Positions 1 to 64,000 of a stretch of 64,000 nt of DNA are shown one piece after another. Both the position numbers and the translations under genes were made by a program. The stretch's first letter is position 1; each line of letters begins with the position of its first letter. This DNA comes from an uncultured Ruminococcus sp. (GTDB lineage: Bacteria > Bacillota > Clostridia > Oscillospirales > Ruminococcaceae). The stretch is taken from assembly GCA_902787825.1 (NCBI GenBank), contig CADAHS010000002.1, forward strand, positions 62,001-126,000, in the 5' to 3' direction. Under the pieces are notes generated by a model. The model ran no database searches, was not told where the DNA came from, and saw only the letters and a list, made by a program, of their open reading frames with translations.

Positions 1-131
1 ATTCTTTGCGTTCGACTTTAGGGTGGAAAAAAGATGGTGTCCCCGTCTATTCGGTGATGTTCAACACATACGGCAGAGCATTCTTCAAGGGCGGTTTCTT
101 CCGTGACCCGATTGTTTTTAAAAAGAAATGA
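1..131 (+). CDS. C-terminal end of a small membrane-protein paralog (partial)
   Basis: Only the last 42 or so codons are in the window, ending in tandem stops TGA-TAA at 129-134. The tail reads VYSVMFNTYGRAFFKGGF then RDPIVFKKK. It closely matches the C-terminus of the next gene (VYVVTLNILENSFFRGGF then INDPLVFKNKDN), so the two are tandem paralogs. Function is unknown. The 5' part lies outside the window. Confidence 0.75.
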   Translation, partial: SLRSTLGWKKDGVPVYSVMFNTYGRAFFKGGFFRDPIVFKKK

Positions 132-134
132 TAA

Positions 135-158
135 AGTCCGACTATGTCGGGCTTTTTT
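135..158 (+). terminator. Rho-independent terminator
   Basis: An AGTCCGAC / GTCGGGCT stem with a TAT loop is followed by six T. It sits right after the stop codons of the partial gene and just before the promoter of the next gene. Confidence 0.8.
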
Positions 159-159
159 A

Positions 160-188
160 TTGACAGTATGCGCAAAATAAGCTATAAT
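160..188 (+). promoter_or_regulatory. Sigma-A promoter for the 218-685 gene
   Basis: TTGACA (160-165) and TATAAT (183-188) are separated by exactly 17 bp. This is a perfect consensus, about 30 bp before the start codon. It may also drive pyrK-pyrD, since no other promoter is evident in the 14-bp gap. Confidence 0.85.
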
Positions 189-217
189 TATTATTGGAAG
201 AAAATGAGGTGAGTTGT

Positions 218-685
218 ATGTGGTTAAGCGGAGAACTGATGCCCGAGCCGGTTGTTCGCAACATCTGCCGCAGGATAGCGCTGTGGCTGATAGTGAAGAT
301 ATTCCCCTTTACCGCATATATTGCGCTTTTCATTGTTACAAAGATACTTTCGGGCATTACTATCCCGACAAATATCGCCGTGCTGAGCGCATTATACTCC
401 CTCTTTCTGCTGTGGCGCAACATCAAACGCCTTAGCAGGATAAAGCGCCGTGATTTTGCGTGGTGCGAGGGCGTGACCGCAGGTATGCTGGGCAGATACA
501 GCAAGGGCGACACGCTTGTAAGCGTCGGTTACGAGGATATCAAAGCGTTCGGTCATCCCATAGGTTTGTTTTATATCCGCAAAGGCAGACCTGTTTACGT
601 TGTGACGCTGAACATCCTGGAAAACTCGTTTTTCAGAGGCGGGTTTATTAATGATCCGCTGGTTTTCAAAAACAAAGATAATTGA
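218..685 (+). CDS. Small membrane protein of unknown function
   Basis: 155 residues. The start is ATG 218 because GAGGTGAG (206-213) lies just ahead of it; an upstream in-frame TTG (194) has no ribosome binding site. Two hydrophobic segments lie at about residues 18-40 and 45-68, followed by a basic stretch (RNIKRLSRIKRRD) and a soluble C-terminal domain of about 75 residues ending in the FFRGGF motif shared with the preceding partial gene. I do not recognise the family. It is 14 bp upstream of pyrK and probably co-transcribed, but nothing links it functionally to pyrimidine synthesis. Confidence 0.65.
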   Translation: MWLSGELMPEPVVRNICRRIALWLIVKIFPFTAYIALFIVTKILSGITIPTNIAVLSALYSLFLLWRNIKRLSRIKRRDFAWCEGVTAGMLGRYSKGDTLVSVGYEDIKAFGHPIGLFYIRKGRPVYVVTLNILENSFFRGGFINDPLVFKNKDN

Positions 686-699
686 TCTGGAGGTACGAT

Positions 700-1470
700 A
701 TGTACAAACAAGGTAAGTTTATTATTGCCGAAAAAAAGGCGATCGCTAAAGGCATTTTCGATATGACTGTGCTTTGTCCCGAGATCGCTGCCGAAACAAT
801 GCCCGGGCAGTTCGCACAGGTCGCTGCGGAGGGATTTTTCCTGCGCAGACCGATCTCGATCTGCGAGGTGGACAAGGACAAGGGGACTATCCGCCTTGTG
901 TTTGAGGTGAGAGGTCACGGAACGGAAAAGATCTCACAGCTTGCAAAGGGCGGTCTTGTGGACGTTATCGCTCCTCTTGGCAAGGGCTTTACGGTGCTTG
1001 AAAAGGGCAAAAAGGCTATCTGCATCGGCGGCGGTATCGGCACTCCCCCGATGGTGGAGATCGCAAAACAGTACGGCGAAAATGCGACTGTGATAAGCGG
1101 TTTCAGAAACGCACAGGCAGTTATTTTGCAGGACGATTTCAAGTCAAATGGGAACAGGACAATACTTTGCACCGATGACGGCACAGCCGGACTGAAGGGC
1201 TTTGTGACCGATGCTCTCACAAGCGAGCTTGCAAAAGAAAAGCCTGACATAATCTACGCCTGCGGTCCGATGATGATGCTCAAAAACGTTACAAAGATCG
1301 CTGCCGACAATGGCATTTACTGCGAGGTATCGCTTGAACAGCGAATGGCTTGCGGCGTTGGAGCGTGTCTTGTGTGCGTTTGCAGAACAGTCAAAAACGG
1401 TGAGGAGTTCAACTCGCACGTTTGCAAGGACGGACCTGTATTTGACAGCAAGGAGGTGGTTTTTGAATGA
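700..1470 (+). CDS. pyrK: Dihydroorotate dehydrogenase B electron transfer subunit
   Basis: 256 residues. PyrK carries FAD and a [2Fe-2S] cluster and passes electrons from dihydroorotate via PyrD to NAD+, so that the type 1B enzyme makes orotate in pyrimidine synthesis. FAD-binding region FFLRRPISI is near residues 46-54. The nucleotide-binding GGGIGTPP is near 110-117. Cluster cysteines are C218-x4-C223-x2-C226-x15-C242. Start ATG 700 follows CTGGAGGT; an earlier TTG (682) would overlap the previous stop and lacks a binding site. The stop overlaps the pyrD start by 4 bp (ATGA), indicating translational coupling. Confidence 0.95.
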   Translation: MYKQGKFIIAEKKAIAKGIFDMTVLCPEIAAETMPGQFAQVAAEGFFLRRPISICEVDKDKGTIRLVFEVRGHGTEKISQLAKGGLVDVIAPLGKGFTVLEKGKKAICIGGGIGTPPMVEIAKQYGENATVISGFRNAQAVILQDDFKSNGNRTILCTDDGTAGLKGFVTDALTSELAKEKPDIIYACGPMMMLKNVTKIAADNGIYCEVSLEQRMACGVGACLVCVCRTVKNGEEFNSHVCKDGPVFDSKEVVFE

Positions 1471-2378
1471 GCAGACTAAGTATTGATTTCTGTGGTGTGG
1501 CTTTCAAAAACCCTGTTATCCCCGCAAGCGGAACCTTCGGCTACGGACGTGAGTACGAGCAGTTTTACCCGCTTTCAAAGCTTGGCGGAATATCAGTCAA
1601 AGGCACAACGCTCAACAGACGTGAAGGAAACCCCGGGCCGAGAGTTGCTGAAACTCCAAGCGGTATGCTCAACTCGGTTGGTCTGCAAAACGGCGGAGTT
1701 AAAAAATTTCTCGAATACGAGATGCCCAATCTTGTCACAAAGGACACACGCATAATCGCAAATATCGCAGGTGCGACAGTTGATGAGTGTGCTGAGCTTG
1801 CAGCAATGCTTGAGGGCAGCGCTGTTGACCTGATCGAACTGAACATTTCCTGTCCTAATGTCAAGGCAGGCGGTGCGGCTTTCGGAACCGACTGCACTAT
1901 CGCAGGACAGGTCACAAGAGCTGTTAAGGACGCTACAAGCAAGCCGCTTATGGTCAAGCTTTCGCCGAATGTGACGAGCATCACTGACATTGCAAAAAGC
2001 GTTGAGGCAAACGGTGCTGACGCAGTTTCGCTGATAAACACGCTGCTGGGAATGAGAATAGACATCAAAACCGGCAGACCGATACTTAAAAACAACGTAG
2101 GCGGTCTTTCGGGACCAGCGGTGTTCCCTGTTGCCGTGAGAATGGTATGGCAGGTCGCAAACGCAGTAAAAATACCTGTTATGGGTATGGGCGGCGTTGC
2201 GACATGGGAGGACGCTGTGGAGATAATGATGGCAGGAGCGAGCGCTGTTCAGGTCGGTGCGGCTATCTTCAATGACCCGTATGCTCCGATAAAGATTATC
2301 GACGGACTTGAGCAATACTGCATTGATAACAATATCGACAACATCTCGCAGATCGTCGGAACGGTAAAGCCGTGGTAA
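1467..2378 (+). CDS. pyrD: Dihydroorotate dehydrogenase B catalytic subunit
   Basis: 303 residues, usual length for PyrDB. This FMN TIM-barrel enzyme oxidises dihydroorotate to orotate in a heterotetramer with PyrK. Visible signatures are SVGLQNGGV near residues 70-78 and the catalytic cysteine in LNISCPN (C129, typical of class 1B). The FMN phosphate site is the glycine-rich GMGGVATWEDA and VGAAIF near the C-terminus. It is coupled to pyrK by a 4-bp overlap. No other pyr gene is in view. Confidence 0.95.
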   Translation: MSRLSIDFCGVAFKNPVIPASGTFGYGREYEQFYPLSKLGGISVKGTTLNRREGNPGPRVAETPSGMLNSVGLQNGGVKKFLEYEMPNLVTKDTRIIANIAGATVDECAELAAMLEGSAVDLIELNISCPNVKAGGAAFGTDCTIAGQVTRAVKDATSKPLMVKLSPNVTSITDIAKSVEANGADAVSLINTLLGMRIDIKTGRPILKNNVGGLSGPAVFPVAVRMVWQVANAVKIPVMGMGGVATWEDAVEIMMAGASAVQVGAAIFNDPYAPIKIIDGLEQYCIDNNIDNISQIVGTVKPW

Positions 2379-2382
2379 TTAG

Positions 2383-2447
2383 AGATAAGAGGTAAGATGT
2401 AAGATGTAAGAGGTAAGAGATAATAGATAAGAGGCAAGATGTAAGAG
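2383..2447 (+). repeat. Degenerate heptamer tandem repeat (GTAAGAK)
   Basis: About nine 7-bp units of the type GTAAGAG, GTAAGAT and ATAAGAG follow pyrD directly. The same heptamer recurs on the opposite strand at 45049-45084 upstream of metY, so it is probably dispersed through the genome. There is no coding potential. Confidence 0.7.
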
Positions 2448-2481
2448 ACTCTCTTTCGGATAAATACATCAGGGGTAATAT

Positions 2482-2904
2482 ATGTGGATAGTTATTATAT
2501 TTGCGATCTTTACTTTATCATCTCCCGTTATAATAATGAACTTATCCAAAAGGAGCCTTGTCAGATCGGGAAAGGTCAAGGATAAAAGCGCTTGTAAATG
2601 TAAAGCAACGGCAGTCATCAAGAGTGTTGAGGATAGCGGTGAACTTGATCCCGATACCGGGCGTGGGAAGGACACCACGGCTTATTATGAATTTGAGGTC
2701 AACGGCATTAAGTATCACGGCGTCGATGAAATCTATCCTAATCCTTTTAACACCAAAACCGTTACGGTACTATATGATCCGCAGGACCCAAGCAATAACT
2801 GTACCAGATTCGGCAAGCGGCAGAGTAACGGCTCTAATTACCTGATCGCTTTAGGAATTATCCTTGGTGTTATTGCAGTCGTTGTGATGCTGCTCATTAT
2901 TTGA
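2482..2904 (+). CDS. Small membrane protein, DUF3592-like
   Basis: 140 residues with a hydrophobic N-terminal segment (about 1-22) and a C-terminal one (about 117-140) around a soluble domain. The central region has the pattern of DUF3592 proteins: a variable strand, YYEFEVNGIKYHG, then TVLYDPQDPSN. That family is membrane-anchored and of unknown function. GGGGTAATAT precedes the start. It stands alone between pyrD and the convergent ABC exporter operon. The assignment rests on motif resemblance only. Confidence 0.65.
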   Translation: MWIVIIFAIFTLSSPVIIMNLSKRSLVRSGKVKDKSACKCKATAVIKSVEDSGELDPDTGRGKDTTAYYEFEVNGIKYHGVDEIYPNPFNTKTVTVLYDPQDPSNNCTRFGKRQSNGSNYLIALGIILGVIAVVVMLLII

Positions 2905-2952
2905 TGATGCTATTGAAGCAAGATATGCACAAGAAGATAATATGGCTGGAAA

Positions 2953-2994
2953 AAGCGTATGTGTACTAAAAGTTGTACACATACGCTTCTTTGT
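2953..2994. terminator. Bidirectional terminator candidate
   Basis: A perfect 14-bp stem (AAGCGTATGTGTAC at 2953-2966 and GTACACATACGCTT at 2975-2988) is followed by TCTTTGTTTTT on the plus strand. It sits between the convergent 2482-2904 gene and the ABC operon, so it may serve both. Confidence 0.75.
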
Positions 2995-3016
2995 TTTTGT
3001 CCGAATATTTGTACAG

Positions 3017-4837
3017 TTATGCCGTCTGGTCAAACTGTGAATTGTAAAGCTCGCTGTAAAATCCGCCCATAGCCATCAGTTCATCGTGACTGCCCTGCTC
3101 AACGATATCGCCGTCACGCATTACGAGGATAACATCTGCATCACGGATAGTCGAGAGTCTGTGAGCGATAACAAAGCTCGTTCTGCCTTTCATAAGATTA
3201 TCCATCGCTTTCTGTATGCGCACCTCTGTTCTGGTATCGACAGACGATGTTGCCTCATCCAGAATAAGTATCTTATTATTCGCAAGTATCGCTCTTGCAA
3301 TGGTCAGCAGCTGTTTTTGACCCTGAGATACATTTGATGCTTCCTCATTAAGCACCATATTGTAGCCGCCGGGGAGCGTTTCGATAAATCTGTGAACGTG
3401 AGCTGCCTTCGCTGCTGCAATTACCTCCTCATCGGTCGCATCGAGTCTGCCATAACGGATATTCTCCATTATCGTTCCGTTAAACAGCCATGTGTCCTGA
3501 AGCACCATTCCAAAAGCTTCACGCAGTTCAGAACGGTCAAACGAATTGATATCATATCCGTCGATCTTGATGCAACCGCCGTTGAGATCATAAAATCTCA
3601 TAAGCACCTTGACAAGAGTAGTTTTTCCTGCACCTGTCGGTCCAACAATAGCGATCTTCTGACCATTTTTCACCTTTGCAGAGAAATCCTTTATGATGAT
3701 CTTTTCAGGATCATATCCAAATTTGATGTGGTCAAATTCAACATTTGCGGTGATATCTGAGATCGACACCGGCGCATGGTTTTCAGCCTTCTGCGGCTCT
3801 TCCTCTTCCTCAAGGAACTCAAACACACGCTCTGAAGCTGCTGCGGCCGACTGAACCATAGAGGATACCTGTGCGATCTGTGAGATCGGCTGAGTGAAGC
3901 TCTTGACATACTGGATAAACGCCTGGATGTCGCCTACTGTCATACTGCCGTTAATTGCCTTTAATGCACCGAAAACTGCAACTGCTACATAGCCAAGATT
4001 TCCGACGAACATCATTATAGGCATCATCATTCCCGAGAAAAACTGTGATTTCCAAGCCGATCTGTAAAGAACTTTATTGGCTTTGTCAAACTCCTCGACG
4101 CTTGCTTTCTCACGGTTGAAAGCTTTTACAACTATGTGTCCGCCGTATGTTTCCTCGACCTGTCCGTTGACGTGTCCGAGATACTCCTGCTGCTGCTTGA
4201 AGTATTTCTGCGAATGCTTCATAACAATTCCCATTATCACGCCGGACACAGGCAGTATTGCTATTGCAACAAGCGTAAGCGTCGGGGATATGGTTATCAT
4301 CATTATCAACACACCGACTATGGTCGTTATGGAAGTGATGAGCTGTGTCAATGACTGGTTGAGCGACATTCCAAGAGTATCAACATCATTTGTAACTCTT
4401 GAAAGCACCTCACCGTTTGTCTTTTTATCAAAGTAATTCATCGGCAGACGGTTGATCTTTGCAGCAATATCCTTTCTCATACGGTAAGACACCTTCTGAG
4501 AAACATTTGCCATTATGAGGTTCTGCACAAGCTGCATTGCTGCGGAAACAACATACAGTCCGAGCATTATAACAAGGATAGTTCCGATCTTTTGAAAATC
4601 TATTCCGCCTGTGCCCTGTATTTTTGAGGTAAGTCCCTCAAAAAGTGCATCTGTGGCCTTTGCAAGTATCTTAGGACCAATGATAGCAAAGATCGTGCTT
4701 CCCACAGCAAAGAGAAATACAAAAAACAGTCCCAGTTTATAATTTGCCATGTACTTTACAAGCTTGCCCATGGATTTTTTAAAATCCTTTGGCTTTTCGG
4801 TCACCACACCCGGCGGTGCGTGTCTGCGTCCTGCCAT
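3017..4837 (-). CDS. ABC exporter half-transporter (TMD-NBD), canonical ATP site
   Basis: 606 residues. An N-terminal six-helix exporter domain (about 40-330) is followed by a nucleotide-binding domain with Walker A GPTGAGKTT, an LSGGQ-like VSQGQKQ, and Walker B ILILDEATSSVD with the catalytic glutamate. Together with the upstream gene it should form a heterodimeric lipid or drug exporter in the plasma membrane. Start ATG 4837 is chosen because AAAGGAGGTGG precedes it; the upstream stop lies 1 bp before. It is the last gene of the marR-ABC-ABC operon. The substrate is unknown. Confidence 0.9.
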   Translation of the reverse strand: MAGRRHAPPGVVTEKPKDFKKSMGKLVKYMANYKLGLFFVFLFAVGSTIFAIIGPKILAKATDALFEGLTSKIQGTGGIDFQKIGTILVIMLGLYVVSAAMQLVQNLIMANVSQKVSYRMRKDIAAKINRLPMNYFDKKTNGEVLSRVTNDVDTLGMSLNQSLTQLITSITTIVGVLIMMITISPTLTLVAIAILPVSGVIMGIVMKHSQKYFKQQQEYLGHVNGQVEETYGGHIVVKAFNREKASVEEFDKANKVLYRSAWKSQFFSGMMMPIMMFVGNLGYVAVAVFGALKAINGSMTVGDIQAFIQYVKSFTQPISQIAQVSSMVQSAAAASERVFEFLEEEEEPQKAENHAPVSISDITANVEFDHIKFGYDPEKIIIKDFSAKVKNGQKIAIVGPTGAGKTTLVKVLMRFYDLNGGCIKIDGYDINSFDRSELREAFGMVLQDTWLFNGTIMENIRYGRLDATDEEVIAAAKAAHVHRFIETLPGGYNMVLNEEASNVSQGQKQLLTIARAILANNKILILDEATSSVDTRTEVRIQKAMDNLMKGRTSFVIAHRLSTIRDADVILVMRDGDIVEQGSHDELMAMGGFYSELYNSQFDQTA

Positions 4838-4838
4838 A

Positions 4839-7142
4839 TCAGTCCACCTCCTTTGCGTTTGCCATTTCAAGCTGTTTGTTGTACTCTTGCTCAGAGAGCT
4901 GTGACTTAACTATCTGGTCATAGACCTCACAGTTTCTGAGCAGTTCAAGGTGTGTGCCCTTTCCTGCTATCCTGCCCTCGTCAAGCACTATGATCTCATC
5001 TGCATTCATTATCGTAACGATACGCTGGGCAACAATTATTACCGTTGTATTCTTGATGTTCTCACCGAGCGCCTTTCTCAGCGCAACATCGGTCCTGAAA
5101 TCAAGTGCAGAGAACGAATCGTCAAAGATAAGTATTTTAGGCTTCTTTGCGATAGCTCTTGCTATGGATAGTCTTTGCTTCTGACCGCCGGAAACGTTGT
5201 TTCCGCCCTGAGCTATCTCTGATTTGTACTTTTCGGGCTTTTCGTTGATAAACTCGCTTGCCTGAGCTATCTCGGCAGCCTTTACGAGCTGATCGTGGTC
5301 AGCATCGGGACAACCAAATGCAAGATTTGAATCAATATCACCGCTGAACAGCACTCCCTTTTGCGGAACATAGCCTATCGCTTCTCTGAGGTTGTGCTGG
5401 GTGTAATCCCGTACATCTACTCCGTCTATTGTTATGCTTCCTGCGGTAACATCGTAAAATCTCGGGATAAGATTTATAAGTGTAGACTTTCCGCTTCCCG
5501 TACTTCCGATTATTGCTGTTGTCTTTCCGCTTTGAGCAGTAAAATCAATATCCTCCAGCACATCAGCATCAGCGTTATGGTATCTGAAGTTGACGTGATC
5601 AAAACGAACCACACCGTTTGTGATCTTTCTGTCCTTATCAGCGGTATCCTTATCCGTGACAGTAGGCTCACTTGTCAGTACCTCGTCAACACGCTCTGCT
5701 GCAACGGCTGCTCTTGGCAGGAACACCGAGATCATCGTGAGCATCAAAAATGACATTATTATCATCATTGCGTATGTGATAAACGCAGTCATACTTCCGA
5801 CCTGGAGCTTTCCGAGGTCAATCTGTTTTGCTGCGACCCACACGATAAGGATCGAAACGCCGTTCATTACGAGCGTCATTGCCGGGAACATAAAGCTCAT
5901 TACCCTATGTGTGAAAAGCATTGTACCGGTGAGGTCTTTATTGGTATCGTCAAAGCGATCCTCCTCGTGCTTTTCCCGTGAGAACGCTCTGATGACCGGC
6001 AGGCCTGTGAGTATCTCTCGTGTAACAAGATTGAGCCTGTCAACCTTTTTCTGCATTATCTTGAACTTAGGCATTGCAATAAACATAAGCACTGCGATAA
6101 TTACAGAAACTGCGATCACTGCTACACCGATTATCCACATCATGCTCGTGTTGGTATTGAGCACCCTTATCATTCCTCCGACACCGAGAATTGGCGCATA
6201 CATACACATTCTCAGCATTATCGTCAGCACGATCTGTATCTGCTGGATATCGTTGGTTGAACGTGTAATAAGGCTTGATGTGGAGAAACTGTCCATTTCC
6301 TGATTGGAAAAGCTTATTACTTTTTTGAAAACGCCTATACGCAGGTCAAGTCCGATGCCTGCTCCTATCTTTGCAGCCAGAAAGCCCACAAGGACTGTAC
6401 ACAGCATTATCAAAGCTGCCATTCCCAGCATTTTCAGACCGGCTATGATAAGATAGCTCTTTTCAAGCTCGTCAAGATCAACGCCGAGTTTCTCGTACTC
6501 CTTCTTAATAGCAGCCTTTGCTGCCTGTTCGATCGCCATATCCGACATCTCGCTGCTTTGGGACATCTGCTCTGTGAAACTCCTTGCAGCTGTGCCGCCG
6601 CTCATTTTGAAAAAATCAAGCATCGTTTTGCCCTTGAGCTTCTCAAGCATTTGAGGTGTCATTGTCTGTGAGTTGTCACCGCTGTCTGAGGACTTACTCA
6701 TCTCAGCCATTTTCTCAATGTCTGTCTGCTCTGCGATCGAATAGACCATGATCGCCTTTTTCATAGCATCATCAAGCTCGTTGAGTTTTTTGCTTTCATC
6801 AGCTGTGCGTTTGTAGACCTTTTGCTTTGAAGCGTCAGTTTCCTTGAGATCGCTCACCAGCGGCAGCAAGTCGGTATCAGCTATCTCGTTTATCAGCTCA
6901 TAGCTCTCATCGACCGTTGCTTTCTCACTGTCACTCATAAACAGCTTGATATCGTCCATACTGCTTTGACTGATCACCTTGGGCGAGACCCTGTCGATCC
7001 CCTTTTGCATTATGCCGGTGTCCATTATATCAGCAGTGTAATCAGGCAGCGCAAGATCGCACAGCGCCTGCACGACCAGAAGTACGAACACAAGCAGACA
7101 TTTAAGCTTGTATCTGCCAAGATACTTCATCAATTTACCCAT
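4839..7142 (-). CDS. ABC exporter half-transporter with large extracytoplasmic insert, degenerate ATP site
   Basis: 767 residues, about 170 longer than a standard half-transporter. The extra length is a charged helical insert between the first helix (about 14-40) and the second (about 235-260), predicted outside the cell. The NBD has Walker A GSTGSGKST and signature VSGGQKQ. Its Walker B is LIFDDSFSALD, with Asp where the catalytic Glu normally sits, as in the degenerate site of heterodimeric exporters. Start ATG 7142 follows AAAGGAGAG and overlaps the MarR stop by 8 bp, so translation is coupled. It partners the downstream half-transporter. Confidence 0.9.
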   Translation of the reverse strand: MGKLMKYLGRYKLKCLLVFVLLVVQALCDLALPDYTADIMDTGIMQKGIDRVSPKVISQSSMDDIKLFMSDSEKATVDESYELINEIADTDLLPLVSDLKETDASKQKVYKRTADESKKLNELDDAMKKAIMVYSIAEQTDIEKMAEMSKSSDSGDNSQTMTPQMLEKLKGKTMLDFFKMSGGTAARSFTEQMSQSSEMSDMAIEQAAKAAIKKEYEKLGVDLDELEKSYLIIAGLKMLGMAALIMLCTVLVGFLAAKIGAGIGLDLRIGVFKKVISFSNQEMDSFSTSSLITRSTNDIQQIQIVLTIMLRMCMYAPILGVGGMIRVLNTNTSMMWIIGVAVIAVSVIIAVLMFIAMPKFKIMQKKVDRLNLVTREILTGLPVIRAFSREKHEEDRFDDTNKDLTGTMLFTHRVMSFMFPAMTLVMNGVSILIVWVAAKQIDLGKLQVGSMTAFITYAMMIIMSFLMLTMISVFLPRAAVAAERVDEVLTSEPTVTDKDTADKDRKITNGVVRFDHVNFRYHNADADVLEDIDFTAQSGKTTAIIGSTGSGKSTLINLIPRFYDVTAGSITIDGVDVRDYTQHNLREAIGYVPQKGVLFSGDIDSNLAFGCPDADHDQLVKAAEIAQASEFINEKPEKYKSEIAQGGNNVSGGQKQRLSIARAIAKKPKILIFDDSFSALDFRTDVALRKALGENIKNTTVIIVAQRIVTIMNADEIIVLDEGRIAGKGTHLELLRNCEVYDQIVKSQLSEQEYNKQLEMANAKEVD

Positions 7143-7623
7143 TGTTACTCTCCTTTTTCTGTTCAATTATATCTTTACTGCTGCGCACGAACAGCTCTGC
7201 AAGTTCCAGCAGCTTGTACAGATTTTCCATACCCATCTGCTCACCTATCTCATCAAGCAGACTGTGATAAAGCTCATGTTCACGCTGCCAGACCTCATAG
7301 CCCTTTTGCGTCACACACACCTTGACTCCCCTTCGGTCGTCCTCTGAAAGCTCACGCCTGACATATCCCTGCTCCTCAAGTCCTGTTATAAGCTTAGTTA
7401 TCATTGCAGGCGTACAGTTTTGCTCATCAGACAGGATCTTCATAGGCACTCCTGTATTAACGAGTGGTTTGCCGCTGTGAACAGCGTTCTCAAGCACGCT
7501 CATCATTACAGCAAATTCCCCATAGCGCAAAACATGATCTCCTTTATATGACTTCAGTGCCGGTTTGATCTCTTTATGCGCTATCAGCAGCCTGTGGAGC
7601 CGTTTTTCGACCTCACGATCCAA
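7135..7623 (-). CDS. MarR-family transcriptional regulator
   Basis: 162 residues with a winged helix-turn-helix core. The recognition region is about LSDEQNCTPAMITKLITGLE, and the wing is YVRRELSEDDRRGVKV. MarR proteins are usually ligand-released repressors of adjacent efflux genes. The start is TTG 7623: the preceding codon is a stop (TGA) and GGGAGG lies 7 bp upstream, so no longer ATG start exists. It heads the operon and very likely autoregulates from the imperfect TTAA-type palindrome next to its promoter. Confidence 0.88.
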   Translation of the reverse strand: MDREVEKRLHRLLIAHKEIKPALKSYKGDHVLRYGEFAVMMSVLENAVHSGKPLVNTGVPMKILSDEQNCTPAMITKLITGLEEQGYVRRELSEDDRRGVKVCVTQKGYEVWQREHELYHSLLDEIGEQMGMENLYKLLELAELFVRSSKDIIEQKKESNNG

Positions 7624-7654
7624 ATCATCGCCTCCCTAATTTTATTTTACCCGG

Positions 7655-7702
7655 TTAAATATTCACTTAGTTAATGATACAACATTCTTACAGATAAGTC
7701 AA
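7655..7702 (-). promoter_or_regulatory. Promoter and putative MarR operator
   Basis: On the minus strand TTGACT (7697-7702) and TATCAT (7674-7679) are 17 bp apart. Immediately downstream an imperfect palindrome (7655-7674, half-sites TTAACTA and TTAAATA) covers the transcription start, where a MarR dimer would repress. The promoter is clear; the operator is inferred from position. Confidence 0.7.
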
Positions 7703-7769
7703 CACTGTGTTTGATGAATTTAACAAAGCTTATAATGATACTTTTGTGTATTTTTCACATACTGACCAC

Positions 7770-7798
7770 TTGATTATTTACACAAAATAAGATATAAT
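7770..7798 (+). promoter_or_regulatory. Sigma-A promoter for the 7827 gene
   Basis: TTGATT (7770-7775), a 17-bp spacer and TATAAT (7793-7798), about 28 bp before the start codon. Confidence 0.75.
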
Positions 7799-7826
7799 AA
7801 TGTTAATATAAATTCGGAGGAAAAAT

Positions 7827-8576
7827 ATGTACGTTAAATCACCGACGATCTACGACGGCATCATGCCAAAGCCAAAGGTGCCGATCGGATATATACTTTA
7901 TGCAGTATTTCTGCCGGTCATAGGACTGTTTCTTGAACGCTATGCTTACTCAGCAGTTGTAGCCATAGTTCTGTGGGTCCTGGTGCTTATACTTATGGCT
8001 GTTAGCTGCGCACTTGACAAAAGAATACTTGACCAGCGGGAAGTGAACACGATAACGCTTGGAAAGAGCTATCTGTTCCCACCGATATACATTTACAAAA
8101 GGCAGGTCCTTGTTGGCGGCGAAGCAATGCTGAGCGTGGCTTGCATAACACTTATGATAGGCGCTTTACTCACAAACGGTTTTATAAAAGGTCTGCGGGT
8201 AAACGCTGACAGTATTGACGAGCTTGTCCAGAACAGCTATATTAGTCAGCTGGATAATTTTTCGGGAAATTCAAATGTAACTATTGGCGACTGTGTGAAT
8301 ACCTATTCCTCAAAGCAGGTCAGTTGGAAAGTGGAACAGAAGGACTATGGTTTTGACATAACCGCTGAGGGAACACACGATTCAAAGGATTTTGTCATTT
8401 CGATAAAGCTCGAATTTGATGGTTTTACCTATCACAGCTTCTATATCCAGGACATCACCGTTAGCGGAAAGAGTCTTGAAAAAGATGAAAAAAAGGACTT
8501 TCTGCAAAAATGCTTCATTGATAACAGATCCAACGCATCTGACAATTCAAGCGCAGCAAGCAGCAGTTCTTCATAG
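7827..8576 (+). CDS. Membrane protein of unknown function
   Basis: 249 residues. Hydrophobic segments lie near 20-36, 42-62 and 103-124, followed by a soluble domain of about 100 residues, probably extracytoplasmic, and a Ser/Ala-rich tail ending in a run of serines. CGGAGGAAAAAT precedes ATG 7827. It has its own promoter and terminator, so it is monocistronic. I do not recognise the family. The low-complexity Ser tail resembles the Ser-rich linkers of secreted proteins in this genome, such as the lipoprotein at 33053. Confidence 0.6.
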   Translation: MYVKSPTIYDGIMPKPKVPIGYILYAVFLPVIGLFLERYAYSAVVAIVLWVLVLILMAVSCALDKRILDQREVNTITLGKSYLFPPIYIYKRQVLVGGEAMLSVACITLMIGALLTNGFIKGLRVNADSIDELVQNSYISQLDNFSGNSNVTIGDCVNTYSSKQVSWKVEQKDYGFDITAEGTHDSKDFVISIKLEFDGFTYHSFYIQDITVSGKSLEKDEKKDFLQKCFIDNRSNASDNSSAASSSSS

Positions 8577-8582
8577 CGCACA

Positions 8583-8616
8583 AACAGCCCCGAAACGCCT
8601 TGTTTACGGGGCTGTT
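8583..8616 (+). terminator. Terminator hairpin
   Basis: AACAGCCCCG (8583-8592) pairs with CGGGGCTGTT (8607-8616) just after the 7827-8576 gene. The T-tract is weak (AATATATAG). Confidence 0.6.
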
Positions 8617-8727
8617 AATATATAGTTCAAAAGTGAAATGAAAAACGAGAAATCAAGAGAAACGGAGAAAAACAGAGAGATTTAAAGAGAACGAGTGATA
8701 TAAATTAAAAATTCGCCTGTTTAGCCC

Positions 8728-8756
8728 TTGACTTTTCAAGCCACATTATGTATAAT
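8728..8756 (+). promoter_or_regulatory. Sigma-A promoter of the rplM-rpsI operon
   Basis: TTGACT (8728-8733), a 17-bp spacer and TATAAT (8751-8756), followed by a 5' leader of about 65 nt. Confidence 0.85.
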
Positions 8757-8761
8757 GGACA

Positions 8762-8814
8762 ATGTTGCGAGTCCGCAGGTATTTCTGCGGAAACTGACTA
8801 TTTAAAATTTGAAC
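8762..8814 (+). ncRNA. Probable L13 ribosomal protein leader
   Basis: Between promoter and rplM lies a structured leader with a perfect stem TCCGCAG (8772-8778) and CTGCGGA (8785-8791) next to GCGAG. Firmicutes carry an L13 leader at this position through which L13 is thought to repress its own operon. Position and the hairpin support this; a covariance-model search would decide. Confidence 0.55.
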
Positions 8815-8826
8815 GGAGGAAAACAT

Positions 8827-9255
8827 ATGTCAACTTATATGCCAAAGGCTGCGGACATCAACCGCACATGGTATGTTCTGGACGCTGAGGGTCAGTCTCT
8901 CGGTAGAGTTGCTGCAAAGGCTGCTCACATTCTCAGAGGCAAGCACAAGCCAACTTTCGCACCTCACGCTGACTGCGGCGACCATGTAATCATCATCAAC
9001 TCAGACAAGGCTGTTCTCACAGGAAAGAAGCTTGAGGACAAATATTACAGATGGCACACAGGCTGGATCGGCGGTCTGAAGGAGATCAAGTACTCAAAGC
9101 TTATGGCTGAGGAATCCGACAGAGCAATGACCATTGCTGTAACAGGTATGCTGCCTCACAATTCACTTGGCAGAGCTTGCGCAAAGAGACTCAGAGTTTA
9201 CAAGGGTGCTGAGCACAACAACGCTGCTCAGAAGCCGGTTAAATACGAACTGTAA
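8827..9255 (+). CDS. rplM: 50S ribosomal protein L13
   Basis: 142 residues, the normal length. L13 is an early-assembly protein of the large subunit. Signatures include NRTWYVLDAEGQSLGR at the N-terminus and the MLPHNSLGRACAKRLRVYKG region near residues 107-126. ATG 8827 follows CGGAGGA with ideal spacing; the in-frame start 18 bp upstream overlaps that binding site and is rejected. First gene of the rplM-rpsI operon. Confidence 0.97.
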   Translation: MSTYMPKAADINRTWYVLDAEGQSLGRVAAKAAHILRGKHKPTFAPHADCGDHVIIINSDKAVLTGKKLEDKYYRWHTGWIGGLKEIKYSKLMAEESDRAMTIAVTGMLPHNSLGRACAKRLRVYKGAEHNNAAQKPVKYEL

Positions 9256-9273
9256 TTGAAAGGAGCAATTAAG

Positions 9274-9675
9274 ATGTACGAATCAAAGAAGCCATATTTT
9301 TATGGCACTGGAAGAAGAAAGCATTCTGTTGCCCGTGTTCGTGTTTACGAGGGTACAGGTAAGATCACAATAAACGGCAGAGACATTGACGATTATTTCG
9401 GACTTGAAACACTCAAGCTCATCGTTCGTCAGCCTTTTGGCGTAACAAATACCGTTGACAAGTATGACATTGTCTGCACAGTAGCAGGCGGTGGAGTTAC
9501 AGGTCAGGCTGGTGCAATCAGACATGGTCTTTCAAGAGCACTGCTTCAGGCAAGTGACGAGTTCCGTCCTCTGCTGAAGAAGGAAGGCTTCCTGACAAGA
9601 GACCCAAGAATGAAGGAAAGAAAGAAGTACGGCTTGAAAGCAGCTCGTCGTGCTCCGCAGTTCTCAAAGAGATAA
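9274..9675 (+). CDS. rpsI: 30S ribosomal protein S9
   Basis: 133 residues. S9 contacts P-site tRNA through its C-terminal tail, here ending [11 protein letters not shown] 9274 follows GAAAGGAGC. Its last five codons (9661-9675) are the attachment core of the mobile element downstream. The copy left at the far junction (29941-29955) differs by one synonymous change (TCA versus TCG), so either junction restores the same S9 C-terminus. The native terminator is now 20 kb away. Confidence 0.97.
9661..9675. other. attL core at rpsI 3' end
   Basis: TTCTCAAAGAGATAA, identical to 29941-29955 at 14 of 15 positions. It includes the rpsI stop codon. Flanking bases on both sides do not match, which delimits the core. 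Confidence 0.85.
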
Positions 9676-9700
9676 TCTGCACCGCTTTGCAGTTATCAAG

Positions 9701-9795
9701 AACAGCGTAAATACGCTGTTTGAGTCGTTACGAAAAGTGTTAAAACGGTATGATTTCAAGACCGTAACTAACAAGTAACTAACACGTAACTAACA
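9701..9795. repeat. Left-end palindrome and integrase arm-type repeats
   Basis: AACAGCGTAAATACGCTGTT (9701-9720) is a perfect palindrome. Three exact GTAACTAACA repeats start at 9764, 9775 and 9786, with an 11-bp period of about one helical turn. Matching elements occur in mirrored order at the right end (29883-29931). The arrangement fits arm-type binding sites of a tyrosine integrase with core sites outside. Confidence 0.75.
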
Positions 9796-9801
9796 AATTT
9801 T

Positions 9802-9834
9802 AAGGCATTCATCGTTTGGTGAATGCCTTTTCCT
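9802..9834 (+). terminator. Terminator carried by the element after rpsI
   Basis: AAGGCATTCA (9802-9811) and TGAATGCCTT (9820-9829), then TTTTCC. It replaces the native rpsI terminator, now displaced to 29987. Confidence 0.7.
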
Positions 9835-9861
9835 TATAATGAATATATGAGGTGATCTGCT

Positions 9862-10275
9862 ATGAATAATGATAACAAAATCAAGCATCTTGAAATGGTA
9901 CAAGACGTCATAAAGCGTATGGCAAGCAATTCTTTTATATTGAAAGGATGGGCAGTAACTCTTGTAGCTGGAATAATGGCTTTAGCTGAAAAAGATACAG
10001 ATAAAAAGTATTTCTTGGTTGCTTACATTCCAATAATAATATTTTGGTTGTTGGATTCCTACTACCTTCTTCAAGAACGCCTATACAGAAAGTTATACAA
10101 AAAAGTGTGCTCTACCGAGGAAAAAGATATTGATTTCTCGTTATCAGCTACAAAAAAGGATTTTGGTGGTGGAAGAAACACTTTCTTCGCCTGTTTTGTT
10201 TCCATAACCGAGTTGTTTTTTTATTTTCCGTTAGCTTTGGTTTGTGCTGGAGTAATATATCTGACCATAAGATAA
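9862..10275 (+). CDS. Small membrane protein paired with the TIR gene
   Basis: 137 residues. An N-terminal amphipathic stretch (KIKHLEMVQDVIKRMASNSF) is followed by hydrophobic segments at about 29-45, 50-68 and 109-136, with a conserved-looking YYLLQERLYRKLYKKV turn between. GAGGTGATCTGCT precedes ATG. A -10-like TATAAT lies at 9835-9840. It is 35 bp ahead of the TIR gene and is probably its operon partner. Small membrane proteins of this kind often accompany TIR-domain proteins, which suggests a membrane effector or anchor, but no function is proven here. Confidence 0.7.
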   Translation: MNNDNKIKHLEMVQDVIKRMASNSFILKGWAVTLVAGIMALAEKDTDKKYFLVAYIPIIIFWLLDSYYLLQERLYRKLYKKVCSTEEKDIDFSLSATKKDFGGGRNTFFACFVSITELFFYFPLALVCAGVIYLTIR

Positions 10276-10310
10276 GAGGATTTTTATACATATTATAAGA
10301 AGGTGATAGA

Positions 10311-11120
10311 ATGTATGCAAAATTCAATTATAGCCCATCAGATTATTTTTATAATAAAACATTAAATCCATATTTAACAAAAGGAAATGAACTATATAGC
10401 AAACACGAAAAAGAGGTTAAAGACTGTTTATCACAGTACATAAACGAAAATGGCGTTATAAATGGTTCAGATTTAAAGGAACATTGGTTCTCGATTTCAG
10501 ATAAGGATATTTTTATATCACATTCACACAAGGATATAAATAAAGTCAAGGCGTTTGCAGGCTGGTTATATGAAACTTTCGGTTTAGAATCATTCATTGA
10601 TTCATGTTCATGGGGATACTGTGATGAATTACTAAAAAAAATAGATAAAAAGTATTGCTATAAGCCCAGTAGTAAAACATACGATTATGATTTACGCAAC
10701 TATACAACAAGTCACGTTCATATGATGTTATCAACAGCTTTAGCGGAAATGATTGACAAAACGGAATGTGTTATTTTTTTCAACACACCAAATTCAATAA
10801 GCATAGGCGATGAACTTGCAAAAATCAAAAAAAGCGAAGCAACACTATCACCTTGGATTTATTACGAATTGTCAATGATGACATTAATAAAATCGACACA
10901 ATCCAGAAAAATCATTTTAGAACACTCTGCATATAGTGATATTAATATAAAATATGATGTTTCCAAAATTCTTAAAGAGCTTACACAAATAAATGATACT
11001 ACTTTATTGTCATGGAGAGACAAATGGAATAATCGCTCTATTAAGTGCAAGGAAGAAGCTTTAGATGTTTTATATGAAATCATCTATCCAAAATCTTCAA
11101 AACAAATGCAAAACCGCTGA
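10311..11120 (+). CDS. TIR-domain protein, putative NADase defence sensor or effector
   Basis: 269 residues. The TIR core starts at DIFISHSHKD (66-75). The helix carrying the catalytic glutamate is SPWIYYELSMM, giving the W-x3-E motif at W182 and E186. Between them lies an insert (about 100-135) with KTYDYDLRNYTTSHVHMML. Bacterial TIR proteins usually hydrolyse or cyclise NAD+ when phage is sensed. AAGAAGGTGATAG precedes ATG. It forms a two-gene unit with the membrane protein upstream and ends in a strong terminator. Cargo sits between the element's left end and its integrase, a usual place for defence genes. Confidence 0.82.
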   Translation: MYAKFNYSPSDYFYNKTLNPYLTKGNELYSKHEKEVKDCLSQYINENGVINGSDLKEHWFSISDKDIFISHSHKDINKVKAFAGWLYETFGLESFIDSCSWGYCDELLKKIDKKYCYKPSSKTYDYDLRNYTTSHVHMMLSTALAEMIDKTECVIFFNTPNSISIGDELAKIKKSEATLSPWIYYELSMMTLIKSTQSRKIILEHSAYSDINIKYDVSKILKELTQINDTTLLSWRDKWNNRSIKCKEEALDVLYEIIYPKSSKQMQNR

Positions 11121-11147
11121 GAGAACACACTCTCAGCGGTTATTTTT
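11112..11147 (+). terminator. Terminator of the TIR module
   Basis: A perfect 12-bp stem AACCGCTGAGAG / CTCTCAGCGGTT followed by ATTTTT. It overlaps the TIR stop codon and is convergent with the integrase gene. Confidence 0.85.
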
Positions 11148-11151
11148 ATAC

Positions 11152-12201
11152 CTATATCTTATTGATTGCGTCCAGTAGTTCCTGAACATTGACATGAGTA
11201 TAAACTCTTTCAGTCAGCGACATCGCACCTGAATGACCTACGATCTTCTTTATCAGCGTAGGAGATACCTCTTTCTCGGTCATCATCGAGATACAGGTAT
11301 GACGGGTATCGTGCGGTTTATGCGTACTATCTATCAATTCCATTGCAGGTTTCCAGTACGAATCATAGTAATTTCGGTATTCATATTTCTTCCCTTCCGG
11401 AGTGTGAATCAAATACTCGCAGCCATCATCATACCACTTTTTGAAGAACGGATATGTCTTATCGTGTATAGGCACAAGTCGGATACCGTTTTCGGTCTTG
11501 CTCTTTATGATATTAAAACAATGATCTTCAATATTGACATTTTCACGTTTCAGATCAAGCAGCTCGCCAACTCTGACGCCGCTATAAATAAGCATCAGAA
11601 CGATCTGAACATATGTATTGACCTTCTGATTCCAAAGCCTTTCTATTTCGTCAGCAGTAAATACATTCCTGTCTCTCTTGTCCGGATTCTTGTCTTTATG
11701 CTTTGCTATCTCAACATATTTTGAATAGTCCTTACTGCACATCTCATATTTGATCGCATAAGAATACATCTGATTGAACAGCACACGCAGTTTACGAAGC
11801 GTAGGATAATTCTTTCCACAAGTATCAATAACCTTTTGCAGATCCACAAGCTTTAGTTCTCTGAACGGTCGGTCATAAAGATCCCCGCAACATTTATATG
11901 ATGCCTTATATGCATTAACATTTGATCCGGATATTAATGGGTATTTCTGTTCTGACCATTTTTCATAGACCTCTGAAAAGGTCATTTTTGCTACTTCCCT
12001 GCTATATGGGCACTCGTTATACTCATTGAGCATTTTTACCGCTTCCTGCTGTGTAGGAGCATAACCTATCGTTATATACACCTGTTTGCTTCTTCCGGTC
12101 ACTTCGTTTATTTCCCAACCTACTGTTTTGCGGACGATATACGGATTTCTGCGATTACCCTTTAGTTTGTAGATCGTCCCCATCCCGTTCGCTCTTTGCA
12201 C
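11152..12201 (-). CDS. int: Tyrosine recombinase (integrase)
   Basis: About 349 residues. The N-terminal arm-binding domain starts MGTIYKLKGNRRNPYIVRK. Then come a SAM-like core-binding domain and a catalytic domain with YSGVRVGELLDL (Arg I), HDTRHTCISMM (HxxR), VGHSG and the nucleophile in RVYTHVNV. It inserts and excises the element at rpsI using the repeats at both ends. GTG 12201 is preferred because GGGAGGAG lies 7 bp upstream; a TTG 21 bp earlier would overlap that site. It overlaps the regulator's 3' end. A fragment of a close homolog lies at 23980-24036. Confidence 0.93.
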   Translation of the reverse strand: MQRANGMGTIYKLKGNRRNPYIVRKTVGWEINEVTGRSKQVYITIGYAPTQQEAVKMLNEYNECPYSREVAKMTFSEVYEKWSEQKYPLISGSNVNAYKASYKCCGDLYDRPFRELKLVDLQKVIDTCGKNYPTLRKLRVLFNQMYSYAIKYEMCSKDYSKYVEIAKHKDKNPDKRDRNVFTADEIERLWNQKVNTYVQIVLMLIYSGVRVGELLDLKRENVNIEDHCFNIIKSKTENGIRLVPIHDKTYPFFKKWYDDGCEYLIHTPEGKKYEYRNYYDSYWKPAMELIDSTHKPHDTRHTCISMMTEKEVSPTLIKKIVGHSGAMSLTERVYTHVNVQELLDAINKI

Positions 12202-13021
12202 GTTTTTTCTCCTCCCTATCAATCATTTTTTCACATTCATTTATGTATTCCTTTATATCTGAAATCTGCTTCTTAAGTTCATCGATAAGTGTAGTATTAT
12301 TATGTTCAATAGCATCATAATGAGGATAAGTACATGTTTGATATATAAAACACTTAAAAGAATTATTAAAATATACATCGACTTGATCCTGAACAAGTTT
12401 TTCAAAACGCTTAAAATCACTTGGACTACAATACGTTAAACCTTTACCGTCTTTTACAATCAAGTAAACATATTTTTCTCTAAAGAAATCATAAACATCT
12501 GGTATTGTATATTCTACTTCTCCGTTTTCATTTATACTATCAGGAACGGGATGATTATATTCCTTCCATACATCACATGAATCAAGAACAAACACTTCAT
12601 ATCCCAAGCTGTATAGAAAAGGGTATAAAAGGCTATTGTGTTTCAATTTATCTCCTGCGGAAACAAAATTAAACACAAGTGACTTCAGTCCCAGATAATC
12701 CTCATCGAGAAAGTCTCTGAGATATTCAAGTCCGTCATAAAAGCCCTTGCTATAGTCTTCCTCGTAAACTACAAGATCATCATAATCCACTTTAAAAAAG
12801 TCAGCTAACCTTTTCAAATACTCCTTCGTTATGTCCCTGTTACCGTTCTCAATGTTACAATAATGTGTTCGTGAAATACCCATTTCATTTGCTACTTTCG
12901 TTTGCGAATACTTTTTTTCCTCACGGACTCTTATTATGTTCTCAGCCGTTTTAATTTGATTGATTTTCAGTTTTTCAACTTGCTTGTCCCTTTTGATCTG
13001 AACTTGATTAACATTTTTCAT
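12155..13021 (-). CDS. XRE-family regulator with long C-terminal domain
   Basis: 288 residues. The helix-turn-helix (about 25-80) reads IRVREEKKYSQTKVANEM then GISRTHYCNIENG, a Cro/CI-type fold. The remaining 200 residues have no family I recognise and end in a charged coiled coil (about 245-288). ATG 13021 follows GGAGGTTATTTTT. Its 3' end overlaps the integrase start, so both are probably co-transcribed from the divergent promoter region. It likely controls excision and the replication/mobilization genes on the other strand. Confidence 0.82.
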   Translation of the reverse strand: MKNVNQVQIKRDKQVEKLKINQIKTAENIIRVREEKKYSQTKVANEMGISRTHYCNIENGNRDITKEYLKRLADFFKVDYDDLVVYEEDYSKGFYDGLEYLRDFLDEDYLGLKSLVFNFVSAGDKLKHNSLLYPFLYSLGYEVFVLDSCDVWKEYNHPVPDSINENGEVEYTIPDVYDFFREKYVYLIVKDGKGLTYCSPSDFKRFEKLVQDQVDVYFNNSFKCFIYQTCTYPHYDAIEHNNTTLIDELKKQISDIKEYINECEKMIDREEKKRAKSERDGDDLQTKG

Positions 13022-13041
13022 AAAAATAACCTCCAAAAAAT

Positions 13042-13127
13042 AATGTACTATAACTTGAAACGGTATTTACAATGTACTGTATATATGATACAATATCATA
13101 AATCGAAAGAAATGTCAAGAGTTTCTT
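13042..13127. promoter_or_regulatory. Divergent promoter region with repeated operator motif
   Basis: Plus strand: TTTACA (13066-13071), 17 bp, TACAAT (13089-13094). Minus strand: TTGACA, 17 bp, TATTGT, reading from about 13115 to 13088. The motif AATGTACTRTA occurs at 13042-13052 and again from 13071, overlapping the promoters. It is a candidate operator for the XRE protein and gives a typical lysogeny-type switch. Confidence 0.65.
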
Positions 13128-13162
13128 TTGGTTAATAACAAATATTTCATGGAGGTTTTAAA

Positions 13163-13411
13163 ATGAACAGAGTTACTAACACAAATTCGCCGCCACGCTT
13201 CACGGGGCGGAATGTACCAATCGCCGAGCTGGCACGGGCAACAGGAAAAGACCCGCAATATTTACGAGTTGGGTTGCAAAAAGGCATATTAAATTTTGGA
13301 TATGCGTTCAAAAAGGACGGTTCTACGGAGTTTAACTACTACTGTCCAGACAAAAAAGTATTCGAGGAGCTGGGATATTTCAATGATCAGGCAGGTGATT
13401 ACGATGAATAA
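13163..13411 (+). CDS. Small DNA-binding or excisionase-like protein
   Basis: 82 residues. A predicted helix-turn-helix segment VPIAELARATGKDPQYLRV is followed by a short strand region, FNYYCPDKKVFEELGYF. ATGGAGGTTTTAAAATG supplies the start. First gene of the plus-strand replication/mobilization operon, with its 3' end overlapping the RepA-like gene by 8 bp. Small proteins at this spot in Firmicutes elements are often excisionase-like or replication accessory. The exact role is not shown. Confidence 0.65.
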   Translation: MNRVTNTNSPPRFTGRNVPIAELARATGKDPQYLRVGLQKGILNFGYAFKKDGSTEFNYYCPDKKVFEELGYFNDQAGDYDE

Positions 13412-14390
13412 ACCCGACGATTACCGCCTGATAAACATGTCTGACGTAAAATCAAAACCAATTACATGGCTCTGGTATCCCTATATACCCAACGGCAAAA
13501 TCACGATTCTGCAGGGAGATCCTGGCGATGGTAAAACGACACTGATTTTAAGGATAGCTGCAAAGCTGTCTAAAGGCGAACTGATTATAGACCAAAACGA
13601 AAAGCGAGAACCAATAAATATAATTTACCAAACTGCGGAAGACGGATTGGCGGATACCATAAAGCCAAGGCTTGAAGCTGCATATGCTGACACCTCTCGT
13701 GTATATGTCATTGATGACAGTAAAAAGAGTCTGTCTATGTGCGACGATAGATTAGAACAAGCACTACTGGAAACAAAAGCGAAGCTTGTTATACTTGACC
13801 CACTCCAAGCCTTTTTAGGAGCGAATGTGGACATGCACAGAGCGAACGAAGTTCGTCCGATAATGAGCCATCTCGCTGCGCTGGCTGAAAAGTATGATTG
13901 TGCCGTCGTTTTGATCGGTCATATGAACAAATCAATGGCTAACAAGGCAACGTATCGAGGTTTAGGCTCTATTGATATTCCAGCTTCTTCACGAAGTGTA
14001 TTGTTGCTAAGTCGAATCAAAGATAATCCAACCATAAGGGTAATGCTTCAGATAAAGAATAATTTAGCTGAAGAAGGAGAGCCAATCGCATTTGAACTGA
14101 ACAAGAAAACAGGGTTCCGACTAATTGGCAAATATAATATCACTGCGGATGAACTCCTTAATGGAACCACTAATCTTACTAAGACCGAGCAAGCCGAAAA
14201 GATGATTAAAGATATACTCAGTGATGGAATAGCTAAACCACAACCTTATTTTATCGAGCAAGGAAAATACCGTAATATATGTGAACGAACTGTAATTAAG
14301 GCAAAACAGAACCTAGGTGTGAAATCAGTTAAGATCAATGGCAAGTGGTTCTGGAACTTTCCCAAATCAACACTGCAAGCGTGTGAGTAA
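13404..14390 (+). CDS. RepA/RadA-like AAA ATPase (replication)
   Basis: 328 residues. Walker A is GDPGDGKTT (38-46), Walker B LVILDPLQAFLG, followed by VLIGHMNKS, the pattern of RecA-fold replicative helicases of the plasmid RepA/AAA_25 group. A C-terminal winged-helix-like region follows (about 255-320). ATG 13404 overlaps the previous gene's stop; a longer in-frame extension into that gene has no ribosome binding site. It may support autonomous replication of the excised element. No separate initiator is seen next to it. Confidence 0.82.
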   Translation: MNKPDDYRLINMSDVKSKPITWLWYPYIPNGKITILQGDPGDGKTTLILRIAAKLSKGELIIDQNEKREPINIIYQTAEDGLADTIKPRLEAAYADTSRVYVIDDSKKSLSMCDDRLEQALLETKAKLVILDPLQAFLGANVDMHRANEVRPIMSHLAALAEKYDCAVVLIGHMNKSMANKATYRGLGSIDIPASSRSVLLLSRIKDNPTIRVMLQIKNNLAEEGEPIAFELNKKTGFRLIGKYNITADELLNGTTNLTKTEQAEKMIKDILSDGIAKPQPYFIEQGKYRNICERTVIKAKQNLGVKSVKINGKWFWNFPKSTLQACE

Positions 14391-14395
14391 TAAGG

Positions 14396-14482
14396 AATTA
14401 TGCACCCTTGCACTATCGTTGTGAGGAATAGCGAGGAACGCTTGTGGTTAGCCACAAGCCTCCTCGCTGGGGGTGTACCCCC
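14396..14482 (+). other. Candidate oriT
   Basis: The gap before mobC holds nested inverted repeats. AGCGAGGA (14430-14437) pairs with TCCTCGCT (14461-14468), and inside them GCTTGTGG (14440-14447) pairs with CCACAAGC (14452-14459). Next comes the palindrome GGGGGTGTACCCCC (14469-14482). Location immediately upstream of MobC and the relaxase is the usual place for a transfer origin. The nick site cannot be assigned by eye. Confidence 0.6.
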
Positions 14483-14514
14483 AGACCCCTGAACTAAAAA
14501 AGGAGGAAAACAAC

Positions 14515-14844
14515 ATGCATCGCAACAGATCGCACCAAGTATCTTTCCGTTTATCTAATGATGAATTTCAAATTTTGCAGTACAAGCTATCGCAGTGCAA
14601 AATGAACAAGACCAACTTCTTCATTTTTGCGATCCGTAATCAAAAGATCCTTGTAGTCGAGGACTTTGTCCCAATACTTGCTGAACTGAAACGGCAAGGC
14701 TCTAACCTTAATCAGATAGCACACAGATTCAACCAATATATCCGAGTACCTGATGAAGTTATAGCAAGCACCCTAAATGATTGCCGAGCTTGTTATGCAA
14801 AGCTATTCAAGTTGGCAGACATAATAAGTAATGTAGGTGAGTAA
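14515..14844 (+). CDS. mobC: MobC-like mobilization accessory protein
   Basis: 109 residues. The N-terminal ribbon-helix-helix pattern VSFRLSNDEFQIL is followed by a helical region with the typical GSNLNQIAHRFNQ motif of MobC proteins, which help the relaxase open oriT. ATG 14515 follows AAAAGGAGGAAAACAAC. The stop abuts the relaxase start with no gap, indicating coupled translation. Confidence 0.88.
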   Translation: MHRNRSHQVSFRLSNDEFQILQYKLSQCKMNKTNFFIFAIRNQKILVVEDFVPILAELKRQGSNLNQIAHRFNQYIRVPDEVIASTLNDCRACYAKLFKLADIISNVGE

Positions 14845-15831
14845 ATGCCGCTATTCAAAGGAGTCGCAAGCAAGGCTAAGCCGAGCAAAGCTATCAAGTA
14901 CATCACTAATCCTAAAAAGGCTGCTATTGTAGTCACTCACGCTTTAGACGATTCACTTGACTATGCAGCTCAATTTGCTGATACCCAGTCCCTTTTCGGC
15001 AAAGCAAAATCCTTTGGCAACAGAAAATATTATCACTTTAAGCATAGCTTTGATCCAAAGGATAACGTCTCCCCTGCCGAAGCAAGTGAAATGACAGAGA
15101 AACTTGCAAGTAAAGTATTTGATGACTATGAATACATAATCGCAACGCATACAGACAAAGCACATATCCACTGCCACCTCATTGTAAACAGCGTCTCATT
15201 CGAGACAGGTCGAATGCTGCATCTTAACAACGACGAATATGCTGCGCTAAAAGACTTATCTAATAACATCGCTGTAAGTCACGGCTACTCTGCTCTTGAT
15301 TTTCGCAAAGCAGCAGCTGACAGAATCAGCAGCCAAGAGAATCGAGTAACGCTGAAGGGCGGAACATCGTGGAAAGAAGAACTGCGTGAAGTCATAGCGT
15401 TGGCTGTAAAAGAATGCACTGCGATTGATGAGTTTGAAGCATTCATCAATGAATATGGCGTGGAAATCACTCGAAACACCGAAAAAACTATCAGCTTCAA
15501 ACATCCGCAAAAACAAAAATCTATCCGGGGAGAAAAACTCGGAGCAGACTACACCAAGGAGGCAATACTAAATGAGCTTGAGAAATCTTCATACAGGAAT
15601 GGAAGCGCCACCGAGGAGAACGATGGATATATACTACGAAAACGACGAGGACGATATTATCATAGACAATTACGAGCAGGAGCCGCCGGAATGGAAGCCT
15701 CGACAGCCGGCACACAGAGACAATACATCGGAGAAGCTACTGCAAGCGATCTACGATCTGAGTTCAAAAGTGACGAGTCTGACGATGGATTGCTCGAACT
15801 CAGCGAAACAAATAAGAACCGAGGGAGATAG
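14845..15831 (+). CDS. mobA: MobA/VirD2-family relaxase
   Basis: 328 residues. Motif I tyrosine is Y19 (KAIKYITN). Motif III is HTDKAHIHCHLIVN with metal-binding histidines near 107, 109 and 111. It would nick oriT and pilot the strand during mobilization. It is short compared with many relaxases. The last 87 codons overlap, in another frame, the gene starting at 15572, and this C-terminal part is low in recognisable structure and rich in Arg, Ser and Glu. The true end could be functionally nearer residue 250. Confidence 0.9.
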   Translation: MPLFKGVASKAKPSKAIKYITNPKKAAIVVTHALDDSLDYAAQFADTQSLFGKAKSFGNRKYYHFKHSFDPKDNVSPAEASEMTEKLASKVFDDYEYIIATHTDKAHIHCHLIVNSVSFETGRMLHLNNDEYAALKDLSNNIAVSHGYSALDFRKAAADRISSQENRVTLKGGTSWKEELREVIALAVKECTAIDEFEAFINEYGVEITRNTEKTISFKHPQKQKSIRGEKLGADYTKEAILNELEKSSYRNGSATEENDGYILRKRRGRYYHRQLRAGAAGMEASTAGTQRQYIGEATASDLRSEFKSDESDDGLLELSETNKNRGR

Positions 15832-16105
15832 GCTTATAGAAGAGTTCCATAATAGGTATTCAGGTATGACTGATGACGTGGAGATCTCATTTAGAAAAAA
15901 ATCAGAAGAGGTTGAAAAGCGGTTTTATGAGGAGCTAAATGTGGACTTTTATAGGCTAAAAAGCTTAGTAGATGATGTTGTAGAAGCAGAAACCAAGCTT
16001 TTCAAATTCAACACCTTCAAACGTTTCCTGTTTTGGTTTGGATGTTTTACAAACATCGGTGCTTTCTCGGTCTTGCTTGCACTTTTGGTTTTGAGTTACC
16101 TATGA
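15572..16105 (+). CDS. Coiled-coil, C-terminally anchored protein overlapping the relaxase
   Basis: 177 residues in the +1 frame relative to the relaxase, sharing 260 bp with it. AAGGAGG lies upstream of ATG 15572 with good spacing, strong evidence that it is translated. An acidic N-terminus (YYENDEDDIIIDNYEQEPPEW) is followed by a long coiled coil (about 60-145) and a single C-terminal membrane segment (about 150-175). It could tether the relaxosome or act as a MobB-like accessory. Family not recognised. Confidence 0.75.
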   Translation: MSLRNLHTGMEAPPRRTMDIYYENDEDDIIIDNYEQEPPEWKPRQPAHRDNTSEKLLQAIYDLSSKVTSLTMDCSNSAKQIRTEGDRLIEEFHNRYSGMTDDVEISFRKKSEEVEKRFYEELNVDFYRLKSLVDDVVEAETKLFKFNTFKRFLFWFGCFTNIGAFSVLLALLVLSYL

Positions 16106-16118
16106 TCAAGTTTGCAAG

Positions 16119-16153
16119 AATGCAACATTTTATAGTATATGCAATGTTGCATT
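16119..16153. repeat. Inverted repeat after the mob operon
   Basis: AATGCAACATT (16119-16129) and AATGTTGCATT (16143-16153) form a perfect 11-bp stem with a 13-nt loop. No T-tract follows immediately, so it may be a weak terminator or a protein-binding site. Confidence 0.55.
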
Positions 16154-16236
16154 GTTGAATCAAAGTCCTGATTTTTACTTTTTCTTCTTTTTTAGATGAA
16201 ACACTGTAGGATCAACAAATTAATATTCCCAAGTAC

Positions 16237-16267
16237 AAATAGCCGCCTTTATGGACGGCTATTTGCA
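16237..16267 (+). terminator. Hairpin, possible terminator
   Basis: AAATAGCCG (16237-16245) pairs with CGGCTATTT (16256-16264). It lies between the mob operon and the restriction-modification genes. The T-tail is poor. Confidence 0.5.
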
Positions 16268-16338
16268 GTTAGCGAGTGCACATTACGCTTATCAATTGTA
16301 AGATTATATATTCAATTATTAATACATTGATAGACGAT

Positions 16339-16473
16339 ATGGATAAGGTCAAAAAACGCCTGATACGCAACGGTCTGCCCACTAAGGAGCTTGAAAAACT
16401 CAGTGCTAAGTATAAGGCTAAGATGAAGGCTATTGCAGAAGAGCTTGTTGAGAGGTTCGGGAAGAAGGGGTGA
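16339..16473 (+). CDS. Possible small basic protein
   Basis: 44 residues from ATG 16339 (MDKVKKRLIRNGLPTKELEK at the N-terminus), highly charged and helical. An in-frame GTG at 16276 would extend it to 65 residues. No convincing ribosome binding site is seen. It could be a real orphan small gene or the tail of a decayed one. Low confidence. Confidence 0.3.
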   Translation: MDKVKKRLIRNGLPTKELEKLSAKYKAKMKAIAEELVERFGKKG

Positions 16474-16533
16474 ACTTTGAATCTGGTGGGGTCAAAGTTA
16501 TAATAACCATATTAACAAAATGTAATAAATTTG

Positions 16534-16576
16534 TTTCTGAATAAGTATTGAAACCTATTCAGAAATATGTTATCAT
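16534..16576 (+). promoter_or_regulatory. Promoter of the restriction-modification operon with embedded operator
   Basis: TTGAAA (16548-16553), 17 bp, TATCAT (16571-16576). A perfect 10-bp inverted repeat TTTCTGAATA / TATTCAGAAA (16534-16543 and 16556-16565) encloses the -35 box, so a dimeric regulator probably controls the operon. Confidence 0.7.
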
Positions 16577-16633
16577 GTATATTATGGTGTATTATGCCCA
16601 ATTGGAATAGATATGCCGAAAGGTGGTAAAACA

Positions 16634-18655
16634 ATGGCTGATAATAAGATTATTTCTATACCTGACGGAAAAATATGTGACTACGTTGACGGTAAGTTCC
16701 GTAACGATACACCCGAAGAATACGTCCGCCAGACTATTGAGAAAAGATTGATAAACGAGCATAAATACGATGCTTCACAGATAAAGATAGAATACACTCT
16801 CCAGCTCGGTTCAAGAAAGCCAAGAGCTGATATTGTTATATTCAAAAAAGATTGCACTGAGCAAAAGCAAGAGAATGTGTATATAATTATTGAGTGCAAA
16901 AAGGAAACTGTTGATGCAAGAAACGCTAAAGATGGCGTTGAGCAGTTGAAGTCCTATATGTCTGCCTGCCCTAATTGCGAATGGGGAATGTGGACAAACG
17001 GCAAGCAAAAGGAAGTTTTTAAGAAATACGTTAATGATCAGGGTCAGATTGACTTCATGGATTATAACGATATTCCTTCTGCTGACGGAAACCTCGACGA
17101 TATCAACCGTCCTAAGCGTACATCTCTTAAAAATGCATATGATGACAATCTGCTTTTTGTATTCAAAACCTGTCATAACCATATTCATGTGAATGATGGT
17201 TTGCAGAAGCAGCCTGCTTTCTTTGAGCTTTTAAAGGTTATTTTCTGTAAGATAGAAGACGAGCGTAATATCCCTAACCCTCTGGAATTCTATACAACTT
17301 CCGAGGAACGTTCAAATCCTGACGGGCAGCTTACGGTTAAGAAGCGTATTAGCAAGATTTTCGAGCGTGTTAAAAAGAAACACGGCAAGATATTTGATTC
17401 TAATGACGAAATAAAGCTGGCACCGAGAAGTCTCGCTTATATTGTAAGTGAGTTGCAGAAGTACAGCTTGCTCAATACGAATATTGATATTAAGGGTAAA
17501 GCCTATGAAGAAATAGTAGGTGCGAACCTGCGTGGTGATCGTGGTGAGTTCTTTACCCCTCGAAATGTCATGAAAATGACTGTTGAGATGGTTAATCCGA
17601 AGGTTGATGAAAAAGTATTGGACAGCTCTTGCGGAACGGGAGGATTTCTTGTTACTGCAATGACTCATGTTATAGCTCAGCTTGAAGCTGAATTTTCTGA
17701 GCAGATCGGACTTCCGCAGAAAGATTGGGACTACGATACCAAGAAGTTGTTTCAGGAGAAAATATCCGACATGGCAGCTCACAACTATTTTGGCTTTGAT
17801 ATTAACCCTGATCTTGTAAAAGCCACAAAGATGAATATGGTCATGAACAATGACGGCAGCGGTAATATATTACAGACCAACTCTCTCCTGCCTCCTCACG
17901 AATGGACTGATGAATTCCGCTCTAAGCTGGCAGAAGCTCTTGGCATCAAAAAAGATGGAATCCGAAACCACAAGACATTAGAGTTCTTTGATGTAATTGT
18001 CACTAATCCGCCTTTTGGCAGTAAAATTCCTGTCAAAGATAAGAACATACTTGAACAGTTTGAGCTTGCTCATATCTGGGAGTGCGACAAGAAAACCAAT
18101 GTGTGGACTATGACAGACCGTTTGCAGTCATCTGTTCCTCCTGAGATACTCTTTATTGAGCGCTGCACACAGCTTCTTGTTCCCGGCGGACGTATGGGTA
18201 TCGTTCTTCCCGATTCCATTCTAGGTTCTCCCGGACTTGGCTATATTAGAGAGTGGCTTATCCATAATCATCGTATAGTTGCCAGCATAGACCTCCACGC
18301 TGATACATTTCAGCCGAGGAACGGAACACAGACCTCGGTTCTTTTCCTGCAAAAGAAAACACAGGAGCAGAAAGATAAGGAAGAGAAAAGCGGAAGAATG
18401 GCTGATTATAATATTTTCATGGCTATGGTTGAAAAAATTGGTCATGATAAGAGAGGAACACCTATCTTCAAGCGTGACAAAGAGGGCAACGAAATACTTG
18501 TTCCCGAAAAGAATAATGTTTATGTTCTTGATCAGACGAGTGCAGGTGACAGAACTGTTGCTCATGAACGCAAGACAAAGATAGAAGATGATCAGACACC
18601 TGATGTTCCTGAGATATTTGCTCAGTGGAAGAAACAGGAGGGATTATCATGGTAG
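16634..18655 (+). CDS. Fused nuclease-N6-adenine methyltransferase (type I-like M subunit with N-terminal HsdR_N-type domain)
   Basis: 673 residues. The N-terminal about 150 residues form a PD-(D/E)xK nuclease domain: RADIVIF (D66) and IIIECKK (E87-x-K89). A linker with HsdM N-terminal helices follows (about 150-280). Then comes the N6_Mtase domain with motif I DSSCGTGGF and motif IV TNPPFG. It should methylate adenine and perhaps also cut DNA, with specificity from the next gene. No HsdR translocase is present in the window, so the layout resembles type IIB BcgI-like enzymes more than classical type I. ATG 16634 follows GAAAGGTGG. Confidence 0.85.
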   Translation: MADNKIISIPDGKICDYVDGKFRNDTPEEYVRQTIEKRLINEHKYDASQIKIEYTLQLGSRKPRADIVIFKKDCTEQKQENVYIIIECKKETVDARNAKDGVEQLKSYMSACPNCEWGMWTNGKQKEVFKKYVNDQGQIDFMDYNDIPSADGNLDDINRPKRTSLKNAYDDNLLFVFKTCHNHIHVNDGLQKQPAFFELLKVIFCKIEDERNIPNPLEFYTTSEERSNPDGQLTVKKRISKIFERVKKKHGKIFDSNDEIKLAPRSLAYIVSELQKYSLLNTNIDIKGKAYEEIVGANLRGDRGEFFTPRNVMKMTVEMVNPKVDEKVLDSSCGTGGFLVTAMTHVIAQLEAEFSEQIGLPQKDWDYDTKKLFQEKISDMAAHNYFGFDINPDLVKATKMNMVMNNDGSGNILQTNSLLPPHEWTDEFRSKLAEALGIKKDGIRNHKTLEFFDVIVTNPPFGSKIPVKDKNILEQFELAHIWECDKKTNVWTMTDRLQSSVPPEILFIERCTQLLVPGGRMGIVLPDSILGSPGLGYIREWLIHNHRIVASIDLHADTFQPRNGTQTSVLFLQKKTQEQKDKEEKSGRMADYNIFMAMVEKIGHDKRGTPIFKRDKEGNEILVPEKNNVYVLDQTSAGDRTVAHERKTKIEDDQTPDVPEIFAQWKKQEGLSW

Positions 18656-20121
18656 ACAATTTAGCCAGAAAACTTGATAATGCCCCGAAGGCTGAAATAG
18701 AAATCAGTGAAGCACCCGTAAAATGGTGTTCTGTTTCTCTTGCCGAAATGGTTGAACGTGGCAAAAGGCTTGAAGCCAGTGTTTTTGATGTTGAGGCAAG
18801 ACAGGCTTTTGATATAATTCATCATTCCGTTTTTGATACAAAGCCGCTAATTGGTGTTGATGGTTTTGTAAATAATGCTCATTATGGGAACAGACTTAAG
18901 CGAAGATATGTTTCCGAATGTGATAATAATGCCATCGGATTCATAGGTAGCTCTGAAATGTTAGACGTTTATCCTCATCCGGTTAAATACATGATTGATG
19001 ATGATAATAATAAATGTCTTAAAGTTAAAAGAAATTCCGTACTTATTTCTCGGTCTGGAACAATTGGAAATATTACTTTTGTAAGTAAAACTCTTGAAAA
19101 ACTATTAGTAAGTGAACACGCTATTAGATTAGAATGTGCTGAAAGTCCGGGATATGTATATTGCTATTTAAAATCAAAAGTAGGTCAGAAGCTGATTCAA
19201 TCTAAGGTATATGGAGCTGTAGTATCGCAAATTGAACCAGAACACTTAGCTGATATTCCCGTCCCGAACGCTCCTGACGCAATCAAAGGCAAGATTAATG
19301 ATCTGATTATACAGTCTTATGCATTAAGAGACGAATCCAATGCTCTTATTGATCAGGCACAGGCATTACTTGTAAAGGAACTCAATCTTCCGCCTATCAG
19401 TGAAATAAAGGTAGATACGCTTGATAAAAGCAAAAGCGTTCAGACTTTTAATGTTAAGCTGAGCGAAATGGCAGGCAGAGCTGATGCTTCTTACCATGTG
19501 CCGATAGTTGACGCTATTGTTGATATTCTGAAAAAGAATGCAGCAGAAGTTACTACTGTGGGAGATGAAAGAATAAGCTCTGATGTTGTTCTGCCCGGTA
19601 GATTTAAGCGTGTTTATGTTGATGAAGGATATGGTACTGTATTATTTGGTGGTAAGCAAATGTATGAACTGGATCCATCGAATAAAAAATTCTTATCCAA
19701 GAGTAAGCACGATGAACGTATCATAAACGAACTTGAAATCCAAGAGAATACTACGCTTATATCCCGAAGTGGTACAATCGGAAAAGTATGCCTTGTTCCG
19801 AAGCATTGGCAAAACTGGGTCGCAAGTGAGCATATCATTCGTGTTGTACCTGCAAACAATGATGTTGCTGGCTATATTTCTACATTCTTATCATCAGATT
19901 ACGGTTATGAGCTTATTAAGCGCTTTACTTATGGCTCGGTTGTGGACGAAATCGATGATAATCATGTACGTCAGATACAAATACCTATCTTGAAAAATCA
20001 AGATATTCAGAAGCAGATCAATGATCTTGCCTTGCAAGCAAATGAAAAGCGATATCAGGCTTATCTGCTTGAACAGGAAGCGTTGAAGGTGCTGGATGAA
20101 GAAGTTATTTATGCGGAATAA
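18649..20121 (+). CDS. Specificity (S) subunit with two target-recognition domains
   Basis: 490 residues. Two tandem half-repeats share the motif LISRSGTIG (about residues 124-132 and 366-374) and an SEH(A/I)IR motif shortly after. Each is followed by helices that end in a (Q/N)KINDL or QKQINDL-type conserved region. This is the usual HsdS plan for a bipartite recognition site. ATG 18649 overlaps the methylase stop by 7 bp and follows AGGAGGGA. An earlier in-frame start inside the methylase has no separate support. Confidence 0.88.
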   Translation: MVDNLARKLDNAPKAEIEISEAPVKWCSVSLAEMVERGKRLEASVFDVEARQAFDIIHHSVFDTKPLIGVDGFVNNAHYGNRLKRRYVSECDNNAIGFIGSSEMLDVYPHPVKYMIDDDNNKCLKVKRNSVLISRSGTIGNITFVSKTLEKLLVSEHAIRLECAESPGYVYCYLKSKVGQKLIQSKVYGAVVSQIEPEHLADIPVPNAPDAIKGKINDLIIQSYALRDESNALIDQAQALLVKELNLPPISEIKVDTLDKSKSVQTFNVKLSEMAGRADASYHVPIVDAIVDILKKNAAEVTTVGDERISSDVVLPGRFKRVYVDEGYGTVLFGGKQMYELDPSNKKFLSKSKHDERIINELEIQENTTLISRSGTIGKVCLVPKHWQNWVASEHIIRVVPANNDVAGYISTFLSSDYGYELIKRFTYGSVVDEIDDNHVRQIQIPILKNQDIQKQINDLALQANEKRYQAYLLEQEALKVLDEEVIYAE

Positions 20122-20138
20122 AGAAAGGAGAGTGAAAA

Positions 20139-21242
20139 ATGAATTTTAATCTTGGATTAGGACATGGACAGTTGAGTAAAGTTGCAATAAAAGGATATAA
20201 ATCCATAAAAGAATGCAACTTAACGCTTAACAGCATTAACGTTCTTATTGGCAGCAACGGCGCTGGAAAATCAAATTTTATTTCTGCATTCACACTCCTG
20301 CAAAGTATATTAAAGAAGGAGTTGCAGCTTTACACACAGCAGTGCGGTGTCAATTCACTCTTTTATAATGGTCGCTCAACAACTGATCAGATATACTTTG
20401 AAGTATTCTTTGAAAATAACTCTTATGGATTCTATCTTATGCCAACTGATGATAACAGAATTATTTTCAAAAAAGAATTCTATGGTTGGGGAACATACGA
20501 AAGTACAGTTGCCACAGCTCATGAAGAATCAAAGTGGGAAAATGGTGTTTCAAACGGAATAAATAACTACGTTCGACCTATTCTTCAAAAGAAAATGTGG
20601 CGTGTTTATCATTTCCATGACACAAGCCGAACTGCTAAAGTTAAACAGGAGCATAATATTTCAAATAATCAGTCTCTGATGTTTGATGCATCGAATCTCG
20701 CAGCTTTTTTATATAGACTTAAGCATAATTATGAGAAAAGCTACAATGAAATAGTTGAGACAATCAGATTGATTGCTCCATATTTTGATGATTTTATGCT
20801 TGAACCCAAGGAGAGCAACGATGAATTAATAGTGCTCAGATGGCATCAAAAAGGATGCGAAGATGTATTTAATGCTTCACAGTTATCAGATGGTACTCTT
20901 CGTTTCATTTGCCTTACTACTCTTTTGCTGCAGCCCTCAGAACTCCAACCGGCTACTATTATTGTAGATGAACCTGAACTTGGTCTTCACCCTTACGCAA
21001 TTACAATGTTTGCTGAAATGGTAAAACAGATTTCTTCCCAAAAACAAATTATTATTTCAACACAGTCTGTTGAATTACTGAACGAATTTGATGTAGAAGA
21101 TGTTGTTGTCGTTAATAAGGACAATGACGGCTCATCAAAATTCAGTAGGTTGAATGAAGACGAACTGAAAGATTGGCTTGATGATTATTCGTTAGGTGAT
21201 CTGTGGCAAAAAAATATTTTGGGAGGTAGGCTCTCAAAATGA
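20139..21242 (+). CDS. AAA/ABC-type ATPase of a putative two-gene defence module
   Basis: 367 residues. Walker A is GSNGAGKSN (about 37-45), the ABC-signature-like motif ASQLSDGTLRF, and Walker B TIIVDEPELGLHP, with a later STQSVELLNEF switch. This is the AAA_21/OLD-like SMC-related class. AAAGGAGAG precedes ATG. The stop overlaps the next gene by 4 bp. ATPases of this type next to a DUF4276 gene form a split OLD-like arrangement comparable to the PARIS system (ATPase plus Toprim-type nuclease). Anti-phage activity is inference. Confidence 0.85.
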   Translation: MNFNLGLGHGQLSKVAIKGYKSIKECNLTLNSINVLIGSNGAGKSNFISAFTLLQSILKKELQLYTQQCGVNSLFYNGRSTTDQIYFEVFFENNSYGFYLMPTDDNRIIFKKEFYGWGTYESTVATAHEESKWENGVSNGINNYVRPILQKKMWRVYHFHDTSRTAKVKQEHNISNNQSLMFDASNLAAFLYRLKHNYEKSYNEIVETIRLIAPYFDDFMLEPKESNDELIVLRWHQKGCEDVFNASQLSDGTLRFICLTTLLLQPSELQPATIIVDEPELGLHPYAITMFAEMVKQISSQKQIIISTQSVELLNEFDVEDVVVVNKDNDGSSKFSRLNEDELKDWLDDYSLGDLWQKNILGGRLSK

Positions 21243-21883
21243 AAAATGGATTTATTTACTGTGAAGGGCAAACCGAGGAAAGCTTTGTAAATGCTATTTT
21301 AAATCCTTATTTTTCTAATATGGGTATTTATGTAAAGCCTATTATTCACAAAACCAAACGGACTCCCACTAAGTCATATAAGGGCGGAGTAATAGATTAT
21401 AAGCCTATTAAGGATGAACTAAGAATACTTTGTAAAAATCCAAATATATTTGTTACTACTATGTTTGACTACTACGGAATGCCAAGTAACACACCTGCTA
21501 TTGATCACACAGACACAGATTTATATAAGCGAATTGAATATATAGAGCAAGCAATAACAAATGATATTGGTTGCAATAATTTGTCATTTAATCTGCTTGT
21601 CCATGAATTTGAAGGATTATTATTTTCAGATACTCAGGCATTCAGTACCATTGCAAACGATAAAGCTGTTGAAAAGCTTCAAGCAATGAGAGCTACTGCT
21701 GAAACACCAGAGCATATTAATAATTCTGTAAATACTGCGCCCTCAAAAAGAATAGAAAGTGTAATCAGTAACTATACAAAAGTTAGGCAAGGTATAATTG
21801 TAGCAAAGAATATAGGTATAAATAAAATGCTCTCTGAATGTAAGCATTTTGCTGACTGGATCGACAAAATCAAGAGTTTATAA
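21239..21883 (+). CDS. DUF4276-family, Toprim-like protein
   Basis: 214 residues. The N-terminal IYCEGQTEESFVNAILNPYF matches the start of DUF4276 proteins, with a glutamate in the Toprim-like position (E8). The next conserved block is TTMFDYYGMPSN, supplying the acidic residue of the second strand, followed by LLVHEFEGLLFSD. Translationally coupled to the ATPase (ATGA overlap). Probably the nuclease or effector half of the pair. The family is recognised; metal-dependent cleavage is inferred from the fold. Confidence 0.8.
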   Translation: MKNGFIYCEGQTEESFVNAILNPYFSNMGIYVKPIIHKTKRTPTKSYKGGVIDYKPIKDELRILCKNPNIFVTTMFDYYGMPSNTPAIDHTDTDLYKRIEYIEQAITNDIGCNNLSFNLLVHEFEGLLFSDTQAFSTIANDKAVEKLQAMRATAETPEHINNSVNTAPSKRIESVISNYTKVRQGIIVAKNIGINKMLSECKHFADWIDKIKSL

Positions 21884-21914
21884 TACGAAAACATCTTCAT
21901 TTTTGGGAGGGCTA

Positions 21915-22703
21915 ATGAGTACAAGTATTAAAGTCATAAAGTTCACAAGTATACTATCTAATATATTTTTAATAATCACCTACTTGATTACTGTAAATAT
22001 TGAAAGCAATTTTATCTCGTTAAATACAATTTGGATTTCAAACAATTTCTTGTTAACTGTTTTTGGCGGAGTATTTGCAAGTACTTTAGTGGTATTGTTC
22101 TGTGAAATAAACAAATATCTTATTGACAAGAAAAATACCGAAAATCAATTGTTCTATCAAACATTATATCTTTATCAAGCTTTATTCTTGATGCAGCACA
22201 ATATTCTTGATTATCAGTCTCATCCTGATATACAAATTTCAGAGAATGTTTTTGATAATACAACTCATATGATTAAATCACAGGTGAGTTATTTAAGAGG
22301 TGTAGATTATTCTTGCTTCAAAAAGGAAAACATGATTGAACAAAGGCATACGTTGTTTAAAAAAGATACATTTATCAAATTTACCTCTGTTGAGAATGGA
22401 CTAAATCTAATAAGATGTGCTATTTTAGAAGAAAGAATAGATAATCATAAACAAAATAGAATTAATCCAGATTATATAACATCTTCAAACGCACGAGTTG
22501 CAAAGGTATTATCAGATCAAATAGGCAATCTTTTACCATTATTAGAGGAAATCGGTGAGTTTTTAAAAACGATCGATGATAATTGTAATAATAGGTATGA
22601 TTGGAACAAGATTCATGAAATGACTCAGAATAGTTACATAAGTTTGTTTTCAATAAACAAAAAAGGAACGGCTGTACCCGAAAGCACAGCCGATAAATCT
22701 TAA
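21915..22703 (+). CDS. Membrane protein of unknown function in the defence island
   Basis: 262 residues. Two N-terminal hydrophobic segments (about 8-25 and 42-62) are followed by a cytoplasmic helical domain rich in Asn, Lys and Ile. GGGAGGG precedes ATG 21915; a start 66 bp earlier within the previous gene is not supported. It lies 31 bp after the DUF4276 gene on the same strand and may be a third component or an independent cargo gene. Family not recognised. Confidence 0.6.
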   Translation: MSTSIKVIKFTSILSNIFLIITYLITVNIESNFISLNTIWISNNFLLTVFGGVFASTLVVLFCEINKYLIDKKNTENQLFYQTLYLYQALFLMQHNILDYQSHPDIQISENVFDNTTHMIKSQVSYLRGVDYSCFKKENMIEQRHTLFKKDTFIKFTSVENGLNLIRCAILEERIDNHKQNRINPDYITSSNARVAKVLSDQIGNLLPLLEEIGEFLKTIDDNCNNRYDWNKIHEMTQNSYISLFSINKKGTAVPESTADKS

Positions 22704-23114
22704 ATATACACCATACACTCAAACAAAGCTTCTCTCGCCATACTTACGAAGCAGTTTTCAAGACCGAGCATCTTCTCGGTATCGGAAGCAAGGACAGCTT
22801 TCTGATAGCAGCTGTCAGTCTGTCTCCAAAGTTCAACCTGACGAGAGATAGCTTCACCGACTTTTAGCTCCATATCATCGAGGTACTGTATGATCTTACC
22901 CTCGTTGACGAGCCTGCGAAGTCTATCTGGGCAATGGCTGTCAGAGAAATGAATATGATACCTGATGAAATCGGTAGCTCTTGCTCTCCTCGGTCTTCGT
23001 ATCGGAATTGAAGTGAGTGACCGTCAAGGTATTGGTATCCAGCTTCCACAGCGGAACGGATTTCTTTTTCAGGGAACTGTATGCGGTCTGTTCACTTATG
23101 TATCTGCTCTTAGC
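22704..23114 (-). pseudogene. Decayed gene remnant
   Basis: Reading on the minus strand past the stop of the next feature gives AKSRYISEQTAYSSLKKK and a continuation to about 22975. A frameshift then gives RYHIHFSDSHCPDRLRRL and a further 75 residues ending FECMVYI-stop at 22705. Neither frame has a start with a ribosome binding site. The C-terminal half vaguely resembles TnpV-like transposon accessory proteins, but I cannot confirm it. A 61-residue open frame in this stretch is a third frame and not credible. Confidence 0.55.
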
Positions 23115-23809
23115 TCACACCTCCTCATTTCCGCTGAAATATGACAGCAGGCTCTCTTTGTTGACGAGTATCTTGCCACGTTCTCCTGCACCTGCACGGA
23201 AATATGTGACCTTATTCTGAGCTATAAGCAAACGCATTGTATGGTCACTTAGCCCGTGTATCAGCTTGGTGCATTCTTTAATTGTAAGGAAAGCTACCTC
23301 GTCCTTCTTTGGTTTGGGTTGCTCAACAGCAATAGGTACTGGTACTTCTTTCACAACCTCATGATGCTCGTCCTCAACGGTAAGCTGAATAAGCAAGCTG
23401 ATGATTTTGTTTACTATTTCTTTCTTCTCTGCAATAGTCATAATAGACTCAATGACTTTTTTATTTCTTCCAACTGTGTCAACATAATATCCCTTGCACC
23501 AAAAATGCCTGTTGCCATACTTATACTTTAAACTTGCATGCCTGTCAAATATCATCAGACTGCTTTTGCCTTTCAAATATCCCATAAATTGTGCAACGCT
23601 GTATTTCGGCGGAATGGACACAAGCATATGCACATGGTCTTTGCAAAACTCTGCTTCGTGTATTTCAACACCCTTTTGCTCGCACAATTTTCGGATTATT
23701 ACTCCTATATCTTTCCGTATATGATCCGTCTGCGGTATTTCGGTGCAAAAACGATATGATACTTGCAATTCCACTTGGAATGTGCTAAACTGTTTATGTT
23801 ATCTGTCAT
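23115..23809 (-). pseudogene. IS200-type TnpA remnant fused to a helix-turn-helix/excisionase-like gene
   Basis: ATG 23809 (after GGAGGTAGTTATCT) begins MTDNINSLAHSKWNCKYHIV, a standard IS200 TnpA start. That frame stops at 23705. The following TnpA sequence continues in another frame: CKDHVHMLVSIPP holds the HUH histidines, and HFWCKGYYVDTVG the tyrosine. TnpA then breaks off near 23457 and reads without a stop into about 105 residues starting MTIAEKKEIVNKI and containing FLTIKECTKLIHGLSDHTMR, an excisionase-like DNA-binding fold. So a 3'-truncated, frameshifted transposase is joined to a regulator gene. Confidence 0.75.
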
Positions 23810-23907
23810 AGATAACTACCTCCTGTAATTATAGTTTTGGTTGGCGAACCATTAACTATTATATCACGGGAGGTCTTTATTTTCTATCTATAGCTATAAG
23901 CCTTTTG

Positions 23908-23930
23908 AACCACCCGTAAAACGGGTGGTT
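23908..23930. repeat. IS200/IS605 end hairpin
   Basis: AACCACCCGT and ACGGGTGGTT around AAA form the imperfect-palindrome hairpin typical of IS200 left ends, about 100 bp upstream of the tnpA start. No matching right end was found, consistent with truncation. Confidence 0.7.
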
Positions 23931-23943
23931 TTCGTTGCACAAA

Positions 23944-23978
23944 AAATCCGCTGATGCTTTCAAGCATTCAGCGGATTT
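23944..23978 (-). terminator. Terminator hairpin of a lost integrase gene
   Basis: AAATCCGCTGA (23944-23954) pairs with TCAGCGGATTT (23968-23978). It sits just after the integrase remnant's stop, the same arrangement as the hairpin at 11112 next to the intact integrase. Confidence 0.6.
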
Positions 23979-23979
23979 C

Positions 23980-24036
23980 TTATAATATCTTATTGATTAC
24001 ATCCAGTAGCTCATGCACATTGACAAACGTATAAAC
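23980..24036 (-). pseudogene. C-terminal fragment of a second integrase
   Basis: The minus strand encodes VYTFVNVHELLDVINKIL-stop. The intact integrase (11152-12201) ends VYTHVNVQELLDAINKI-stop, and the DNA is alignable base for base over about 55 bp. Everything upstream of the catalytic tyrosine region is gone. This records an earlier, related element now merged into this one. Confidence 0.8.
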
Positions 24037-24106
24037 GCATTTCAAAAGATACATTGGGCAAGGCTAACCGACTATCTGATAAGTACAAACCTAATTCAAC
24101 TTATGA

Positions 24107-24439
24107 TCAAAAGATTAAATCATACATTTGAGCACCAAAAAAGCGTGCATATGAGCCGCCATAAAAACAGCGAAGAAAATAAACTTTTTGCATAGTTATA
24201 TCTGACCAAAAAACAGCTGCTACACCTGACACCACTATACACTTATATCCAAGCATATCTAAGGGAAACGGGCACGCTACAGACACATCAATGCCTTTGC
24301 CAATATTCGATATCTCGTCCATTACTTCTCCTATCTCCAAACTTGCTATTAATGGTTCACCATAGGAATTATATATATGTTCAAAGGCCTCACCAAGATC
24401 GGTCACAAAAGCCGGTGTAAATATAAGCTTACTTTCCAT
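24107..24439 (-). CDS. RelE/ParE-type toxin
   Basis: 110 residues. The C-terminal block LGYKCIVVSGVAAVFWSD followed by VYFLRCFYGGSYARFF has the strand pattern of RelE/ParE toxins, in which the chain folds as a microbial RNase-like core. ATG 24439 lies within the antitoxin's last codons (11-bp overlap), and AGAAAGGTATAG precedes it. RelE members cleave mRNA in the ribosome and ParE members block gyrase. Which applies cannot be told here. Confidence 0.75.
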   Translation of the reverse strand: MESKLIFTPAFVTDLGEAFEHIYNSYGEPLIASLEIGEVMDEISNIGKGIDVSVACPFPLDMLGYKCIVVSGVAAVFWSDITMQKVYFLRCFYGGSYARFFGAQMYDLIF

Positions 24440-24698
24440 TATATCTATACCTTTCTCTAAACTTTTGCAGTGTGGCTAAGCAGTCAACATGTATCCCGTC
24501 TGCCAGTTGCTGCTGCGCAATAAGAAGCTTTATCATAACCTCAGTAGAAACGATAGACCTTTCATAAGTCTCATTACTCATTATAACCATATCCTCTCTA
24601 CCATTCTTGGTTATAAATACAGGTTCCTTTGTCTGATGACACAGATCGGATATCTCCGATGTATTCCTTAGTTCCTTTATCGGTCTTATAAATGGCAT
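24429..24698 (-). CDS. Phd/YefM-type antitoxin
   Basis: 89 residues. The N-terminus IRPIKELRNTSEISDLCHQT and KEPVFITKNGREDMVIMS give the DNA-binding Phd/YefM fold; the C-terminus (about 50-89) would wrap the toxin. It precedes and overlaps the toxin gene, the usual order. AAAGGGTGATTTT precedes ATG 24698. It likely represses its own consensus promoter. Confidence 0.85.
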   Translation of the reverse strand: MPFIRPIKELRNTSEISDLCHQTKEPVFITKNGREDMVIMSNETYERSIVSTEVMIKLLIAQQQLADGIHVDCLATLQKFRERYRYNGK

Positions 24699-24729
24699 AA
24701 AATCACCCTTTGCATATTATTGTGTCATT

Positions 24730-24758
24730 ATTATAGCACGATTAAGTACACATGTCAA
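24730..24758 (-). promoter_or_regulatory. Sigma-A promoter of the toxin-antitoxin pair
   Basis: On the minus strand TTGACA (24753-24758), 17 bp and TATAAT (24730-24735): a perfect consensus, expected for a strongly autorepressed module. Confidence 0.85.
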
Positions 24759-24837
24759 CGGAATTCTGCAAAAGGCGTTTCAACAAGTGTGGTAAATATT
24801 AACATTTAACATATTAAAACTTTGTACATTTTTACTA

Positions 24838-24866
24838 TTGAAAAAGAATAGTCGTTGTGCTATCAT
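24838..24866 (+). promoter_or_regulatory. Promoter of the ClpX-like gene
   Basis: TTGAAA (24838-24843), 17 bp, TATCAT (24861-24866), about 42 bp before the start codon. Confidence 0.7.
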
Positions 24867-24908
24867 TTATACGGAAGCAGAAAACAAGGATGATGAAAGG
24901 CGGATAAA

Positions 24909-26000
24909 ATGAGCACACCTAAAATGACAGAAAAATTTATAAAGGAACGCAAAGAGGAGATACGTCGTGCAATGGAAAGAATCACACCTCGGATAATGCT
25001 GGATTATTTTGAAAAGAGAATAATCGGGCAGCACAAGGAACTTATGATGATAGTATATATGCTATATACGTATTTGCAACAGGCTTGTAAAGAAGTCATA
25101 ACCGATGTGCCAAGCTGGGTACTGACAGCACCCAGCGGATGTGGAAAGACCGAGGTATATCGTACATTAAAGGCGTTTTGTGCTGATCAAGGAATACCCG
25201 TTCCAATAATCCACGTAGATCTTAGTCAGATTACTGAGGCTGGATTTCAAGGAAAGGAAGCTAACAGCATAATACAATCACTTGCCCTTGAGGATAGTGT
25301 TCTCGATGGGATCGGTATATGCTTCCTTGATGAGGCTGACAAAAAATTCTCTCCTTCGCACAACTCAGATGGGGAGGACATCAATGCTAAGGTACAGTCA
25401 AACTTGCTGACGGTTATTGAGGGAACAATAGAGAATTTGCCGCTCAAAAGCGGCGGATCAAGACAAATGGATTCTAATCAGACAATGTTTGTGCTTATGG
25501 GAGCATTTCAGGATTTGCGTAACAGCAAGCAGAAACGTATTCAAACAACGGATCGGGGCATTGGATTTATATGCCGGGATATGGAGACAAGCACGGAGGA
25601 TGTATTCTACGGGGATATAACACTTGAGGATATGATAGAATTCGGAATGCTCGAAGAGATAGCCGGAAGAATGCAGATGGTAGTCAATCTTCACAAGCTG
25701 TCAAGAGAGGATATGACAGATCTTATACTATCGAAAATACATATACTCGAGCAGGAACTTCAAATCTCGATAGTGTTCGACAATAATACAATCAACTCGC
25801 TTTTAGATATAAGCTATACGAATTTGGGCGTGCGCCGTGTTACTAACTGTCTCAGGACGCTTGCATTCAGAGCAATATCAGAGGTGTTTTACGACAAAGC
25901 CATCGATAGTAACTGTTGCCTCGTGATAGAAAATTCAAACAGTGCATACATAGAATTTGCTGGTGCGCAAGAGGTGCAAAAAACACATAGATGCGGCTGA
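24909..26000 (+). CDS. ClpX-like AAA+ ATPase without zinc-binding domain
   Basis: 363 residues. Walker A is APSGCGKT (74-81), Walker B GICFLDEADK (D141, E142), a sensor-like FVLMGAF, and a C-terminal small domain with NLGVRRVTNCLRTLAFRA (sensor 2 region). The plan resembles ClpX or HslU, but it lacks the ClpX N-terminal zinc finger and the IGF loop for ClpP is not evident, so it may act alone as an unfoldase. AAAGGCGG precedes ATG. It starts a run of cargo genes of unknown role. Confidence 0.8.
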   Translation: MSTPKMTEKFIKERKEEIRRAMERITPRIMLDYFEKRIIGQHKELMMIVYMLYTYLQQACKEVITDVPSWVLTAPSGCGKTEVYRTLKAFCADQGIPVPIIHVDLSQITEAGFQGKEANSIIQSLALEDSVLDGIGICFLDEADKKFSPSHNSDGEDINAKVQSNLLTVIEGTIENLPLKSGGSRQMDSNQTMFVLMGAFQDLRNSKQKRIQTTDRGIGFICRDMETSTEDVFYGDITLEDMIEFGMLEEIAGRMQMVVNLHKLSREDMTDLILSKIHILEQELQISIVFDNNTINSLLDISYTNLGVRRVTNCLRTLAFRAISEVFYDKAIDSNCCLVIENSNSAYIEFAGAQEVQKTHRCG

Positions 26001-26034
26001 GCAATCATCTTAGTCGGATATTGGAGGTATTATT

Positions 26035-26328
26035 ATGAATACCATATTTGAAGATCGCCCAAAAAGTGATAAAGAGATCAACATCATACTTGTCAAAAGA
26101 GATGTAGCCATTGAGTGCGCAGCAAGCGTAACGGGGTTTATATTCCGCAACTACGACTTGAATCACGTTGAGTATCCGCAGGATATATCGAAAATCTATG
26201 AGCGCAATACTTATTACGAGCAAAACGCTTTTATGTGCGACTCCGAAAAGGAGCTTGACCGCATACTTGAACAGATCAGAGCAGACGAAGAGTATGTCAG
26301 GCAGCATACTCCAAAGCCGCACAGGTGA
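26035..26328 (+). CDS. Hypothetical protein
   Basis: 97 residues, acidic and soluble. No family recognised. GGAGGTATTATT precedes ATG 26035, 34 bp after the ClpX-like gene, so it is probably in the same operon. The next gene starts 9 bp after its stop. Residues 16-45 (NIILVKRDVAIECAASVTGF onward) may form a small alpha/beta core. Confidence 0.6.
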   Translation: MNTIFEDRPKSDKEINIILVKRDVAIECAASVTGFIFRNYDLNHVEYPQDISKIYERNTYYEQNAFMCDSEKELDRILEQIRADEEYVRQHTPKPHR

Positions 26329-26337
26329 GGTGACTAT

Positions 26338-27066
26338 ATGGACACGCTATACAGGATCGAGATACTCCTTGAAAGAAATATTATTATGGAAAAGATGCTG
26401 ACGCTTCTAGACGACACATTTCAGCCTGATAAAAACGGATTTGAGAAAGAGCAGCTACCTCAGACCGTACGCTACGGCTCAAACAAGACAGAGGATGCTC
26501 AAAAGCTGAAAGATGCAGCGAATCAGATATTTGATGCATTGCTTTACCCATGTGTCAGTATATTCTGGTATGAGACAGAAAACAATGTTTTTGAAGATCG
26601 GACGGTCCCGTGGCGGAGAACTTTAAAAGCAAACAAACGTGACGAATTTGAATTTGCGGTATCATTTACTTTAAGAAGTGATGTTGATCTATTCTGGTTC
26701 GCAGACCGTTTTAACAGGATCCTTAATGTCAACGGAGTAAAGTGCAAGCTAAGGATCAACGGGCAGACAGTCGAATTCGGAACGAATGTACACGACCACT
26801 ATGCGAGAATGTGGTCAGCAATCCTAGATGTGCTTGACAGCGATCTTGTAACTCTGTTTATCGGGATCATGTGGCTTCACTACAATGAAGACAGTTGTGA
26901 AGATATACTGTCTCAGCATCTGGAGGAACACCCCGAGGCAATCAAACGCACGATAAACGATCCACCACTGTTCAAAATATTGATCACCGTGAAGCAAACA
27001 GTTGAACCTGCTAAGTTTGCTAACACTATTGATAAAATGCTTGCTATCATACAATTTGCAGGATAG
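26338..27066 (+). CDS. Hypothetical protein with the first copy of a tandem module
   Basis: 242 residues. Residues about 102-200 form a module with FADRFNRILNVNG, a strand region, then HDHYARMWSAILDVLDSDL and ending EDILSQHLEE. A second copy starts near residue 208 (LFKILITVKQTVEPAKFANT then IDKML) but is cut by a stop at 27066; its continuation is in another frame (27081-27260). A third degraded copy lies at 27893-28183. GAGGTGACTAT precedes ATG. Family not recognised. Confidence 0.6.
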   Translation: MDTLYRIEILLERNIIMEKMLTLLDDTFQPDKNGFEKEQLPQTVRYGSNKTEDAQKLKDAANQIFDALLYPCVSIFWYETENNVFEDRTVPWRRTLKANKRDEFEFAVSFTLRSDVDLFWFADRFNRILNVNGVKCKLRINGQTVEFGTNVHDHYARMWSAILDVLDSDLVTLFIGIMWLHYNEDSCEDILSQHLEEHPEAIKRTINDPPLFKILITVKQTVEPAKFANTIDKMLAIIQFAG

Positions 27067-27080
27067 CAACATACGGCTCT

Positions 27081-27260
27081 ATGATCGAGTTCAGTTCATC
27101 AAATCCGGATCACTTCAAAGGTATGCGTGGAGTGATCTCAGATGCACTTGATAGCAAGCTGTTTCAAATCATAGACGGTGTTTTGTGGATAGACTGTAAA
27201 ACCGGCGAGGCAGAAGATGTGTTAACTCAATTCTTAGAAAAGCGTGCAAAGGAAGATTAA
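27081..27260 (+). pseudogene. Frameshifted continuation of the second module
   Basis: 60 codons including stop: MIEFSSSNPDHFKGMRGVIS then DALDSKLFQIIDGVLWIDCK and EDVLTQFLEKRAKED. It lines up with the second half of the module in the preceding gene (HDHYARMWSAILDVLDSDL and EDILSQHLEE). A frameshift between 27055 and 27081 separates it from its N-terminal half. No ribosome binding site precedes its ATG. Confidence 0.65.
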
Positions 27261-27275
27261 AAGGAGAAAAACAAA

Positions 27276-27536
27276 ATGGAACATCACCCCTACATTACAC
27301 TTAATGACGATACCGAGATAACCTACTCTGACATAAAGACCGATGAGCACGGAAACGAATATGTGACTGTGTACTTTGAAACGCCCGTGCCAAACGGCTT
27401 TCATAGTATGCAGGTCGATTACCCAAAAGGCATACCCGAAAAGATAGTCGGTTACAGTCAGCAGGAAATAAAATCGCTGATGCATCACTATGACAAGGTC
27501 GGACACAATGCTTTTGAATTTGCAAAGGAGAAATAA
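27276..27536 (+). CDS. Hypothetical small acidic protein
   Basis: 86 residues with a beta-rich N-terminal half (YITLNDDTEITYSDIKTDEH) and a helical C-terminus. AAAAGGAGAAAAACAAA precedes ATG, a good binding site. It is followed by 27538 with a 1-bp gap, suggesting an operon. Family not recognised. Confidence 0.6.
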   Translation: MEHHPYITLNDDTEITYSDIKTDEHGNEYVTVYFETPVPNGFHSMQVDYPKGIPEKIVGYSQQEIKSLMHHYDKVGHNAFEFAKEK

Positions 27537-27537
27537 T

Positions 27538-27708
27538 ATGAGTGTACACTACAGAAAGATAATCAAGAAAAAAGAGTTTGACTTCGAGATCCCCGAATTC
27601 GTCGACAAGGCAATAGATATGAATAACAACACAAAATTCCAATGGATAGATAACGATACAGATGTTTCCGAGATACTAAAAAATGCCCGAAACACATTCA
27701 TAAGATGA
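27538..27708 (+). CDS. Hypothetical small protein
   Basis: 56 residues, MSVHYRKIIKKKEFDFEIPE at the N-terminus, mixed charge. ATG 27538 is chosen because AAAGGAGAAATAAT directly precedes it; an in-frame upstream start lies inside the preceding gene. Its stop overlaps the start of the next small gene (ATGA). Confidence 0.6.
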   Translation: MSVHYRKIIKKKEFDFEIPEFVDKAIDMNNNTKFQWIDNDTDVSEILKNARNTFIR

Positions 27709-27866
27709 TAGAAGAAATGGAACAGGCAGACCTTGAAGATAATGTTGGTGTTTTCTATGCAGTTTCAGACGATTTTGATGTTGCAACAAAAATGTTGATG
27801 CTTGATGATGTAATTTCAAAAAAAGATTGGGAAACACTTTGTTATAAGTATTCTTTACCATATTAA
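27705..27866 (+). CDS. Hypothetical small acidic protein, coupled to 27538
   Basis: 53 residues: MIEEMEQADLEDNVGVFYAV at the N-terminus and DWETLCYKYSLPY at the C-terminus. The ATG overlaps the stop of the previous gene (ATGA), the usual sign of coupled translation. Acidic and helical. Too short for family recognition. Confidence 0.5.
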   Translation: MIEEMEQADLEDNVGVFYAVSDDFDVATKMLMLDDVISKKDWETLCYKYSLPY

Positions 27867-27892
27867 ACGCAACAAACATCTAATCGTTCGTA

Positions 27893-28183
27893 AATATACT
27901 ATTCAAAGTTTCCTTCAAGCTTAAAGACGGTCTTGACTGTTTGAAGTTTGCAGATACAGTCGATAAAATGCTTGAGTGTTATGATGTCACTTGCGAAAGA
28001 AAGCTACACTGCTCGTGTATCGAGTTTTTCACATCAGTGCACGAAAACTATGCAGGTATCTGGGGAACGATCATTGATATCCTTGAAAGCAAAATGCTCC
28101 CGTATTTAGAGGAAGTGCATTGGCACAACTATGAAACAAAAAACGAGGAAGATGTGCTGGAAGAGCTTGCAGAGGAAGACTAA
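27893..28183 (+). pseudogene. Third, 5'-truncated copy of the module
   Basis: Reads ILFKVSFKLKDGLDCLKFAD then TVDKMLECYD, VHENYAGIWGTIIDILESKM and EDVLEELAEED. It matches the module of 26338 over its full length, but there is no start codon with a ribosome binding site, so it appears cut from its promoter-proximal part. A TTG at 27941 could open 80 residues without any binding site. Confidence 0.6.
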
Positions 28184-28198
28184 AAGGAGGAAAACAAA

Positions 28199-28894
28199 AT
28201 GATATACATTACAGGTGACACCCACAGCAACTTTGAACGTGTAAAGGAGCTGTGCAGAAGATTTAAGCCGACAGTCGATGACACAATAATTATTCTCGGC
28301 GATGCCGGTATCAATTACTATGGTGAAGAACGAGACTGCAAGCTCAAAAAGACACTGTCACAGCTGCCGATAACGATATTCTCGATATATGGCAACCATG
28401 AGATGCGACCCGAAACGATCACAACCTATAAAGAGGTGCAGTGGAACGGCGGTGTTGTGTACCGTGAAGATAAATACCCGAATCTTCTGTTTGCCAAAGA
28501 CGGAGAGTTATATGACTTTGACGGTCTGAAAACCCTTGTCATTGGCGGTGCATACAGCGTTGACAAGCAATACCGAATAGATCACAATATGGGTTGGTGG
28601 GCTGATGAACAGCCAAGCGACGAGATAAAGTCAAGAGTTGAAAAAGTGCTTGCCGACATAGGTTACAAGATAGATGTTATACTAAGCCATACCACGCCGC
28701 TTAAATACGAGCCTAAAGAGGTATTTCTGTCATTCATCGATCAGTCGAATGTTGACAAGTCAACGGAAGAATGGCTCGACATAATAGAGAACAAAACGGA
28801 GTATAAAAAATGGTACTGCGGGCACTATCACACCAACAAGAAGATAGATAAAATGATATTTCTATTTAAGGATATAATAGAGTTTAAACCATAG
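28199..28894 (+). CDS. Calcineurin-like metallophosphoesterase
   Basis: 231 residues with the complete motif set: GDTHSN at the N-terminus, ILGDAGINYYG, IYGNHE, VILSHTTP and YCGHYHTN. These bind two metals and hydrolyse phosphoesters. AAAAGGAGGAAAACAAA precedes ATG. The substrate is unknown; relatives act on nucleotides, phosphoproteins or nucleic acids. It is mobile-element cargo immediately before the Fic gene. Confidence 0.88.
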   Translation: MIYITGDTHSNFERVKELCRRFKPTVDDTIIILGDAGINYYGEERDCKLKKTLSQLPITIFSIYGNHEMRPETITTYKEVQWNGGVVYREDKYPNLLFAKDGELYDFDGLKTLVIGGAYSVDKQYRIDHNMGWWADEQPSDEIKSRVEKVLADIGYKIDVILSHTTPLKYEPKEVFLSFIDQSNVDKSTEEWLDIIENKTEYKKWYCGHYHTNKKIDKMIFLFKDIIEFKP

Positions 28895-28959
28895 TGGTAT
28901 GAGAACTACCAATTTAACGACCAGATGCTCATGATCATCAGCGAAACACAGCAAACAGA

Positions 28960-28988
28960 TTGACTTTATACGTGTTTTGGTGTATAAT
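28960..28988 (+). promoter_or_regulatory. Promoter of the Fic gene
   Basis: TTGACT (28960-28965), 17 bp, TATAAT (28983-28988), 34 bp before ATG 29023. Confidence 0.85.
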
Positions 28989-29022
28989 TATAATAGCATA
29001 TAAACTATAAGGAGGAACGCAA

Positions 29023-29790
29023 ATGAAGCTTCTTGAAAAGCTGATCGCTGAAAAGAATACAGGACACAAAGGCGGAGTTTATAACAAGCTGCAAGTGGAT
29101 TTTGCTTATAACTCCAATCACATTGAAGGCAGCAGACTCACCCACGATCAGACAAGATATATTTATGAGACTAAAACCGTAGGTGTCGGAATTGATAAGT
29201 CCGAAGCAGCAGTCAGAGTAAACGATGTTATCGAGACAGTCAATCATTTCCGCTGCTTCGACTTTATACTCGATACTGTTTCACAGCCTGTTGACGAGGC
29301 GTATATCAAGCAGCTTCACGCTATCCTTAAAACAGGTGTAATGGACAACAGTGCTGTTATCGGTGAGTATAAGAAAGAAGCGAACTATGTTGCCGATTTG
29401 ACAACAGTTGCACCCGAAAAAGTATCCGATGAAGTAAAAAAGCTGTTATCTGAATACGATCAGTCACATATGACGCTGTTCGAGATCGCCGAGTTCCATA
29501 TGAAATATGAGAGAATACACCCATTCTACGACGGGAACGGCAGAACCGGCAGGCTGCTGATGTTCAAGCAATGTCTCGCCAATGGAATTTTGCCTTTCAT
29601 AATCGACGATAACGACAAGATGTTCTATTATATGGGCTTGAAAGAATGGCAGACCGAGGACAAAAACGAACGGCTCATCAATGTTCTGCTTGCTTCACAG
29701 GATAATATGGCAGCTATTCTTGATTACTTTGGCATTGAGTATAACAGAGGCGCTGACAACTACAAAGATGTCTTAGCTCAGCGTTTTTGA
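29023..29790 (+). CDS. Fic-family AMPylase with built-in inhibitory helix
   Basis: 255 residues. The catalytic motif is HPFYDGNGRTGR with H176. An N-terminal inhibitory motif of the (S/T)xxxE(G/N) type is SNHIEG (S31, E35), which marks a class II self-inhibited Fic protein. Fic enzymes transfer AMP from ATP to hydroxyl side chains of target proteins. The protein has its own consensus promoter and is the last gene before the right end of the element. GGAGGAACGCAA precedes ATG. The target is unknown. Confidence 0.88.
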   Translation: MKLLEKLIAEKNTGHKGGVYNKLQVDFAYNSNHIEGSRLTHDQTRYIYETKTVGVGIDKSEAAVRVNDVIETVNHFRCFDFILDTVSQPVDEAYIKQLHAILKTGVMDNSAVIGEYKKEANYVADLTTVAPEKVSDEVKKLLSEYDQSHMTLFEIAEFHMKYERIHPFYDGNGRTGRLLMFKQCLANGILPFIIDDNDKMFYYMGLKEWQTEDKNERLINVLLASQDNMAAILDYFGIEYNRGADNYKDVLAQRF

Positions 29791-29882
29791 TAAGCATTTT
29801 TCTCTTTTTTAGATAAAATCAAAAAAAGGAAAAATGATAATTCTTCGCAATAGTCGCTATATGCATCTAAGGACAAAACAAC

Positions 29883-29931
29883 GTTACTAACACGTAACTA
29901 ACAAAGTATCGTCAAAACAGCGTATTTACGC
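29883..29931. repeat. Right-end arm-type repeats and palindrome
   Basis: GTTACTAACA (29883-29892) and GTAACTAACA (29894-29903), again with an 11-bp period, then AACAGCGTATTTACGC (29916-29931), which matches 16 bases of the left-end palindrome. The order mirrors the left end. Confidence 0.75.
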
Positions 29932-29940
29932 AGGCTCACA

Positions 29941-29955
29941 TTCTCGAAGAGATAA
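29941..29955. other. attR core
   Basis: TTCTCGAAGAGATAA. It differs from the rpsI 3' end only by a synonymous third-position change in the serine codon. Confidence 0.85.
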
Positions 29956-29986
29956 GAATTTGTTTATTTCAAAGCAACGCAAATAC

Positions 29987-30018
29987 GCCCCGAAGCTCGT
30001 ATCTTCGGGGCTTTTGTT
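29987..30018 (+). terminator. Native rpsI terminator, displaced
   Basis: GCCCCGAAG (29987-29995) and CTTCGGGGC (30003-30011), then TTTTG. It lies 32 bp after the attR core, where the terminator of the uninterrupted rplM-rpsI operon would be. Confidence 0.75.
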
Positions 30019-30185
30019 ATATTCTCCGATCTGATGAGAGAGGCTGAAAAAGCAGTGATAGCACTATCTTATTGAAAACTTTTGCGAGATTCGGTGATAC
30101 TTTTCATTTTCGGAAGATTATCCTAAATATATAAACTTAATATCGAATTTTCCAAAACTGAAAATCTTTCGATTTTGGAAAACAT

Positions 30186-30342
30186 AAGAACGGCTGCAGT
30201 TATGTTATGCAGCCGTTCTTTGTTCAATAAGGGGCATCGCCCCGTCATTCAAGTCACGACCGGGCGTCAGCCCCTTAGGATTTCGGTGGGGGATCGATTC
30301 CCGCCACCGAAAGTCTAAGATGACCGCCGCCTAAGAGGCGGC
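30186..30342. repeat. Cluster of hairpins in a gene-free stretch
   Basis: The 30019-30356 stretch has no gene. It holds AAGAACGGCTGCA / TGCAGCCGTTCTT (30186-30220, terminator-like), TTTCGGTGG / CCACCGAAA (30281-30312) and GCCGCCT / AGGCGGC (30326-30342). The first is a probable terminator. The others have no assigned role. Confidence 0.55.
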
Positions 30343-30356
30343 GATCATTGGTCGGA

Positions 30357-30818
30357 TTATATTGAATCTTCATCAAGCAAAAACTCACTCAACCCGATAT
30401 TCAGCACACCGTTATCGTCGTACCACTTCTTGCGGATATCCCTTCGGACGATAATCTTCGGGAACGAGTCACCTGTCAGAGAGAACGGGCGAAGTTCCTG
30501 CTCAGTCTTGGCTTCGTCAGGCAGAGCAAGTGCTGACTGAATATATACCTTCTTACTGCCCTTTGATGCTACAAAGTCAATTTCTTTAGCGGTCTTGGTA
30601 TAGCTTCCCTTTAAGTTCTTCTCATTGGCATAAACCACACCCACATCTACCGAAAAGCCTCTGATGATAAGCTCGTTGTAGATGATGTTTTCCATGATTT
30701 GAGTCGATCCCGTATTTGTGTAATCATAAAATAGTGCAGTAAAGAAGTATATGATAAGACCGAACGTGAAAGCAGTCGGTCTTATCCGCATATTTGCACA
30801 TGAATATTTGATTGTCAA
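30357..30818 (-). pseudogene. C-terminal remnant of a DUF4143-type AAA ATPase
   Basis: The part from about residue 41 (MENIIYNELIIRGFSVDVGV, then EIDFVASKGSKKVYIQSA and FPKIIVRRDIRKKW) matches the C-terminal DUF4143 domain of a large family of archaeal/bacterial AAA ATPases of about 400 residues. The ATPase domain with its P-loop is missing, and the first 40 residues are unrelated readthrough. No ribosome binding site precedes the open frame. It is a dead fragment on the host side of attR. Confidence 0.75.
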
Positions 30819-30913
30819 GATAAATTGGTGATTATTCAGGTATGGTGGAGTGCAGCTGGTTTAAGTTGCAGCAGAGTCAGGCGAAGCTTCTAATCTCAAA
30901 ATGTGAACGTGGT

Positions 30914-30975
30914 TTTTGTGCAGGTATACAAAATATGAACAAAATATTGACGTGGGCACTGCATAGTGGTATACT
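30914..30975 (+). promoter_or_regulatory. Promoter and shared upstream motif of a surface-protein gene
   Basis: TTGACG (30947-30952), 17 bp, TATACT (30970-30975). Upstream, TTTTGTGCAGGTATACAAAA (30914-30933) is the motif found upstream of all three related genes on the minus strand (near 36131-36150, 39356-39375 and 42109-42128). Confidence 0.7.
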
Positions 30976-31020
30976 AATCTTTATAAGAAGACTGCAATAG
31001 CAAGGAATGGAGGATTTTTA

Positions 31021-32913
31021 ATGAAGAAAAGACTATTGTCGGCGGCGCTGGCGGTGTGTATGATATTCGGCTCGGCGGCGGCGCTGCCGCAAAGTGCGGT
31101 CGTTGAAAACACGAGCGTAACTGCAAGTGCGTATGGTGAAGTAAAGGAATCGGGCAATTATAAGTATACTATACTCAAAGACGGCACAGCCGAGATCACA
31201 AAGTATAACGGAAAAGAAACCAAGGTAACGATACCGTCGAAACTGGGCGGAATAAAGGTAACAAGAATTGGTTATTGTTCGTTTTATGAATGTGAAAGCC
31301 TTTTATCAGTAATAATTCCAAACAACATTACGGCAATAGGTGAAAAAGCATTTTCAAGCTGTAAAAACCTTTCAAGCATAACGATCCGTGATGGAGTTGA
31401 ACGAATTGACGAAAGTGCGTTTTCATACTGTTCTTCTCTTAAAACCATAACTATCCCGAGCAGCGTTACAAGCATAGATCAAGGTGTATTTAAAAAATGT
31501 ACCGCTCTGAAAAGCGTAATTATCTATGGCAGAATTACAAGTATAAATAAACAAACATTTTCTCAGTGTACAAACCTTTCAAGTGTAACGCTCCCGGACA
31601 GTGTTACAAGAATTGAAAAGGGAGCATTTAGCTACTGTTTTGGTCTTACAAGCATAAAGATCCCAAGCAGCGTAAAAATAATAGGCGAAGATGCATTTAG
31701 AAGTTGCACTAGCCTTACAGGCGTGAAAATACCGAATAATGTAATTAGTATCGGTGATAATGCATTTATCAAGTGCTCTGCTCTTAAATACGCTGTAATA
31801 CCTAAAAATGTAATGATTATCGGTCATCAAGCTTTCGGTTATTATTTAAATAAGAAAACCAAAGAATACGAAACAATAGGTGGATTCACAATTTACGGCG
31901 TTAAGGGTTCAGACGCTGAAAAATACGCTAAGAACAACGAAATAAAGTTTGTTGCTAGTAACTTGGAAGAGCCAACGGTTTCCCGCCTCGCAGGTGCAAA
32001 CAGGTACGAGACAGCTTCGATAATTTCCAAGAAGATGAATCCGAAGACCTCCGGCACGGTAATAATTGCAACAGGACTTACTTTCCACGACGCAATGGTA
32101 GCAGTTCCACTGGCAAGCGCTCACAATGCACCGCTTCTGCTTGCAACAGAGAAACACATCACAGCGCAGACAGAGGCAGAGCTGAAACGTTTGAAGGCGA
32201 AAAATGTTATCGTGGTAAGCACGAATGGTGCTATCGGCGCAAAGGCGAAGGCTGAGTTTAAGGCGCTCAAATACAAGATGACTTACATTGAGGGAAAAAC
32301 TTGTTTCGAGACAGCTGCGAAAGTTGCTAAGGCTTTGCAGACCAAGACGAAAAAAGCTCCTGATACGATCTTCTTTGCAACCGATTCAGCGTTTGCAGAT
32401 GCGCTTTCAGCAAGCCCTGTCGCTGCTATCAAGAACGCACCGATAATCTACCTTAAAAAAACAGGCAGCATTGATTCTGCTACTGCAAACTACTTGAAAT
32501 CTGTCAAGGGCAAGGTCAAGAACGCCTACATCATCGGCGGTGAGGGAGTAATCTCTAACGCTATGATGAAGAACGTTGCTAAGGCGCTCGGACTCACTGT
32601 GAACAAGACTGTTCAGCGTGTAGCAGGCGCAAACCGCTACGAGACCTGCGTGGCAGTCAACAAGAAATTCAAGAGCGTACTTTCGAGCAACGGAATCTGC
32701 GTAGCAAAGGGACTTGATTTCCCTGACGCACTCGCAGGCGGAGTTTATGCTGCAGCAACAAAGCAGGCACTCTTCCTCGCTGACGGAAAGAAGCTGCTCG
32801 ACTGCCAGAACACTTACCTGAAAGGCAAGAACGCTGCGAAGATAACTGTTTTCGGCGGAACGGTTGCAGTTCCCGATAGCCTTGTAAAACTTATTGCTAA
32901 GGCAAGCATATAA
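31021..32913 (+). CDS. Secreted surface protein: BspA-type LRRs and cell-wall-binding repeat 2 domains
   Basis: 630 residues. A signal peptide (KKRLLSAALAVCMIFGSAAA, cleavage near 35-40) is followed by about nine LRR_5 repeats (about 60-290) of the type ITSIGxxAFxxCxxLxxVxIP. Then three CWB2 modules follow (about 320-630), each with RLAGANRYETA or similar and FADALSASPVAA or FPDALAGGVYAA. CWB2 domains bind secondary wall polymers, and BspA LRRs often mediate adhesion. ATGGAGGATTTTT precedes ATG. Unlike its two large relatives it lacks the CxxC-repeat region. It lies opposite to the other family members. Confidence 0.88.
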   Translation: MKKRLLSAALAVCMIFGSAAALPQSAVVENTSVTASAYGEVKESGNYKYTILKDGTAEITKYNGKETKVTIPSKLGGIKVTRIGYCSFYECESLLSVIIPNNITAIGEKAFSSCKNLSSITIRDGVERIDESAFSYCSSLKTITIPSSVTSIDQGVFKKCTALKSVIIYGRITSINKQTFSQCTNLSSVTLPDSVTRIEKGAFSYCFGLTSIKIPSSVKIIGEDAFRSCTSLTGVKIPNNVISIGDNAFIKCSALKYAVIPKNVMIIGHQAFGYYLNKKTKEYETIGGFTIYGVKGSDAEKYAKNNEIKFVASNLEEPTVSRLAGANRYETASIISKKMNPKTSGTVIIATGLTFHDAMVAVPLASAHNAPLLLATEKHITAQTEAELKRLKAKNVIVVSTNGAIGAKAKAEFKALKYKMTYIEGKTCFETAAKVAKALQTKTKKAPDTIFFATDSAFADALSASPVAAIKNAPIIYLKKTGSIDSATANYLKSVKGKVKNAYIIGGEGVISNAMMKNVAKALGLTVNKTVQRVAGANRYETCVAVNKKFKSVLSSNGICVAKGLDFPDALAGGVYAAATKQALFLADGKKLLDCQNTYLKGKNAAKITVFGGTVAVPDSLVKLIAKASI

Positions 32914-32930
32914 TTCGAACAAAAACTCTT

Positions 32931-32960
32931 AGCCCGTCTTTTCTAAGGCGGGCTTTTTGC
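32931..32960 (+). terminator. Rho-independent terminator
   Basis: AGCCCG and CGGGCT stem around TCTTTTCTAAGG, then TTTTTG, 18 bp after the surface-protein gene. Confidence 0.75.
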
Positions 32961-32981
32961 GGACTGTGCGATAAAAAAGGC

Positions 32982-33010
32982 TTGACAAACGGCAACTGTT
33001 TCGGTATAAT
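32982..33010 (+). promoter_or_regulatory. Promoter of the clostripain-like gene
   Basis: TTGACA (32982-32987), 17 bp, TATAAT (33005-33010). Perfect consensus. Confidence 0.88.
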
Positions 33011-33052
33011 TGATATGGCAAATGTTTTAACTTGATATAATGGAGGAGCAAT

Positions 33053-35200
33053 ATGAAAAAGATTCTTACACTTCTTATTGCAGGAGCAATGCTGATGGGT
33101 CTGTCGGGCTGCGGAAGCAGTTCTTCGTCAGATGACGGCTCGTCGAGCAAAACTGATTCAACGGCTTCAAGCTCACAGGCTGACAGCTCGGCTGCGGACT
33201 CGTCCTCGGAATCAGGATCCGGCAGCGACAAGAAGATCACAAAGCAGGTCTCTATGTCGGTCAAGGGCACTGACGGAAAGATGACGATCAGCCGTCCTGA
33301 AAACAAGTCTACACCGATGGGCGACAAGGGCAAATGGACTATTTTCGTTTACCTTTGCGGAACGGATCTCGAAAGCAGCGGACAGGGTTCGGCTACGGGA
33401 GATATTCAGCAGATGATGGAGGCAGAGTCGAGCGACAATGTCAGATTCGTTGTTCAGACGGGCGGAACAAAGAAATGGATCAACGAGGTGTTCAGTGCAA
33501 ACGAGGCGGAGCGCTGGATAGTACAGAATCAGGATATGCAGAAGGTCGGCTCGGTACCGCTGAAGAATATGGGCTCGAGCGAAAACCTTGCTGATTTCCT
33601 CAAGTGGGGCGTTAAGGAATACGCTTCGGAAAAGATGGGCGTTATCTTCTGGGATCACGGCGGCGGATGTATTCAGGGTGCGTGCGTTGACGAGCTCAAC
33701 GGCGGCGATACTCTCGACCTTATGGAGATAAACAGCGCATTTGCTGATGTTTATGAGGGCATGACCGACAAGTTCGAGTTCATCGGATTTGACTGTTGCC
33801 TTATGGGTACGGCTGAGGTCGCTAATATACTTGCTTCGTATGCAAGATATTTCTACGGCTCGCAGGAGACTGAGCCGGGCACAGGCTGGGACTACACTAC
33901 ATTCACAAATGCACTTGTAAAGAACCCGACCGCAAACGGTGCGGAACTCGGCAAGGTCATCGCTGACAGCTTCTACAATGAGTGTGCATCGGCACAGCAG
34001 GAAAAAGAATGCACACTTACGATAGTTGACCTTTCAAAGATGGACGATTTCGTGATAGCTTTCAATGACTTCTCAAAGAAGCTCTTTGAATCTGCAGGAA
34101 ACGACCTGAAAGCTGTTGTCAAGGGCGTGACGAGCGCTGACAACTTCGGCGGAAACAACAAGTCAGAGGGCTACACTAACATGGTCGATGTCGGCGGTAT
34201 CATTTCGCAGTGCTCAAAGACGGTTGACGGCAGTGCTGCCCTTGAGGCTCTCAAGAACTGCATCGTTTACAACAAGAACGGTGCTAACCACTCAAAGGCT
34301 TCGGGTCTTTCGGTATTCTATCCGCTGAAAGTCAACGAGCCTAAGGACTTGCAGACTTTTTCAAAGGTCACTGTCAGCCCGTATTACCTCTCGATAGTTG
34401 ATATGGTGGCTAAGGGCTTCTCGCAGAACGGATACAGCAACGCTGCTCTGTTTGACTCGGACGGAAACTGGGACAACGAGACAGAGACAGAGGGCGACGA
34501 TTACTTCAACTATGCTTCCGAAGAAGGCGGCGAAAGCAAGCTCATCACTTTTGCTGAAAAGGCAAAGCTCAGCGCTGACGGAACGTTTGGCTTCAAACTC
34601 GATGAGAGCGGAAAAGCATACACCGCAGATGTGTCTGCTGTGATACTTATGGACCTTGACGATGACAATATGGTAGAGCTCGGTCAGACGATAGATATTA
34701 ATGCTGACTGGGAGGATACCGGTGTCGTTACCGATCAGTTCGACGGTTCATGGCTCGGACTTCCCGACGGACAGCTGCTTGCTATGTATGTTGTATCGTC
34801 AGGAGAGGAAGGTGTTGTTTACACCTCACCGATATTCCTTAATGGAAAGCGCACCAACCTGAGAATAGTAAGAACGAATGAGTCGATAGTCGTTGAGGGT
34901 GCCTGGGACGGAATAGATGAGCACGGTATGGCTGCTCGTGAGATCACCAAGATCAAGGAAGGCGACAAGATCGTTCCGGCATATTTCGCTTCCGCAACGA
35001 ACAGCGACAAGACTTCCGAGCTCAAGGGCAAGGAGTATACATGGGCAAAGGATTCGGCTATCACTTTCAACACCATGCCGGCAGGTGATTATTATTACGG
35101 CTTCTGCATTGAGGACATTTTCGGTGATACGCTCACGACTGATGTTCAGGTGTTCAGGATAGCTGCGGACGGAAAGATTCAGTTCATCACTGTTGAGTAA
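33053..35200 (+). CDS. Clostripain-family (C11) cysteine peptidase lipoprotein
   Basis: 715 residues. The lipobox LSGC (C20) is followed by a Ser/Asp-rich linker (about 21-60), so the protein is tethered outside the membrane. The C11 peptidase domain has IFVYLCGTDLES, the catalytic histidine in WDHGGG (H202) and the cysteine in FDCCLMGT (C249). Clostripain-type enzymes cut after basic residues. A C-terminal beta-rich domain (about 480-715) is probably for binding. GGAGGAGCAAT precedes ATG. Monocistronic, with its own promoter and terminator. Confidence 0.9.
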   Translation: MKKILTLLIAGAMLMGLSGCGSSSSSDDGSSSKTDSTASSSQADSSAADSSSESGSGSDKKITKQVSMSVKGTDGKMTISRPENKSTPMGDKGKWTIFVYLCGTDLESSGQGSATGDIQQMMEAESSDNVRFVVQTGGTKKWINEVFSANEAERWIVQNQDMQKVGSVPLKNMGSSENLADFLKWGVKEYASEKMGVIFWDHGGGCIQGACVDELNGGDTLDLMEINSAFADVYEGMTDKFEFIGFDCCLMGTAEVANILASYARYFYGSQETEPGTGWDYTTFTNALVKNPTANGAELGKVIADSFYNECASAQQEKECTLTIVDLSKMDDFVIAFNDFSKKLFESAGNDLKAVVKGVTSADNFGGNNKSEGYTNMVDVGGIISQCSKTVDGSAALEALKNCIVYNKNGANHSKASGLSVFYPLKVNEPKDLQTFSKVTVSPYYLSIVDMVAKGFSQNGYSNAALFDSDGNWDNETETEGDDYFNYASEEGGESKLITFAEKAKLSADGTFGFKLDESGKAYTADVSAVILMDLDDDNMVELGQTIDINADWEDTGVVTDQFDGSWLGLPDGQLLAMYVVSSGEEGVVYTSPIFLNGKRTNLRIVRTNESIVVEGAWDGIDEHGMAAREITKIKEGDKIVPAYFASATNSDKTSELKGKEYTWAKDSAITFNTMPAGDYYYGFCIEDIFGDTLTTDVQVFRIAADGKIQFITVE

Positions 35201-35218
35201 GCAATATATATTCAAACC

Positions 35219-35250
35219 TGAAAGGCGTGCAGAAATGTGCGCCTTTTTTT
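35219..35250 (+). terminator. Rho-independent terminator
   Basis: AAAGGCG and CGCCTTT stem with a GTGC-containing loop, followed by seven T, 20 bp after the peptidase gene. Confidence 0.8.
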
Positions 35251-35309
35251 GTGTGTCACAAATTGTAAATGAGATATTTGTGCGGGTGAAAAAAATGACA
35301 AATGGCGCT

Positions 35310-35337
35310 TTGCTTTTCACCCGGTTTGTGGTACAAT
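35310..35337 (+). promoter_or_regulatory. Promoter of the broken lipoprotein gene
   Basis: TTGCTT (35310-35315), 16 bp, TACAAT (35332-35337). Moderate match. Confidence 0.5.
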
Positions 35338-35377
35338 TAAACACAGAGCAAGCACCAAAAACCGGAGATATGATAAA

Positions 35378-35763
35378 GTGCTGAAGAAAAAGAAGATAAT
35401 GTCTGTGATACTGGCGGCTTTGTTGATGATGTCACTAAGCTCGTGCGGCTCAAGCAGCAGTATAGGCGATGAAAAGTCGAGCGCAAGTCAGACACGTCTG
35501 ACAGCAGCTCTTCAAAGAGCAAGGAAAATGTAAAACCGACAAGGCTCACAAACAAGATGAGCGACTACGAAAATGGATATGTCAAAAAACGCAGTTTCTC
35601 GCTGCTCGACAAGGACCTGCCCGAGCCTGACATAAAGATCGGCAAGGTCATTTACACCAAAGAAAAGCAGATAGCGGATAATAACGAATGGCTCAAAAAT
35701 GGCTGGATCTCCAAGGAGGAAGCTGAGGAAGCGATCGCTAAAGCTAAGGACGAGGACTTGTAA
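35378..35763 (+). pseudogene. Frameshifted small lipoprotein gene
   Basis: GTG 35378 (after CCGGAGAT) opens KKKKIMSVILAALLMMSLSS followed by CG: a signal peptide with lipobox and a Ser-rich spacer. This frame ends at 35533. The shifted frame carries TSDSSSSKSKENVKPTRLTN and continues to DNNEWLKNGWISKEEAEEAI, ending at 35763. The Ser-rich spacer continues smoothly across the two frames near 35490-35500, so a single indel (or a sequencing error) breaks a protein of about 128 residues. Confidence 0.7.
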
Positions 35764-36040
35764 CGCCAGATTGAATAACAACAGATTTTATATCTGTTCT
35801 TTCAAATAAAGGCGATGATTCATATTTAAAATTATACATTTCTCCCGTTCCGCTGAAAGTTAGCACACCGTTTTTCAGCGACCAGCTGACATTTTCAACG
35901 CACTTGCCCGAGGTTGCGGTGCTCACCGCACTTGCGGTTATACTTGCACTCTCGCTGAATACGCCCTCCGGCAGCGCCGCAGCCGATCCGAACGCCAAAG
36001 CAAGCGACAATGTAATGCTCAACAATCTTTTCCTTATCAT
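35744..36040 (-). pseudogene. Truncated surface-protein gene (signal peptide and first LRR only)
   Basis: 98 codons: a signal peptide (MIRKRLLSITLSLALAFGSA) and the start of a BspA-type domain (VSWSLKNGVLTFSGTGEMYN and DIKSVVIQSGVTS). It stops abruptly inside the 3' end of the frameshifted lipoprotein. All later LRR and CWB2 parts are missing. It retains the conserved leader of its larger neighbours, so it is a recent deletion derivative of the same family. Confidence 0.75.
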
Positions 36041-36176
36041 ACTCCCAACTTCTTTGATTAAATGAATTACTATATTTTGCTGCTCCAGTTTAACTATAAC
36101 ATATTCCCTTGTGATTTAAAGCCTTTTTCTGATTTTTGTATACCAGCACAATTTTTACGTTCATATTTTGACACGC
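36041..36176 (-). promoter_or_regulatory. Conserved family leader, copy 1
   Basis: Minus strand: GTGTCAAAATATGAACG, then TTGTGCTGGTATACAA, then a -10-like TATAGT preceding TAAACTGGAGCA and the start codon. Nearly the same sequence lies upstream of the genes at 39258 and 42007. Confidence 0.65.
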
Positions 36177-36177
36177 A

Positions 36178-36208
36178 AAAAGCCCCCACTTTTGTGGAGG
36201 CTTTGAAG
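36178..36208 (-). terminator. Terminator of the 36211-39258 gene
   Basis: Minus strand AGCCTCCAC and GTGGGGGCT around AAAA, then TTTTTGCG. Confidence 0.75.
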
Positions 36209-36210
36209 TT

Positions 36211-39200
36211 TTATACGCTCATTTTTGCGACTTCTTTTGCAAGCTTGTCGGGTACGGCTACTGTTCCGCCGAAGATGTAGAGCTTGTTTGGTTTTTTGTT
36301 TTTCAGGAAAGATTTCTGTGCATCTCTGAGAGCGCTGTCTGCGAGAAGCAGAGGTGCTTTCTGGTTTGCTGCGAAAACTCCTCCTGCAAGTGCGTCAGGG
36401 AAATCAAGACCCTTGGCAACGCATACAGTTTTAGAGTTAAGCAGACCTGCGAAATACTTGTTTATCATCACGCAAGTTTCGTATCTCTGAGCGCCATCGA
36501 AACGCTTAACATTTTTCTTTGGCAGAGCCTTCTTGATGCTGTTTTCGATAGCTGCTGGAACTGCAACTTTACCGCCTACAATGTAGACGTTCTTAACGCT
36601 GCCCTTTACCTTGTTGAGGTAAGCGAGAATGTTGCTGTCAAGATTTTTCTTGCTTGGGTCAACGTAGAGTATCGGTGCACCCTTGAGAGCTGCGACCGGT
36701 GAGATCGAAAGTGCGTCTGCGAATGCTTTGTTTGTCGTGAAGAAAACATCTGTCGGAGCTTTTTTAGTCTTTGCCTGTAATGCCTCAGCGACTCTCTTGG
36801 AGGTCTCAAAGCAGTTACTGCCGCTAATGATCTGAGTAGTGTACTTCTTCTTCAGATCGTCAAGTGTACCCTTTTTGAGGGCTTTGTTTGTGTTTACGAT
36901 AATAACTTTCTTTGCCTTCAAGCGAGCGAGCTCAGCCTCGGTCTGCTTGGTAACGATGTTTGGATTTGCAAGCAACAACGGAGCGTTGTACGCCTTAGCA
37001 AGCGGCACTGCAATGAGTGCGTCCTGGAAGGTCATTGCGTCGGCGATTATGACTGTGTCTGAGGTCGTTTTGTGGCTTGCCTTGGAGAGCATCGCTGCAG
37101 TGTCGTAGCGGTTAGCTCCTGCGTAGCGAACGACTGCGTTTTTGACCGGTCTTGTTTCTGTTTTCTTGCAAACAGAGCAGATGCGCTTCTGGGTCGATGT
37201 GCCCTTGTCGACATTGAACGAGGTCGTAGTCCAATCGGAGAATTTGTGACCTGTCGTCTTGATTGTCTTAGTCTCGGTCTTGCCGCAGACTGAGCACTTT
37301 CTTGTCTGTGTTCCGTCTGCCTTGCAGGTCGCTTTCTTAGTGGTTGTCCAATTACTGAACTTGTGGGCAACAGTATTCGTATATTTATCCTTATAGCTGT
37401 AACCGCACTTTGTACACTTGTGCAGCGTGTAGCCTTTAGCCGAACAGGTCGGCTTTACAACTGTTGCCTTGTAGCTGTGCCCGAGCTTTGCGATAGCTGC
37501 CGTTTCGGTCTTTTTGCAAACCGAGCAAGTTCTTGTTTTTGAGCCTGCCGCCGTGCAGGTAGCTTTCTTGGCGGTTTTCCAAGTGGAGAACTTGTGGGCA
37601 ACAGTATTCGTATAGGTATCCTTATAGCTTTCACCGCATCTTGTACACTTGTGCAGGGTATAGCCCTTCGTTGTGCAATTCGGTGCTACCTCTTCAGTTA
37701 CATAGTTATGGCTCTTAGGTATTGTTTCTGTTTTTTCATGACCGCACAATTCACAAATATATTTTTTCTCACCATCTTGTGTACAGTTTGAAGGCTTTGT
37801 GCTCAAAAGCTTATATTTATGATCACATTTAATGATATTGTACTTTATGCCTTTTTCCTTAGCAAACTTCTCCGCTGCCGAGTTTTTATAACAGTTTATT
37901 GTAAGATCTTCATTTTTAACATCCTCGTTAGTTACCCTGTCTAAAACATTCCCCATTGAACGAATGTGGATATCCGTTACACTCTCGGGAATAGTAATGC
38001 TTTTCAGATTTGGGCAATCGTCAAACGCATAAATATCAATATGTTTTACATTAACGGGGATCTTGACGTTTTTCAAATAAAAATTGCTTGAAACAGAATC
38101 ATTTCCAATAGTATCAACCGTTGAAGGAATCTCAAACTGCTGGTCTCTTCCGCTGCAATACTTTATCAGTTTTGTTTGTTTCTTATCATACAGCGAATTC
38201 TTATAAGATGAAAAATATTTATTATACTTATCAACACTAATGTTCTCAAACCGAGTATAGCTGAACAATATATAAGAATCTTCCAGATTACTTAACCCTT
38301 TTCCGATCTTTAATGTTTTCAGACGATTAGCATTATGGAACACAAGTAATCCTAATGACGTTACACTGTCCGGCAGGATAAGCTCTTTGATAAAACCATT
38401 CTGAAAGAAGGCACGTCCGATGCGAGTAATGCCTTCATTTATGATTACCTTATCAAAACAAATATTCAGCTGGTTAGGCATTTCTGTTAATTGATTACCT
38501 GACTGATAACGTTGGTAATCAAATGTACTTCCAGTTCCACTTAATTCAATCGTATGATCCGGATAAAGCTTATAGGTAACATTATCCCCGCAATTACCCT
38601 TCGTATATATTTCTCTTGTATTATACTTATTGAGCTTGAAACCATTATCTTCAGCATACTTTTTAATGGCAGGACAGTTATTTACACAAAAAGAAAAATC
38701 AGAAAGTTTTGTTCTTATACCACTTTCCTTCTGGCTGTAACAGTATCCGAATGCCATATCGCCAATGCTTTGGATACTATCCGGCACTGCTATGGTTTTC
38801 ATTGATTCGCAGCAATAAAAAGCTCTTTCTCCTATTCTTTTTAACCCATCAGGCAAAACAACAGTTTCAAGGCCACCGCAATACTCAAAAGCATAATCAT
38901 CTATCTCTGTCAGAGTTTCAGGCAGATGTATTGCAACAATATATTTTTCCCAAAAGGCACCTCTTGCAATTTTAGTTACAGGCAATCCTCCTATATGATC
39001 GGGAACATATATATATACCCCTTCGTGTCCAAAAATTGAGGATCCGGTAATTGCGATCTCATTGTTCTCAACACGATATAATAGATCATATGAACTTGAA
39101 CCATTACCAACTTCAAAAGACCAATACTTATCCTCAGTTTGAGCAGCACTTGCGTAAATGCTCGCAGACTCAGCAAACGTGCTCCGCGGCAACATCGCCG

Positions 39201-39258
39201 CACTGCCAAAGGTCATACAGACTGCAAGTGCAACGCTCAATAGTTTTTTACATTTCAT
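36211..39258 (-). CDS. Large secreted surface protein: LRRs, CxxC repeats and CWB2 domains
   Basis: 1015 residues from ATG 39258 (TTGGAGG precedes; the open frame extends 65 codons further upstream without support). A signal peptide (MKCKKLLSVALAVCMTFGSA) is followed by LRR_5 repeats with CGDNVTYKLYPD-type strands (about 40-480). Then come five or six repeats of about 40 residues with the pattern CT-x3-GYTLHKCTRCG and ATC-x7-R-x-CSVCKKTE (about 490-720), which look zinc-ribbon-like or disulfide-paired. Three CWB2 modules end the protein (about 735-1015), with RYAGANRYDTA and FPDALAGGVFAA. Probable wall-attached adhesin. Confidence 0.88.
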   Translation of the reverse strand: MKCKKLLSVALAVCMTFGSAAMLPRSTFAESASIYASAAQTEDKYWSFEVGNGSSSYDLLYRVENNEIAITGSSIFGHEGVYIYVPDHIGGLPVTKIARGAFWEKYIVAIHLPETLTEIDDYAFEYCGGLETVVLPDGLKRIGERAFYCCESMKTIAVPDSIQSIGDMAFGYCYSQKESGIRTKLSDFSFCVNNCPAIKKYAEDNGFKLNKYNTREIYTKGNCGDNVTYKLYPDHTIELSGTGSTFDYQRYQSGNQLTEMPNQLNICFDKVIINEGITRIGRAFFQNGFIKELILPDSVTSLGLLVFHNANRLKTLKIGKGLSNLEDSYILFSYTRFENISVDKYNKYFSSYKNSLYDKKQTKLIKYCSGRDQQFEIPSTVDTIGNDSVSSNFYLKNVKIPVNVKHIDIYAFDDCPNLKSITIPESVTDIHIRSMGNVLDRVTNEDVKNEDLTINCYKNSAAEKFAKEKGIKYNIIKCDHKYKLLSTKPSNCTQDGEKKYICELCGHEKTETIPKSHNYVTEEVAPNCTTKGYTLHKCTRCGESYKDTYTNTVAHKFSTWKTAKKATCTAAGSKTRTCSVCKKTETAAIAKLGHSYKATVVKPTCSAKGYTLHKCTKCGYSYKDKYTNTVAHKFSNWTTTKKATCKADGTQTRKCSVCGKTETKTIKTTGHKFSDWTTTSFNVDKGTSTQKRICSVCKKTETRPVKNAVVRYAGANRYDTAAMLSKASHKTTSDTVIIADAMTFQDALIAVPLAKAYNAPLLLANPNIVTKQTEAELARLKAKKVIIVNTNKALKKGTLDDLKKKYTTQIISGSNCFETSKRVAEALQAKTKKAPTDVFFTTNKAFADALSISPVAALKGAPILYVDPSKKNLDSNILAYLNKVKGSVKNVYIVGGKVAVPAAIENSIKKALPKKNVKRFDGAQRYETCVMINKYFAGLLNSKTVCVAKGLDFPDALAGGVFAANQKAPLLLADSALRDAQKSFLKNKKPNKLYIFGGTVAVPDKLAKEVAKMSV

Positions 39259-39395
39259 ATACCAAACCTCCAATTTGATTAAATGTGTTACCATTTTTTG
39301 TTTTTTCAGCTTAACTATAGCACATTTTTCCGAAAAATTAAAGTGCATTTCTAAAAATTGTATACCTGCACAAATTTTCCGTTCATAATTTGGCA
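39259..39395 (-). promoter_or_regulatory. Conserved family leader, copy 2
   Basis: Minus strand: TATGAACGGAAAATTTGTGC directly followed by AGGTATACAA, then TATAGTTAAGCTG and TTGGAGG. It shares order and spacing with copies 1 and 3. Confidence 0.65.
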
Positions 39396-39399
39396 CACA

Positions 39400-39428
39400 A
39401 AAAAGCTCCCACGATCGTGAGAGCTTTT
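39400..39428 (-). terminator. Terminator of the 39434-42007 gene
   Basis: Minus strand AAAGCTCTCACGATCGTGGG then AGCTTTTTT. The stem-loop is directly followed by the leader of the next family member. Confidence 0.75.
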
Positions 39429-39433
39429 GTTCG

Positions 39434-42007
39434 TCATATGCTGTTCTTTGCAATGTCTGTTATGTGATCATCGGGAACTGCGTTTGTTCCGCCGAATGTG
39501 GTGATGCTGTCTGCGCTTTTTGCTTTCAGATAGGCTTTTTGCTCATCAAGCAGGTTCGGGGACTTTGCAAGCCCGTTGATAAGAAACAGCGGTGCTTTGT
39601 TCTTTGCGGCGTAAACTCCGCCTGCAAGAGCATCCGGGAAATCCATTCCCGTTGCGACACAGATCTTTTCGCCTGTGAGAACGTCAGAGAACTTCTTGTT
39701 GACCTCAACACAGGTCAGGAATCTGGTGCTGCCTGCAACTCTCGCTGCCTTTGAAAGTCCAAGTGCTTTAGCTGCCTTTGATGCCATATCATTGCTGATA
39801 ACGCCTGTTCCGCCGATAACATATGCGTTCTTTACGCTGCCTGTTTTCTTGAGCTTTGCAAGGTATGCGGCTGTATCTGCGTTCAGCTCGCCTTTGGTCG
39901 TGAGGTAGATTATCGGAGCGTTCTTTGCTGCGGCAATTCCTCCGACTGAGAGTGCATCGGCATAGTTCAGACCGTAAACGAAGAACACGTCTGTCGGCTT
40001 TTGATTCAACTTTTCAGCGATCGCTGTCGCAGTGCCGAACCTTGTTTTGCCTGCGATACGCTCGGTTTTGAGCTTGTTGGTTTTAAGCGTCTTTTCGACC
40101 TTTTCGCTTATCGCACTTGTGCCGCCGAGAATGATGACTTTTTTCGCACCAAGGCGGTTGATCTCTGCAAGGGTAACGTCGGGGAGAGTGTCCTTTGCGG
40201 TCAGCAGGATCGGAGCATTGAGCTTTGTTGCAAGCGGCACGCCTGCAAGTGCGTCAGCGTAGTTCAGACCGAATGCGAGAATGACCGTGTCAGCCTTGTC
40301 AAACGAAGCCTTTGAGATCTCGACAGCGGTCAGGAAGCGGTTAGAGCCGGCGAGGCGGGTAACAGCGTTTTCGACTGTTCTTGTGATCGTTGCACCGCAG
40401 ACAGTGCACTTACCCGACTGAGTAATTGTGTTTTTCTTCAAGTTATAAGAGATGCTTCTCCAATCGTCGATAGAATGGTCAATTTTCTCAATTACTTTTT
40501 TCGTTCTGCTTAATTCTTTGTGACAGCCTTTACAATAAATGACTTCATCATAAGAACCTTCTTCTATACATGTAGCACTTTTAACATTCTCAGAAACCGC
40601 TTGATCTGGTTCGTGGTCGATCTTATCTGTCTTGGTATCTGTGTATTGTTTTCCGCAGCGTGAGCACTTGTGTAGCGTGTAGCCTTCCTTTGTACAGGTA
40701 GGTGGAACAACAGTTTCTACATAATTATGTCCCAATGCAGGGACATAATTATCCTTGTATGTATCCGAACATCTTGAGCACTTATGCTCGGTATAGCCGT
40801 CCTTTGTGCAGGTCGGGTCTACGATCGATGCTGAATAATCATGCCCCAGTTTTTTGACCTTGGGCTTTTCAGTCTTTCCGCAGGCTGTGCAGTATCTGAG
40901 TTTTTCGCCGTCTGTGGTACAAGTCGCTTTGGTGATAGTTTCCCAGTCAGACCACTGATGACCTGTTGCAGGAACAACTATTTGTTCCTCTGTAAGCATA
41001 TTTGTTGCATGGTTATCAGTGTAGTACTCATCTTCGTTATACACCCAATATTCCTTATTTCCTGGTTCTAAACAAGTTGGCTTTTTAGCATCGACTTTTT
41101 TTACATCTATGAGTTCATACTCAATATTACAGTTCTTTGAGTATACTTGACCTACTGAATCCTTGAAACAGCTTATTTTATATTCAGGATCTCTTTGTGT
41201 AAACTGATTATATCCATTCTTTTTATACAAATAATAGCCAAATGCATATTCTTTTATAGAGGTAACACTTTTGGGTATAATAATATGTTTTAATTTATAG
41301 CAATTATAAAAAGCACGAAAGCCAATATACTCTAAGCCATCTTCCAAAGTAACGCTGTTAATGCTCATACTGGCAAACCAATGATAATAGTTTCCCTCGA
41401 ATGATTCAGTAACTAAATGATAGCCTACAGGTGTTGGAGTATCATTATTTCCTCTGTTAACATAGCTTTCGGCTCTAGCAAAGGAATATGCACCAATTGA
41501 TTTTACACTCCCAGGGATTGCAACACTCTTTATGCTGTAACAATCAAAAAACGCATAATTACCAATGTTAGTTAATCCATTGGGGAATGCTATGCTTGTT
41601 AGGGCATTACAATTATAAAATGCATAATTACCAATATTTTTTACACCAGAACCGATTGTAACACCGGAGAGATTTGTGCAATTATTAAATGCATTATCTG
41701 CAATACTTGTTATTGTATCAGGAATTATTACTTTGGCTATGTTCTTGTTCCCCTTGAAGATAGTCCCAAAGCTAACAACATCTTTATCTTCAAACGAACT
41801 GGGAATAGTAACCGTTCCTCCGCCTCCATTGTATTTGGTCAGACTTATCGTGTTATCATCAAGTACAACATATTCCCAATCACCGTCTGAAACCGCACTC
41901 GCCGTTATGCTCGTACTCTCTCTGAAAACGCTCTCGGGCAACATCGCCGCACTGCCAAAGGTCATGCAGACCGCAAGTGCAACGCTCAATAGTTTTTTAC
42001 ATTTCAT
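39434..42007 (-). CDS. Secreted surface protein: LRRs, CxxC repeats and CWB2 domains
   Basis: 857 residues. Its signal peptide is almost identical to that of the 36211 gene (MKCKKLLSVALAVCMTFGSA). LRR_5 repeats run about 40-290 (NNCTNLSGVTIGSGVKNIGN type). CxxC repeats of the GYTEHKCSRCSDTYKDNY type run about 310-540. Three CWB2 modules run about 560-857, with RLAGSNRFLTAVE and FPDALAGGVYAA. GGGAGGTTTGATCT precedes ATG. Paralog of the two other large surface genes; probable adhesin anchored to wall polymer. Confidence 0.88.
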   Translation of the reverse strand: MKCKKLLSVALAVCMTFGSAAMLPESVFRESTSITASAVSDGDWEYVVLDDNTISLTKYNGGGGTVTIPSSFEDKDVVSFGTIFKGNKNIAKVIIPDTITSIADNAFNNCTNLSGVTIGSGVKNIGNYAFYNCNALTSIAFPNGLTNIGNYAFFDCYSIKSVAIPGSVKSIGAYSFARAESYVNRGNNDTPTPVGYHLVTESFEGNYYHWFASMSINSVTLEDGLEYIGFRAFYNCYKLKHIIIPKSVTSIKEYAFGYYLYKKNGYNQFTQRDPEYKISCFKDSVGQVYSKNCNIEYELIDVKKVDAKKPTCLEPGNKEYWVYNEDEYYTDNHATNMLTEEQIVVPATGHQWSDWETITKATCTTDGEKLRYCTACGKTEKPKVKKLGHDYSASIVDPTCTKDGYTEHKCSRCSDTYKDNYVPALGHNYVETVVPPTCTKEGYTLHKCSRCGKQYTDTKTDKIDHEPDQAVSENVKSATCIEEGSYDEVIYCKGCHKELSRTKKVIEKIDHSIDDWRSISYNLKKNTITQSGKCTVCGATITRTVENAVTRLAGSNRFLTAVEISKASFDKADTVILAFGLNYADALAGVPLATKLNAPILLTAKDTLPDVTLAEINRLGAKKVIILGGTSAISEKVEKTLKTNKLKTERIAGKTRFGTATAIAEKLNQKPTDVFFVYGLNYADALSVGGIAAAKNAPIIYLTTKGELNADTAAYLAKLKKTGSVKNAYVIGGTGVISNDMASKAAKALGLSKAARVAGSTRFLTCVEVNKKFSDVLTGEKICVATGMDFPDALAGGVYAAKNKAPLFLINGLAKSPNLLDEQKAYLKAKSADSITTFGGTNAVPDDHITDIAKNSI

Positions 42008-42150
42008 AGATCAAACCTCCCATTTAATTAAATAAATTACCATATTTTGTTGCTCCAGTTTAACTATAACATATTTTGCCGAGAACTTAAAGTGTTTTTC
42101 TAATTTTTGTATACCTGCACAAATTTTCCGTTCATATTTTGACACGCAAA
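42008..42150 (-). promoter_or_regulatory. Conserved family leader, copy 3
   Basis: Minus strand: GTGTCAAAATATGAACGG, TTTGTGCAGGTATACAAA, then TTAAGT, 16 bp, TATAGT as a plausible -35/-10 pair, TAAACTGGAGCA and the start codon. Matches copies 1 and 2 over most of its length. Confidence 0.65.
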
Positions 42151-42169
42151 AATCCCCCGCTTTTGCACA

Positions 42170-42205
42170 AAAAGATCCGCCCGATTTTCCTGGACGGATC
42201 ATTTT
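42170..42205 (-). terminator. Terminator of the Rrf2 gene
   Basis: GATCCG (42174-42179) and CGGATC (42195-42200), followed on the minus strand by TTTTTGTG. Confidence 0.65.
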
Positions 42206-42232
42206 AACTGCGATAACGGACAAGATAAGGTC

Positions 42233-42649
42233 TCAGATCCTGCTTTGCTCTACCAGATCGGCAAGCGTGATGTTATCCACAACATCATTGATCGCTTCAA
42301 ACAGCTTTTTCCACACGCCAAGTGTAACACAGCTTTCGGCACGGGGACAATTATTCGGCTCATATTCAAGGCACGACACAGGGGCAAGACTGCCTTCGGT
42401 GAGGCGCAGGATCATTCCTACGGTATACTCCTGAGGTTCTTTAGTGAGCATATATCCGCCGCCTGAACCCCTTACACTTCTGACAAAGCCTGCACGGCTA
42501 AGAACTGATATTATCTGTTCAAGATACTTTACGCTTATTTCCTGCCTTTGAGAAATGTCTTTAAGTGCGATATACTTACCCTTTTCACACAACGCAAGAT
42601 CCAGCATCAGACGCAGTGCATATCTGCCTTTTGTTGATATTTTCAACAC
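42233..42649 (-). CDS. Rrf2-family regulator with Fe-S-type cysteines
   Basis: 138 residues. A winged helix-turn-helix (about 1-80) reads LKISTKGRYALRLMLDLALC and VRGSGGGYML. Three cysteines in SCLEYEPNNCPRAESC (spacing C-x7-C-x5-C) lie where IscR-like proteins bind a [2Fe-2S] cluster. It could sense Fe-S or redox status and control the nearby suf and sulfur genes. The start is probably GTG 42649 after AAAGGACTGA. It has its own perfect promoter and is separate from the cysK-metY unit. Confidence 0.88.
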   Translation of the reverse strand: MLKISTKGRYALRLMLDLALCEKGKYIALKDISQRQEISVKYLEQIISVLSRAGFVRSVRGSGGGYMLTKEPQEYTVGMILRLTEGSLAPVSCLEYEPNNCPRAESCVTLGVWKKLFEAINDVVDNITLADLVEQSRI

Positions 42650-42678
42650 AACTCAGTCCTTTCTTATATATTACTTTT

Positions 42679-42707
42679 ATTATAAGCTTTTCCATAGGAT
42701 TTGTCAA
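42679..42707 (-). promoter_or_regulatory. Promoter of the Rrf2 gene
   Basis: Minus strand TTGACA (42702-42707), 17 bp, TATAAT (42679-42684). The spacer contains CCTAT, half of the sulfur-regulon palindrome, without a second half. Confidence 0.8.
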
Positions 42708-42762
42708 GAAAAGCGGAACATCGGTAACAGCCGACATTCCGCTTTGAACGTTGAGGGTGATA

Positions 42763-43695
42763 TTATTCTGTGAACAGTGGTGTTGAATAGTATCTGTCAC
42801 CACTGTCAGGAAGAAGAGCTACGATAGTTTTGCCTTTATTCTCAGGACGCTTTGCGATCTCAATAGCAGCGTGAATTGCTGCGCCGGATGAAATCCCGAC
42901 AGAGATGCCCTCTTTTTTAGCAAGCAGCTTTGCCTTAGCAAATGCGTCGTCATTTGATACAGCAAACACTTCATCATAGATGCCTGTATCAAGCACTTCA
43001 GGCACAAAACCGGCGCCGATACCCTGTATTTTATGCGCACCTGCCGTACCGTTGGAAAGTACAGGTGAGCTTTCAGGCTCTACAGCTACGACCTTGACAT
43101 CAGGGTTCTTGCCCTTGAGGAAGGCTCCTACTCCGCTGACTGTTCCTCCCGTGCCGACACCTGCAATGAAGATATCGACTTTTCCATCAGTGTCATTCCA
43201 GATCTCAGGACCGGTAGTGTTCTTATGGATCTCAGGGTTTGCAGGGTTTACAAACTGCCCGGGTATGAAACTGTTTTCGATCTCCTTTGAAAGCTCCTCT
43301 GCCTTTGCTATGGCACCTTTCATACCCTTTGCACCATCAGTCAGCACGATCTCAGCGCCATATGAGCGAAGGATATTCCGGCGTTCAACACTCATCGTTT
43401 CCGGCATTGTGATTATAATTCGATAACCCTTTGCAGCAGCGATAGACGCAAGACCGATGCCTGTATTTCCGGAGGTAGGCTCAATGATAACAGAACCCTT
43501 TTTGAGCAGTCCGCTCTGTTCTGCCTTTTCGATCATTGCTTTAGCGATCCTGTCCTTTACGCTTCCGGCAGGATTGAAATATTCAAGCTTTGCAAGTACC
43601 GTTGCTTCGAGTTCGAGATCATTCTCAACATTTACGATCTCAACAAGCGGTGTGTTTCCGATAAGTCCGAGTGTTCCTTTGTAGATGTTAGCCAT
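42763..43695 (-). CDS. cysK: Cysteine synthase (O-acetylserine sulfhydrylase)
   Basis: 310 residues. This PLP enzyme makes cysteine from O-acetylserine and sulfide. The PLP lysine is in [10 protein letters not shown], and the substrate loop is [13 protein letters not shown]. Start ATG 43695 follows AAAAAGGAGAGATACTT; the open frame upstream into metY is unsupported. It is 16 bp after metY and co-transcribed with it from the 45.2-kb promoter. Confidence 0.95.
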
Positions 43696-43711
43696 AAGTA
43701 TCTCTCCTTTT

Positions 43712-44992
43712 TTATCTGATAGCTGCAAATCCATTTTCAAGATCTGCAATAATATCGTCAATGTGTTCTGTACCGATGGAAAGTCTGATAGTATTCTGGT
43801 TGATGCCTGCATCACTCAGCTCTTTCTCTGAAAGCTGTGAATGTGTCGTAGACGCAGGGTGGATAACCAGCGACTTAACATCAGCAACGTTGGCAAGCAG
43901 CGAGAATATCTTCAGTGCGTCGATAAACTTCCAAGCCTCCTGCTTTCCTCCCTTGATGTCAAAGGTGAAAATGGAACCTCCGCCGTTTTTAAAATACTTA
44001 TTATAGAGTTCGTGCTGTGGATGATCCGGAAGTGATGGGTGGTTCACCTTTTCAACGAGCGGATTTGATGCAAGATATTCAACGACTTTCTTAGTATTCT
44101 CTGCGTGGCGCTCAAGTCTGAGTGAAAGTGTCTCTATGCCCTGTAAAAGAAGGAATGCATTGAACGGTGAGATCGCTGCGCCGGTATCACGCAGCAGGAT
44201 AGCTCTGATGTATGTCACAAAAGCTGCCGGACCTGCTGCTGCGGTAAAGGATACGCCATGATAGCTCGGGTTGGGAGCAGCAATGCCTGGGAATTTCTCA
44301 GCTGTCCAGTTGAATTTGCCTGAATCTACAATAATTCCTCCGAGAGTCGTTCCGTGTCCGCCGAGGAACTTTGTAGCAGAGTGTACAACTATGTCTGCGC
44401 CAAGCTCGATAGGCTTGATAAGGAACGGTGTACCGAACGTGTTGTCGATAACAAGCGGAATGTTATGCTCGTGTGCGATCTTGCTGAGAGCCTCAATATC
44501 CGGGATATCACTGTTAGGATTGCCAAGGGTTTCAATAAAGATCGCCTTTGTCTGCGGCTTGATAGCTGCCTTCACCTCGTCAAGATCGTGGATATTCACA
44601 AATGTAGACTCAACACCGTATATAGGCAGTGTGTGTGCAAGCAGATTGTAGCTTCCGCCATAGATAGTTTTTTGTGCAACGATGTGTTCGCCCTTGCCAG
44701 CAAGAGCCTGTATAGCGTAGGTGATAGCAGCTGCGCCTGATGCTACCGCAAGAGCTGCGACACCGCCTTCAAGTGCTGCTACTCTTTTTTCAAGAACGTC
44801 CTGAGTTGAGTTGGTAAGTCTGCCGTAGATGTTGCCTGCATCGGTAAGACCAAAACGTGCTGCTGCGTGCTCGGAATTATGGAATACATATGATGTTGTC
44901 TGATAGATAGGCACTGCCCTTGAATCTGTTGCGGGGTCTGCCTGTTCCTGTCCAACGTGAAGCTGTAATGTTTCAAATCTATAATTGCTCAT
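43712..44992 (-). CDS. metY: O-acetylhomoserine sulfhydrylase
   Basis: 426 residues, typical MetY length. PLP lysine motif is [15 protein letters not shown], with [14 protein letters not shown] before it. It adds sulfide (or methanethiol) to O-acetylhomoserine, giving homocysteine (or methionine). The acetylated substrate is consistent with the acetyl-type MetA encoded at 50570. AAAGGAGTAAATT precedes ATG. First gene of metY-cysK, behind a leader of about 190 nt with a short peptide frame. Confidence 0.94.
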
Positions 44993-45048
44993 AATAATTT
45001 ACTCCTTTATATAATGTATTTTTTCATGTTATTTCTCTTGATTACTCT

Positions 45049-45084
45049 TATTTCTTACTTCTTACCTCTTACCTCTTACATCTA
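45049..45084 (-). repeat. Heptamer tandem repeat in the metY leader
   Basis: On the minus strand GTAAGAG, GTAAGAG, GTAAGAA, GTAAGAA and ATAAGAG: the same 7-bp unit as at 2383-2447. It contains the stop codon of the short leader peptide. Confidence 0.7.
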
Positions 45085-45143
45085 AAAGGCATTCGTCCAT
45101 AGCGGTAGTTGCTGCGGATAAGCACTGTAAAAATAATTGTCAT
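45069..45143 (-). CDS. Candidate leader peptide upstream of metY
   Basis: 24 codons: MTIIFTVLIRSNYRYGRMPF then RCKR-stop. GAAGGGG lies 8-9 bp upstream of the ATG. It sits inside the metY 5' leader. The cysteine near the end suggests translation-dependent control by cysteine supply, but no attenuator stem was identified. It could also be chance. Confidence 0.4.
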   Translation of the reverse strand: MTIIFTVLIRSNYRYGRMPFRCKR

Positions 45144-45175
45144 TATCAGCACCCCTTCGTGTGTAATGTCTAATT

Positions 45176-45309
45176 CCTATCGGATTGATATGATTATAAC
45201 CCAAAAATCCTACAAAGTCAATAGGAAATGTTGTACAAACATAAGCTCTACTAACCTACTCATATTGTAGGATATTATAAAATTACACTATTCCTATTGA
45301 CTTGATAGG
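45176..45309. promoter_or_regulatory. Four copies of a 17-bp palindromic operator, CCTAY-N7-RTAGG
   Basis: CCTACAAAGTCAATAGG (45209-45225) overlaps the metY -35. CCTACTCATATTGTAGG (45255-45271) lies midway. CCTATTGACTTGATAGG (45293-45309) overlaps the suf -35. CCTATCGGATTGATATG (45176-45192) follows the metY -10 with one mismatch. A fifth copy with one mismatch is at the mccB promoter. The placement fits a repressor of sulfur genes, such as an Rrf2/CymR-type protein. Confidence 0.75.
45193..45221 (-). promoter_or_regulatory. Promoter of metY-cysK
   Basis: Minus strand TTGACT (45216-45221), 17 bp, TATAAT (45193-45198). Confidence 0.85.
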
Positions 45310-45325
45310 TAATTGATGCTACAAT
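45297..45325 (+). promoter_or_regulatory. Promoter of the suf-metA operon
   Basis: TTGACT (45297-45302), 17 bp, TACAAT (45320-45325). The 17-bp palindrome covers its -35. Confidence 0.85.
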
Positions 45326-45398
45326 ATATCTATTCCATAGTATAATGGTAGGAATTGAATGTACAAAACAAATGCAATATAGATTCAGGAGGATAATT

Positions 45399-46145
45399 AT
45401 GTCACAACTACTTACAATAACAGACCTTAGCGTAAGTGCTGAGGATAAGCCCCTGCTGCACGGTGTATCATTAAATATAGAACACGGCAGCACTCACGTT
45501 CTTATGGGTCACAACGGTGCCGGAAAATCAACTCTGGGTCTTGCGATAATGGGAAGTCCCGAGTATACCGTCACCGGTGGAAAGATCGAATTTGACGGTG
45601 CAGACATTACTAATGAGTCGGCTTACGAAAGAGCCAAGAGAGGTATTTTTCTTTCGTTCCAGAATCCTGTTGAGATACCCGGGATAACGCTGTCAGAATT
45701 TCTTCGCAACTCGCTGGAACAGATAAGCGGCAAACATATGAAACTGTGGGACTTCAAAAAGATGCTCAAAGCAGCAATGGAGCTTCTGAATATGGACTCC
45801 TCATATGCAGACAGAGATCTCAACGTTGGCTTTTCAGGCGGAGAGAAAAAGAAAGCCGAGATACTTCAGCTGCTGATGCTTGAACCAAAGCTTGCTATTC
45901 TTGACGAAACAGACTCCGGACTTGATGTTGATGCAGTAAAAACAGTATCGCAAGGGATAAACGAATACAAGTCCCGCACAGGCGGTTCGCTGCTTATAAT
46001 AACACACAACACAAAAATACTTGAGTCACTTGCCGTTGACAAAACACACATTCTCTCAGCCGGGAAAATCGTTTCTGAGGGCGGCGCAGAGCTTGTTTAC
46101 GATGTTATCGAAAACGGATTCGACAGATATAACAGCAAGGAGTAA
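45399..46145 (+). CDS. sufC: Fe-S assembly ATPase SufC
   Basis: 248 residues. Walker A is GHNGAGKST, signature FSGGEKKKAE, Walker B LAILDETDSGLD: the SufC form of an ABC ATPase. It drives the SufBD scaffold. ATG 45399 follows AGGAGGATAATT; an open frame 54 bp longer is not supported. It heads the seven-gene operon, 4 bp before sufB. Confidence 0.95.
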   Translation: MSQLLTITDLSVSAEDKPLLHGVSLNIEHGSTHVLMGHNGAGKSTLGLAIMGSPEYTVTGGKIEFDGADITNESAYERAKRGIFLSFQNPVEIPGITLSEFLRNSLEQISGKHMKLWDFKKMLKAAMELLNMDSSYADRDLNVGFSGGEKKKAEILQLLMLEPKLAILDETDSGLDVDAVKTVSQGINEYKSRTGGSLLIITHNTKILESLAVDKTHILSAGKIVSEGGAELVYDVIENGFDRYNSKE

Positions 46146-46149
46146 GAAA

Positions 46150-47559
46150 ATGAGTGAAAAAACAAAAGTTGCTGACATCGACCGTTCACGCTACGATTTC
46201 AGATTTGAAGAGGATGAAAGCAACTATCTCGGCAGCGGTCTGACCCCTGAATTAGTCAGCGACATTTCACATGAAAAGGGCGACCCTGAATGGATGAGAG
46301 AGCTGAGACTGAAGTCTCTTGAGATATACAACAAGACAAAGATGGTTGACTGGGGTCCGTCGATCAATGAGCTTGATGTGAGCAGGATAATCACATATAT
46401 AAGGCAGAAAAGCCGTATGAACACTGACTGGAACGATGTTCCCGATGACATCAAGCAGACATTTGAGAATCTTGGTATACCGCAGGCAGAAAGAGAATCT
46501 CTCGCTGGCGTTGGTGCACAGTATGACAGCGAGCTTGTATATCATAATGTCAGAAAGGAAGTTGCACAGTCGGGAGTTGTATACACAGACCTCGAAAGTG
46601 CAATGCACGACGAACGTTATGCTGAAATGATAAAAAAGCACTTTATGAAACTCGTTCCGCCGACTGACCACAAGTTTGCGGCACTGCACGGTGCAGTGTG
46701 GTCAGGAGGTTCGTTCGTATACGTTCCAAAGGGTGTCAGACTTGAAATTCCGCTGCAATCCTATTTCAGACTAAACGCAAAGGGTGCGGGACAGTTTGAG
46801 CACACGCTGATAATTCTTGAAGAGGATTCATATCTCCACTTTATAGAGGGCTGCTCTGCCCCGAAATACTACGAGGCAGGTCTTCACGCCGGGTGTGTTG
46901 AACTGTATGTGGGCAAAAACGCAACACTTCGCTACTCTACGATCGAGAACTGGTCAAAGAATATGTATAATCTCAACACAAAGCGTGCGCTTGTATCTGA
47001 GGGCGGAAAGATCGAATGGGTCTCCGGCAGCTTTGGTTCGCACGTTTCTTATCTGTACCCGATGAGTATACTCAACGGAGAAGGCGCTCGTGCCGAATTC
47101 ACAGGCATTACCTTTGCAGGTGAGGGACAAAACCTTGATACGGGTGCAAAAATGGTGCACAATGCGCCAAACACTTCATCATATATGAACACAAAATCCA
47201 TCAGCAAATCCGGCGGTATAAGCACGTTCAGAAGCGCAGTCGTGGTCAACAAAAACGCCAGCGGCAGCAAAAGCTCGGTAAGCTGTGAATCACTTATGCT
47301 TGACAGCATTTCACGTTCGGACACGATACCGGCAATGGACATACGCACCAAGTATGCAGATATCGGACACGAAGCCAAGATAGGACGTATAAGTGATGAA
47401 TCGGTGTTTTATCTGATGAGCAGAGGAATGAGTGAGCAGGACGCAAAGGCTATGATAGTCAGAGGTTTTGCAGATAACGTTTCAAAGGAGCTTCCGCTTG
47501 AATATGCGATGGAGATGAATAATCTTATCGGACTTGAAATGCACGGAAGTATAGGGTGA
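46150..47559 (+). CDS. sufB: Fe-S scaffold protein SufB
   Basis: 469 residues, usual length. SufB motifs include VWSGGSFVYVPKGV, EGCSAPKYYEAGLHAGCVEL and the C-terminal CESLMLDSISRSDTIPAMDI and RGMSEQDAKAMIVRGF regions. The cysteine in CESL is the usual cluster or persulfide site. ATG 46150 follows CAAGGAGTAAG; the 43-codon open extension lies inside sufC. Confidence 0.95.
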   Translation: MSEKTKVADIDRSRYDFRFEEDESNYLGSGLTPELVSDISHEKGDPEWMRELRLKSLEIYNKTKMVDWGPSINELDVSRIITYIRQKSRMNTDWNDVPDDIKQTFENLGIPQAERESLAGVGAQYDSELVYHNVRKEVAQSGVVYTDLESAMHDERYAEMIKKHFMKLVPPTDHKFAALHGAVWSGGSFVYVPKGVRLEIPLQSYFRLNAKGAGQFEHTLIILEEDSYLHFIEGCSAPKYYEAGLHAGCVELYVGKNATLRYSTIENWSKNMYNLNTKRALVSEGGKIEWVSGSFGSHVSYLYPMSILNGEGARAEFTGITFAGEGQNLDTGAKMVHNAPNTSSYMNTKSISKSGGISTFRSAVVVNKNASGSKSSVSCESLMLDSISRSDTIPAMDIRTKYADIGHEAKIGRISDESVFYLMSRGMSEQDAKAMIVRGFADNVSKELPLEYAMEMNNLIGLEMHGSIG

Positions 47560-47564
47560 TAAAA

Positions 47565-48446
47565 ATGAGTACGGTAAAACTTAACACACTTCCCGTGCAG
47601 ACATTCTCATGGCTGGGAGTGAATGAGGCGCACAGAGAGCTTGAACAGTCCGGCGTAAAAGCTGTCACGCTGAGCAGCGATAAAAACGAGATCAATGTTT
47701 TGCAAAGCGCAGATTATGAAATAACAGCGCACGGCGGTGAAAACAAGACTGCGGTAATGTTTATCGACCCGTGCGGCAAAACTGAGATAAGCACTTCTGT
47801 CAGCGTTGAAAACAGCTCGTCAGTCAGACTTGTGCAGGTGTTTGAAGGCAGGGAACAAACTGTCGCAAACGTTGATGCAAGGGTTTGCGACAACGCAAGC
47901 TTTGAACTGGTCCAGCTTTTTCTTGGAACAAGTGACACGCTCAGTGAGATCAACACACAGCTTGAAGGCAGAAAAGCCGGATTCACGGCGAACATCGGAT
48001 ATCTGCTTGATGGAAACGACAAGCTTGATATAAACCTGATCGCAAGACATCTGGGCAAAAAAACTAATTCGCAGATAACTGCAAAAGGCGTTATGAACAG
48101 CTGCTGCGAAAAGATATTCAAAGGGACCATCGACTTTGTAAAAGGCTGCGGCGGTGCAGTGGGAAATGAAAATGAGGACGTTCTGCTGATCGGGGAAAAG
48201 GTCGAAAACAAAACCGTTCCACTGATACTGTGCGCAGAGGATGATGTACAGGGCAGTCACGGCGCTTCTATCGGCCGAGTTGACGAGGAGCATATATTTT
48301 ATTTGCAGTCAAGAGGCTTGCCTGAGGAAAAGATAGTGCAGCTTATGGCACGCTCAAAGATCGCACAGATAGTGAACACCATCTCAGATGAGCAGGTACG
48401 GGAACGTATATTCAATAAGATCGGGAGAGATAATGACAATGGCTAA
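47565..48446 (+). CDS. sufD: Fe-S scaffold protein SufD
   Basis: 293 residues, shorter than the enterobacterial SufD but typical of clostridial ones. The conserved C-terminal half reads IFKGTIDFVKGCGGAVGNEN, PLILCAEDDVQGSHGASIGR and IFYLQSRGLPEE, with the histidine in GSHGAS. It partners SufB and SufC. ATG 47565 follows ATAGGGTGATAAAA. Its stop lies inside the sufS start region. Confidence 0.93.
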   Translation: MSTVKLNTLPVQTFSWLGVNEAHRELEQSGVKAVTLSSDKNEINVLQSADYEITAHGGENKTAVMFIDPCGKTEISTSVSVENSSSVRLVQVFEGREQTVANVDARVCDNASFELVQLFLGTSDTLSEINTQLEGRKAGFTANIGYLLDGNDKLDINLIARHLGKKTNSQITAKGVMNSCCEKIFKGTIDFVKGCGGAVGNENEDVLLIGEKVENKTVPLILCAEDDVQGSHGASIGRVDEEHIFYLQSRGLPEEKIVQLMARSKIAQIVNTISDEQVRERIFNKIGRDNDNG

Positions 48447-49662
48447 AACACTTTCAGGGAAAGAGAACTTCCCTGTTTTTGACAAATACAAAGATCTTGT
48501 TTACCTTGATAATTCTGCAACTCAACAAAAGCCAGGGTGTGTCATAGATTCGGTCGTGAAGTATTACAGCGAACAAAATGCAAATCCGCTGAGAGGGCTT
48601 TACGAGCTGAGTATAAAGGCGACAGACGCTTATGAAAATGCCCGTAAAAGCGTGAAGGATTTTATCGGAGCAAGCAGCACAAAAGAGATTATTTTTACAC
48701 GCAACGCAACCGAAAGCCTTAACCTTATAGCATTCAGCTGGGGGCAGGCAAACATCAGCTGCGGCGATGAGATACTTGTAAGTATTTCTGAGCACCACTC
48801 TAACCTTTTGCCGTGGCAGATACTTGCAAAGCAAAAAGGAGCAGTGCTGAGGTTTCTCGAATGCGATAAAAGCGGAAAATATACTGCTGACTCTCTTGAA
48901 AAGGCTTTGACACCAAAAACTAAACTTTTTGCTATTGCGCAGATATCAAATGTTTTCGGCAGACTCAATCCGATAAAAGAATTTGCAGAAATTGCTCACA
49001 AAAACGGAACGCTGATAGTCTGCGACGCAGCGCAAAGTGCGGCGCATATTCCCATTGATGTGAAGGATCTTGATGTTGATTTTCTTGCATTTTCAGGACA
49101 CAAGATGCTTGCTCCGATGGGTATAGGAATACTTTTTGCAAAGCAGGAGATCCTTGAAAAAATGCCCCCGTTCCTTTCAGGCGGTGAGATGATAGAATAT
49201 GTTACACGAGAGGATGCGACATATGCAGAATTGCCTCACAGATTTGAAGCGGGCACAGTAAATGCCGGCGGTGCGGTCGGACTTGCTGCTGCAATAGACT
49301 ATATCCGGCAGATCGGATTTGAAACGATCCAAAAGCGTGAGGACGAACTTACGGCATTAGCATTCAATGAAATGAAAAAAATACCTCATGTAAATATGAT
49401 CGGAGCAGATGATGCAGGCGATCATCACGGTATACTGACCTTTACCATAGACGATGTTCATCCGCATGATATTGCTGCGATATTTGACGCTGACAACATT
49501 GCTATCCGTGCCGGTCATCACTGCGCACAGCCTCTGCATCAATACCTTGATGTACAGTCAACAGCAAGAATGAGTCTTGCATTTTACAATGATGAGCAGG
49601 ATATAACACGGTTTATTCAGACGTTGGGATCAATAAGAAGGAGAATGGGTTATGACAACTGA
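48433..49662 (+). CDS. sufS: Cysteine desulfurase SufS
   Basis: About 409 residues. The PLP lysine is in FSGHKMLAPMG and the catalytic cysteine in RAGHHCAQPL, the SufS-type (class II) loop. It takes sulfur from cysteine and hands it to SufU. Two ATG codons, 48433 and 48439, follow GGGAGAG; either is possible. It overlaps sufD by 14 bp (or 8) and sufU by 11 bp. Confidence 0.95.
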   Translation: MTMAKTLSGKENFPVFDKYKDLVYLDNSATQQKPGCVIDSVVKYYSEQNANPLRGLYELSIKATDAYENARKSVKDFIGASSTKEIIFTRNATESLNLIAFSWGQANISCGDEILVSISEHHSNLLPWQILAKQKGAVLRFLECDKSGKYTADSLEKALTPKTKLFAIAQISNVFGRLNPIKEFAEIAHKNGTLIVCDAAQSAAHIPIDVKDLDVDFLAFSGHKMLAPMGIGILFAKQEILEKMPPFLSGGEMIEYVTREDATYAELPHRFEAGTVNAGGAVGLAAAIDYIRQIGFETIQKREDELTALAFNEMKKIPHVNMIGADDAGDHHGILTFTIDDVHPHDIAAIFDADNIAIRAGHHCAQPLHQYLDVQSTARMSLAFYNDEQDITRFIQTLGSIRRRMGYDN

Positions 49663-50080
49663 CAGCTTTTACGGAGAAGTGCTTGCCGATCACAATATGC
49701 ACCCGCTGCACAAGCACGAGCTTGAATGTGCAACTCACTGCTGCAAGGGTTTGAATCCGACCTGCGGTGATAACATTTCGCTTAATCTGAACATTCACGA
49801 CGGGATCATAACTGATGGTTCATTTACCGGTATCGGATGTGCGGTCTCACAGGCAAGCGCTGATATAATGCTTGAGTTGATCATAGGCAAATCTCTTGAT
49901 GAGGCAAGACATTACACCGATCTTTTCAGAAAAATGATTGCCGGAGAGGCTTCAGATGAGCAGATCGAAGAACTTGAGGAGGCTGGGGCTTTGCACAACG
50001 TTTCAAAAATGCCTGCCAGAGTAAAATGCGCTCTGCTCAGCTGGAACACGATGGAAAAGCTTCTTGACCAAGAAAAATAA
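49652..50080 (+). CDS. sufU: Sulfur acceptor SufU
   Basis: 142 residues. Zinc/sulfur ligands lie in NPTCGDN (C38, D40), GIGCAVSQAS (C63) and RVKCALLSW (C126), with the SufU-specific insertion between GKS and EEL. It receives the persulfide from SufS and passes it on to SufBCD. Two extra cysteines (C30, C31) are unusual. Overlaps the sufS end by 11 bp. Confidence 0.93.
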   Translation: MTTDSFYGEVLADHNMHPLHKHELECATHCCKGLNPTCGDNISLNLNIHDGIITDGSFTGIGCAVSQASADIMLELIIGKSLDEARHYTDLFRKMIAGEASDEQIEELEEAGALHNVSKMPARVKCALLSWNTMEKLLDQEK

Positions 50081-50101
50081 AACAGAAGGGGAAAAGCCGG
50101 A

Positions 50102-50551
50102 ATGAAGATTAATACCAAGGTAGAACTGGGCATTGTTGCGCTCGCTGATATAGCGATCCATTCCGAAGAAGGAAAAGCTGTCCGTTCCTCGGACATTGCT
50201 CAACGTCAGAATATCTCACACAAATATCTTGAACAGATCCTTCTTATCCTGCGTCAGGGAAAGTTTGTGAGATCGCACAAAGGAATACATGGAGGATACC
50301 ATCTTTCACGTCCTGCTAATAAGATCCTTCTTTGTGATATCCTCAACACACTTGATAACAATATCCTTGCAAATATGTATGAGAAAAACGATGAGCAGCC
50401 CGATGGTATCCGTGCATCTGTCAACAACTGTTTGTGGTCAAATCTCAATAGCTATATGCGTCAATTCATCGAGAAAATGACGCTTGAGGATCTGATAAAA
50501 GAATACAAGCAGGGTCTTGCTGAAGAGCAAAACTATATGTACTACATTTAG
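50102..50551 (+). CDS. Rrf2-family regulator without cluster cysteines (CymR-like)
   Basis: 149 residues. The winged helix-turn-helix reads SSDIAQRQNISHKYLEQILL and SHKGIHGGYHLSRPANK. The region that holds three cysteines in IscR-like members has only one (NNCLW), as in CymR, the cysteine-metabolism repressor that works with CysK. It lies in the suf-metA operon, so it likely autoregulates. It is the best candidate for the protein that binds CCTAY-N7-RTAGG. Confidence 0.85.
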   Translation: MKINTKVELGIVALADIAIHSEEGKAVRSSDIAQRQNISHKYLEQILLILRQGKFVRSHKGIHGGYHLSRPANKILLCDILNTLDNNILANMYEKNDEQPDGIRASVNNCLWSNLNSYMRQFIEKMTLEDLIKEYKQGLAEEQNYMYYI

Positions 50552-50569
50552 TCAAGGGAGGAAGGAAAT

Positions 50570-51472
50570 ATGCCATTAAGATTGAAAGAGACCTTACCGG
50601 TCATTGAGAAGCTGAAAAAGGAAAATATATTTGCAATGACTGAGGAACGTGCGCAGCATCAGGATATACGTCAGCTCAAGATCGCTGTGCTGAACCTGAT
50701 GCCGGATAAGCAAAACACCGAACTGCAGCTTTTAAGACTGCTTTCCAATTCACCTTTGCAGATAGAGGTGACATTTATCAGGCTCGTAACACATCAGTAC
50801 AAAAACACCCCGGCATCATATCTTCTCAACAACTATCAGCCGTTTTATCAGATAGAAAACAAGTACTTTGACGGATTGATCGTTACAGGCGCACCTGTAG
50901 AAAAGCTGGAGTACGAAGATGTTGACTACTGGGGAGAGCTGAGCGCTATATTTGAATGGGCAGCGCTTCACGTTACCTCGACGCTTTATTTGTGCTGGGC
51001 AGCTCAGGCAGGACTGTACTATCATTACGGTGTACGCAAATCAGAGCTTGACAAAAAGCTTTCAGGAGTGTTCAGTCACACCATAACTGATCCGCAAAGC
51101 GAGCTTATGCGAGGGATCGACAAAAACTTTTATGCGCCTCATTCGAGATATACAGGTCTGAATAAAGATGATATACTCAGCAGCGATGATCTGACCATTA
51201 TAGCCGAGTCTGACCAGACAGGTGTTTATATCATCACAGATAACAAAGGCAATGTGTTCGTCAACGGTCATCCCGAGTATGATCTTTACAGGCTTGCAGA
51301 AGAATATATCCGTGATACCGACAAGGGGCTTTCGCCTGATGTGCCGAAAAACTATTTCCCTGACGACGACCCGGATAAAGAACCTGTGAGCCGCTGGCTG
51401 AGTGCATCAAACCTTCTGTTCACCAACTGGCTGAACTACTTTGTATATCAGATAACCCCATACGAGTTCTGA
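50570..51472 (+). CDS. metA: Homoserine O-acetyltransferase
   Basis: 300 residues of the MetA fold. Catalytic cysteine C142 is in YLCWAAQAG and the His-Glu pair in NGHPEYD. The residue at 111 is Glu (TGAPVE), which in studied MetA proteins marks acetyl-CoA rather than succinyl-CoA use. Its product O-acetylhomoserine feeds MetY. GGGAGGAAGGAAAT precedes ATG. Last gene of the suf operon, an unusual place for metA. Confidence 0.94.
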   Translation: MPLRLKETLPVIEKLKKENIFAMTEERAQHQDIRQLKIAVLNLMPDKQNTELQLLRLLSNSPLQIEVTFIRLVTHQYKNTPASYLLNNYQPFYQIENKYFDGLIVTGAPVEKLEYEDVDYWGELSAIFEWAALHVTSTLYLCWAAQAGLYYHYGVRKSELDKKLSGVFSHTITDPQSELMRGIDKNFYAPHSRYTGLNKDDILSSDDLTIIAESDQTGVYIITDNKGNVFVNGHPEYDLYRLAEEYIRDTDKGLSPDVPKNYFPDDDPDKEPVSRWLSASNLLFTNWLNYFVYQITPYEF

Positions 51473-51482
51473 AAAAACATCA

Positions 51483-51517
51483 AGAGCACTGCTAAACTAA
51501 AGCAGTGCTCTTTTTTT
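51483..51517 (+). terminator. Terminator of the suf-metA operon
   Basis: Perfect 11-bp stem AGAGCACTGCT / AGCAGTGCTCT with seven T. The convergent nif-like operon ends inside it. Confidence 0.9.
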
Positions 51518-51848
51518 AAAGTATTGCGTCCTCAATGAACTTTTTAAGTACCGCATCAATGCTTCCGCTGACCTCAAAAACTCTTACGTTTTTTGAAATA
51601 AGATATGCCGCTGCACCCTCGCCTATTTTCTGCACCAGCACAGCATCGCAGTCTGAGAGCAGTTCAATTATCTTATCAAAACGTGTGGTGTCGTGACCGA
51701 GTCTTTGCTGACAGACAGCGACTGCATCACGCACTTCAACAAAATCATAACCGTTTTCTTTGAGATCATAAACCCTGAAGAAATTTGCATGACCGAAATG
51801 TTCATTGACCGAAAACCCATCACTTGTTGCTGCTGCGACTCTTGACAT
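51516..51848 (-). CDS. NifX/NifB-C-type cofactor-binding protein (last gene of the nif-like operon)
   Basis: 110 residues of the dinitrogenase Fe-Mo cofactor family: VAAATSDGFSVNEHFGHANF at the N-terminus and CDAVLVQKIGEGAAAYLISK further on. Such proteins carry Fe-S precursor clusters. AAGGAGATCGTTATT precedes ATG. It lies 55 bp after the NifK-like gene and is the second such protein in the operon (see 56481). Both could shuttle a NifB-made cluster. Confidence 0.85.
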   Translation of the reverse strand: MSRVAAATSDGFSVNEHFGHANFFRVYDLKENGYDFVEVRDAVAVCQQRLGHDTTRFDKIIELLSDCDAVLVQKIGEGAAAYLISKNVRVFEVSGSIDAVLKKFIEDAIL

Positions 51849-51903
51849 AATAACGATCTCCTTTTAAAGCACAAGCTGCCGGATAAAACGGCAGCTCTTT
51901 TTA

Positions 51904-53244
51904 TCACTTATATGTTGCTAATGCGGTATTGTAAATATCCTCGATAACACGCAGACCGCCGGAATAGCCGACATAATTTGTTGTCAGAACGATACGGTAC
52001 GGTGTCGGGCAGGCGATCGAAAGAAAGTCCGCATTTATCTCTGCGGCAAGCTCTTTATCCCAGCCACTGCCAAGGATAAGTCCTCTGCCCTTGTGGTCAA
52101 GTCCTCTGATGAGATCCTGCATTGCTCCCGCATCCGGATCAAAGTACACGGGTATCTCACGCTTATCTGATGCAGACTTGATATCTTCTTTGATCTTCTC
52201 CTGATATTTTGCCGGAACATTATCAACAATAAACTGCTCCTTTGGAACAAGTCCGGTTTCGTGCAAAAGAAACTTTGTCAGACCTGTAACATAGCCCGCA
52301 TCATGCAGGATATGCACATAGCTTGGCAGTCCGTAGCGGAACTCAAGAAGAAATGTTGCAAGATTGTCTATCTCCTCATAGTATGCCTTTTCTTCCTCAG
52401 AAATAAATGCTCTTGCCTTCTTCTCGTCGATCTCTGCGCCGTTTTCAAGTGCAAAATCAACAACGCCGTTGAGGAACCTGGTCGTTTCATTTGCGCCGAT
52501 TGGCATATAACCGAACTGGTAATACGGCTGACCATAGCGTCTTTGCAGATTTTTAACGATAGGCTCGCCGTACCATGGCGATACAAACACGTTGAAGTTT
52601 GCCTTTGGTATGCTCTGCCACTCCTTAACGCCGCCGCTGTGTGGTCCGAAAAGAATATTGACTTTAAGTCCCAATCCTTCAAGAAGTCTTTTATACTCCT
52701 TGAGATTGCCCTTCCAGAACTGATCCTGGTAAGGAATAGATGCGATCAGATTGACCAGATTTTTCTCCGAACGTGAAGGGTTGTGCTCTTCAAACCTGCT
52801 CACATACTGGTCGATTATCGCATTCACAACAGCCGAGTGTGAAACATAGTTATTCGACTTGAAACCGGAGGTCTCAACGTGGACTATCGGTCTGTCCTCC
52901 TCGTACAGAAATTCGTCCGTAACGCTTGCTACATCATCACCGACGATACCTGCGGTACAGCCTGTAACTACGACCTGAAGATCAGTATCAAGTACCTTGT
53001 ATGTATTTTTGATTATATTGCGAAGTCTGTCTGTTCCGCCGAAAACTACCTCTTTCTCACTGAAGTTGGTACACGGCGCAGTCTCGCCGCCGGCATAACC
53101 TGCACTGCGTTCAAAAAATCCTTTTATCATTACGCCGCAGCCCGGTCCGGAATGGAGTATAGGCACTGCACGGGGGATCGCAACCACTGTTTGCAGCGCA
53201 CCTATCGCACAGGTATATCTCTCCTGTTCAATCAATCCTGCCAT
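51904..53244 (-). CDS. Nitrogenase-like component 1, beta (NifK-like) subunit
   Basis: 446 residues, shorter than NifK (about 520). P-cluster ligand positions are present: C12 (YTCAIGA), C36 (HSGPGCGV) and C95 (VTGCTAGIVGDD), spaced as in NifK. C58 (APCTNFSEKEVVFGG) is an extra conserved-looking cysteine. No other large insert is visible. It should pair with the NifD-like subunit as alpha2beta2. It clearly belongs to the nitrogenase superfamily but diverges from true NifK, so the substrate cannot be called dinitrogen. AAGGAGAATTCAT precedes ATG. Confidence 0.9.
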   Translation of the reverse strand: MAGLIEQERYTCAIGALQTVVAIPRAVPILHSGPGCGVMIKGFFERSAGYAGGETAPCTNFSEKEVVFGGTDRLRNIIKNTYKVLDTDLQVVVTGCTAGIVGDDVASVTDEFLYEEDRPIVHVETSGFKSNNYVSHSAVVNAIIDQYVSRFEEHNPSRSEKNLVNLIASIPYQDQFWKGNLKEYKRLLEGLGLKVNILFGPHSGGVKEWQSIPKANFNVFVSPWYGEPIVKNLQRRYGQPYYQFGYMPIGANETTRFLNGVVDFALENGAEIDEKKARAFISEEEKAYYEEIDNLATFLLEFRYGLPSYVHILHDAGYVTGLTKFLLHETGLVPKEQFIVDNVPAKYQEKIKEDIKSASDKREIPVYFDPDAGAMQDLIRGLDHKGRGLILGSGWDKELAAEINADFLSIACPTPYRIVLTTNYVGYSGGLRVIEDIYNTALATYK

Positions 53245-53256
53245 ATGAATTCTCCT

Positions 53257-54723
53257 TTACTTTCCCAAGAATGTGTACGGCTCCTGCTGAAGCCACCAAT
53301 CTGTATACGGATTTGACGAGTGCTTTGCAAGATTCTTTACAAACTCGTCATTCTCGATAGTTTCAAGAATGCGTTCACCGTAATTCACAAGACCCTCGTA
53401 GCCCATTCCGAAATGCTCATCTCCGACAAGCAGCGACGGGATACCAAGCTTTGCGCCCCACAGGGTCATACCGCCGTGACGAGCAAGCAGTATATCAGGC
53501 TTGATGCGGTTGAGTACGTTGACAAGCTCAAACTCCTGCTTGTTGCAGACGTTGTAGTTAGCCACATCTCCGTAATCCTCAACAGTGTGTTTGAGAGTAT
53601 CCGCACGCTCGTCCTCATTGTCGTACTGCGGATCGTGATGGAATATAGCAGCACCCTGCGGATCCATTCCAAGCTCCCTTAACAGAGCAAGCAGAGAGTG
53701 TCCGTGCGATGCGCCGGCTGTAACGTATGCAGTCTTGCCTTTGAGCTTTTCACGCAGCGCCTCTATCTTTGGCATATATTCTTCCTTTTTGCGGGCGAGG
53801 AATTTCTCGACCTCGTTTTCCTTGCCCAGTATCTGACCAAGCTCCCTGAACCAGCGGTCTGTCTGCGCTATTCCGTACGGAGGAGAATTTCTTATCTCCG
53901 GCACACCGAACGACTGCTCAAGCGCAGCACCCAGATAGCTTCCCAGCGTTGAGCAAGCCTGTACCGTGAGCGCAGCCTCACTGGAATAACTAAGGCTGTC
54001 AACGGTCGCAAACGGAGTGATGTAATTAGGCTCATATCCGAACTCTGCAAACCACTCACGGAAGATGTCGCTGCCCCAGAAATTTATAACGTTGATAATG
54101 TTTCTCTTTTGTCTTGCAGGCTTGATTATTTTTCTTGCTATACCATGATATCCTGCATCAAAGCCCGATGTCCACATCTTTGAGCGGAAGCCCTCGCAGA
54201 ACACTGCGACAACGGGTATGCCAAGCTCCTTCTGCGCAGCATTGGTAACGCTTTCAACATCGTCACCGATGATTCCCGCAGCGCAGGTAGTGATAACAAA
54301 AATCGCCTTTGGCTTTGCACGTTTAAAAACCTCACGGATCGCAGATTCAAGCTTTTTTGCACCACCGTAGATGGTGTCCTTTTCTTCAAGGTTGGTTGAG
54401 AATATCTTTCTCTGTGTGGGGTGATCCAACTGACGAAGATATGCGTTCACACGGTATGTGAATGCAAATTCGTGCAGACAGGTCGAGCAGCCGACAGGTC
54501 CGTGTGAGATTATTGCTGCGTCCTGAATAAGTGTCAGCGTACACGCAGCATTTGATGTTCCGCAGCCAAGGCATTGGCTGAAAGAACGGTTTTTGTCCTT
54601 GAGCTTTCCGCAGCCCGAGCAAGCTGAAACAAGCTCCTTTGCTGTTCCCTGAAAGCCCGTTATCGAACCCAGACGGATCTCTCTTATTTCGACCTCGGGT
54701 ATATCCAAATTGACTTTACTCAT
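53257..54723 (-). CDS. Nitrogenase-like component 1, alpha (NifD-like) subunit
   Basis: 488 residues. P-cluster ligands align: C54 (QCLGC), C79 (SHGPVGCS) and C147 (TTCAAGIIGDD). The cysteine that in NifD binds the active-site cofactor (C275) aligns with C247 in VQACSTLGSYL. A GYHGIA histidine (H183) sits near NifD H195. The second cofactor ligand, NifD H442, has no exact counterpart; H427 (GDEHFGMGYEG) is three residues off. The N-terminus has extra cysteines (C35, C38, C51, C61). GGAGAGTGCTTT precedes ATG. No NifE/NifN is present, so the cofactor is probably a NifB-type cluster. Confidence 0.9.
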   Translation of the reverse strand: MSKVNLDIPEVEIREIRLGSITGFQGTAKELVSACSGCGKLKDKNRSFSQCLGCGTSNAACTLTLIQDAAIISHGPVGCSTCLHEFAFTYRVNAYLRQLDHPTQRKIFSTNLEEKDTIYGGAKKLESAIREVFKRAKPKAIFVITTCAAGIIGDDVESVTNAAQKELGIPVVAVFCEGFRSKMWTSGFDAGYHGIARKIIKPARQKRNIINVINFWGSDIFREWFAEFGYEPNYITPFATVDSLSYSSEAALTVQACSTLGSYLGAALEQSFGVPEIRNSPPYGIAQTDRWFRELGQILGKENEVEKFLARKKEEYMPKIEALREKLKGKTAYVTAGASHGHSLLALLRELGMDPQGAAIFHHDPQYDNEDERADTLKHTVEDYGDVANYNVCNKQEFELVNVLNRIKPDILLARHGGMTLWGAKLGIPSLLVGDEHFGMGYEGLVNYGERILETIENDEFVKNLAKHSSNPYTDWWLQQEPYTFLGK

Positions 54724-54737
54724 AAAGCACTCTCCTA

Positions 54738-56480
<1,743 letters not shown>

Positions 56481-56505
<25 letters not shown>

Positions 56506-56852
56506 TTGTCAACCTCCCATTGTTTTTCTTCCATAAGCAGACACAACGCCTGCTCGATCTGAAGCGGCATCTGGTATACGGCGATCCCTTTGTGAGCCAC
56601 ATACTCCCTTGCACCGTAACCAATACGCTGTGCAACGACCGCACTTACGCCTTCAAGTGCTTCAAGCACATTGTCAAAGCCCGATTTGTCATGTGAACCG
56701 CCGTTGCAGGCTGGTAATACTTCTTTTTGCGCAACGATATCGCAGTCGAGTTTTTCTGTATCCAGCTGTGCAATATAAAATTTTTCCGCTGCTCCGAAGT
56801 GCCTGTCGATATTGACTCCGTCAGAGCTTGCAAATGCTATCTGATAGATCAT
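56481..56852 (-). CDS. NifX/NifB-C-type cofactor-binding protein
   Basis: 123 residues: MIYQIAFASSDGVNIDRHFG at the N-terminus, VSAVVAQRIGYGAREYVAHK in the second half. The family binds NifB-co or related clusters. ATG 56852 is preferred to TTG 56870, although its binding site (ACGGTGAT) is weak; it starts 10 bp after the mccA stop, so reinitiation is likely. A CNGG cysteine replaces the usual pattern. Encoded directly before nifB, it likely receives the NifB product. Confidence 0.85.
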
Positions 56853-56862
56853 TATATCACCG

Positions 56863-57771
56863 TTATCCAAATAGTCCTGTGCTGAAATATCTGTCTCCCC
56901 TGTCCGGGAAGACCACTACGATATTTCCGCTGTCAAGGGTCTTTGCAAGTTTCAAAGCTGCTGCCATTGCAGCGCCTGATGAAGAACCGGCAATTATCCC
57001 CTCATTACGGGCAAGGTCACGAACGGTCGAGAAAGCCTCCTGGTCATTGACCTTGACGACCTTGTCAACAAGACCGATATCCATTGTATCGGGTATAAAA
57101 TCGTTTCCAATGCCTTCGATATTATAGTCAAAATGCTCTCCTCCGCCGATGGTCGAACCCTCGGGGTCTGCAAGCACTCCCTGAACGCCCGGATCCTGCT
57201 CTTTGATATATTTGACGATACCGGTATATGTTCCTCCGCTTCCGGCACCTGCAACTATATGCGTTACCTTTCCGCCGATGTCGTCCCATATCTCCTTGCC
57301 TGTTGTTTCATAGTGAGCAAGCGGATTATTAGGGTTTTTGAATTGCTCAAGCGAAATTGCGTCCGGGATCTGTGCTTTAAGTTCATCAGCTTTTCTCACT
57401 GCGCCAAGCATTCCCTCAGCACGTGGAGTATTTATCACCTCTGCCCCCAGCGCACGCATAAGCGCCTGCTTCTCTGCTGAAAACTTCGTGGGGACTGTAA
57501 AGATGACTCTGTAGCCTTTTCCAAGTGCTGCGAATGCGATCCCCAGTCCCGTATTGCCTGCGGTCGCTTCAATGATCGTGCCGCCTTTTTTTAGTCTGCC
57601 CTCTTTTTCAGCGGAAGCTATCATATACTCGCCAATACGGTCTTTAACGCTTCCGGAGGGATTATACATTTCAAGTTTAGCATAAATATGTACATCGGGG
57701 GAGACCCCCATATTCACAAGCTCAACAAGCGGCGTATTGCCAATGAGCTGATGCATATTTTCATACAGCAT
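56863..57771 (-). CDS. mccA: O-acetylserine-dependent cystathionine beta-synthase (MccA-like)
   Basis: 302 residues. PLP lysine is in NPSGSVKDRIGEY and the phosphate loop is EATAGNTGLG. The segment DPEGSTIGGGEHFDYNIEGI is typical of the MccA/YrhA branch rather than CysK. It condenses homocysteine with O-acetylserine to cystathionine. It lies 12 bp after mccB. In Bacillus mccA and mccB form a reverse-transsulfuration pair; here they lead the nif-like operon. Confidence 0.88.
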   Translation of the reverse strand: MLYENMHQLIGNTPLVELVNMGVSPDVHIYAKLEMYNPSGSVKDRIGEYMIASAEKEGRLKKGGTIIEATAGNTGLGIAFAALGKGYRVIFTVPTKFSAEKQALMRALGAEVINTPRAEGMLGAVRKADELKAQIPDAISLEQFKNPNNPLAHYETTGKEIWDDIGGKVTHIVAGAGSGGTYTGIVKYIKEQDPGVQGVLADPEGSTIGGGEHFDYNIEGIGNDFIPDTMDIGLVDKVVKVNDQEAFSTVRDLARNEGIIAGSSSGAAMAAALKLAKTLDSGNIVVVFPDRGDRYFSTGLFG

Positions 57772-57783
57772 TTTTTTCTTACC

Positions 57784-58938
57784 TCACTGTTTAGATTTAT
57801 TGATCGCCTGCTCTATGTCTGACAGAATATCGTCTATATCCTCTATTCCGATGGACAATCTTATAAGACCGTCTGTGATGCCGACTTTTTTGCGAATTTC
57901 CTCGGGTATAGAAGCGTGAGTCATTGTAGAAGGGTGGCAAACGAGAGATTCAACTCCGCCAAGACTTTCCGCAAGCGTTACAAGCTCCAGACTCTCAAAG
58001 AACTTTTCAATATCATATCCGTCCTTCAGCTCAAACGAGATCATCACACCGCCGTTTTTAGCCTGAGATCTGTTTATTTCATATCCCTTGTCGGATTCAA
58101 GACCGGGATAATGGACACTCTTTACTGCGTTGTGTTCACTCAGGAACTTTGCAGCAGCCAGAGCATTTGAAACGTGTCTGTCAAGCCTTACTCCGAGAGT
58201 TTTTATACCTCTGATGAGCAGGAAACTGTCAAACGGAGGCAGAACACCGCCGGTCGAATTCTGTACAAATGCGATCTTATCAGCAAGCTCTTTTGTCTTT
58301 GCGATCGCAAGACCCGCTACAACATCGCTGTGTCCGCCAAGGTACTTTGTTGCGCTGTGGACAACGATATCAGCACCAAGCTCGATAGGTCTTTGCAGGT
58401 AAGGTGTCATAAATGTATTGTCCACAATTACAAGCAGACCGTGCTCATGAGCGATCTGCGCTATCCTTCTGATGTCCGTAACCGTCATAAGCGGATTTGC
58501 AGGACTTTCAAGAAGCACCGCTTTTACATCAGGTCCGATATCATTTTCAAACGACTCAGGATCTTCAGTATCGGAAATAGTGTAGCTTATATTAAAATGG
58601 TCAAACACGTTATTCAGAAGTCTGAACGTTCCGCCGTAAACGTTGGAGGAAATAAGTACCCTATCGCCGGAATGCAAAAGACTGAGTACAGCTGTCTCTG
58701 CGGCGAGACCGCTTGCAAATGCAAATCCCGCATATCCGCCCTCAAGCTCTGCGATAAGCTTTTCAAGCGCCTCACGAGTGGGATTCCCTGTTCTTGAGTA
58801 CTCATACCCTCTCATTTTTCCAAGTCCGTCCTGCTTGAAGGTAGAGGTCTGATAGATAGGGATATTGACCGCACCTGTGCGTTCATCTATCGCAATACCC
58901 CCGTGTATCAACGCTGTATCAATGCTTTTGTAACTCAT
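57784..58938 (-). CDS. mccB: Cystathionine gamma-lyase/homocysteine gamma-lyase (MccB-like)
   Basis: 384 residues. Cys/Met metabolism PLP family: VVHSATKYLGGHSDVVAG holds the PLP lysine, MRGYEYSRTGNPTREALE and ESLVCHPSTMTHAS are usual motifs. It cleaves cystathionine to cysteine. Start ATG 58938 follows GAAAGGAAAGACGGAT; another ATG at 58962 is possible (AGGTAAACT). First gene of the eight-gene operon. Confidence 0.9.
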   Translation of the reverse strand: MSYKSIDTALIHGGIAIDERTGAVNIPIYQTSTFKQDGLGKMRGYEYSRTGNPTREALEKLIAELEGGYAGFAFASGLAAETAVLSLLHSGDRVLISSNVYGGTFRLLNNVFDHFNISYTISDTEDPESFENDIGPDVKAVLLESPANPLMTVTDIRRIAQIAHEHGLLVIVDNTFMTPYLQRPIELGADIVVHSATKYLGGHSDVVAGLAIAKTKELADKIAFVQNSTGGVLPPFDSFLLIRGIKTLGVRLDRHVSNALAAAKFLSEHNAVKSVHYPGLESDKGYEINRSQAKNGGVMISFELKDGYDIEKFFESLELVTLAESLGGVESLVCHPSTMTHASIPEEIRKKVGITDGLIRLSIGIEDIDDILSDIEQAINKSKQ

Positions 58939-58968
58939 ATCCGTCTTTCCTTTCGTTTTCATAGTTTA

Positions 58969-59019
58969 CCTATCTGTTTGGTATGGTATTATTGTAAACG
59001 AAAACTAACAACAAGTCAA
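58969..59019 (-). promoter_or_regulatory. Promoter of the mccBA-nif-like operon with a sulfur-regulon operator
   Basis: Minus strand TTGACT (59014-59019), 17 bp, TACAAT (58991-58996). CCTATCTGTTTGGTATGG (58969-58986) lies at the transcription start and matches CCTAY-N7-RTAGG at 9 of 10 fixed positions, in the same place relative to the -10 as at metY. Confidence 0.75.
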
Positions 59020-59029
59020 CACTAATATG

Positions 59030-59231
59030 TGATAACGTTGTCACGAAATGCACATTACCCTGACTTTAACCGCCTTATCAGTGATGGTTATCAGAAAAAA
59101 GGTAACTCAAATATTAACTTGAAGTTAAATTACGCCGCTTTGTGATAACGTTATCATTGTTTTTGCGTGCTTTCAGCAAACAATCATTCAAGCACAGCAT
59201 TTGATCGCAAGCGTTCGTGATAACGTTATCT
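59030..59231. promoter_or_regulatory. Three LacI-type operators
   Basis: TGATAACGTTGTCA (59030-59043), TGATAACGTTATCA (59143-59156) and TGATAACGTTATCT (59218-59231), with centres 113 and 75 bp apart. The first is 10 bp upstream of the mccB -35. The layout suits looping by a LacI-family protein, encoded next door. Confidence 0.8.
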
Positions 59232-59246
59232 TGCGGCAGGAACAGC

Positions 59247-60320
59247 TCATATATAGTACTCCGGCTCAGTCAGTTCGCTGTAATTACGACAGCTTTCACG
59301 AATTATCAGCGTCCCTTCAAGTTCAAGACGTGAAACGATCTTGTGTCCACCCCTGATCCTGTCAAGAAGCAGCATCAGCGCAAATCGCACCATATCATTT
59401 TTCGGGAGTGATATCGTTGTCAGCATAGGTTTGGTGTACTGGCTTGCATCAATATCGTCACTTGATATGACCGAAGGAATATAGACCTTTTGTCTGCGTT
59501 TGCCAAATCCTTTTATCATACCAATAGCAAGGATATCATTTGCACAGTAGACAGCTGTCGGCGGTTCGTCAAGTCCCTTGAAATAGTCATATGCGATAAG
59601 TCCGTTTGTTTCATTCGGTGCTGTGTCAAAAACATAATCAAGATCCGGCGCAAGATGTGCCTCGGCGAGCGCAGCCTGGTATCCTGTGAAACGGGATTCG
59701 TTATGACAGTCACCGACATAACCTATCTTTGTGTGTCCCAGCCTTGCAAGATACGCAACTGCTTCCCGTGCTATCCTGCTTCCGTCACAAAGCACCTCAT
59801 CGACCTCATAGTTCGTTGAATTTCTGTTGATCGAAACTATATTCTTTTCCTTAGTTTTAAGCACACGCAGCGCACGTCTTGTTACCTTTCCAATGATTAT
59901 CAGTCCGTCATGTCTGCGTTCGTCATCGGCATACAATGAATCTATAAGCGTGCCTATACTTTCCGACCTGCTTGCTTTTTCATCAGAGAATTCCGCATTA
60001 TGCCATACGTTTGAAATGATACATCCGCTGTTTCTCAGTTCTTTTTCAAGCTGCATAAGAAGCTCGTCATAAAACGGATCGGCAGTTTCATTTGCAAACC
60101 TTGTGAGAAGGATATTTATACTGTATATCTCGTCTGCCCTGCCATCGCCGGATTTCAGCTTTCTTGCGTTAGCATTTGGAATATAGCTGATCTTGCGTGC
60201 CGCTTCGAGCACACGCTTGCGGATCTCCTCACTTGAACATTTATGCTTCGGGTCATTGAGTATCCTGCCAACTGTCGATACAGAAACTCCGGTCATCTGA
60301 GCTATTTCTTTCAATGACAT
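59247..60320 (-). CDS. LacI-family transcriptional regulator
   Basis: 357 residues. The N-terminal helix-turn-helix reads SLKEIAQMTGVSVSTVGRIL and the hinge SYIPNANARKLKSG. The periplasmic-binding-like domain follows (about 65-350), with VYCANDILAIGMIKGF. LacI proteins respond to small ligands, usually sugars. Three operators downstream of it and TGATATGTTATCA upstream (60364-60376) indicate control of itself and of mccB. GGGAGGGCGCATTT precedes ATG. Confidence 0.9.
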   Translation of the reverse strand: MSLKEIAQMTGVSVSTVGRILNDPKHKCSSEEIRKRVLEAARKISYIPNANARKLKSGDGRADEIYSINILLTRFANETADPFYDELLMQLEKELRNSGCIISNVWHNAEFSDEKASRSESIGTLIDSLYADDERRHDGLIIIGKVTRRALRVLKTKEKNIVSINRNSTNYEVDEVLCDGSRIAREAVAYLARLGHTKIGYVGDCHNESRFTGYQAALAEAHLAPDLDYVFDTAPNETNGLIAYDYFKGLDEPPTAVYCANDILAIGMIKGFGKRRQKVYIPSVISSDDIDASQYTKPMLTTISLPKNDMVRFALMLLLDRIRGGHKIVSRLELEGTLIIRESCRNYSELTEPEYYI

Positions 60321-60363
60321 AAATGCGCCCTCCCTTCAATATAGTTTTCATATCTGAATACTA

Positions 60364-60376
60364 TGATATGTTATCA
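60364..60376. promoter_or_regulatory. Possible LacI-family autoregulatory site
   Basis: TGATATGTTATCA is a perfect palindrome around a 3-bp centre, close to the 14-bp sites at 59030-59231, and lies about 45 bp upstream of the lacI-family start codon. Confidence 0.5.
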
Positions 60377-60475
60377 TATTGTTTTTTATATTTCAATATC
60401 ATAATTGTTAATTTTCATAGTCAAAAAAAAGACTTTTCCGCAAGCAAGCCCGACGGAAAAATCTCCCAGAACATA

Positions 60476-60964
60476 TTAAAGTCTGATACGCATCTGATAC
60501 CACTGCACTCCGCCAATGACAGAGTTTTGCGTTACGCCTTCATTTACAAAACCGAACTTTTCGTAGTACCGGATAAGCTGCTGTTTACAGGTCAGCACAA
60601 CGCCCTTTCTTCCCTGTATCCTTGCGGCTCTTATAAACTCGTTGAGCAGTCTTTGTGCAAAGCCTCTCTGCCTGTAATCCGGCAGAGTACAAAGCCCGAA
60701 TACCATCTGCCATGCGCCGTTTTCATTGTGCATATATGCCTTCTCATACATTTCATCAGTAAGATCGCACAGATCAGTCGTAAAGCCATTGATAAATGAA
60801 ACGACCTTTCCGTACTCATCACACATTATCATAAAATGATCCGGAAACGAACAAAGGCGATCCCTGAAAGCTTCTTTGCCCGCTGCCTGTCCCTGCGGAA
60901 AGCAAAGGCTTTCTATCCTTGCAAGTTCATCAAGATCGCTTTGCTTAGCTTTTCTTATGACCAT
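60476..60964 (-). CDS. GNAT-family N-acetyltransferase
   Basis: 162 residues. The acetyl-CoA-binding motif A is FGLCTLPDYRQRGFAQRLLN, followed by LTCKQQLIRYYEKFGFVNEG. The layout is like aralkylamine/arylalkylamine acetyltransferases. ATG 60964 starts just after the ABC ATPase stop and uses GAGAAGGGG in its end as binding site, so it is the last gene of that operon. The substrate is unknown. Confidence 0.85.
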   Translation of the reverse strand: MVIRKAKQSDLDELARIESLCFPQGQAAGKEAFRDRLCSFPDHFMIMCDEYGKVVSFINGFTTDLCDLTDEMYEKAYMHNENGAWQMVFGLCTLPDYRQRGFAQRLLNEFIRAARIQGRKGVVLTCKQQLIRYYEKFGFVNEGVTQNSVIGGVQWYQMRIRL

Positions 60965-60965
60965 A

Positions 60966-61643
60966 TTACCCCTTCTCTCTCACAAGACTTCCCTGCTGCA
61001 TACGAAGCAGGACATCTGCATAATCACGAGCGAACAACTCGTGGGTGACTATAACCACAGCTGCGCCGTTTTGTGCAGCTAAACGAAGCTGCTGCAATAC
61101 AAGCTGTGATGTATCGTCGTCAAGATCGTTTGTCGGCTCATCAGCAAAAATGACCGACGGCGAGTTAATAAGTGCCCGAGCGACAGATAACCTGCGAAGC
61201 TCTCCGCCCGAAAGCACATTTGCCCGCACATTACAGATCTCTTTAAGATCAAGCTGTTCAATAAGCTCGTCTGATTTGAGATTTTCCTTACCATTGCCTA
61301 TTACGGCTGATGGCAAAAGAATATTTTCTCTGACGCTCAGCGTTCCGACCGCACTATGCAGCTGCGGGATATATCCGACCTCTTTGCACCTCAGAACAGA
61401 AAGCTCACGGTCAGGCAAAGAGTATATATCCCTTCCGTCATATCTTACCGTACCGCTGCTTGGAGAAAGGATACCTGCGAGAATATTCAAAAGCGTGCTT
61501 TTACCGCTTCCCGAGCGCCCATAGATCACAATGATCTTTCCGCCCTCAATAGTCAGATCAGTTTCCGACAGCACCTGCAAAGAGCCCTGAGAGCTTCTTG
61601 TGCGGTCATATTTCCTGCTGATGCCGTGTGCCGTGATAAGCAT
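60966..61643 (-). CDS. ABC transporter ATP-binding protein, LolD/MacB type
   Basis: 225 residues. Walker A is YGRSGSGKST, signature LSGGELRRL, Walker B VIFADEPTNDLD, as in the FtsX-linked ATPases. ATG 61643 directly follows the permease stop. It should power the FtsX-like permease encoded upstream; such pairs work on the extracytoplasmic side in lipid, peptide or signalling functions. Confidence 0.9.
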   Translation of the reverse strand: MLITAHGISRKYDRTRSSQGSLQVLSETDLTIEGGKIIVIYGRSGSGKSTLLNILAGILSPSSGTVRYDGRDIYSLPDRELSVLRCKEVGYIPQLHSAVGTLSVRENILLPSAVIGNGKENLKSDELIEQLDLKEICNVRANVLSGGELRRLSVARALINSPSVIFADEPTNDLDDDTSQLVLQQLRLAAQNGAAVVIVTHELFARDYADVLLRMQQGSLVREKG

Positions 61644-62849
61644 TTACCTGTCCCCCTCCCTGAATATCCTGCCGGTGTCTATACGGCTGAGTCTGTATGC
61701 CGAATATGCTGACGCAAGCGGTCCTGTCACAGCCACCGCCGCAAATGCGAGCAGCGCATAGCCAACTACAGAAATAAGATCGGGTGAAAGCATAGGCAAA
61801 GCCGCTTTTTTCTCGATAAGACTTGCAAACGGGAAAACTATGACCGATGCAGCTGAGATCCCGATAAGTGCGCCGACAACGCATATAACAGAAGCCTCGC
61901 TCATCACCTGTCTGCCGAGCATGAAGCGTGAAAACCCGATCACACGCAAGAGAGCAAATTCGCCCTTTCGTTCATTCACAAACGCAGTGAAAACGATAAG
62001 CATTATCACAGCCGAAAGTATATATACCGCCGAGATCAGAACCGTGATGCTTGAAGAGAACACCGACAGCCTGTCTGCCGTTGCTGTTATCATTGATTTT
62101 GTCCGCACTGCCTGAACGCCATCAATACCAAGATTAATGTCTGCTGTCACCTCATCAATATCATATCCGTCCTGCACCTTGATATAAACCGAGGATATAA
62201 CATCATCGGGGCTTTGCTTTGAAAGCACAGAAATGCCTTTTGATCCGGCTGCTTTGATAAGTCCTTTGACAGTTTCAGCGCTTGCATAGACTGCTGTGTC
62301 GATACCCGTGCCGGTCGATTCAAGCTTGCCCACCGTTTTACATTCAACTCCGTAAAATTTAAGCGAATGACCCACTTGTGCAGATATCCCCGAGCCTACG
62401 ATCAGCTCGTTGAGTCCGAGCTTTTCGCTGTAAGCCTCGCTCAGCCAGGGTTTGACCGAAAAATCCGTATCGTCATCAAACCCGATTATCTGTACCTTTG
62501 CACTGCAGCACTCAGAATTTGCAGAAACAAGAAAATACTGTGCCGAAAGCTTTTCTACACCATTGATCTTTTCAAGAGCACCATTCACCGATTTATCCAT
62601 GTAAAAGTAGCCCGGCGTACCCTGAAGCAGCATATTTTCAAGCTCGACCTGTCCTTTCGCACTTTTAGGTACAACTATTATATCAGCTCCAAACCGATGC
62701 TCAAGGCTGTTCATGCCGTTTTTCATGCTTGCAGAAAGTACCGCTCCGCCAAACACGACCCCGGACATCAGCACACAGATAAACAGCAATGCAAAACTTC
62801 GCAGCGGCCGTCCCGTTATGCTTTTATAAAGCAGCTTTTTAATACTCAT
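61644..62849 (-). CDS. FtsX-like ABC permease
   Basis: 401 residues. One N-terminal membrane helix (about 15-40), a large extracytoplasmic MacB-type domain (about 45-265), then three helices (about 265-300, 315-345, 355-385) with RVIGFSRFMLGRQVM between. This is the MacB/FtsX fold. It overlaps the DUF4418 gene by 4 bp and the ATPase is immediately downstream. Confidence 0.88.
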   Translation of the reverse strand: MSIKKLLYKSITGRPLRSFALLFICVLMSGVVFGGAVLSASMKNGMNSLEHRFGADIIVVPKSAKGQVELENMLLQGTPGYFYMDKSVNGALEKINGVEKLSAQYFLVSANSECCSAKVQIIGFDDDTDFSVKPWLSEAYSEKLGLNELIVGSGISAQVGHSLKFYGVECKTVGKLESTGTGIDTAVYASAETVKGLIKAAGSKGISVLSKQSPDDVISSVYIKVQDGYDIDEVTADINLGIDGVQAVRTKSMITATADRLSVFSSSITVLISAVYILSAVIMLIVFTAFVNERKGEFALLRVIGFSRFMLGRQVMSEASVICVVGALIGISAASVIVFPFASLIEKKAALPMLSPDLISVVGYALLAFAAVAVTGPLASAYSAYRLSRIDTGRIFREGDR

Positions 62850-63250
62850 TTTGTTTCTTTCTTCCTGACAGCACCTACGATAATATCAGCAAGCGCAGCA
62901 AGTGCAAGCACCGCTGAAACTACAATGACCGCAGGTTTAAATGTTGTGTGGCAGGCCATATCCTTCATCATGCAAAGATTTATCACAGTATTCGGTACAA
63001 ATGCAGCCGATACCGACAGCACGAAAACAGCTATCGAAAGACCTGTCTTTATTCCTTCGTCCGGAATGAAAATTCTGATCAGTGCAAGCACACTCAGCAC
63101 TATACCGATAAGCACTGCCGCATTCTGCGCCCAGTGACAAGCCATGAATTTTCCGTCCATGTCGCCGCAGGCTTTAAAAAATGTAAATGCTCCTATTGTC
63201 AGCAAGAGCGCTGCTATGCCCTGTACGATCCCTAATACCAATCTTTTCAT
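62846..63250 (-). CDS. DUF4418-like four-helix membrane protein
   Basis: 134 residues with four hydrophobic segments (about 4-24, 42-62, 70-90, 105-127). KACGDMDGKFMACHWAQNA and MMKDMACHTTFKPA repeat a C-x-W/H pattern, as in DUF4418 proteins, which accompany FtsX-type ABC genes. AAGGAGTAAAGTAAA precedes ATG. Function unknown. Confidence 0.75.
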   Translation of the reverse strand: MKRLVLGIVQGIAALLLTIGAFTFFKACGDMDGKFMACHWAQNAAVLIGIVLSVLALIRIFIPDEGIKTGLSIAVFVLSVSAAFVPNTVINLCMMKDMACHTTFKPAVIVVSAVLALAALADIIVGAVRKKETK

Positions 63251-63269
63251 TTTACTTTACTCCTTCAGA

Positions 63270-64000
63270 TCATATAATATATTCCGGCTGTGGCTGCGCC
63301 TGCGCAAGCTCAAAGAACTCAAGTATAGACTTTCGCAGTGCAAGAAAAGCATTGCCTCCCCTGTGCCGGGGTCTTGGCAGATCCACTTTTACAATACTGC
63401 TTATCTTGCCCGGACGAGGTGTCATGATAACAATGCGGTCACTCAGATAGATAGCTTCGTCGATGTCGTGAGTGACAAGGATCATAGTTGTGCCATTGCG
63501 CTTCCATAGTTCGATCAGCTTGTCCTGAAGATCCGCCCTTGTGAACGAATCCAGCGCACCCATAGGCTCGTCAAGCAAAAGTGCCTTTGGTTCATTTATA
63601 AGCGCCCTTGCAATAGCGACTCTCTGCGCCATACCGCCAGAGATCTGATGCGGGAACGAGCTTTCAAAGCCATCAAGTCCGACCATAGAGATATAGTCTT
63701 TGACCTTGTTTGTGTTACTTTTGAAAACACCTCTCGCCTTCAATCCGTAAGCGATGTTTTTTTCTACCGTCAGCCAGGGAAAAAGTCCGCCCTGCTGAAA
63801 GACATACCCACGTTCAGTGGAAACGTCCTTGATGACCCGATCATCTATCGTAAGCACTCCTGACTGAGGTTTATCCAGTCCGGCGATAAGACGCAGAAGC
63901 GTTGTTTTTCCGCAGCCCGACGGTCCTATTATCGAAATGAATTCTCCTGCCTTTATATCAAGACTGACATCAGAAAGTGCATGGACAGTATTACCCTCTG
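63270..64000 (-). CDS. ABC transporter ATP-binding protein, nitrate/sulfonate/taurine type (5' end outside window)
   Basis: At least 243 residues: Walker A GPSGCGKTT (at about 63915-63940), Q-loop VFQQGGLFPWLTV, signature ISGGMAQRV and Walker B ALLLDEPMGALDSFTR. PWLTV after the Q-loop and the MTPRPGKI motif are typical of SsuB/TauB/NrtD ATPases. The gene enters from beyond 64000, so the true start is not visible; an internal ATG at 63857 would lose Walker A. It may import a sulfonate or similar anion. Confidence 0.85.
   Translation of the reverse strand, partial: EGNTVHALSDVSLDIKAGEFISIIGPSGCGKTTLLRLIAGLDKPQSGVLTIDDRVIKDVSTERGYVFQQGGLFPWLTVEKNIAYGLKARGVFKSNTNKVKDYISMVGLDGFESSFPHQISGGMAQRVAIARALINEPKALLLDEPMGALDSFTRADLQDKLIELWKRNGTTMILVTHDIDEAIYLSDRIVIMTPRPGKISSIVKVDLPRPRHRGGNAFLALRKSILEFFELAQAQPQPEYII

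Follow-up and report, generated by a model that had tools for sequence, protein, structure and literature searches.

The locus described here raises the question of why a nitrogenase-like reductase should be encoded among sulfur amino acid genes in a rumen Ruminococcus. Within the window, the 64-kb stretch of DNA that was analyzed, eight minus-strand genes in the order mccB-mccA-nifX-nifB-nifH-D-K-nifX form one tight operon (Table 1), as in the preliminary description, with gaps of 10–55 bases and a single overlap of 25 bases. From mccB onward, the intervals are 12, 10, −25, 28, 14, 12, and 55 bases, as computed with the starts judged likely (ATG 58938 for mccB, 56852 for nifX, and 55595 for nifH). 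Sequence comparisons make it probable that the operon specifies a group IV-A (Nfa) enzyme whose reductive cleavage of a C–S bond supplies sulfur.

Table 1. Genes of the operon and nearby sulfur-related genes, with positions in the window and basis of assignment
Feature	Position	Strand	Basis or remark
mccB-like cystathionine gamma-lyase	57784..58938	-	PF01053; open frame extends to 58962
mccA-like cystathionine beta-synthase/cysteine synthase	56863..57771	-	PALP; TIGR01136 over cut-off
NifX-like FeMo-co binding domain protein	56481..56852	-	PF02579 (Nitro_FeMo-Co) over cut-off
NifB core, radical SAM cofactor maturase without NifX domain	55624..56505	-	Radical_SAM/NifB, TIGR01290, motifs
NifH-like reductase component	54738..55595	-	Fer4_NifH; likely start 55595
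D subunit, group IV-A nitrogenase-like reductase	53257..54723	-	Oxidored_nitro
K subunit, same group IV-A enzyme as D	51904..53244	-	Oxidored_nitro
Second NifX-like protein	51516..51848	-	Nitro_FeMo-Co
metA homoserine O-acyltransferase	50570..51472	+	Best match acetyl form NF047918
Rrf2-family regulator	50102..50551	+	Family named by eye
metY-like O-acetylhomoserine sulfhydrylase	43712..44992	-	Full-length PF01053; subfamily by eye
cysK-like cysteine synthase	42763..43815	-	Groups with cysK/mccA proteins

The best NCBIfam match of the mccB-like protein was bifunctional cystathionine gamma-lyase/homocysteine desulfhydrase, at 548.8 bits (cut-off 594, not reached). NifB had been described as full, which is true of the core only, because the NifX domain is absent; the radical-SAM core carries the HPCF, CX3CX2C, and CXXCRADA motifs, and the protein scored 263.9 bits against TIGR01290, under the full-length cut-off of 343.65. 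The NifH-like protein, in which the previously listed Cys99 and Cys134 are present, scored 458.7 bits against TIGR01287 (nifH), over the cut-off of 394.35, and 386.8 bits against CfbC, under the cut-off of 402. Outside the operon, the metA product scored 437.3 bits against NF047918 (under the cut-off of 460.5), and NMT1-type ABC genes lie nearby. The regulator is presumably CymR-like, and 13 of 80 loci contain relatives of it. Control of the operon by a riboswitch or T-box was considered and rejected; Rfam at gathering thresholds gave no matches in the 64-kb window and so lent no support to a methionine/cysteine riboswitch.

For placement of the D and K subunits, solved structures, trees, and family models were compared. 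The nearest solved relatives come from methylthio-alkane reductase (MAR), with MarD for D (E = 3.4e-134) and MarK for K (E = 3.9e-113), and the next-best solved matches are nitrogenases (E = 4e-38 and 3.5e-15, respectively). In a D tree of 102 rows, kept from 130 after 20 near-identical Ruminococcus D rows and eight short or odd rows were dropped, window D and Endomicrobium proavitum fell into a 45-row clade (SH-aLRT 100); the K tree, which omits 23 Ruminococcus loci, placed window K with E. proavitum K in a 46-row clade (SH-aLRT 100). A further tree built with 57 of the 102 D rows put window D, which has 71% identity to its E. proavitum counterpart, into a common 26-row clade with E. proavitum NfaD (100/100). 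By this sequence-based placement, the window D and K are group IV-A (NfaDK) proteins. The preliminary description had overlooked that the clade is this group and that its E. proavitum member has been published as a nitrogenase. It had named firm placement of D/K in a clade of known other function, such as F430 or chlorophyll synthesis, as an outcome that would count against its proposal; for these two functions the family scores gave no such placement, D and K being far below every Cfb and Bch cut-off, and an F430 (Cfb) or chlorophyll (Bch) function was rejected on these scores.

The residues that would bind the metal clusters were aligned with those of MAR. D Cys54, Cys79, and Cys147 align with MarD P-cluster cysteines 66, 91, and 158, and K Cys12, Cys36, and Cys96 align with MarK Cys32, Cys56, and Cys121; the cysteines listed earlier for component 1 were correct apart from the third of K, which is residue 96 and not 95. 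All six P-cluster cysteines of MAR, as well as D Cys270, Arg428, and His429 (MarD numbering), are kept in window D/K, and the predicted cofactor ligands of window D are Cys257 and His416, accompanied by Arg415. Across 92 IV-A D rows, many of which are close Ruminococcus relatives, MarD Cys66, Cys91, Cys158, Cys270, Arg428, His429, Cys73, Trp195, Phe199, His375, and His376 are retained without exception. The position of MarD His194, a residue named as possibly interacting with substrate and protons, is occupied by Ile, Val, or Met in 92/92 IV-A rows (Met183 in window D) and by His in 8/8 MAR rows.

The shared cofactor ligands, the sulfur context, and the identity of the nearest solved relative would all suit a true MAR with the R. 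rubrum substrates dimethyl sulfide, ethyl methyl sulfide, and 2-methylthioethanol, but we regard this as unlikely. Window D and K lie outside the MarD/MarK clade: in the 57-row D tree, 35 of 37 IV-A rows formed a branch supported at 98/98 and the MAR rows one at 90/93, and the K tree repeated the D split. This separation, together with the cofactor-adjacent residue that differs in all 92 rows, indicates that the window enzyme is not MAR itself, and the replacement of MAR His194 by Met in the window pocket suggests that the substrate probably differs from MAR's. Furthermore, MAR-type and IV-A D/K genes occur together in one sulfur cluster at three loci (L105, L077, and L146), and the genomes of R. 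albus and others carry separate MAR-type D/K genes in addition to their IV-A genes. The two types would be redundant if IV-A were true MAR. The separate MAR-type genes of R. albus and others also count against the C–S reading, in that IV-A may do something else.

Gene neighborhoods were examined across the clade. The E. proavitum cluster comprises a metY-like gene, an SsuABC-like transporter, D, K, nifX, mccB, mccA, nifB, nifX, and nifH. Of 58 non-Ruminococcus loci, 34 had a PF01053-type or cysK/mccA-type gene together with D, as did 27 of the 36 with a length of at least 14 kb. Against a sulfur role, 24 of the 58 were without such a gene, and 17 were without any of four sulfur markers, many of the 17 being short contigs and three (L141, L143, and L144) exceeding 20 kb. 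The same gene types were absent from all eight canonical nif loci examined (0/8). Where one genome contained both kinds of locus (eight genomes), sulfur genes were present at 7/8 IV-A loci versus 0/8 canonical ones, a control that omits the 4.4-kb L195, includes nearly identical strains of one species (G729 and G731), and has short flanks on one side of L202 and L203, because both start at a contig end. MetQ- and SsuA-family transporters also adjoin members of the clade; the SsuA-family binding protein next to the E. proavitum genes scored 115.3 bits against TIGR01728 (under the cut-off of 163.5).

These neighborhoods bear on a second alternative, in which IV-A is a nitrogenase whose Fe-only cluster serves N2 fixation, the sulfur genes doing no more than providing sulfur and cysteine for assembly of its large clusters. 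Such a supply role would explain the nearby SUF, mccAB, and metY genes; the P-cluster and cofactor cysteines are present, and D and K fall in the E. proavitum clade. In PMC9147875 and PMC4995403, 15N2 incorporation is reported for E. proavitum, these being its only nif-like genes, and this uptake counts against C–S cleavage, given the high identity of the two D proteins. Nevertheless, a nitrogenase appears distinctly unlikely. Positions 195/199 and 73 of MarD are Trp/Phe and Cys in 92/92 IV-A rows, whereas the corresponding residues in the seven canonical NifD rows are Gln/His and Val, and the MAR-type Arg-His pair of D was seen in 0/12 canonical NifD/NifE rows. MAR, with identical ligands, cleaves C–S bonds and does not reduce N2 (PMC12552129). 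In the window genome (90% complete), PF00148 matched six proteins: D and K of the operon and, on contig C12, four divergent members of the family. The highest score against TIGR01282 (nifD) was 145.5 bits versus a cut-off of 653.55, so that no canonical NifD, NifE, or NifN was found by these searches; the absence of NifE and NifN noted previously was thus upheld. Of 37 tested genomes, seven, all of them IV-A carriers, possess a canonical NifD as well (three score over the cut-off and four fall within 14 bits below it). Finally, the canonical nif loci of the same genomes were without these sulfur genes (0/8), and the supply role leaves the organic-sulfur transporters and the tandem MAR-type genes unexplained.

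A sulfonate reductase that releases sulfite, of the kind represented by isethionate reductase (Isr), a group IV C–S enzyme of intestinal bacteria (PMC11423573), might be suggested by the SsuA-family and NMT1-type genes noted above, but is very improbable and was rejected: IsrD has one P-cluster Cys and is without the cofactor Cys and His (PMC11423573), all of which are kept in 92/92 rows here, IsrB is not NifB-like whereas the window maturase is of NifB type, and no PF01077 sulfite reductase to use the product was found in the window genome or E. proavitum. Among Ruminococcus genomes, related and partly incomplete as they are, PF01077 sulfite reductase was present in 1/22 D-positive versus 4/7 D-negative genomes (p = 0.0067), a contrast in favor of the C–S reading; against it, the gene is also present in many D-positive genomes outside Ruminococcus.

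Reductive C–S cleavage thus remains the preferred function for the window operon. The earlier proposal of such a reductase feeding methionine and cysteine is partly supported: it agrees with MAR as nearest solved relative, with the MAR-type ligands, with the sulfur neighbors at most long loci of the clade, and with the tandem MAR-type genes, with the restriction that the enzyme is not MAR itself. Sequence data show which genes are present and how the operon is arranged, the ligand residues, the clade, the neighborhoods, and that no sulfite reductase was found; the cofactor, reaction, product, and pathway direction are what we infer. NifB would build an [Fe8S9C] cluster, which the NifX-like proteins may carry and which D would hold by Cys257 and His416, with Arg415. 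ATP-driven NifH would send electrons via the D/K P-cluster to the cofactor site, where C–S cleavage would yield either sulfide or a thiol, for which methanethiol is the likeliest candidate. With the acceptor for MetY provided by MetA, the two could trap the product on O-acetylhomoserine to give methionine or homocysteine; MccA and MccB would then convert homocysteine to cysteine.

For the clade as a whole, we lean slightly toward a distinct family of C–S reductases with its own substrate, of which the E. proavitum "Group IV nitrogenase" would be a member and not a nitrogenase. N2 fixation by E. proavitum is the only function that we found claimed for the IV-A clade, and this one organism is the basis for a group IV "nitrogenase" in the literature found, on which later heliobacteria and Endomicrobia work builds (PMC9147875, PMC11257099, and PMC8399215). 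A sulfur role for IV-A has already been suggested in a preprint (PMC10418091); a literature search covering few subscription papers found none giving IV-A a tested sulfur function and none drawing attention to sulfur genes in the cluster of E. proavitum. If the C–S assignment is true, a substantial share of the "nifH" genes counted in surveys of the rumen and of termite and human guts would be sulfur-scavenging genes, and IV-A would be a second candidate C–S chemistry on a nitrogenase-type cluster, comparable with MAR. Ruminococcus albus and E. proavitum offer cultured strains for testing this role.

Compared with known systems, the window operon resembles Mo-nitrogenase NifHDK in protein families, P-cluster and cofactor cysteines, and NifB, and differs in its TIGR01282 score, in having no NifE/N found, and in lacking the NifD active-site Gln/His. 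IsrBHDK shares group IV membership, C–S cleavage, sulfur assimilation, and gut members (PMC11423573), whereas IsrD is without two P-cluster cysteines and the cofactor ligands, and its maturase is of another type. The IV-A genes described close to type I mlp gene clusters have the same subgroup name and a sulfur context, with methionine salvage or sulfur use proposed, although the available passages of PMC10418091 deal with neither Ruminococcus nor mccAB nor E. proavitum. MarBHDK (R. rubrum, PDB 9FMG; 9D9U by sequence) is alike in its P-cluster and [Fe8S9C] ligands, Arg-His pair, Trp195, Phe199, His375, NifB-type maturase, and sulfur context; window D, however, does not exceed 44% identity with any of the eight MAR rows, the D/K clades are separate, His194 is missing, and MarD Gln74 is replaced by Thr62. 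Finally, E. proavitum NfaBHDK differs in its published role of N2 fixation and in an SsuABC-like transporter that directly adjoins D, and shares with the window operon the clade, the 71% identity of D, and nifB, nifX, nifH, mccA, mccB, and a metY-like gene.

The preliminary description had placed eight genes on the minus strand, and this arrangement was confirmed, with every gene where it had been located; searches of all eight against protein families agreed with the names given (mccB, mccA, nifX, nifB, nifH, D, K, and nifX). The tight spacing also held, with gaps of 12, 10, −25, 28, 14, 12, and 55 bases when the starts of nifH, nifX, and mccB are taken as 55595, 56852, and 58938. The left flank of the operon contains cysK, a metY-like gene, a SUF operon, an Rrf2-type regulator (the SUF and Rrf2 names assigned by eye), and metA. 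The right flank (L008), mostly past the window edge, carries an NMT1/SsuABC-type ABC transporter, an ECF S component of the riboflavin-transporter family, and a second metY-like gene, together with metE, metF, and two LysR-type genes labeled by eye. The genome (2.59 Mb, 85 contigs, 90% complete) encodes four full-length PF01053 enzymes, namely mccB and three metY-like proteins, whereas a search for the PF01077 sulfite reductase domain, positive in 11 of 14 control genomes, gave nothing in it. Left of the sulfur genes are three large secreted-looking proteins with, by eye, leucine-rich-like and cell-wall-binding-like repeats. Elsewhere in the genome, two more nitrogenase-like sets (two NifH-like and four Oxidored_nitro proteins) are flanked by hydE/hydF-like and hypF/hypD-like genes. 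Two R. albus genomes (L216 and L217) show the same double arrangement together with hypD, hypF, hydE, and hydF, and Clostridium luticellarii (L219) shows it with hypD and hypF. In C. sporosphaeroides and Acetobacterium tundrae the set is single, and the stretch read contains no hyp/hyd genes.

Coordinates of the operon, its component 1 genes, and other features discussed in the text
Feature	Sequence	Coordinates	Strand
Eight-gene operon	Window	51516..58938	−
D	Window	53257..54723	−
K	Window	51904..53244	−
Three secreted-looking proteins	Window	31021-32913 and 36211-42007	
Two nitrogenase-like sets	L007 (contig C12, window genome)	121-12247	−
URO-D family protein	L204 (Acetobacterium tundrae)	11604-12644	

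To place the subunits, a careful tree of 57 D sequences was constructed. One branch (98/98) united all 37 group IV-A rows with five ungrouped group IV rows, and 35 of the 37 formed a branch of their own (98/98); a 26-row clade containing the window and Endomicrobium was supported at 100/100, methylthio-alkane reductase (MAR, seven rows) at 90/93, and Nif at 100/100. In a quick 102-row D tree and a K tree, for which support is SH-aLRT only, the window and Endomicrobium proavitum shared 45- and 46-row clades, and each tree held an eight-row MAR clade, all at SH-aLRT 100. The D/K tree proposed earlier, where a relative of MAR or a new reductase had been suggested, grouped the window pair with E. 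proavitum, outside the MAR clade; IsrD, CfbD, and Bch sequences were left out of these trees.

Through the relatives of D, as judged by sequence, the window genome is assigned to Ruminococcus. Among the matches listed, those with names at 94–98% identity were uncultured Clostridiales or Ruminococcus, many with the RUG prefix, which we take to denote rumen genomes; R. albus AR67 and R. albus 8 matched at 95 and 94%. At E ≤ 1e-20, D was detected in 23 of 61 relatives, comprising one of another genus and 22 of 29 Ruminococcus genomes, a count that takes in the window's own genome and two fragmentary ones. When D-type proteins of every group IV kind were counted (E ≤ 1e-60), 10/398 genomes of a phylum sample had one, own included, and in six of the nine others it was at least 52% identical; an order sample gave 7/295, own included, with two others at 59–61%. 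In the family of an Endomicrobium MAG, 8/76 genomes matched D at E ≤ 1e-20, five of them at 70–73%.

The best PDB matches of D were 9FMG (E = 3.4e-134), which is the R. rubrum MAR (PMC12552129, in the part consulted), and 9D9U chain A (7.6e-134), followed by nitrogenase (4e-38). For K, 9D9U chain C, a sequence common to 9FMG, came first (3.9e-113) and nitrogenase next (3.5e-15). Residues were mapped on a MarD sequence whose numbering agrees with PMC12552129, and the P-cluster cysteines assigned earlier to D (54, 79, and 147) were recovered; the predicted cofactor ligands are Cys257 and His416, the latter paired with Arg415. In all 92 IV-A rows (D sequences at least 50% identical to that of the window, many from close Ruminococcus relatives), MarD C66, C91, C158, C270, R428, and H429 are kept, as are C73, W195, F199, H375, and H376. 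MarD His194, present in 8/8 MAR rows, is instead Ile (40), Val (25), or Met (27; Met183 in the window), and Gln74, likewise 8/8 in MAR, is mixed (Thr 40, Met 24, Gln 21, Ala 4, Val 3; Thr62 in the window). Sections of PMC12552129 count His194 as one of several residues with a possible part in binding the substrate or transferring protons, and describe Arg428 and His429 as a possible hallmark of MAR. The Arg–His pair was absent from the 12 canonical NifD/NifE rows compared; since 18 other group IV rows have the His in 15 and the Arg in 10, it extends beyond MAR and IV-A. With the ligands kept, position 194 changed, and position 74 mixed, the IV-A cofactor site is predicted to be MAR-type, with a differing substrate side. 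Some Clostridia loci hold several D/K pairs from separate group IV lineages within one stretch (three each in L077 and L081; two each in L079, L153, L155, and L163); at the position of MarD Cys73 some of their D proteins carry Gly, Asn, His, Thr, Phe, or Ser, and some lack the Arg of the pair. Such variety suggests that group IV enzymes may act on more substrates than are known.

Gene surroundings were compared across IV-A loci, each comprising D with up to 10 kb on either side, with protein groups taken from BLAST clustering and Pfam and NCBIfam checks made on representatives. Among 80 named loci, the best of at least 536 relatives, a selection that leans to close relatives and whose related loci are not independent, PF01053-type or cysK/mccA-type proteins occurred in 54/80 loci, in 34/58 once 22 Ruminococcus-like loci were removed, and in 27/36 non-Ruminococcus loci that were 14 kb or longer. 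One or more of four markers (PF01053, cysK/mccA, MetI-type, and SsuC-type) was found in 41 of these 58 non-Ruminococcus loci; the 17 with none count against a sulfur context, and several are short contigs, yet L141, L143, and L144 exceed 20 kb. Canonical nif loci from genomes also having IV-A gave 0/8 for each marker. In the paired comparison of eight genomes with both, PF01053 or cysK was present in 7/8 IV-A loci versus 0/8 nif loci (Fisher p = 0.0014; 0.00014 for 27/36 and 0.0018 for 34/58). In two Lachnospiraceae loci (L136 and L137), the neighbors of D/K are a MetQ-type transporter and a protein of the M20 peptidase family (by Pfam for L137), which might allow N-acyl or S-alkyl amino acids to be used. 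The URO-D family protein following K in A. tundrae recalls the methyltransferase homologs of mlp clusters described in part of PMC10418091.

Within the genus, PF01077 was found in 1/22 D-positive versus 4/7 D-negative genomes (Fisher p = 0.0067), a contrast weakened by relatedness and incomplete genomes; neither E. proavitum nor the other four Endomicrobium-family genomes searched yielded it. Overall, 18 of 39 genomes in an author-chosen list (five D-negative Ruminococcus among them) carry it, including many D-positive ones outside these two groups. This contrast points to the operon as another route to reduced sulfur, and to a product other than sulfite.

Three loci combine both enzyme types. 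L105 (Ruminococcus UBA7013) reads metY-like, IV-A D/K, nifX, LysR, mccB, mccA, MAR-type D/K, nifX, nifB, nifH. In L077 (genome G233), MAR-type D/K adjoins IV-A D/K, with mccA, mccB, and an ABC transporter present. L146 holds a MAR-type D truncated at the contig end, a MAR-type K, CBS-like and mccB-like genes, IV-A D/K, nifX, a metY-like gene, and a MetNIQ-type transporter. These common neighbors argue for related chemistry on different substrates. Among five MAR-type loci, of which L077 also has IV-A genes, PF01053 occurred in two and any of the four markers in three.

MetY adds a thiol or sulfide to O-acetylhomoserine, and homocysteine becomes cysteine through MccA and MccB. A route with methionine or homocysteine as the entry point for sulfur, as expected for methanethiol or sulfide, fits the reverse transsulfuration pair in the operon; the sulfur would then be handed to cysteine via MccA/MccB. 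To judge from the MetQ-type and SsuA-type transporters found next to relatives, organic sulfur would be imported, and several kinds of it may be involved.

The overall observation of the preliminary description was judged sound. Group IV-A is already known, and the proximity of its genes to type I mlp clusters has led to a proposed role in methionine salvage or sulfur use (PMC10418091, preprint, in the portion available); in a termite spirochete, nifK and nifD adjoin cysteine synthase (an extract of PMC13067680, 2026). As far as our literature searches show, six points are new: that the E. proavitum cluster is itself a cluster of genes for cysteine and methionine; that ligands of MAR type go with a changed position 194 throughout the clade; that canonical nif loci, used as paired controls, differ in their neighbors; that the two enzyme types occur in tandem; that the presence of sulfite reductase contrasts between D-positive and D-negative Ruminococcus genomes; and that IV-A D is widespread in Ruminococcus.

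According to passages of PMC12552129, MAR uses ATP, an [Fe8S9C] cluster, and electrons supplied by MarH to split thioethers into methanethiol and hydrocarbon; N2 is not among the compounds that it reduces. The E. proavitum enzyme, published as a Group IV nitrogenase, is treated as a functional nitrogenase, with 15N2 incorporation cited, in passages of PMC9147875, PMC11257099, PMC4995403, and PMC8399215. Its D (genome G784) is 71% identical to that of the window and scores 151.8 bits against a nifD cut-off of 653.55. Its cluster (in order, metY-like, SsuA-family binding protein, permease, ATPase, D, K, binding-protein fragment, nifX, mccB, mccA, nifB, nifX, nifH) has the same gene set as the window. 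The interest of the operon lies more in this link to a claimed Group IV nitrogenase than in its resemblance to MAR.
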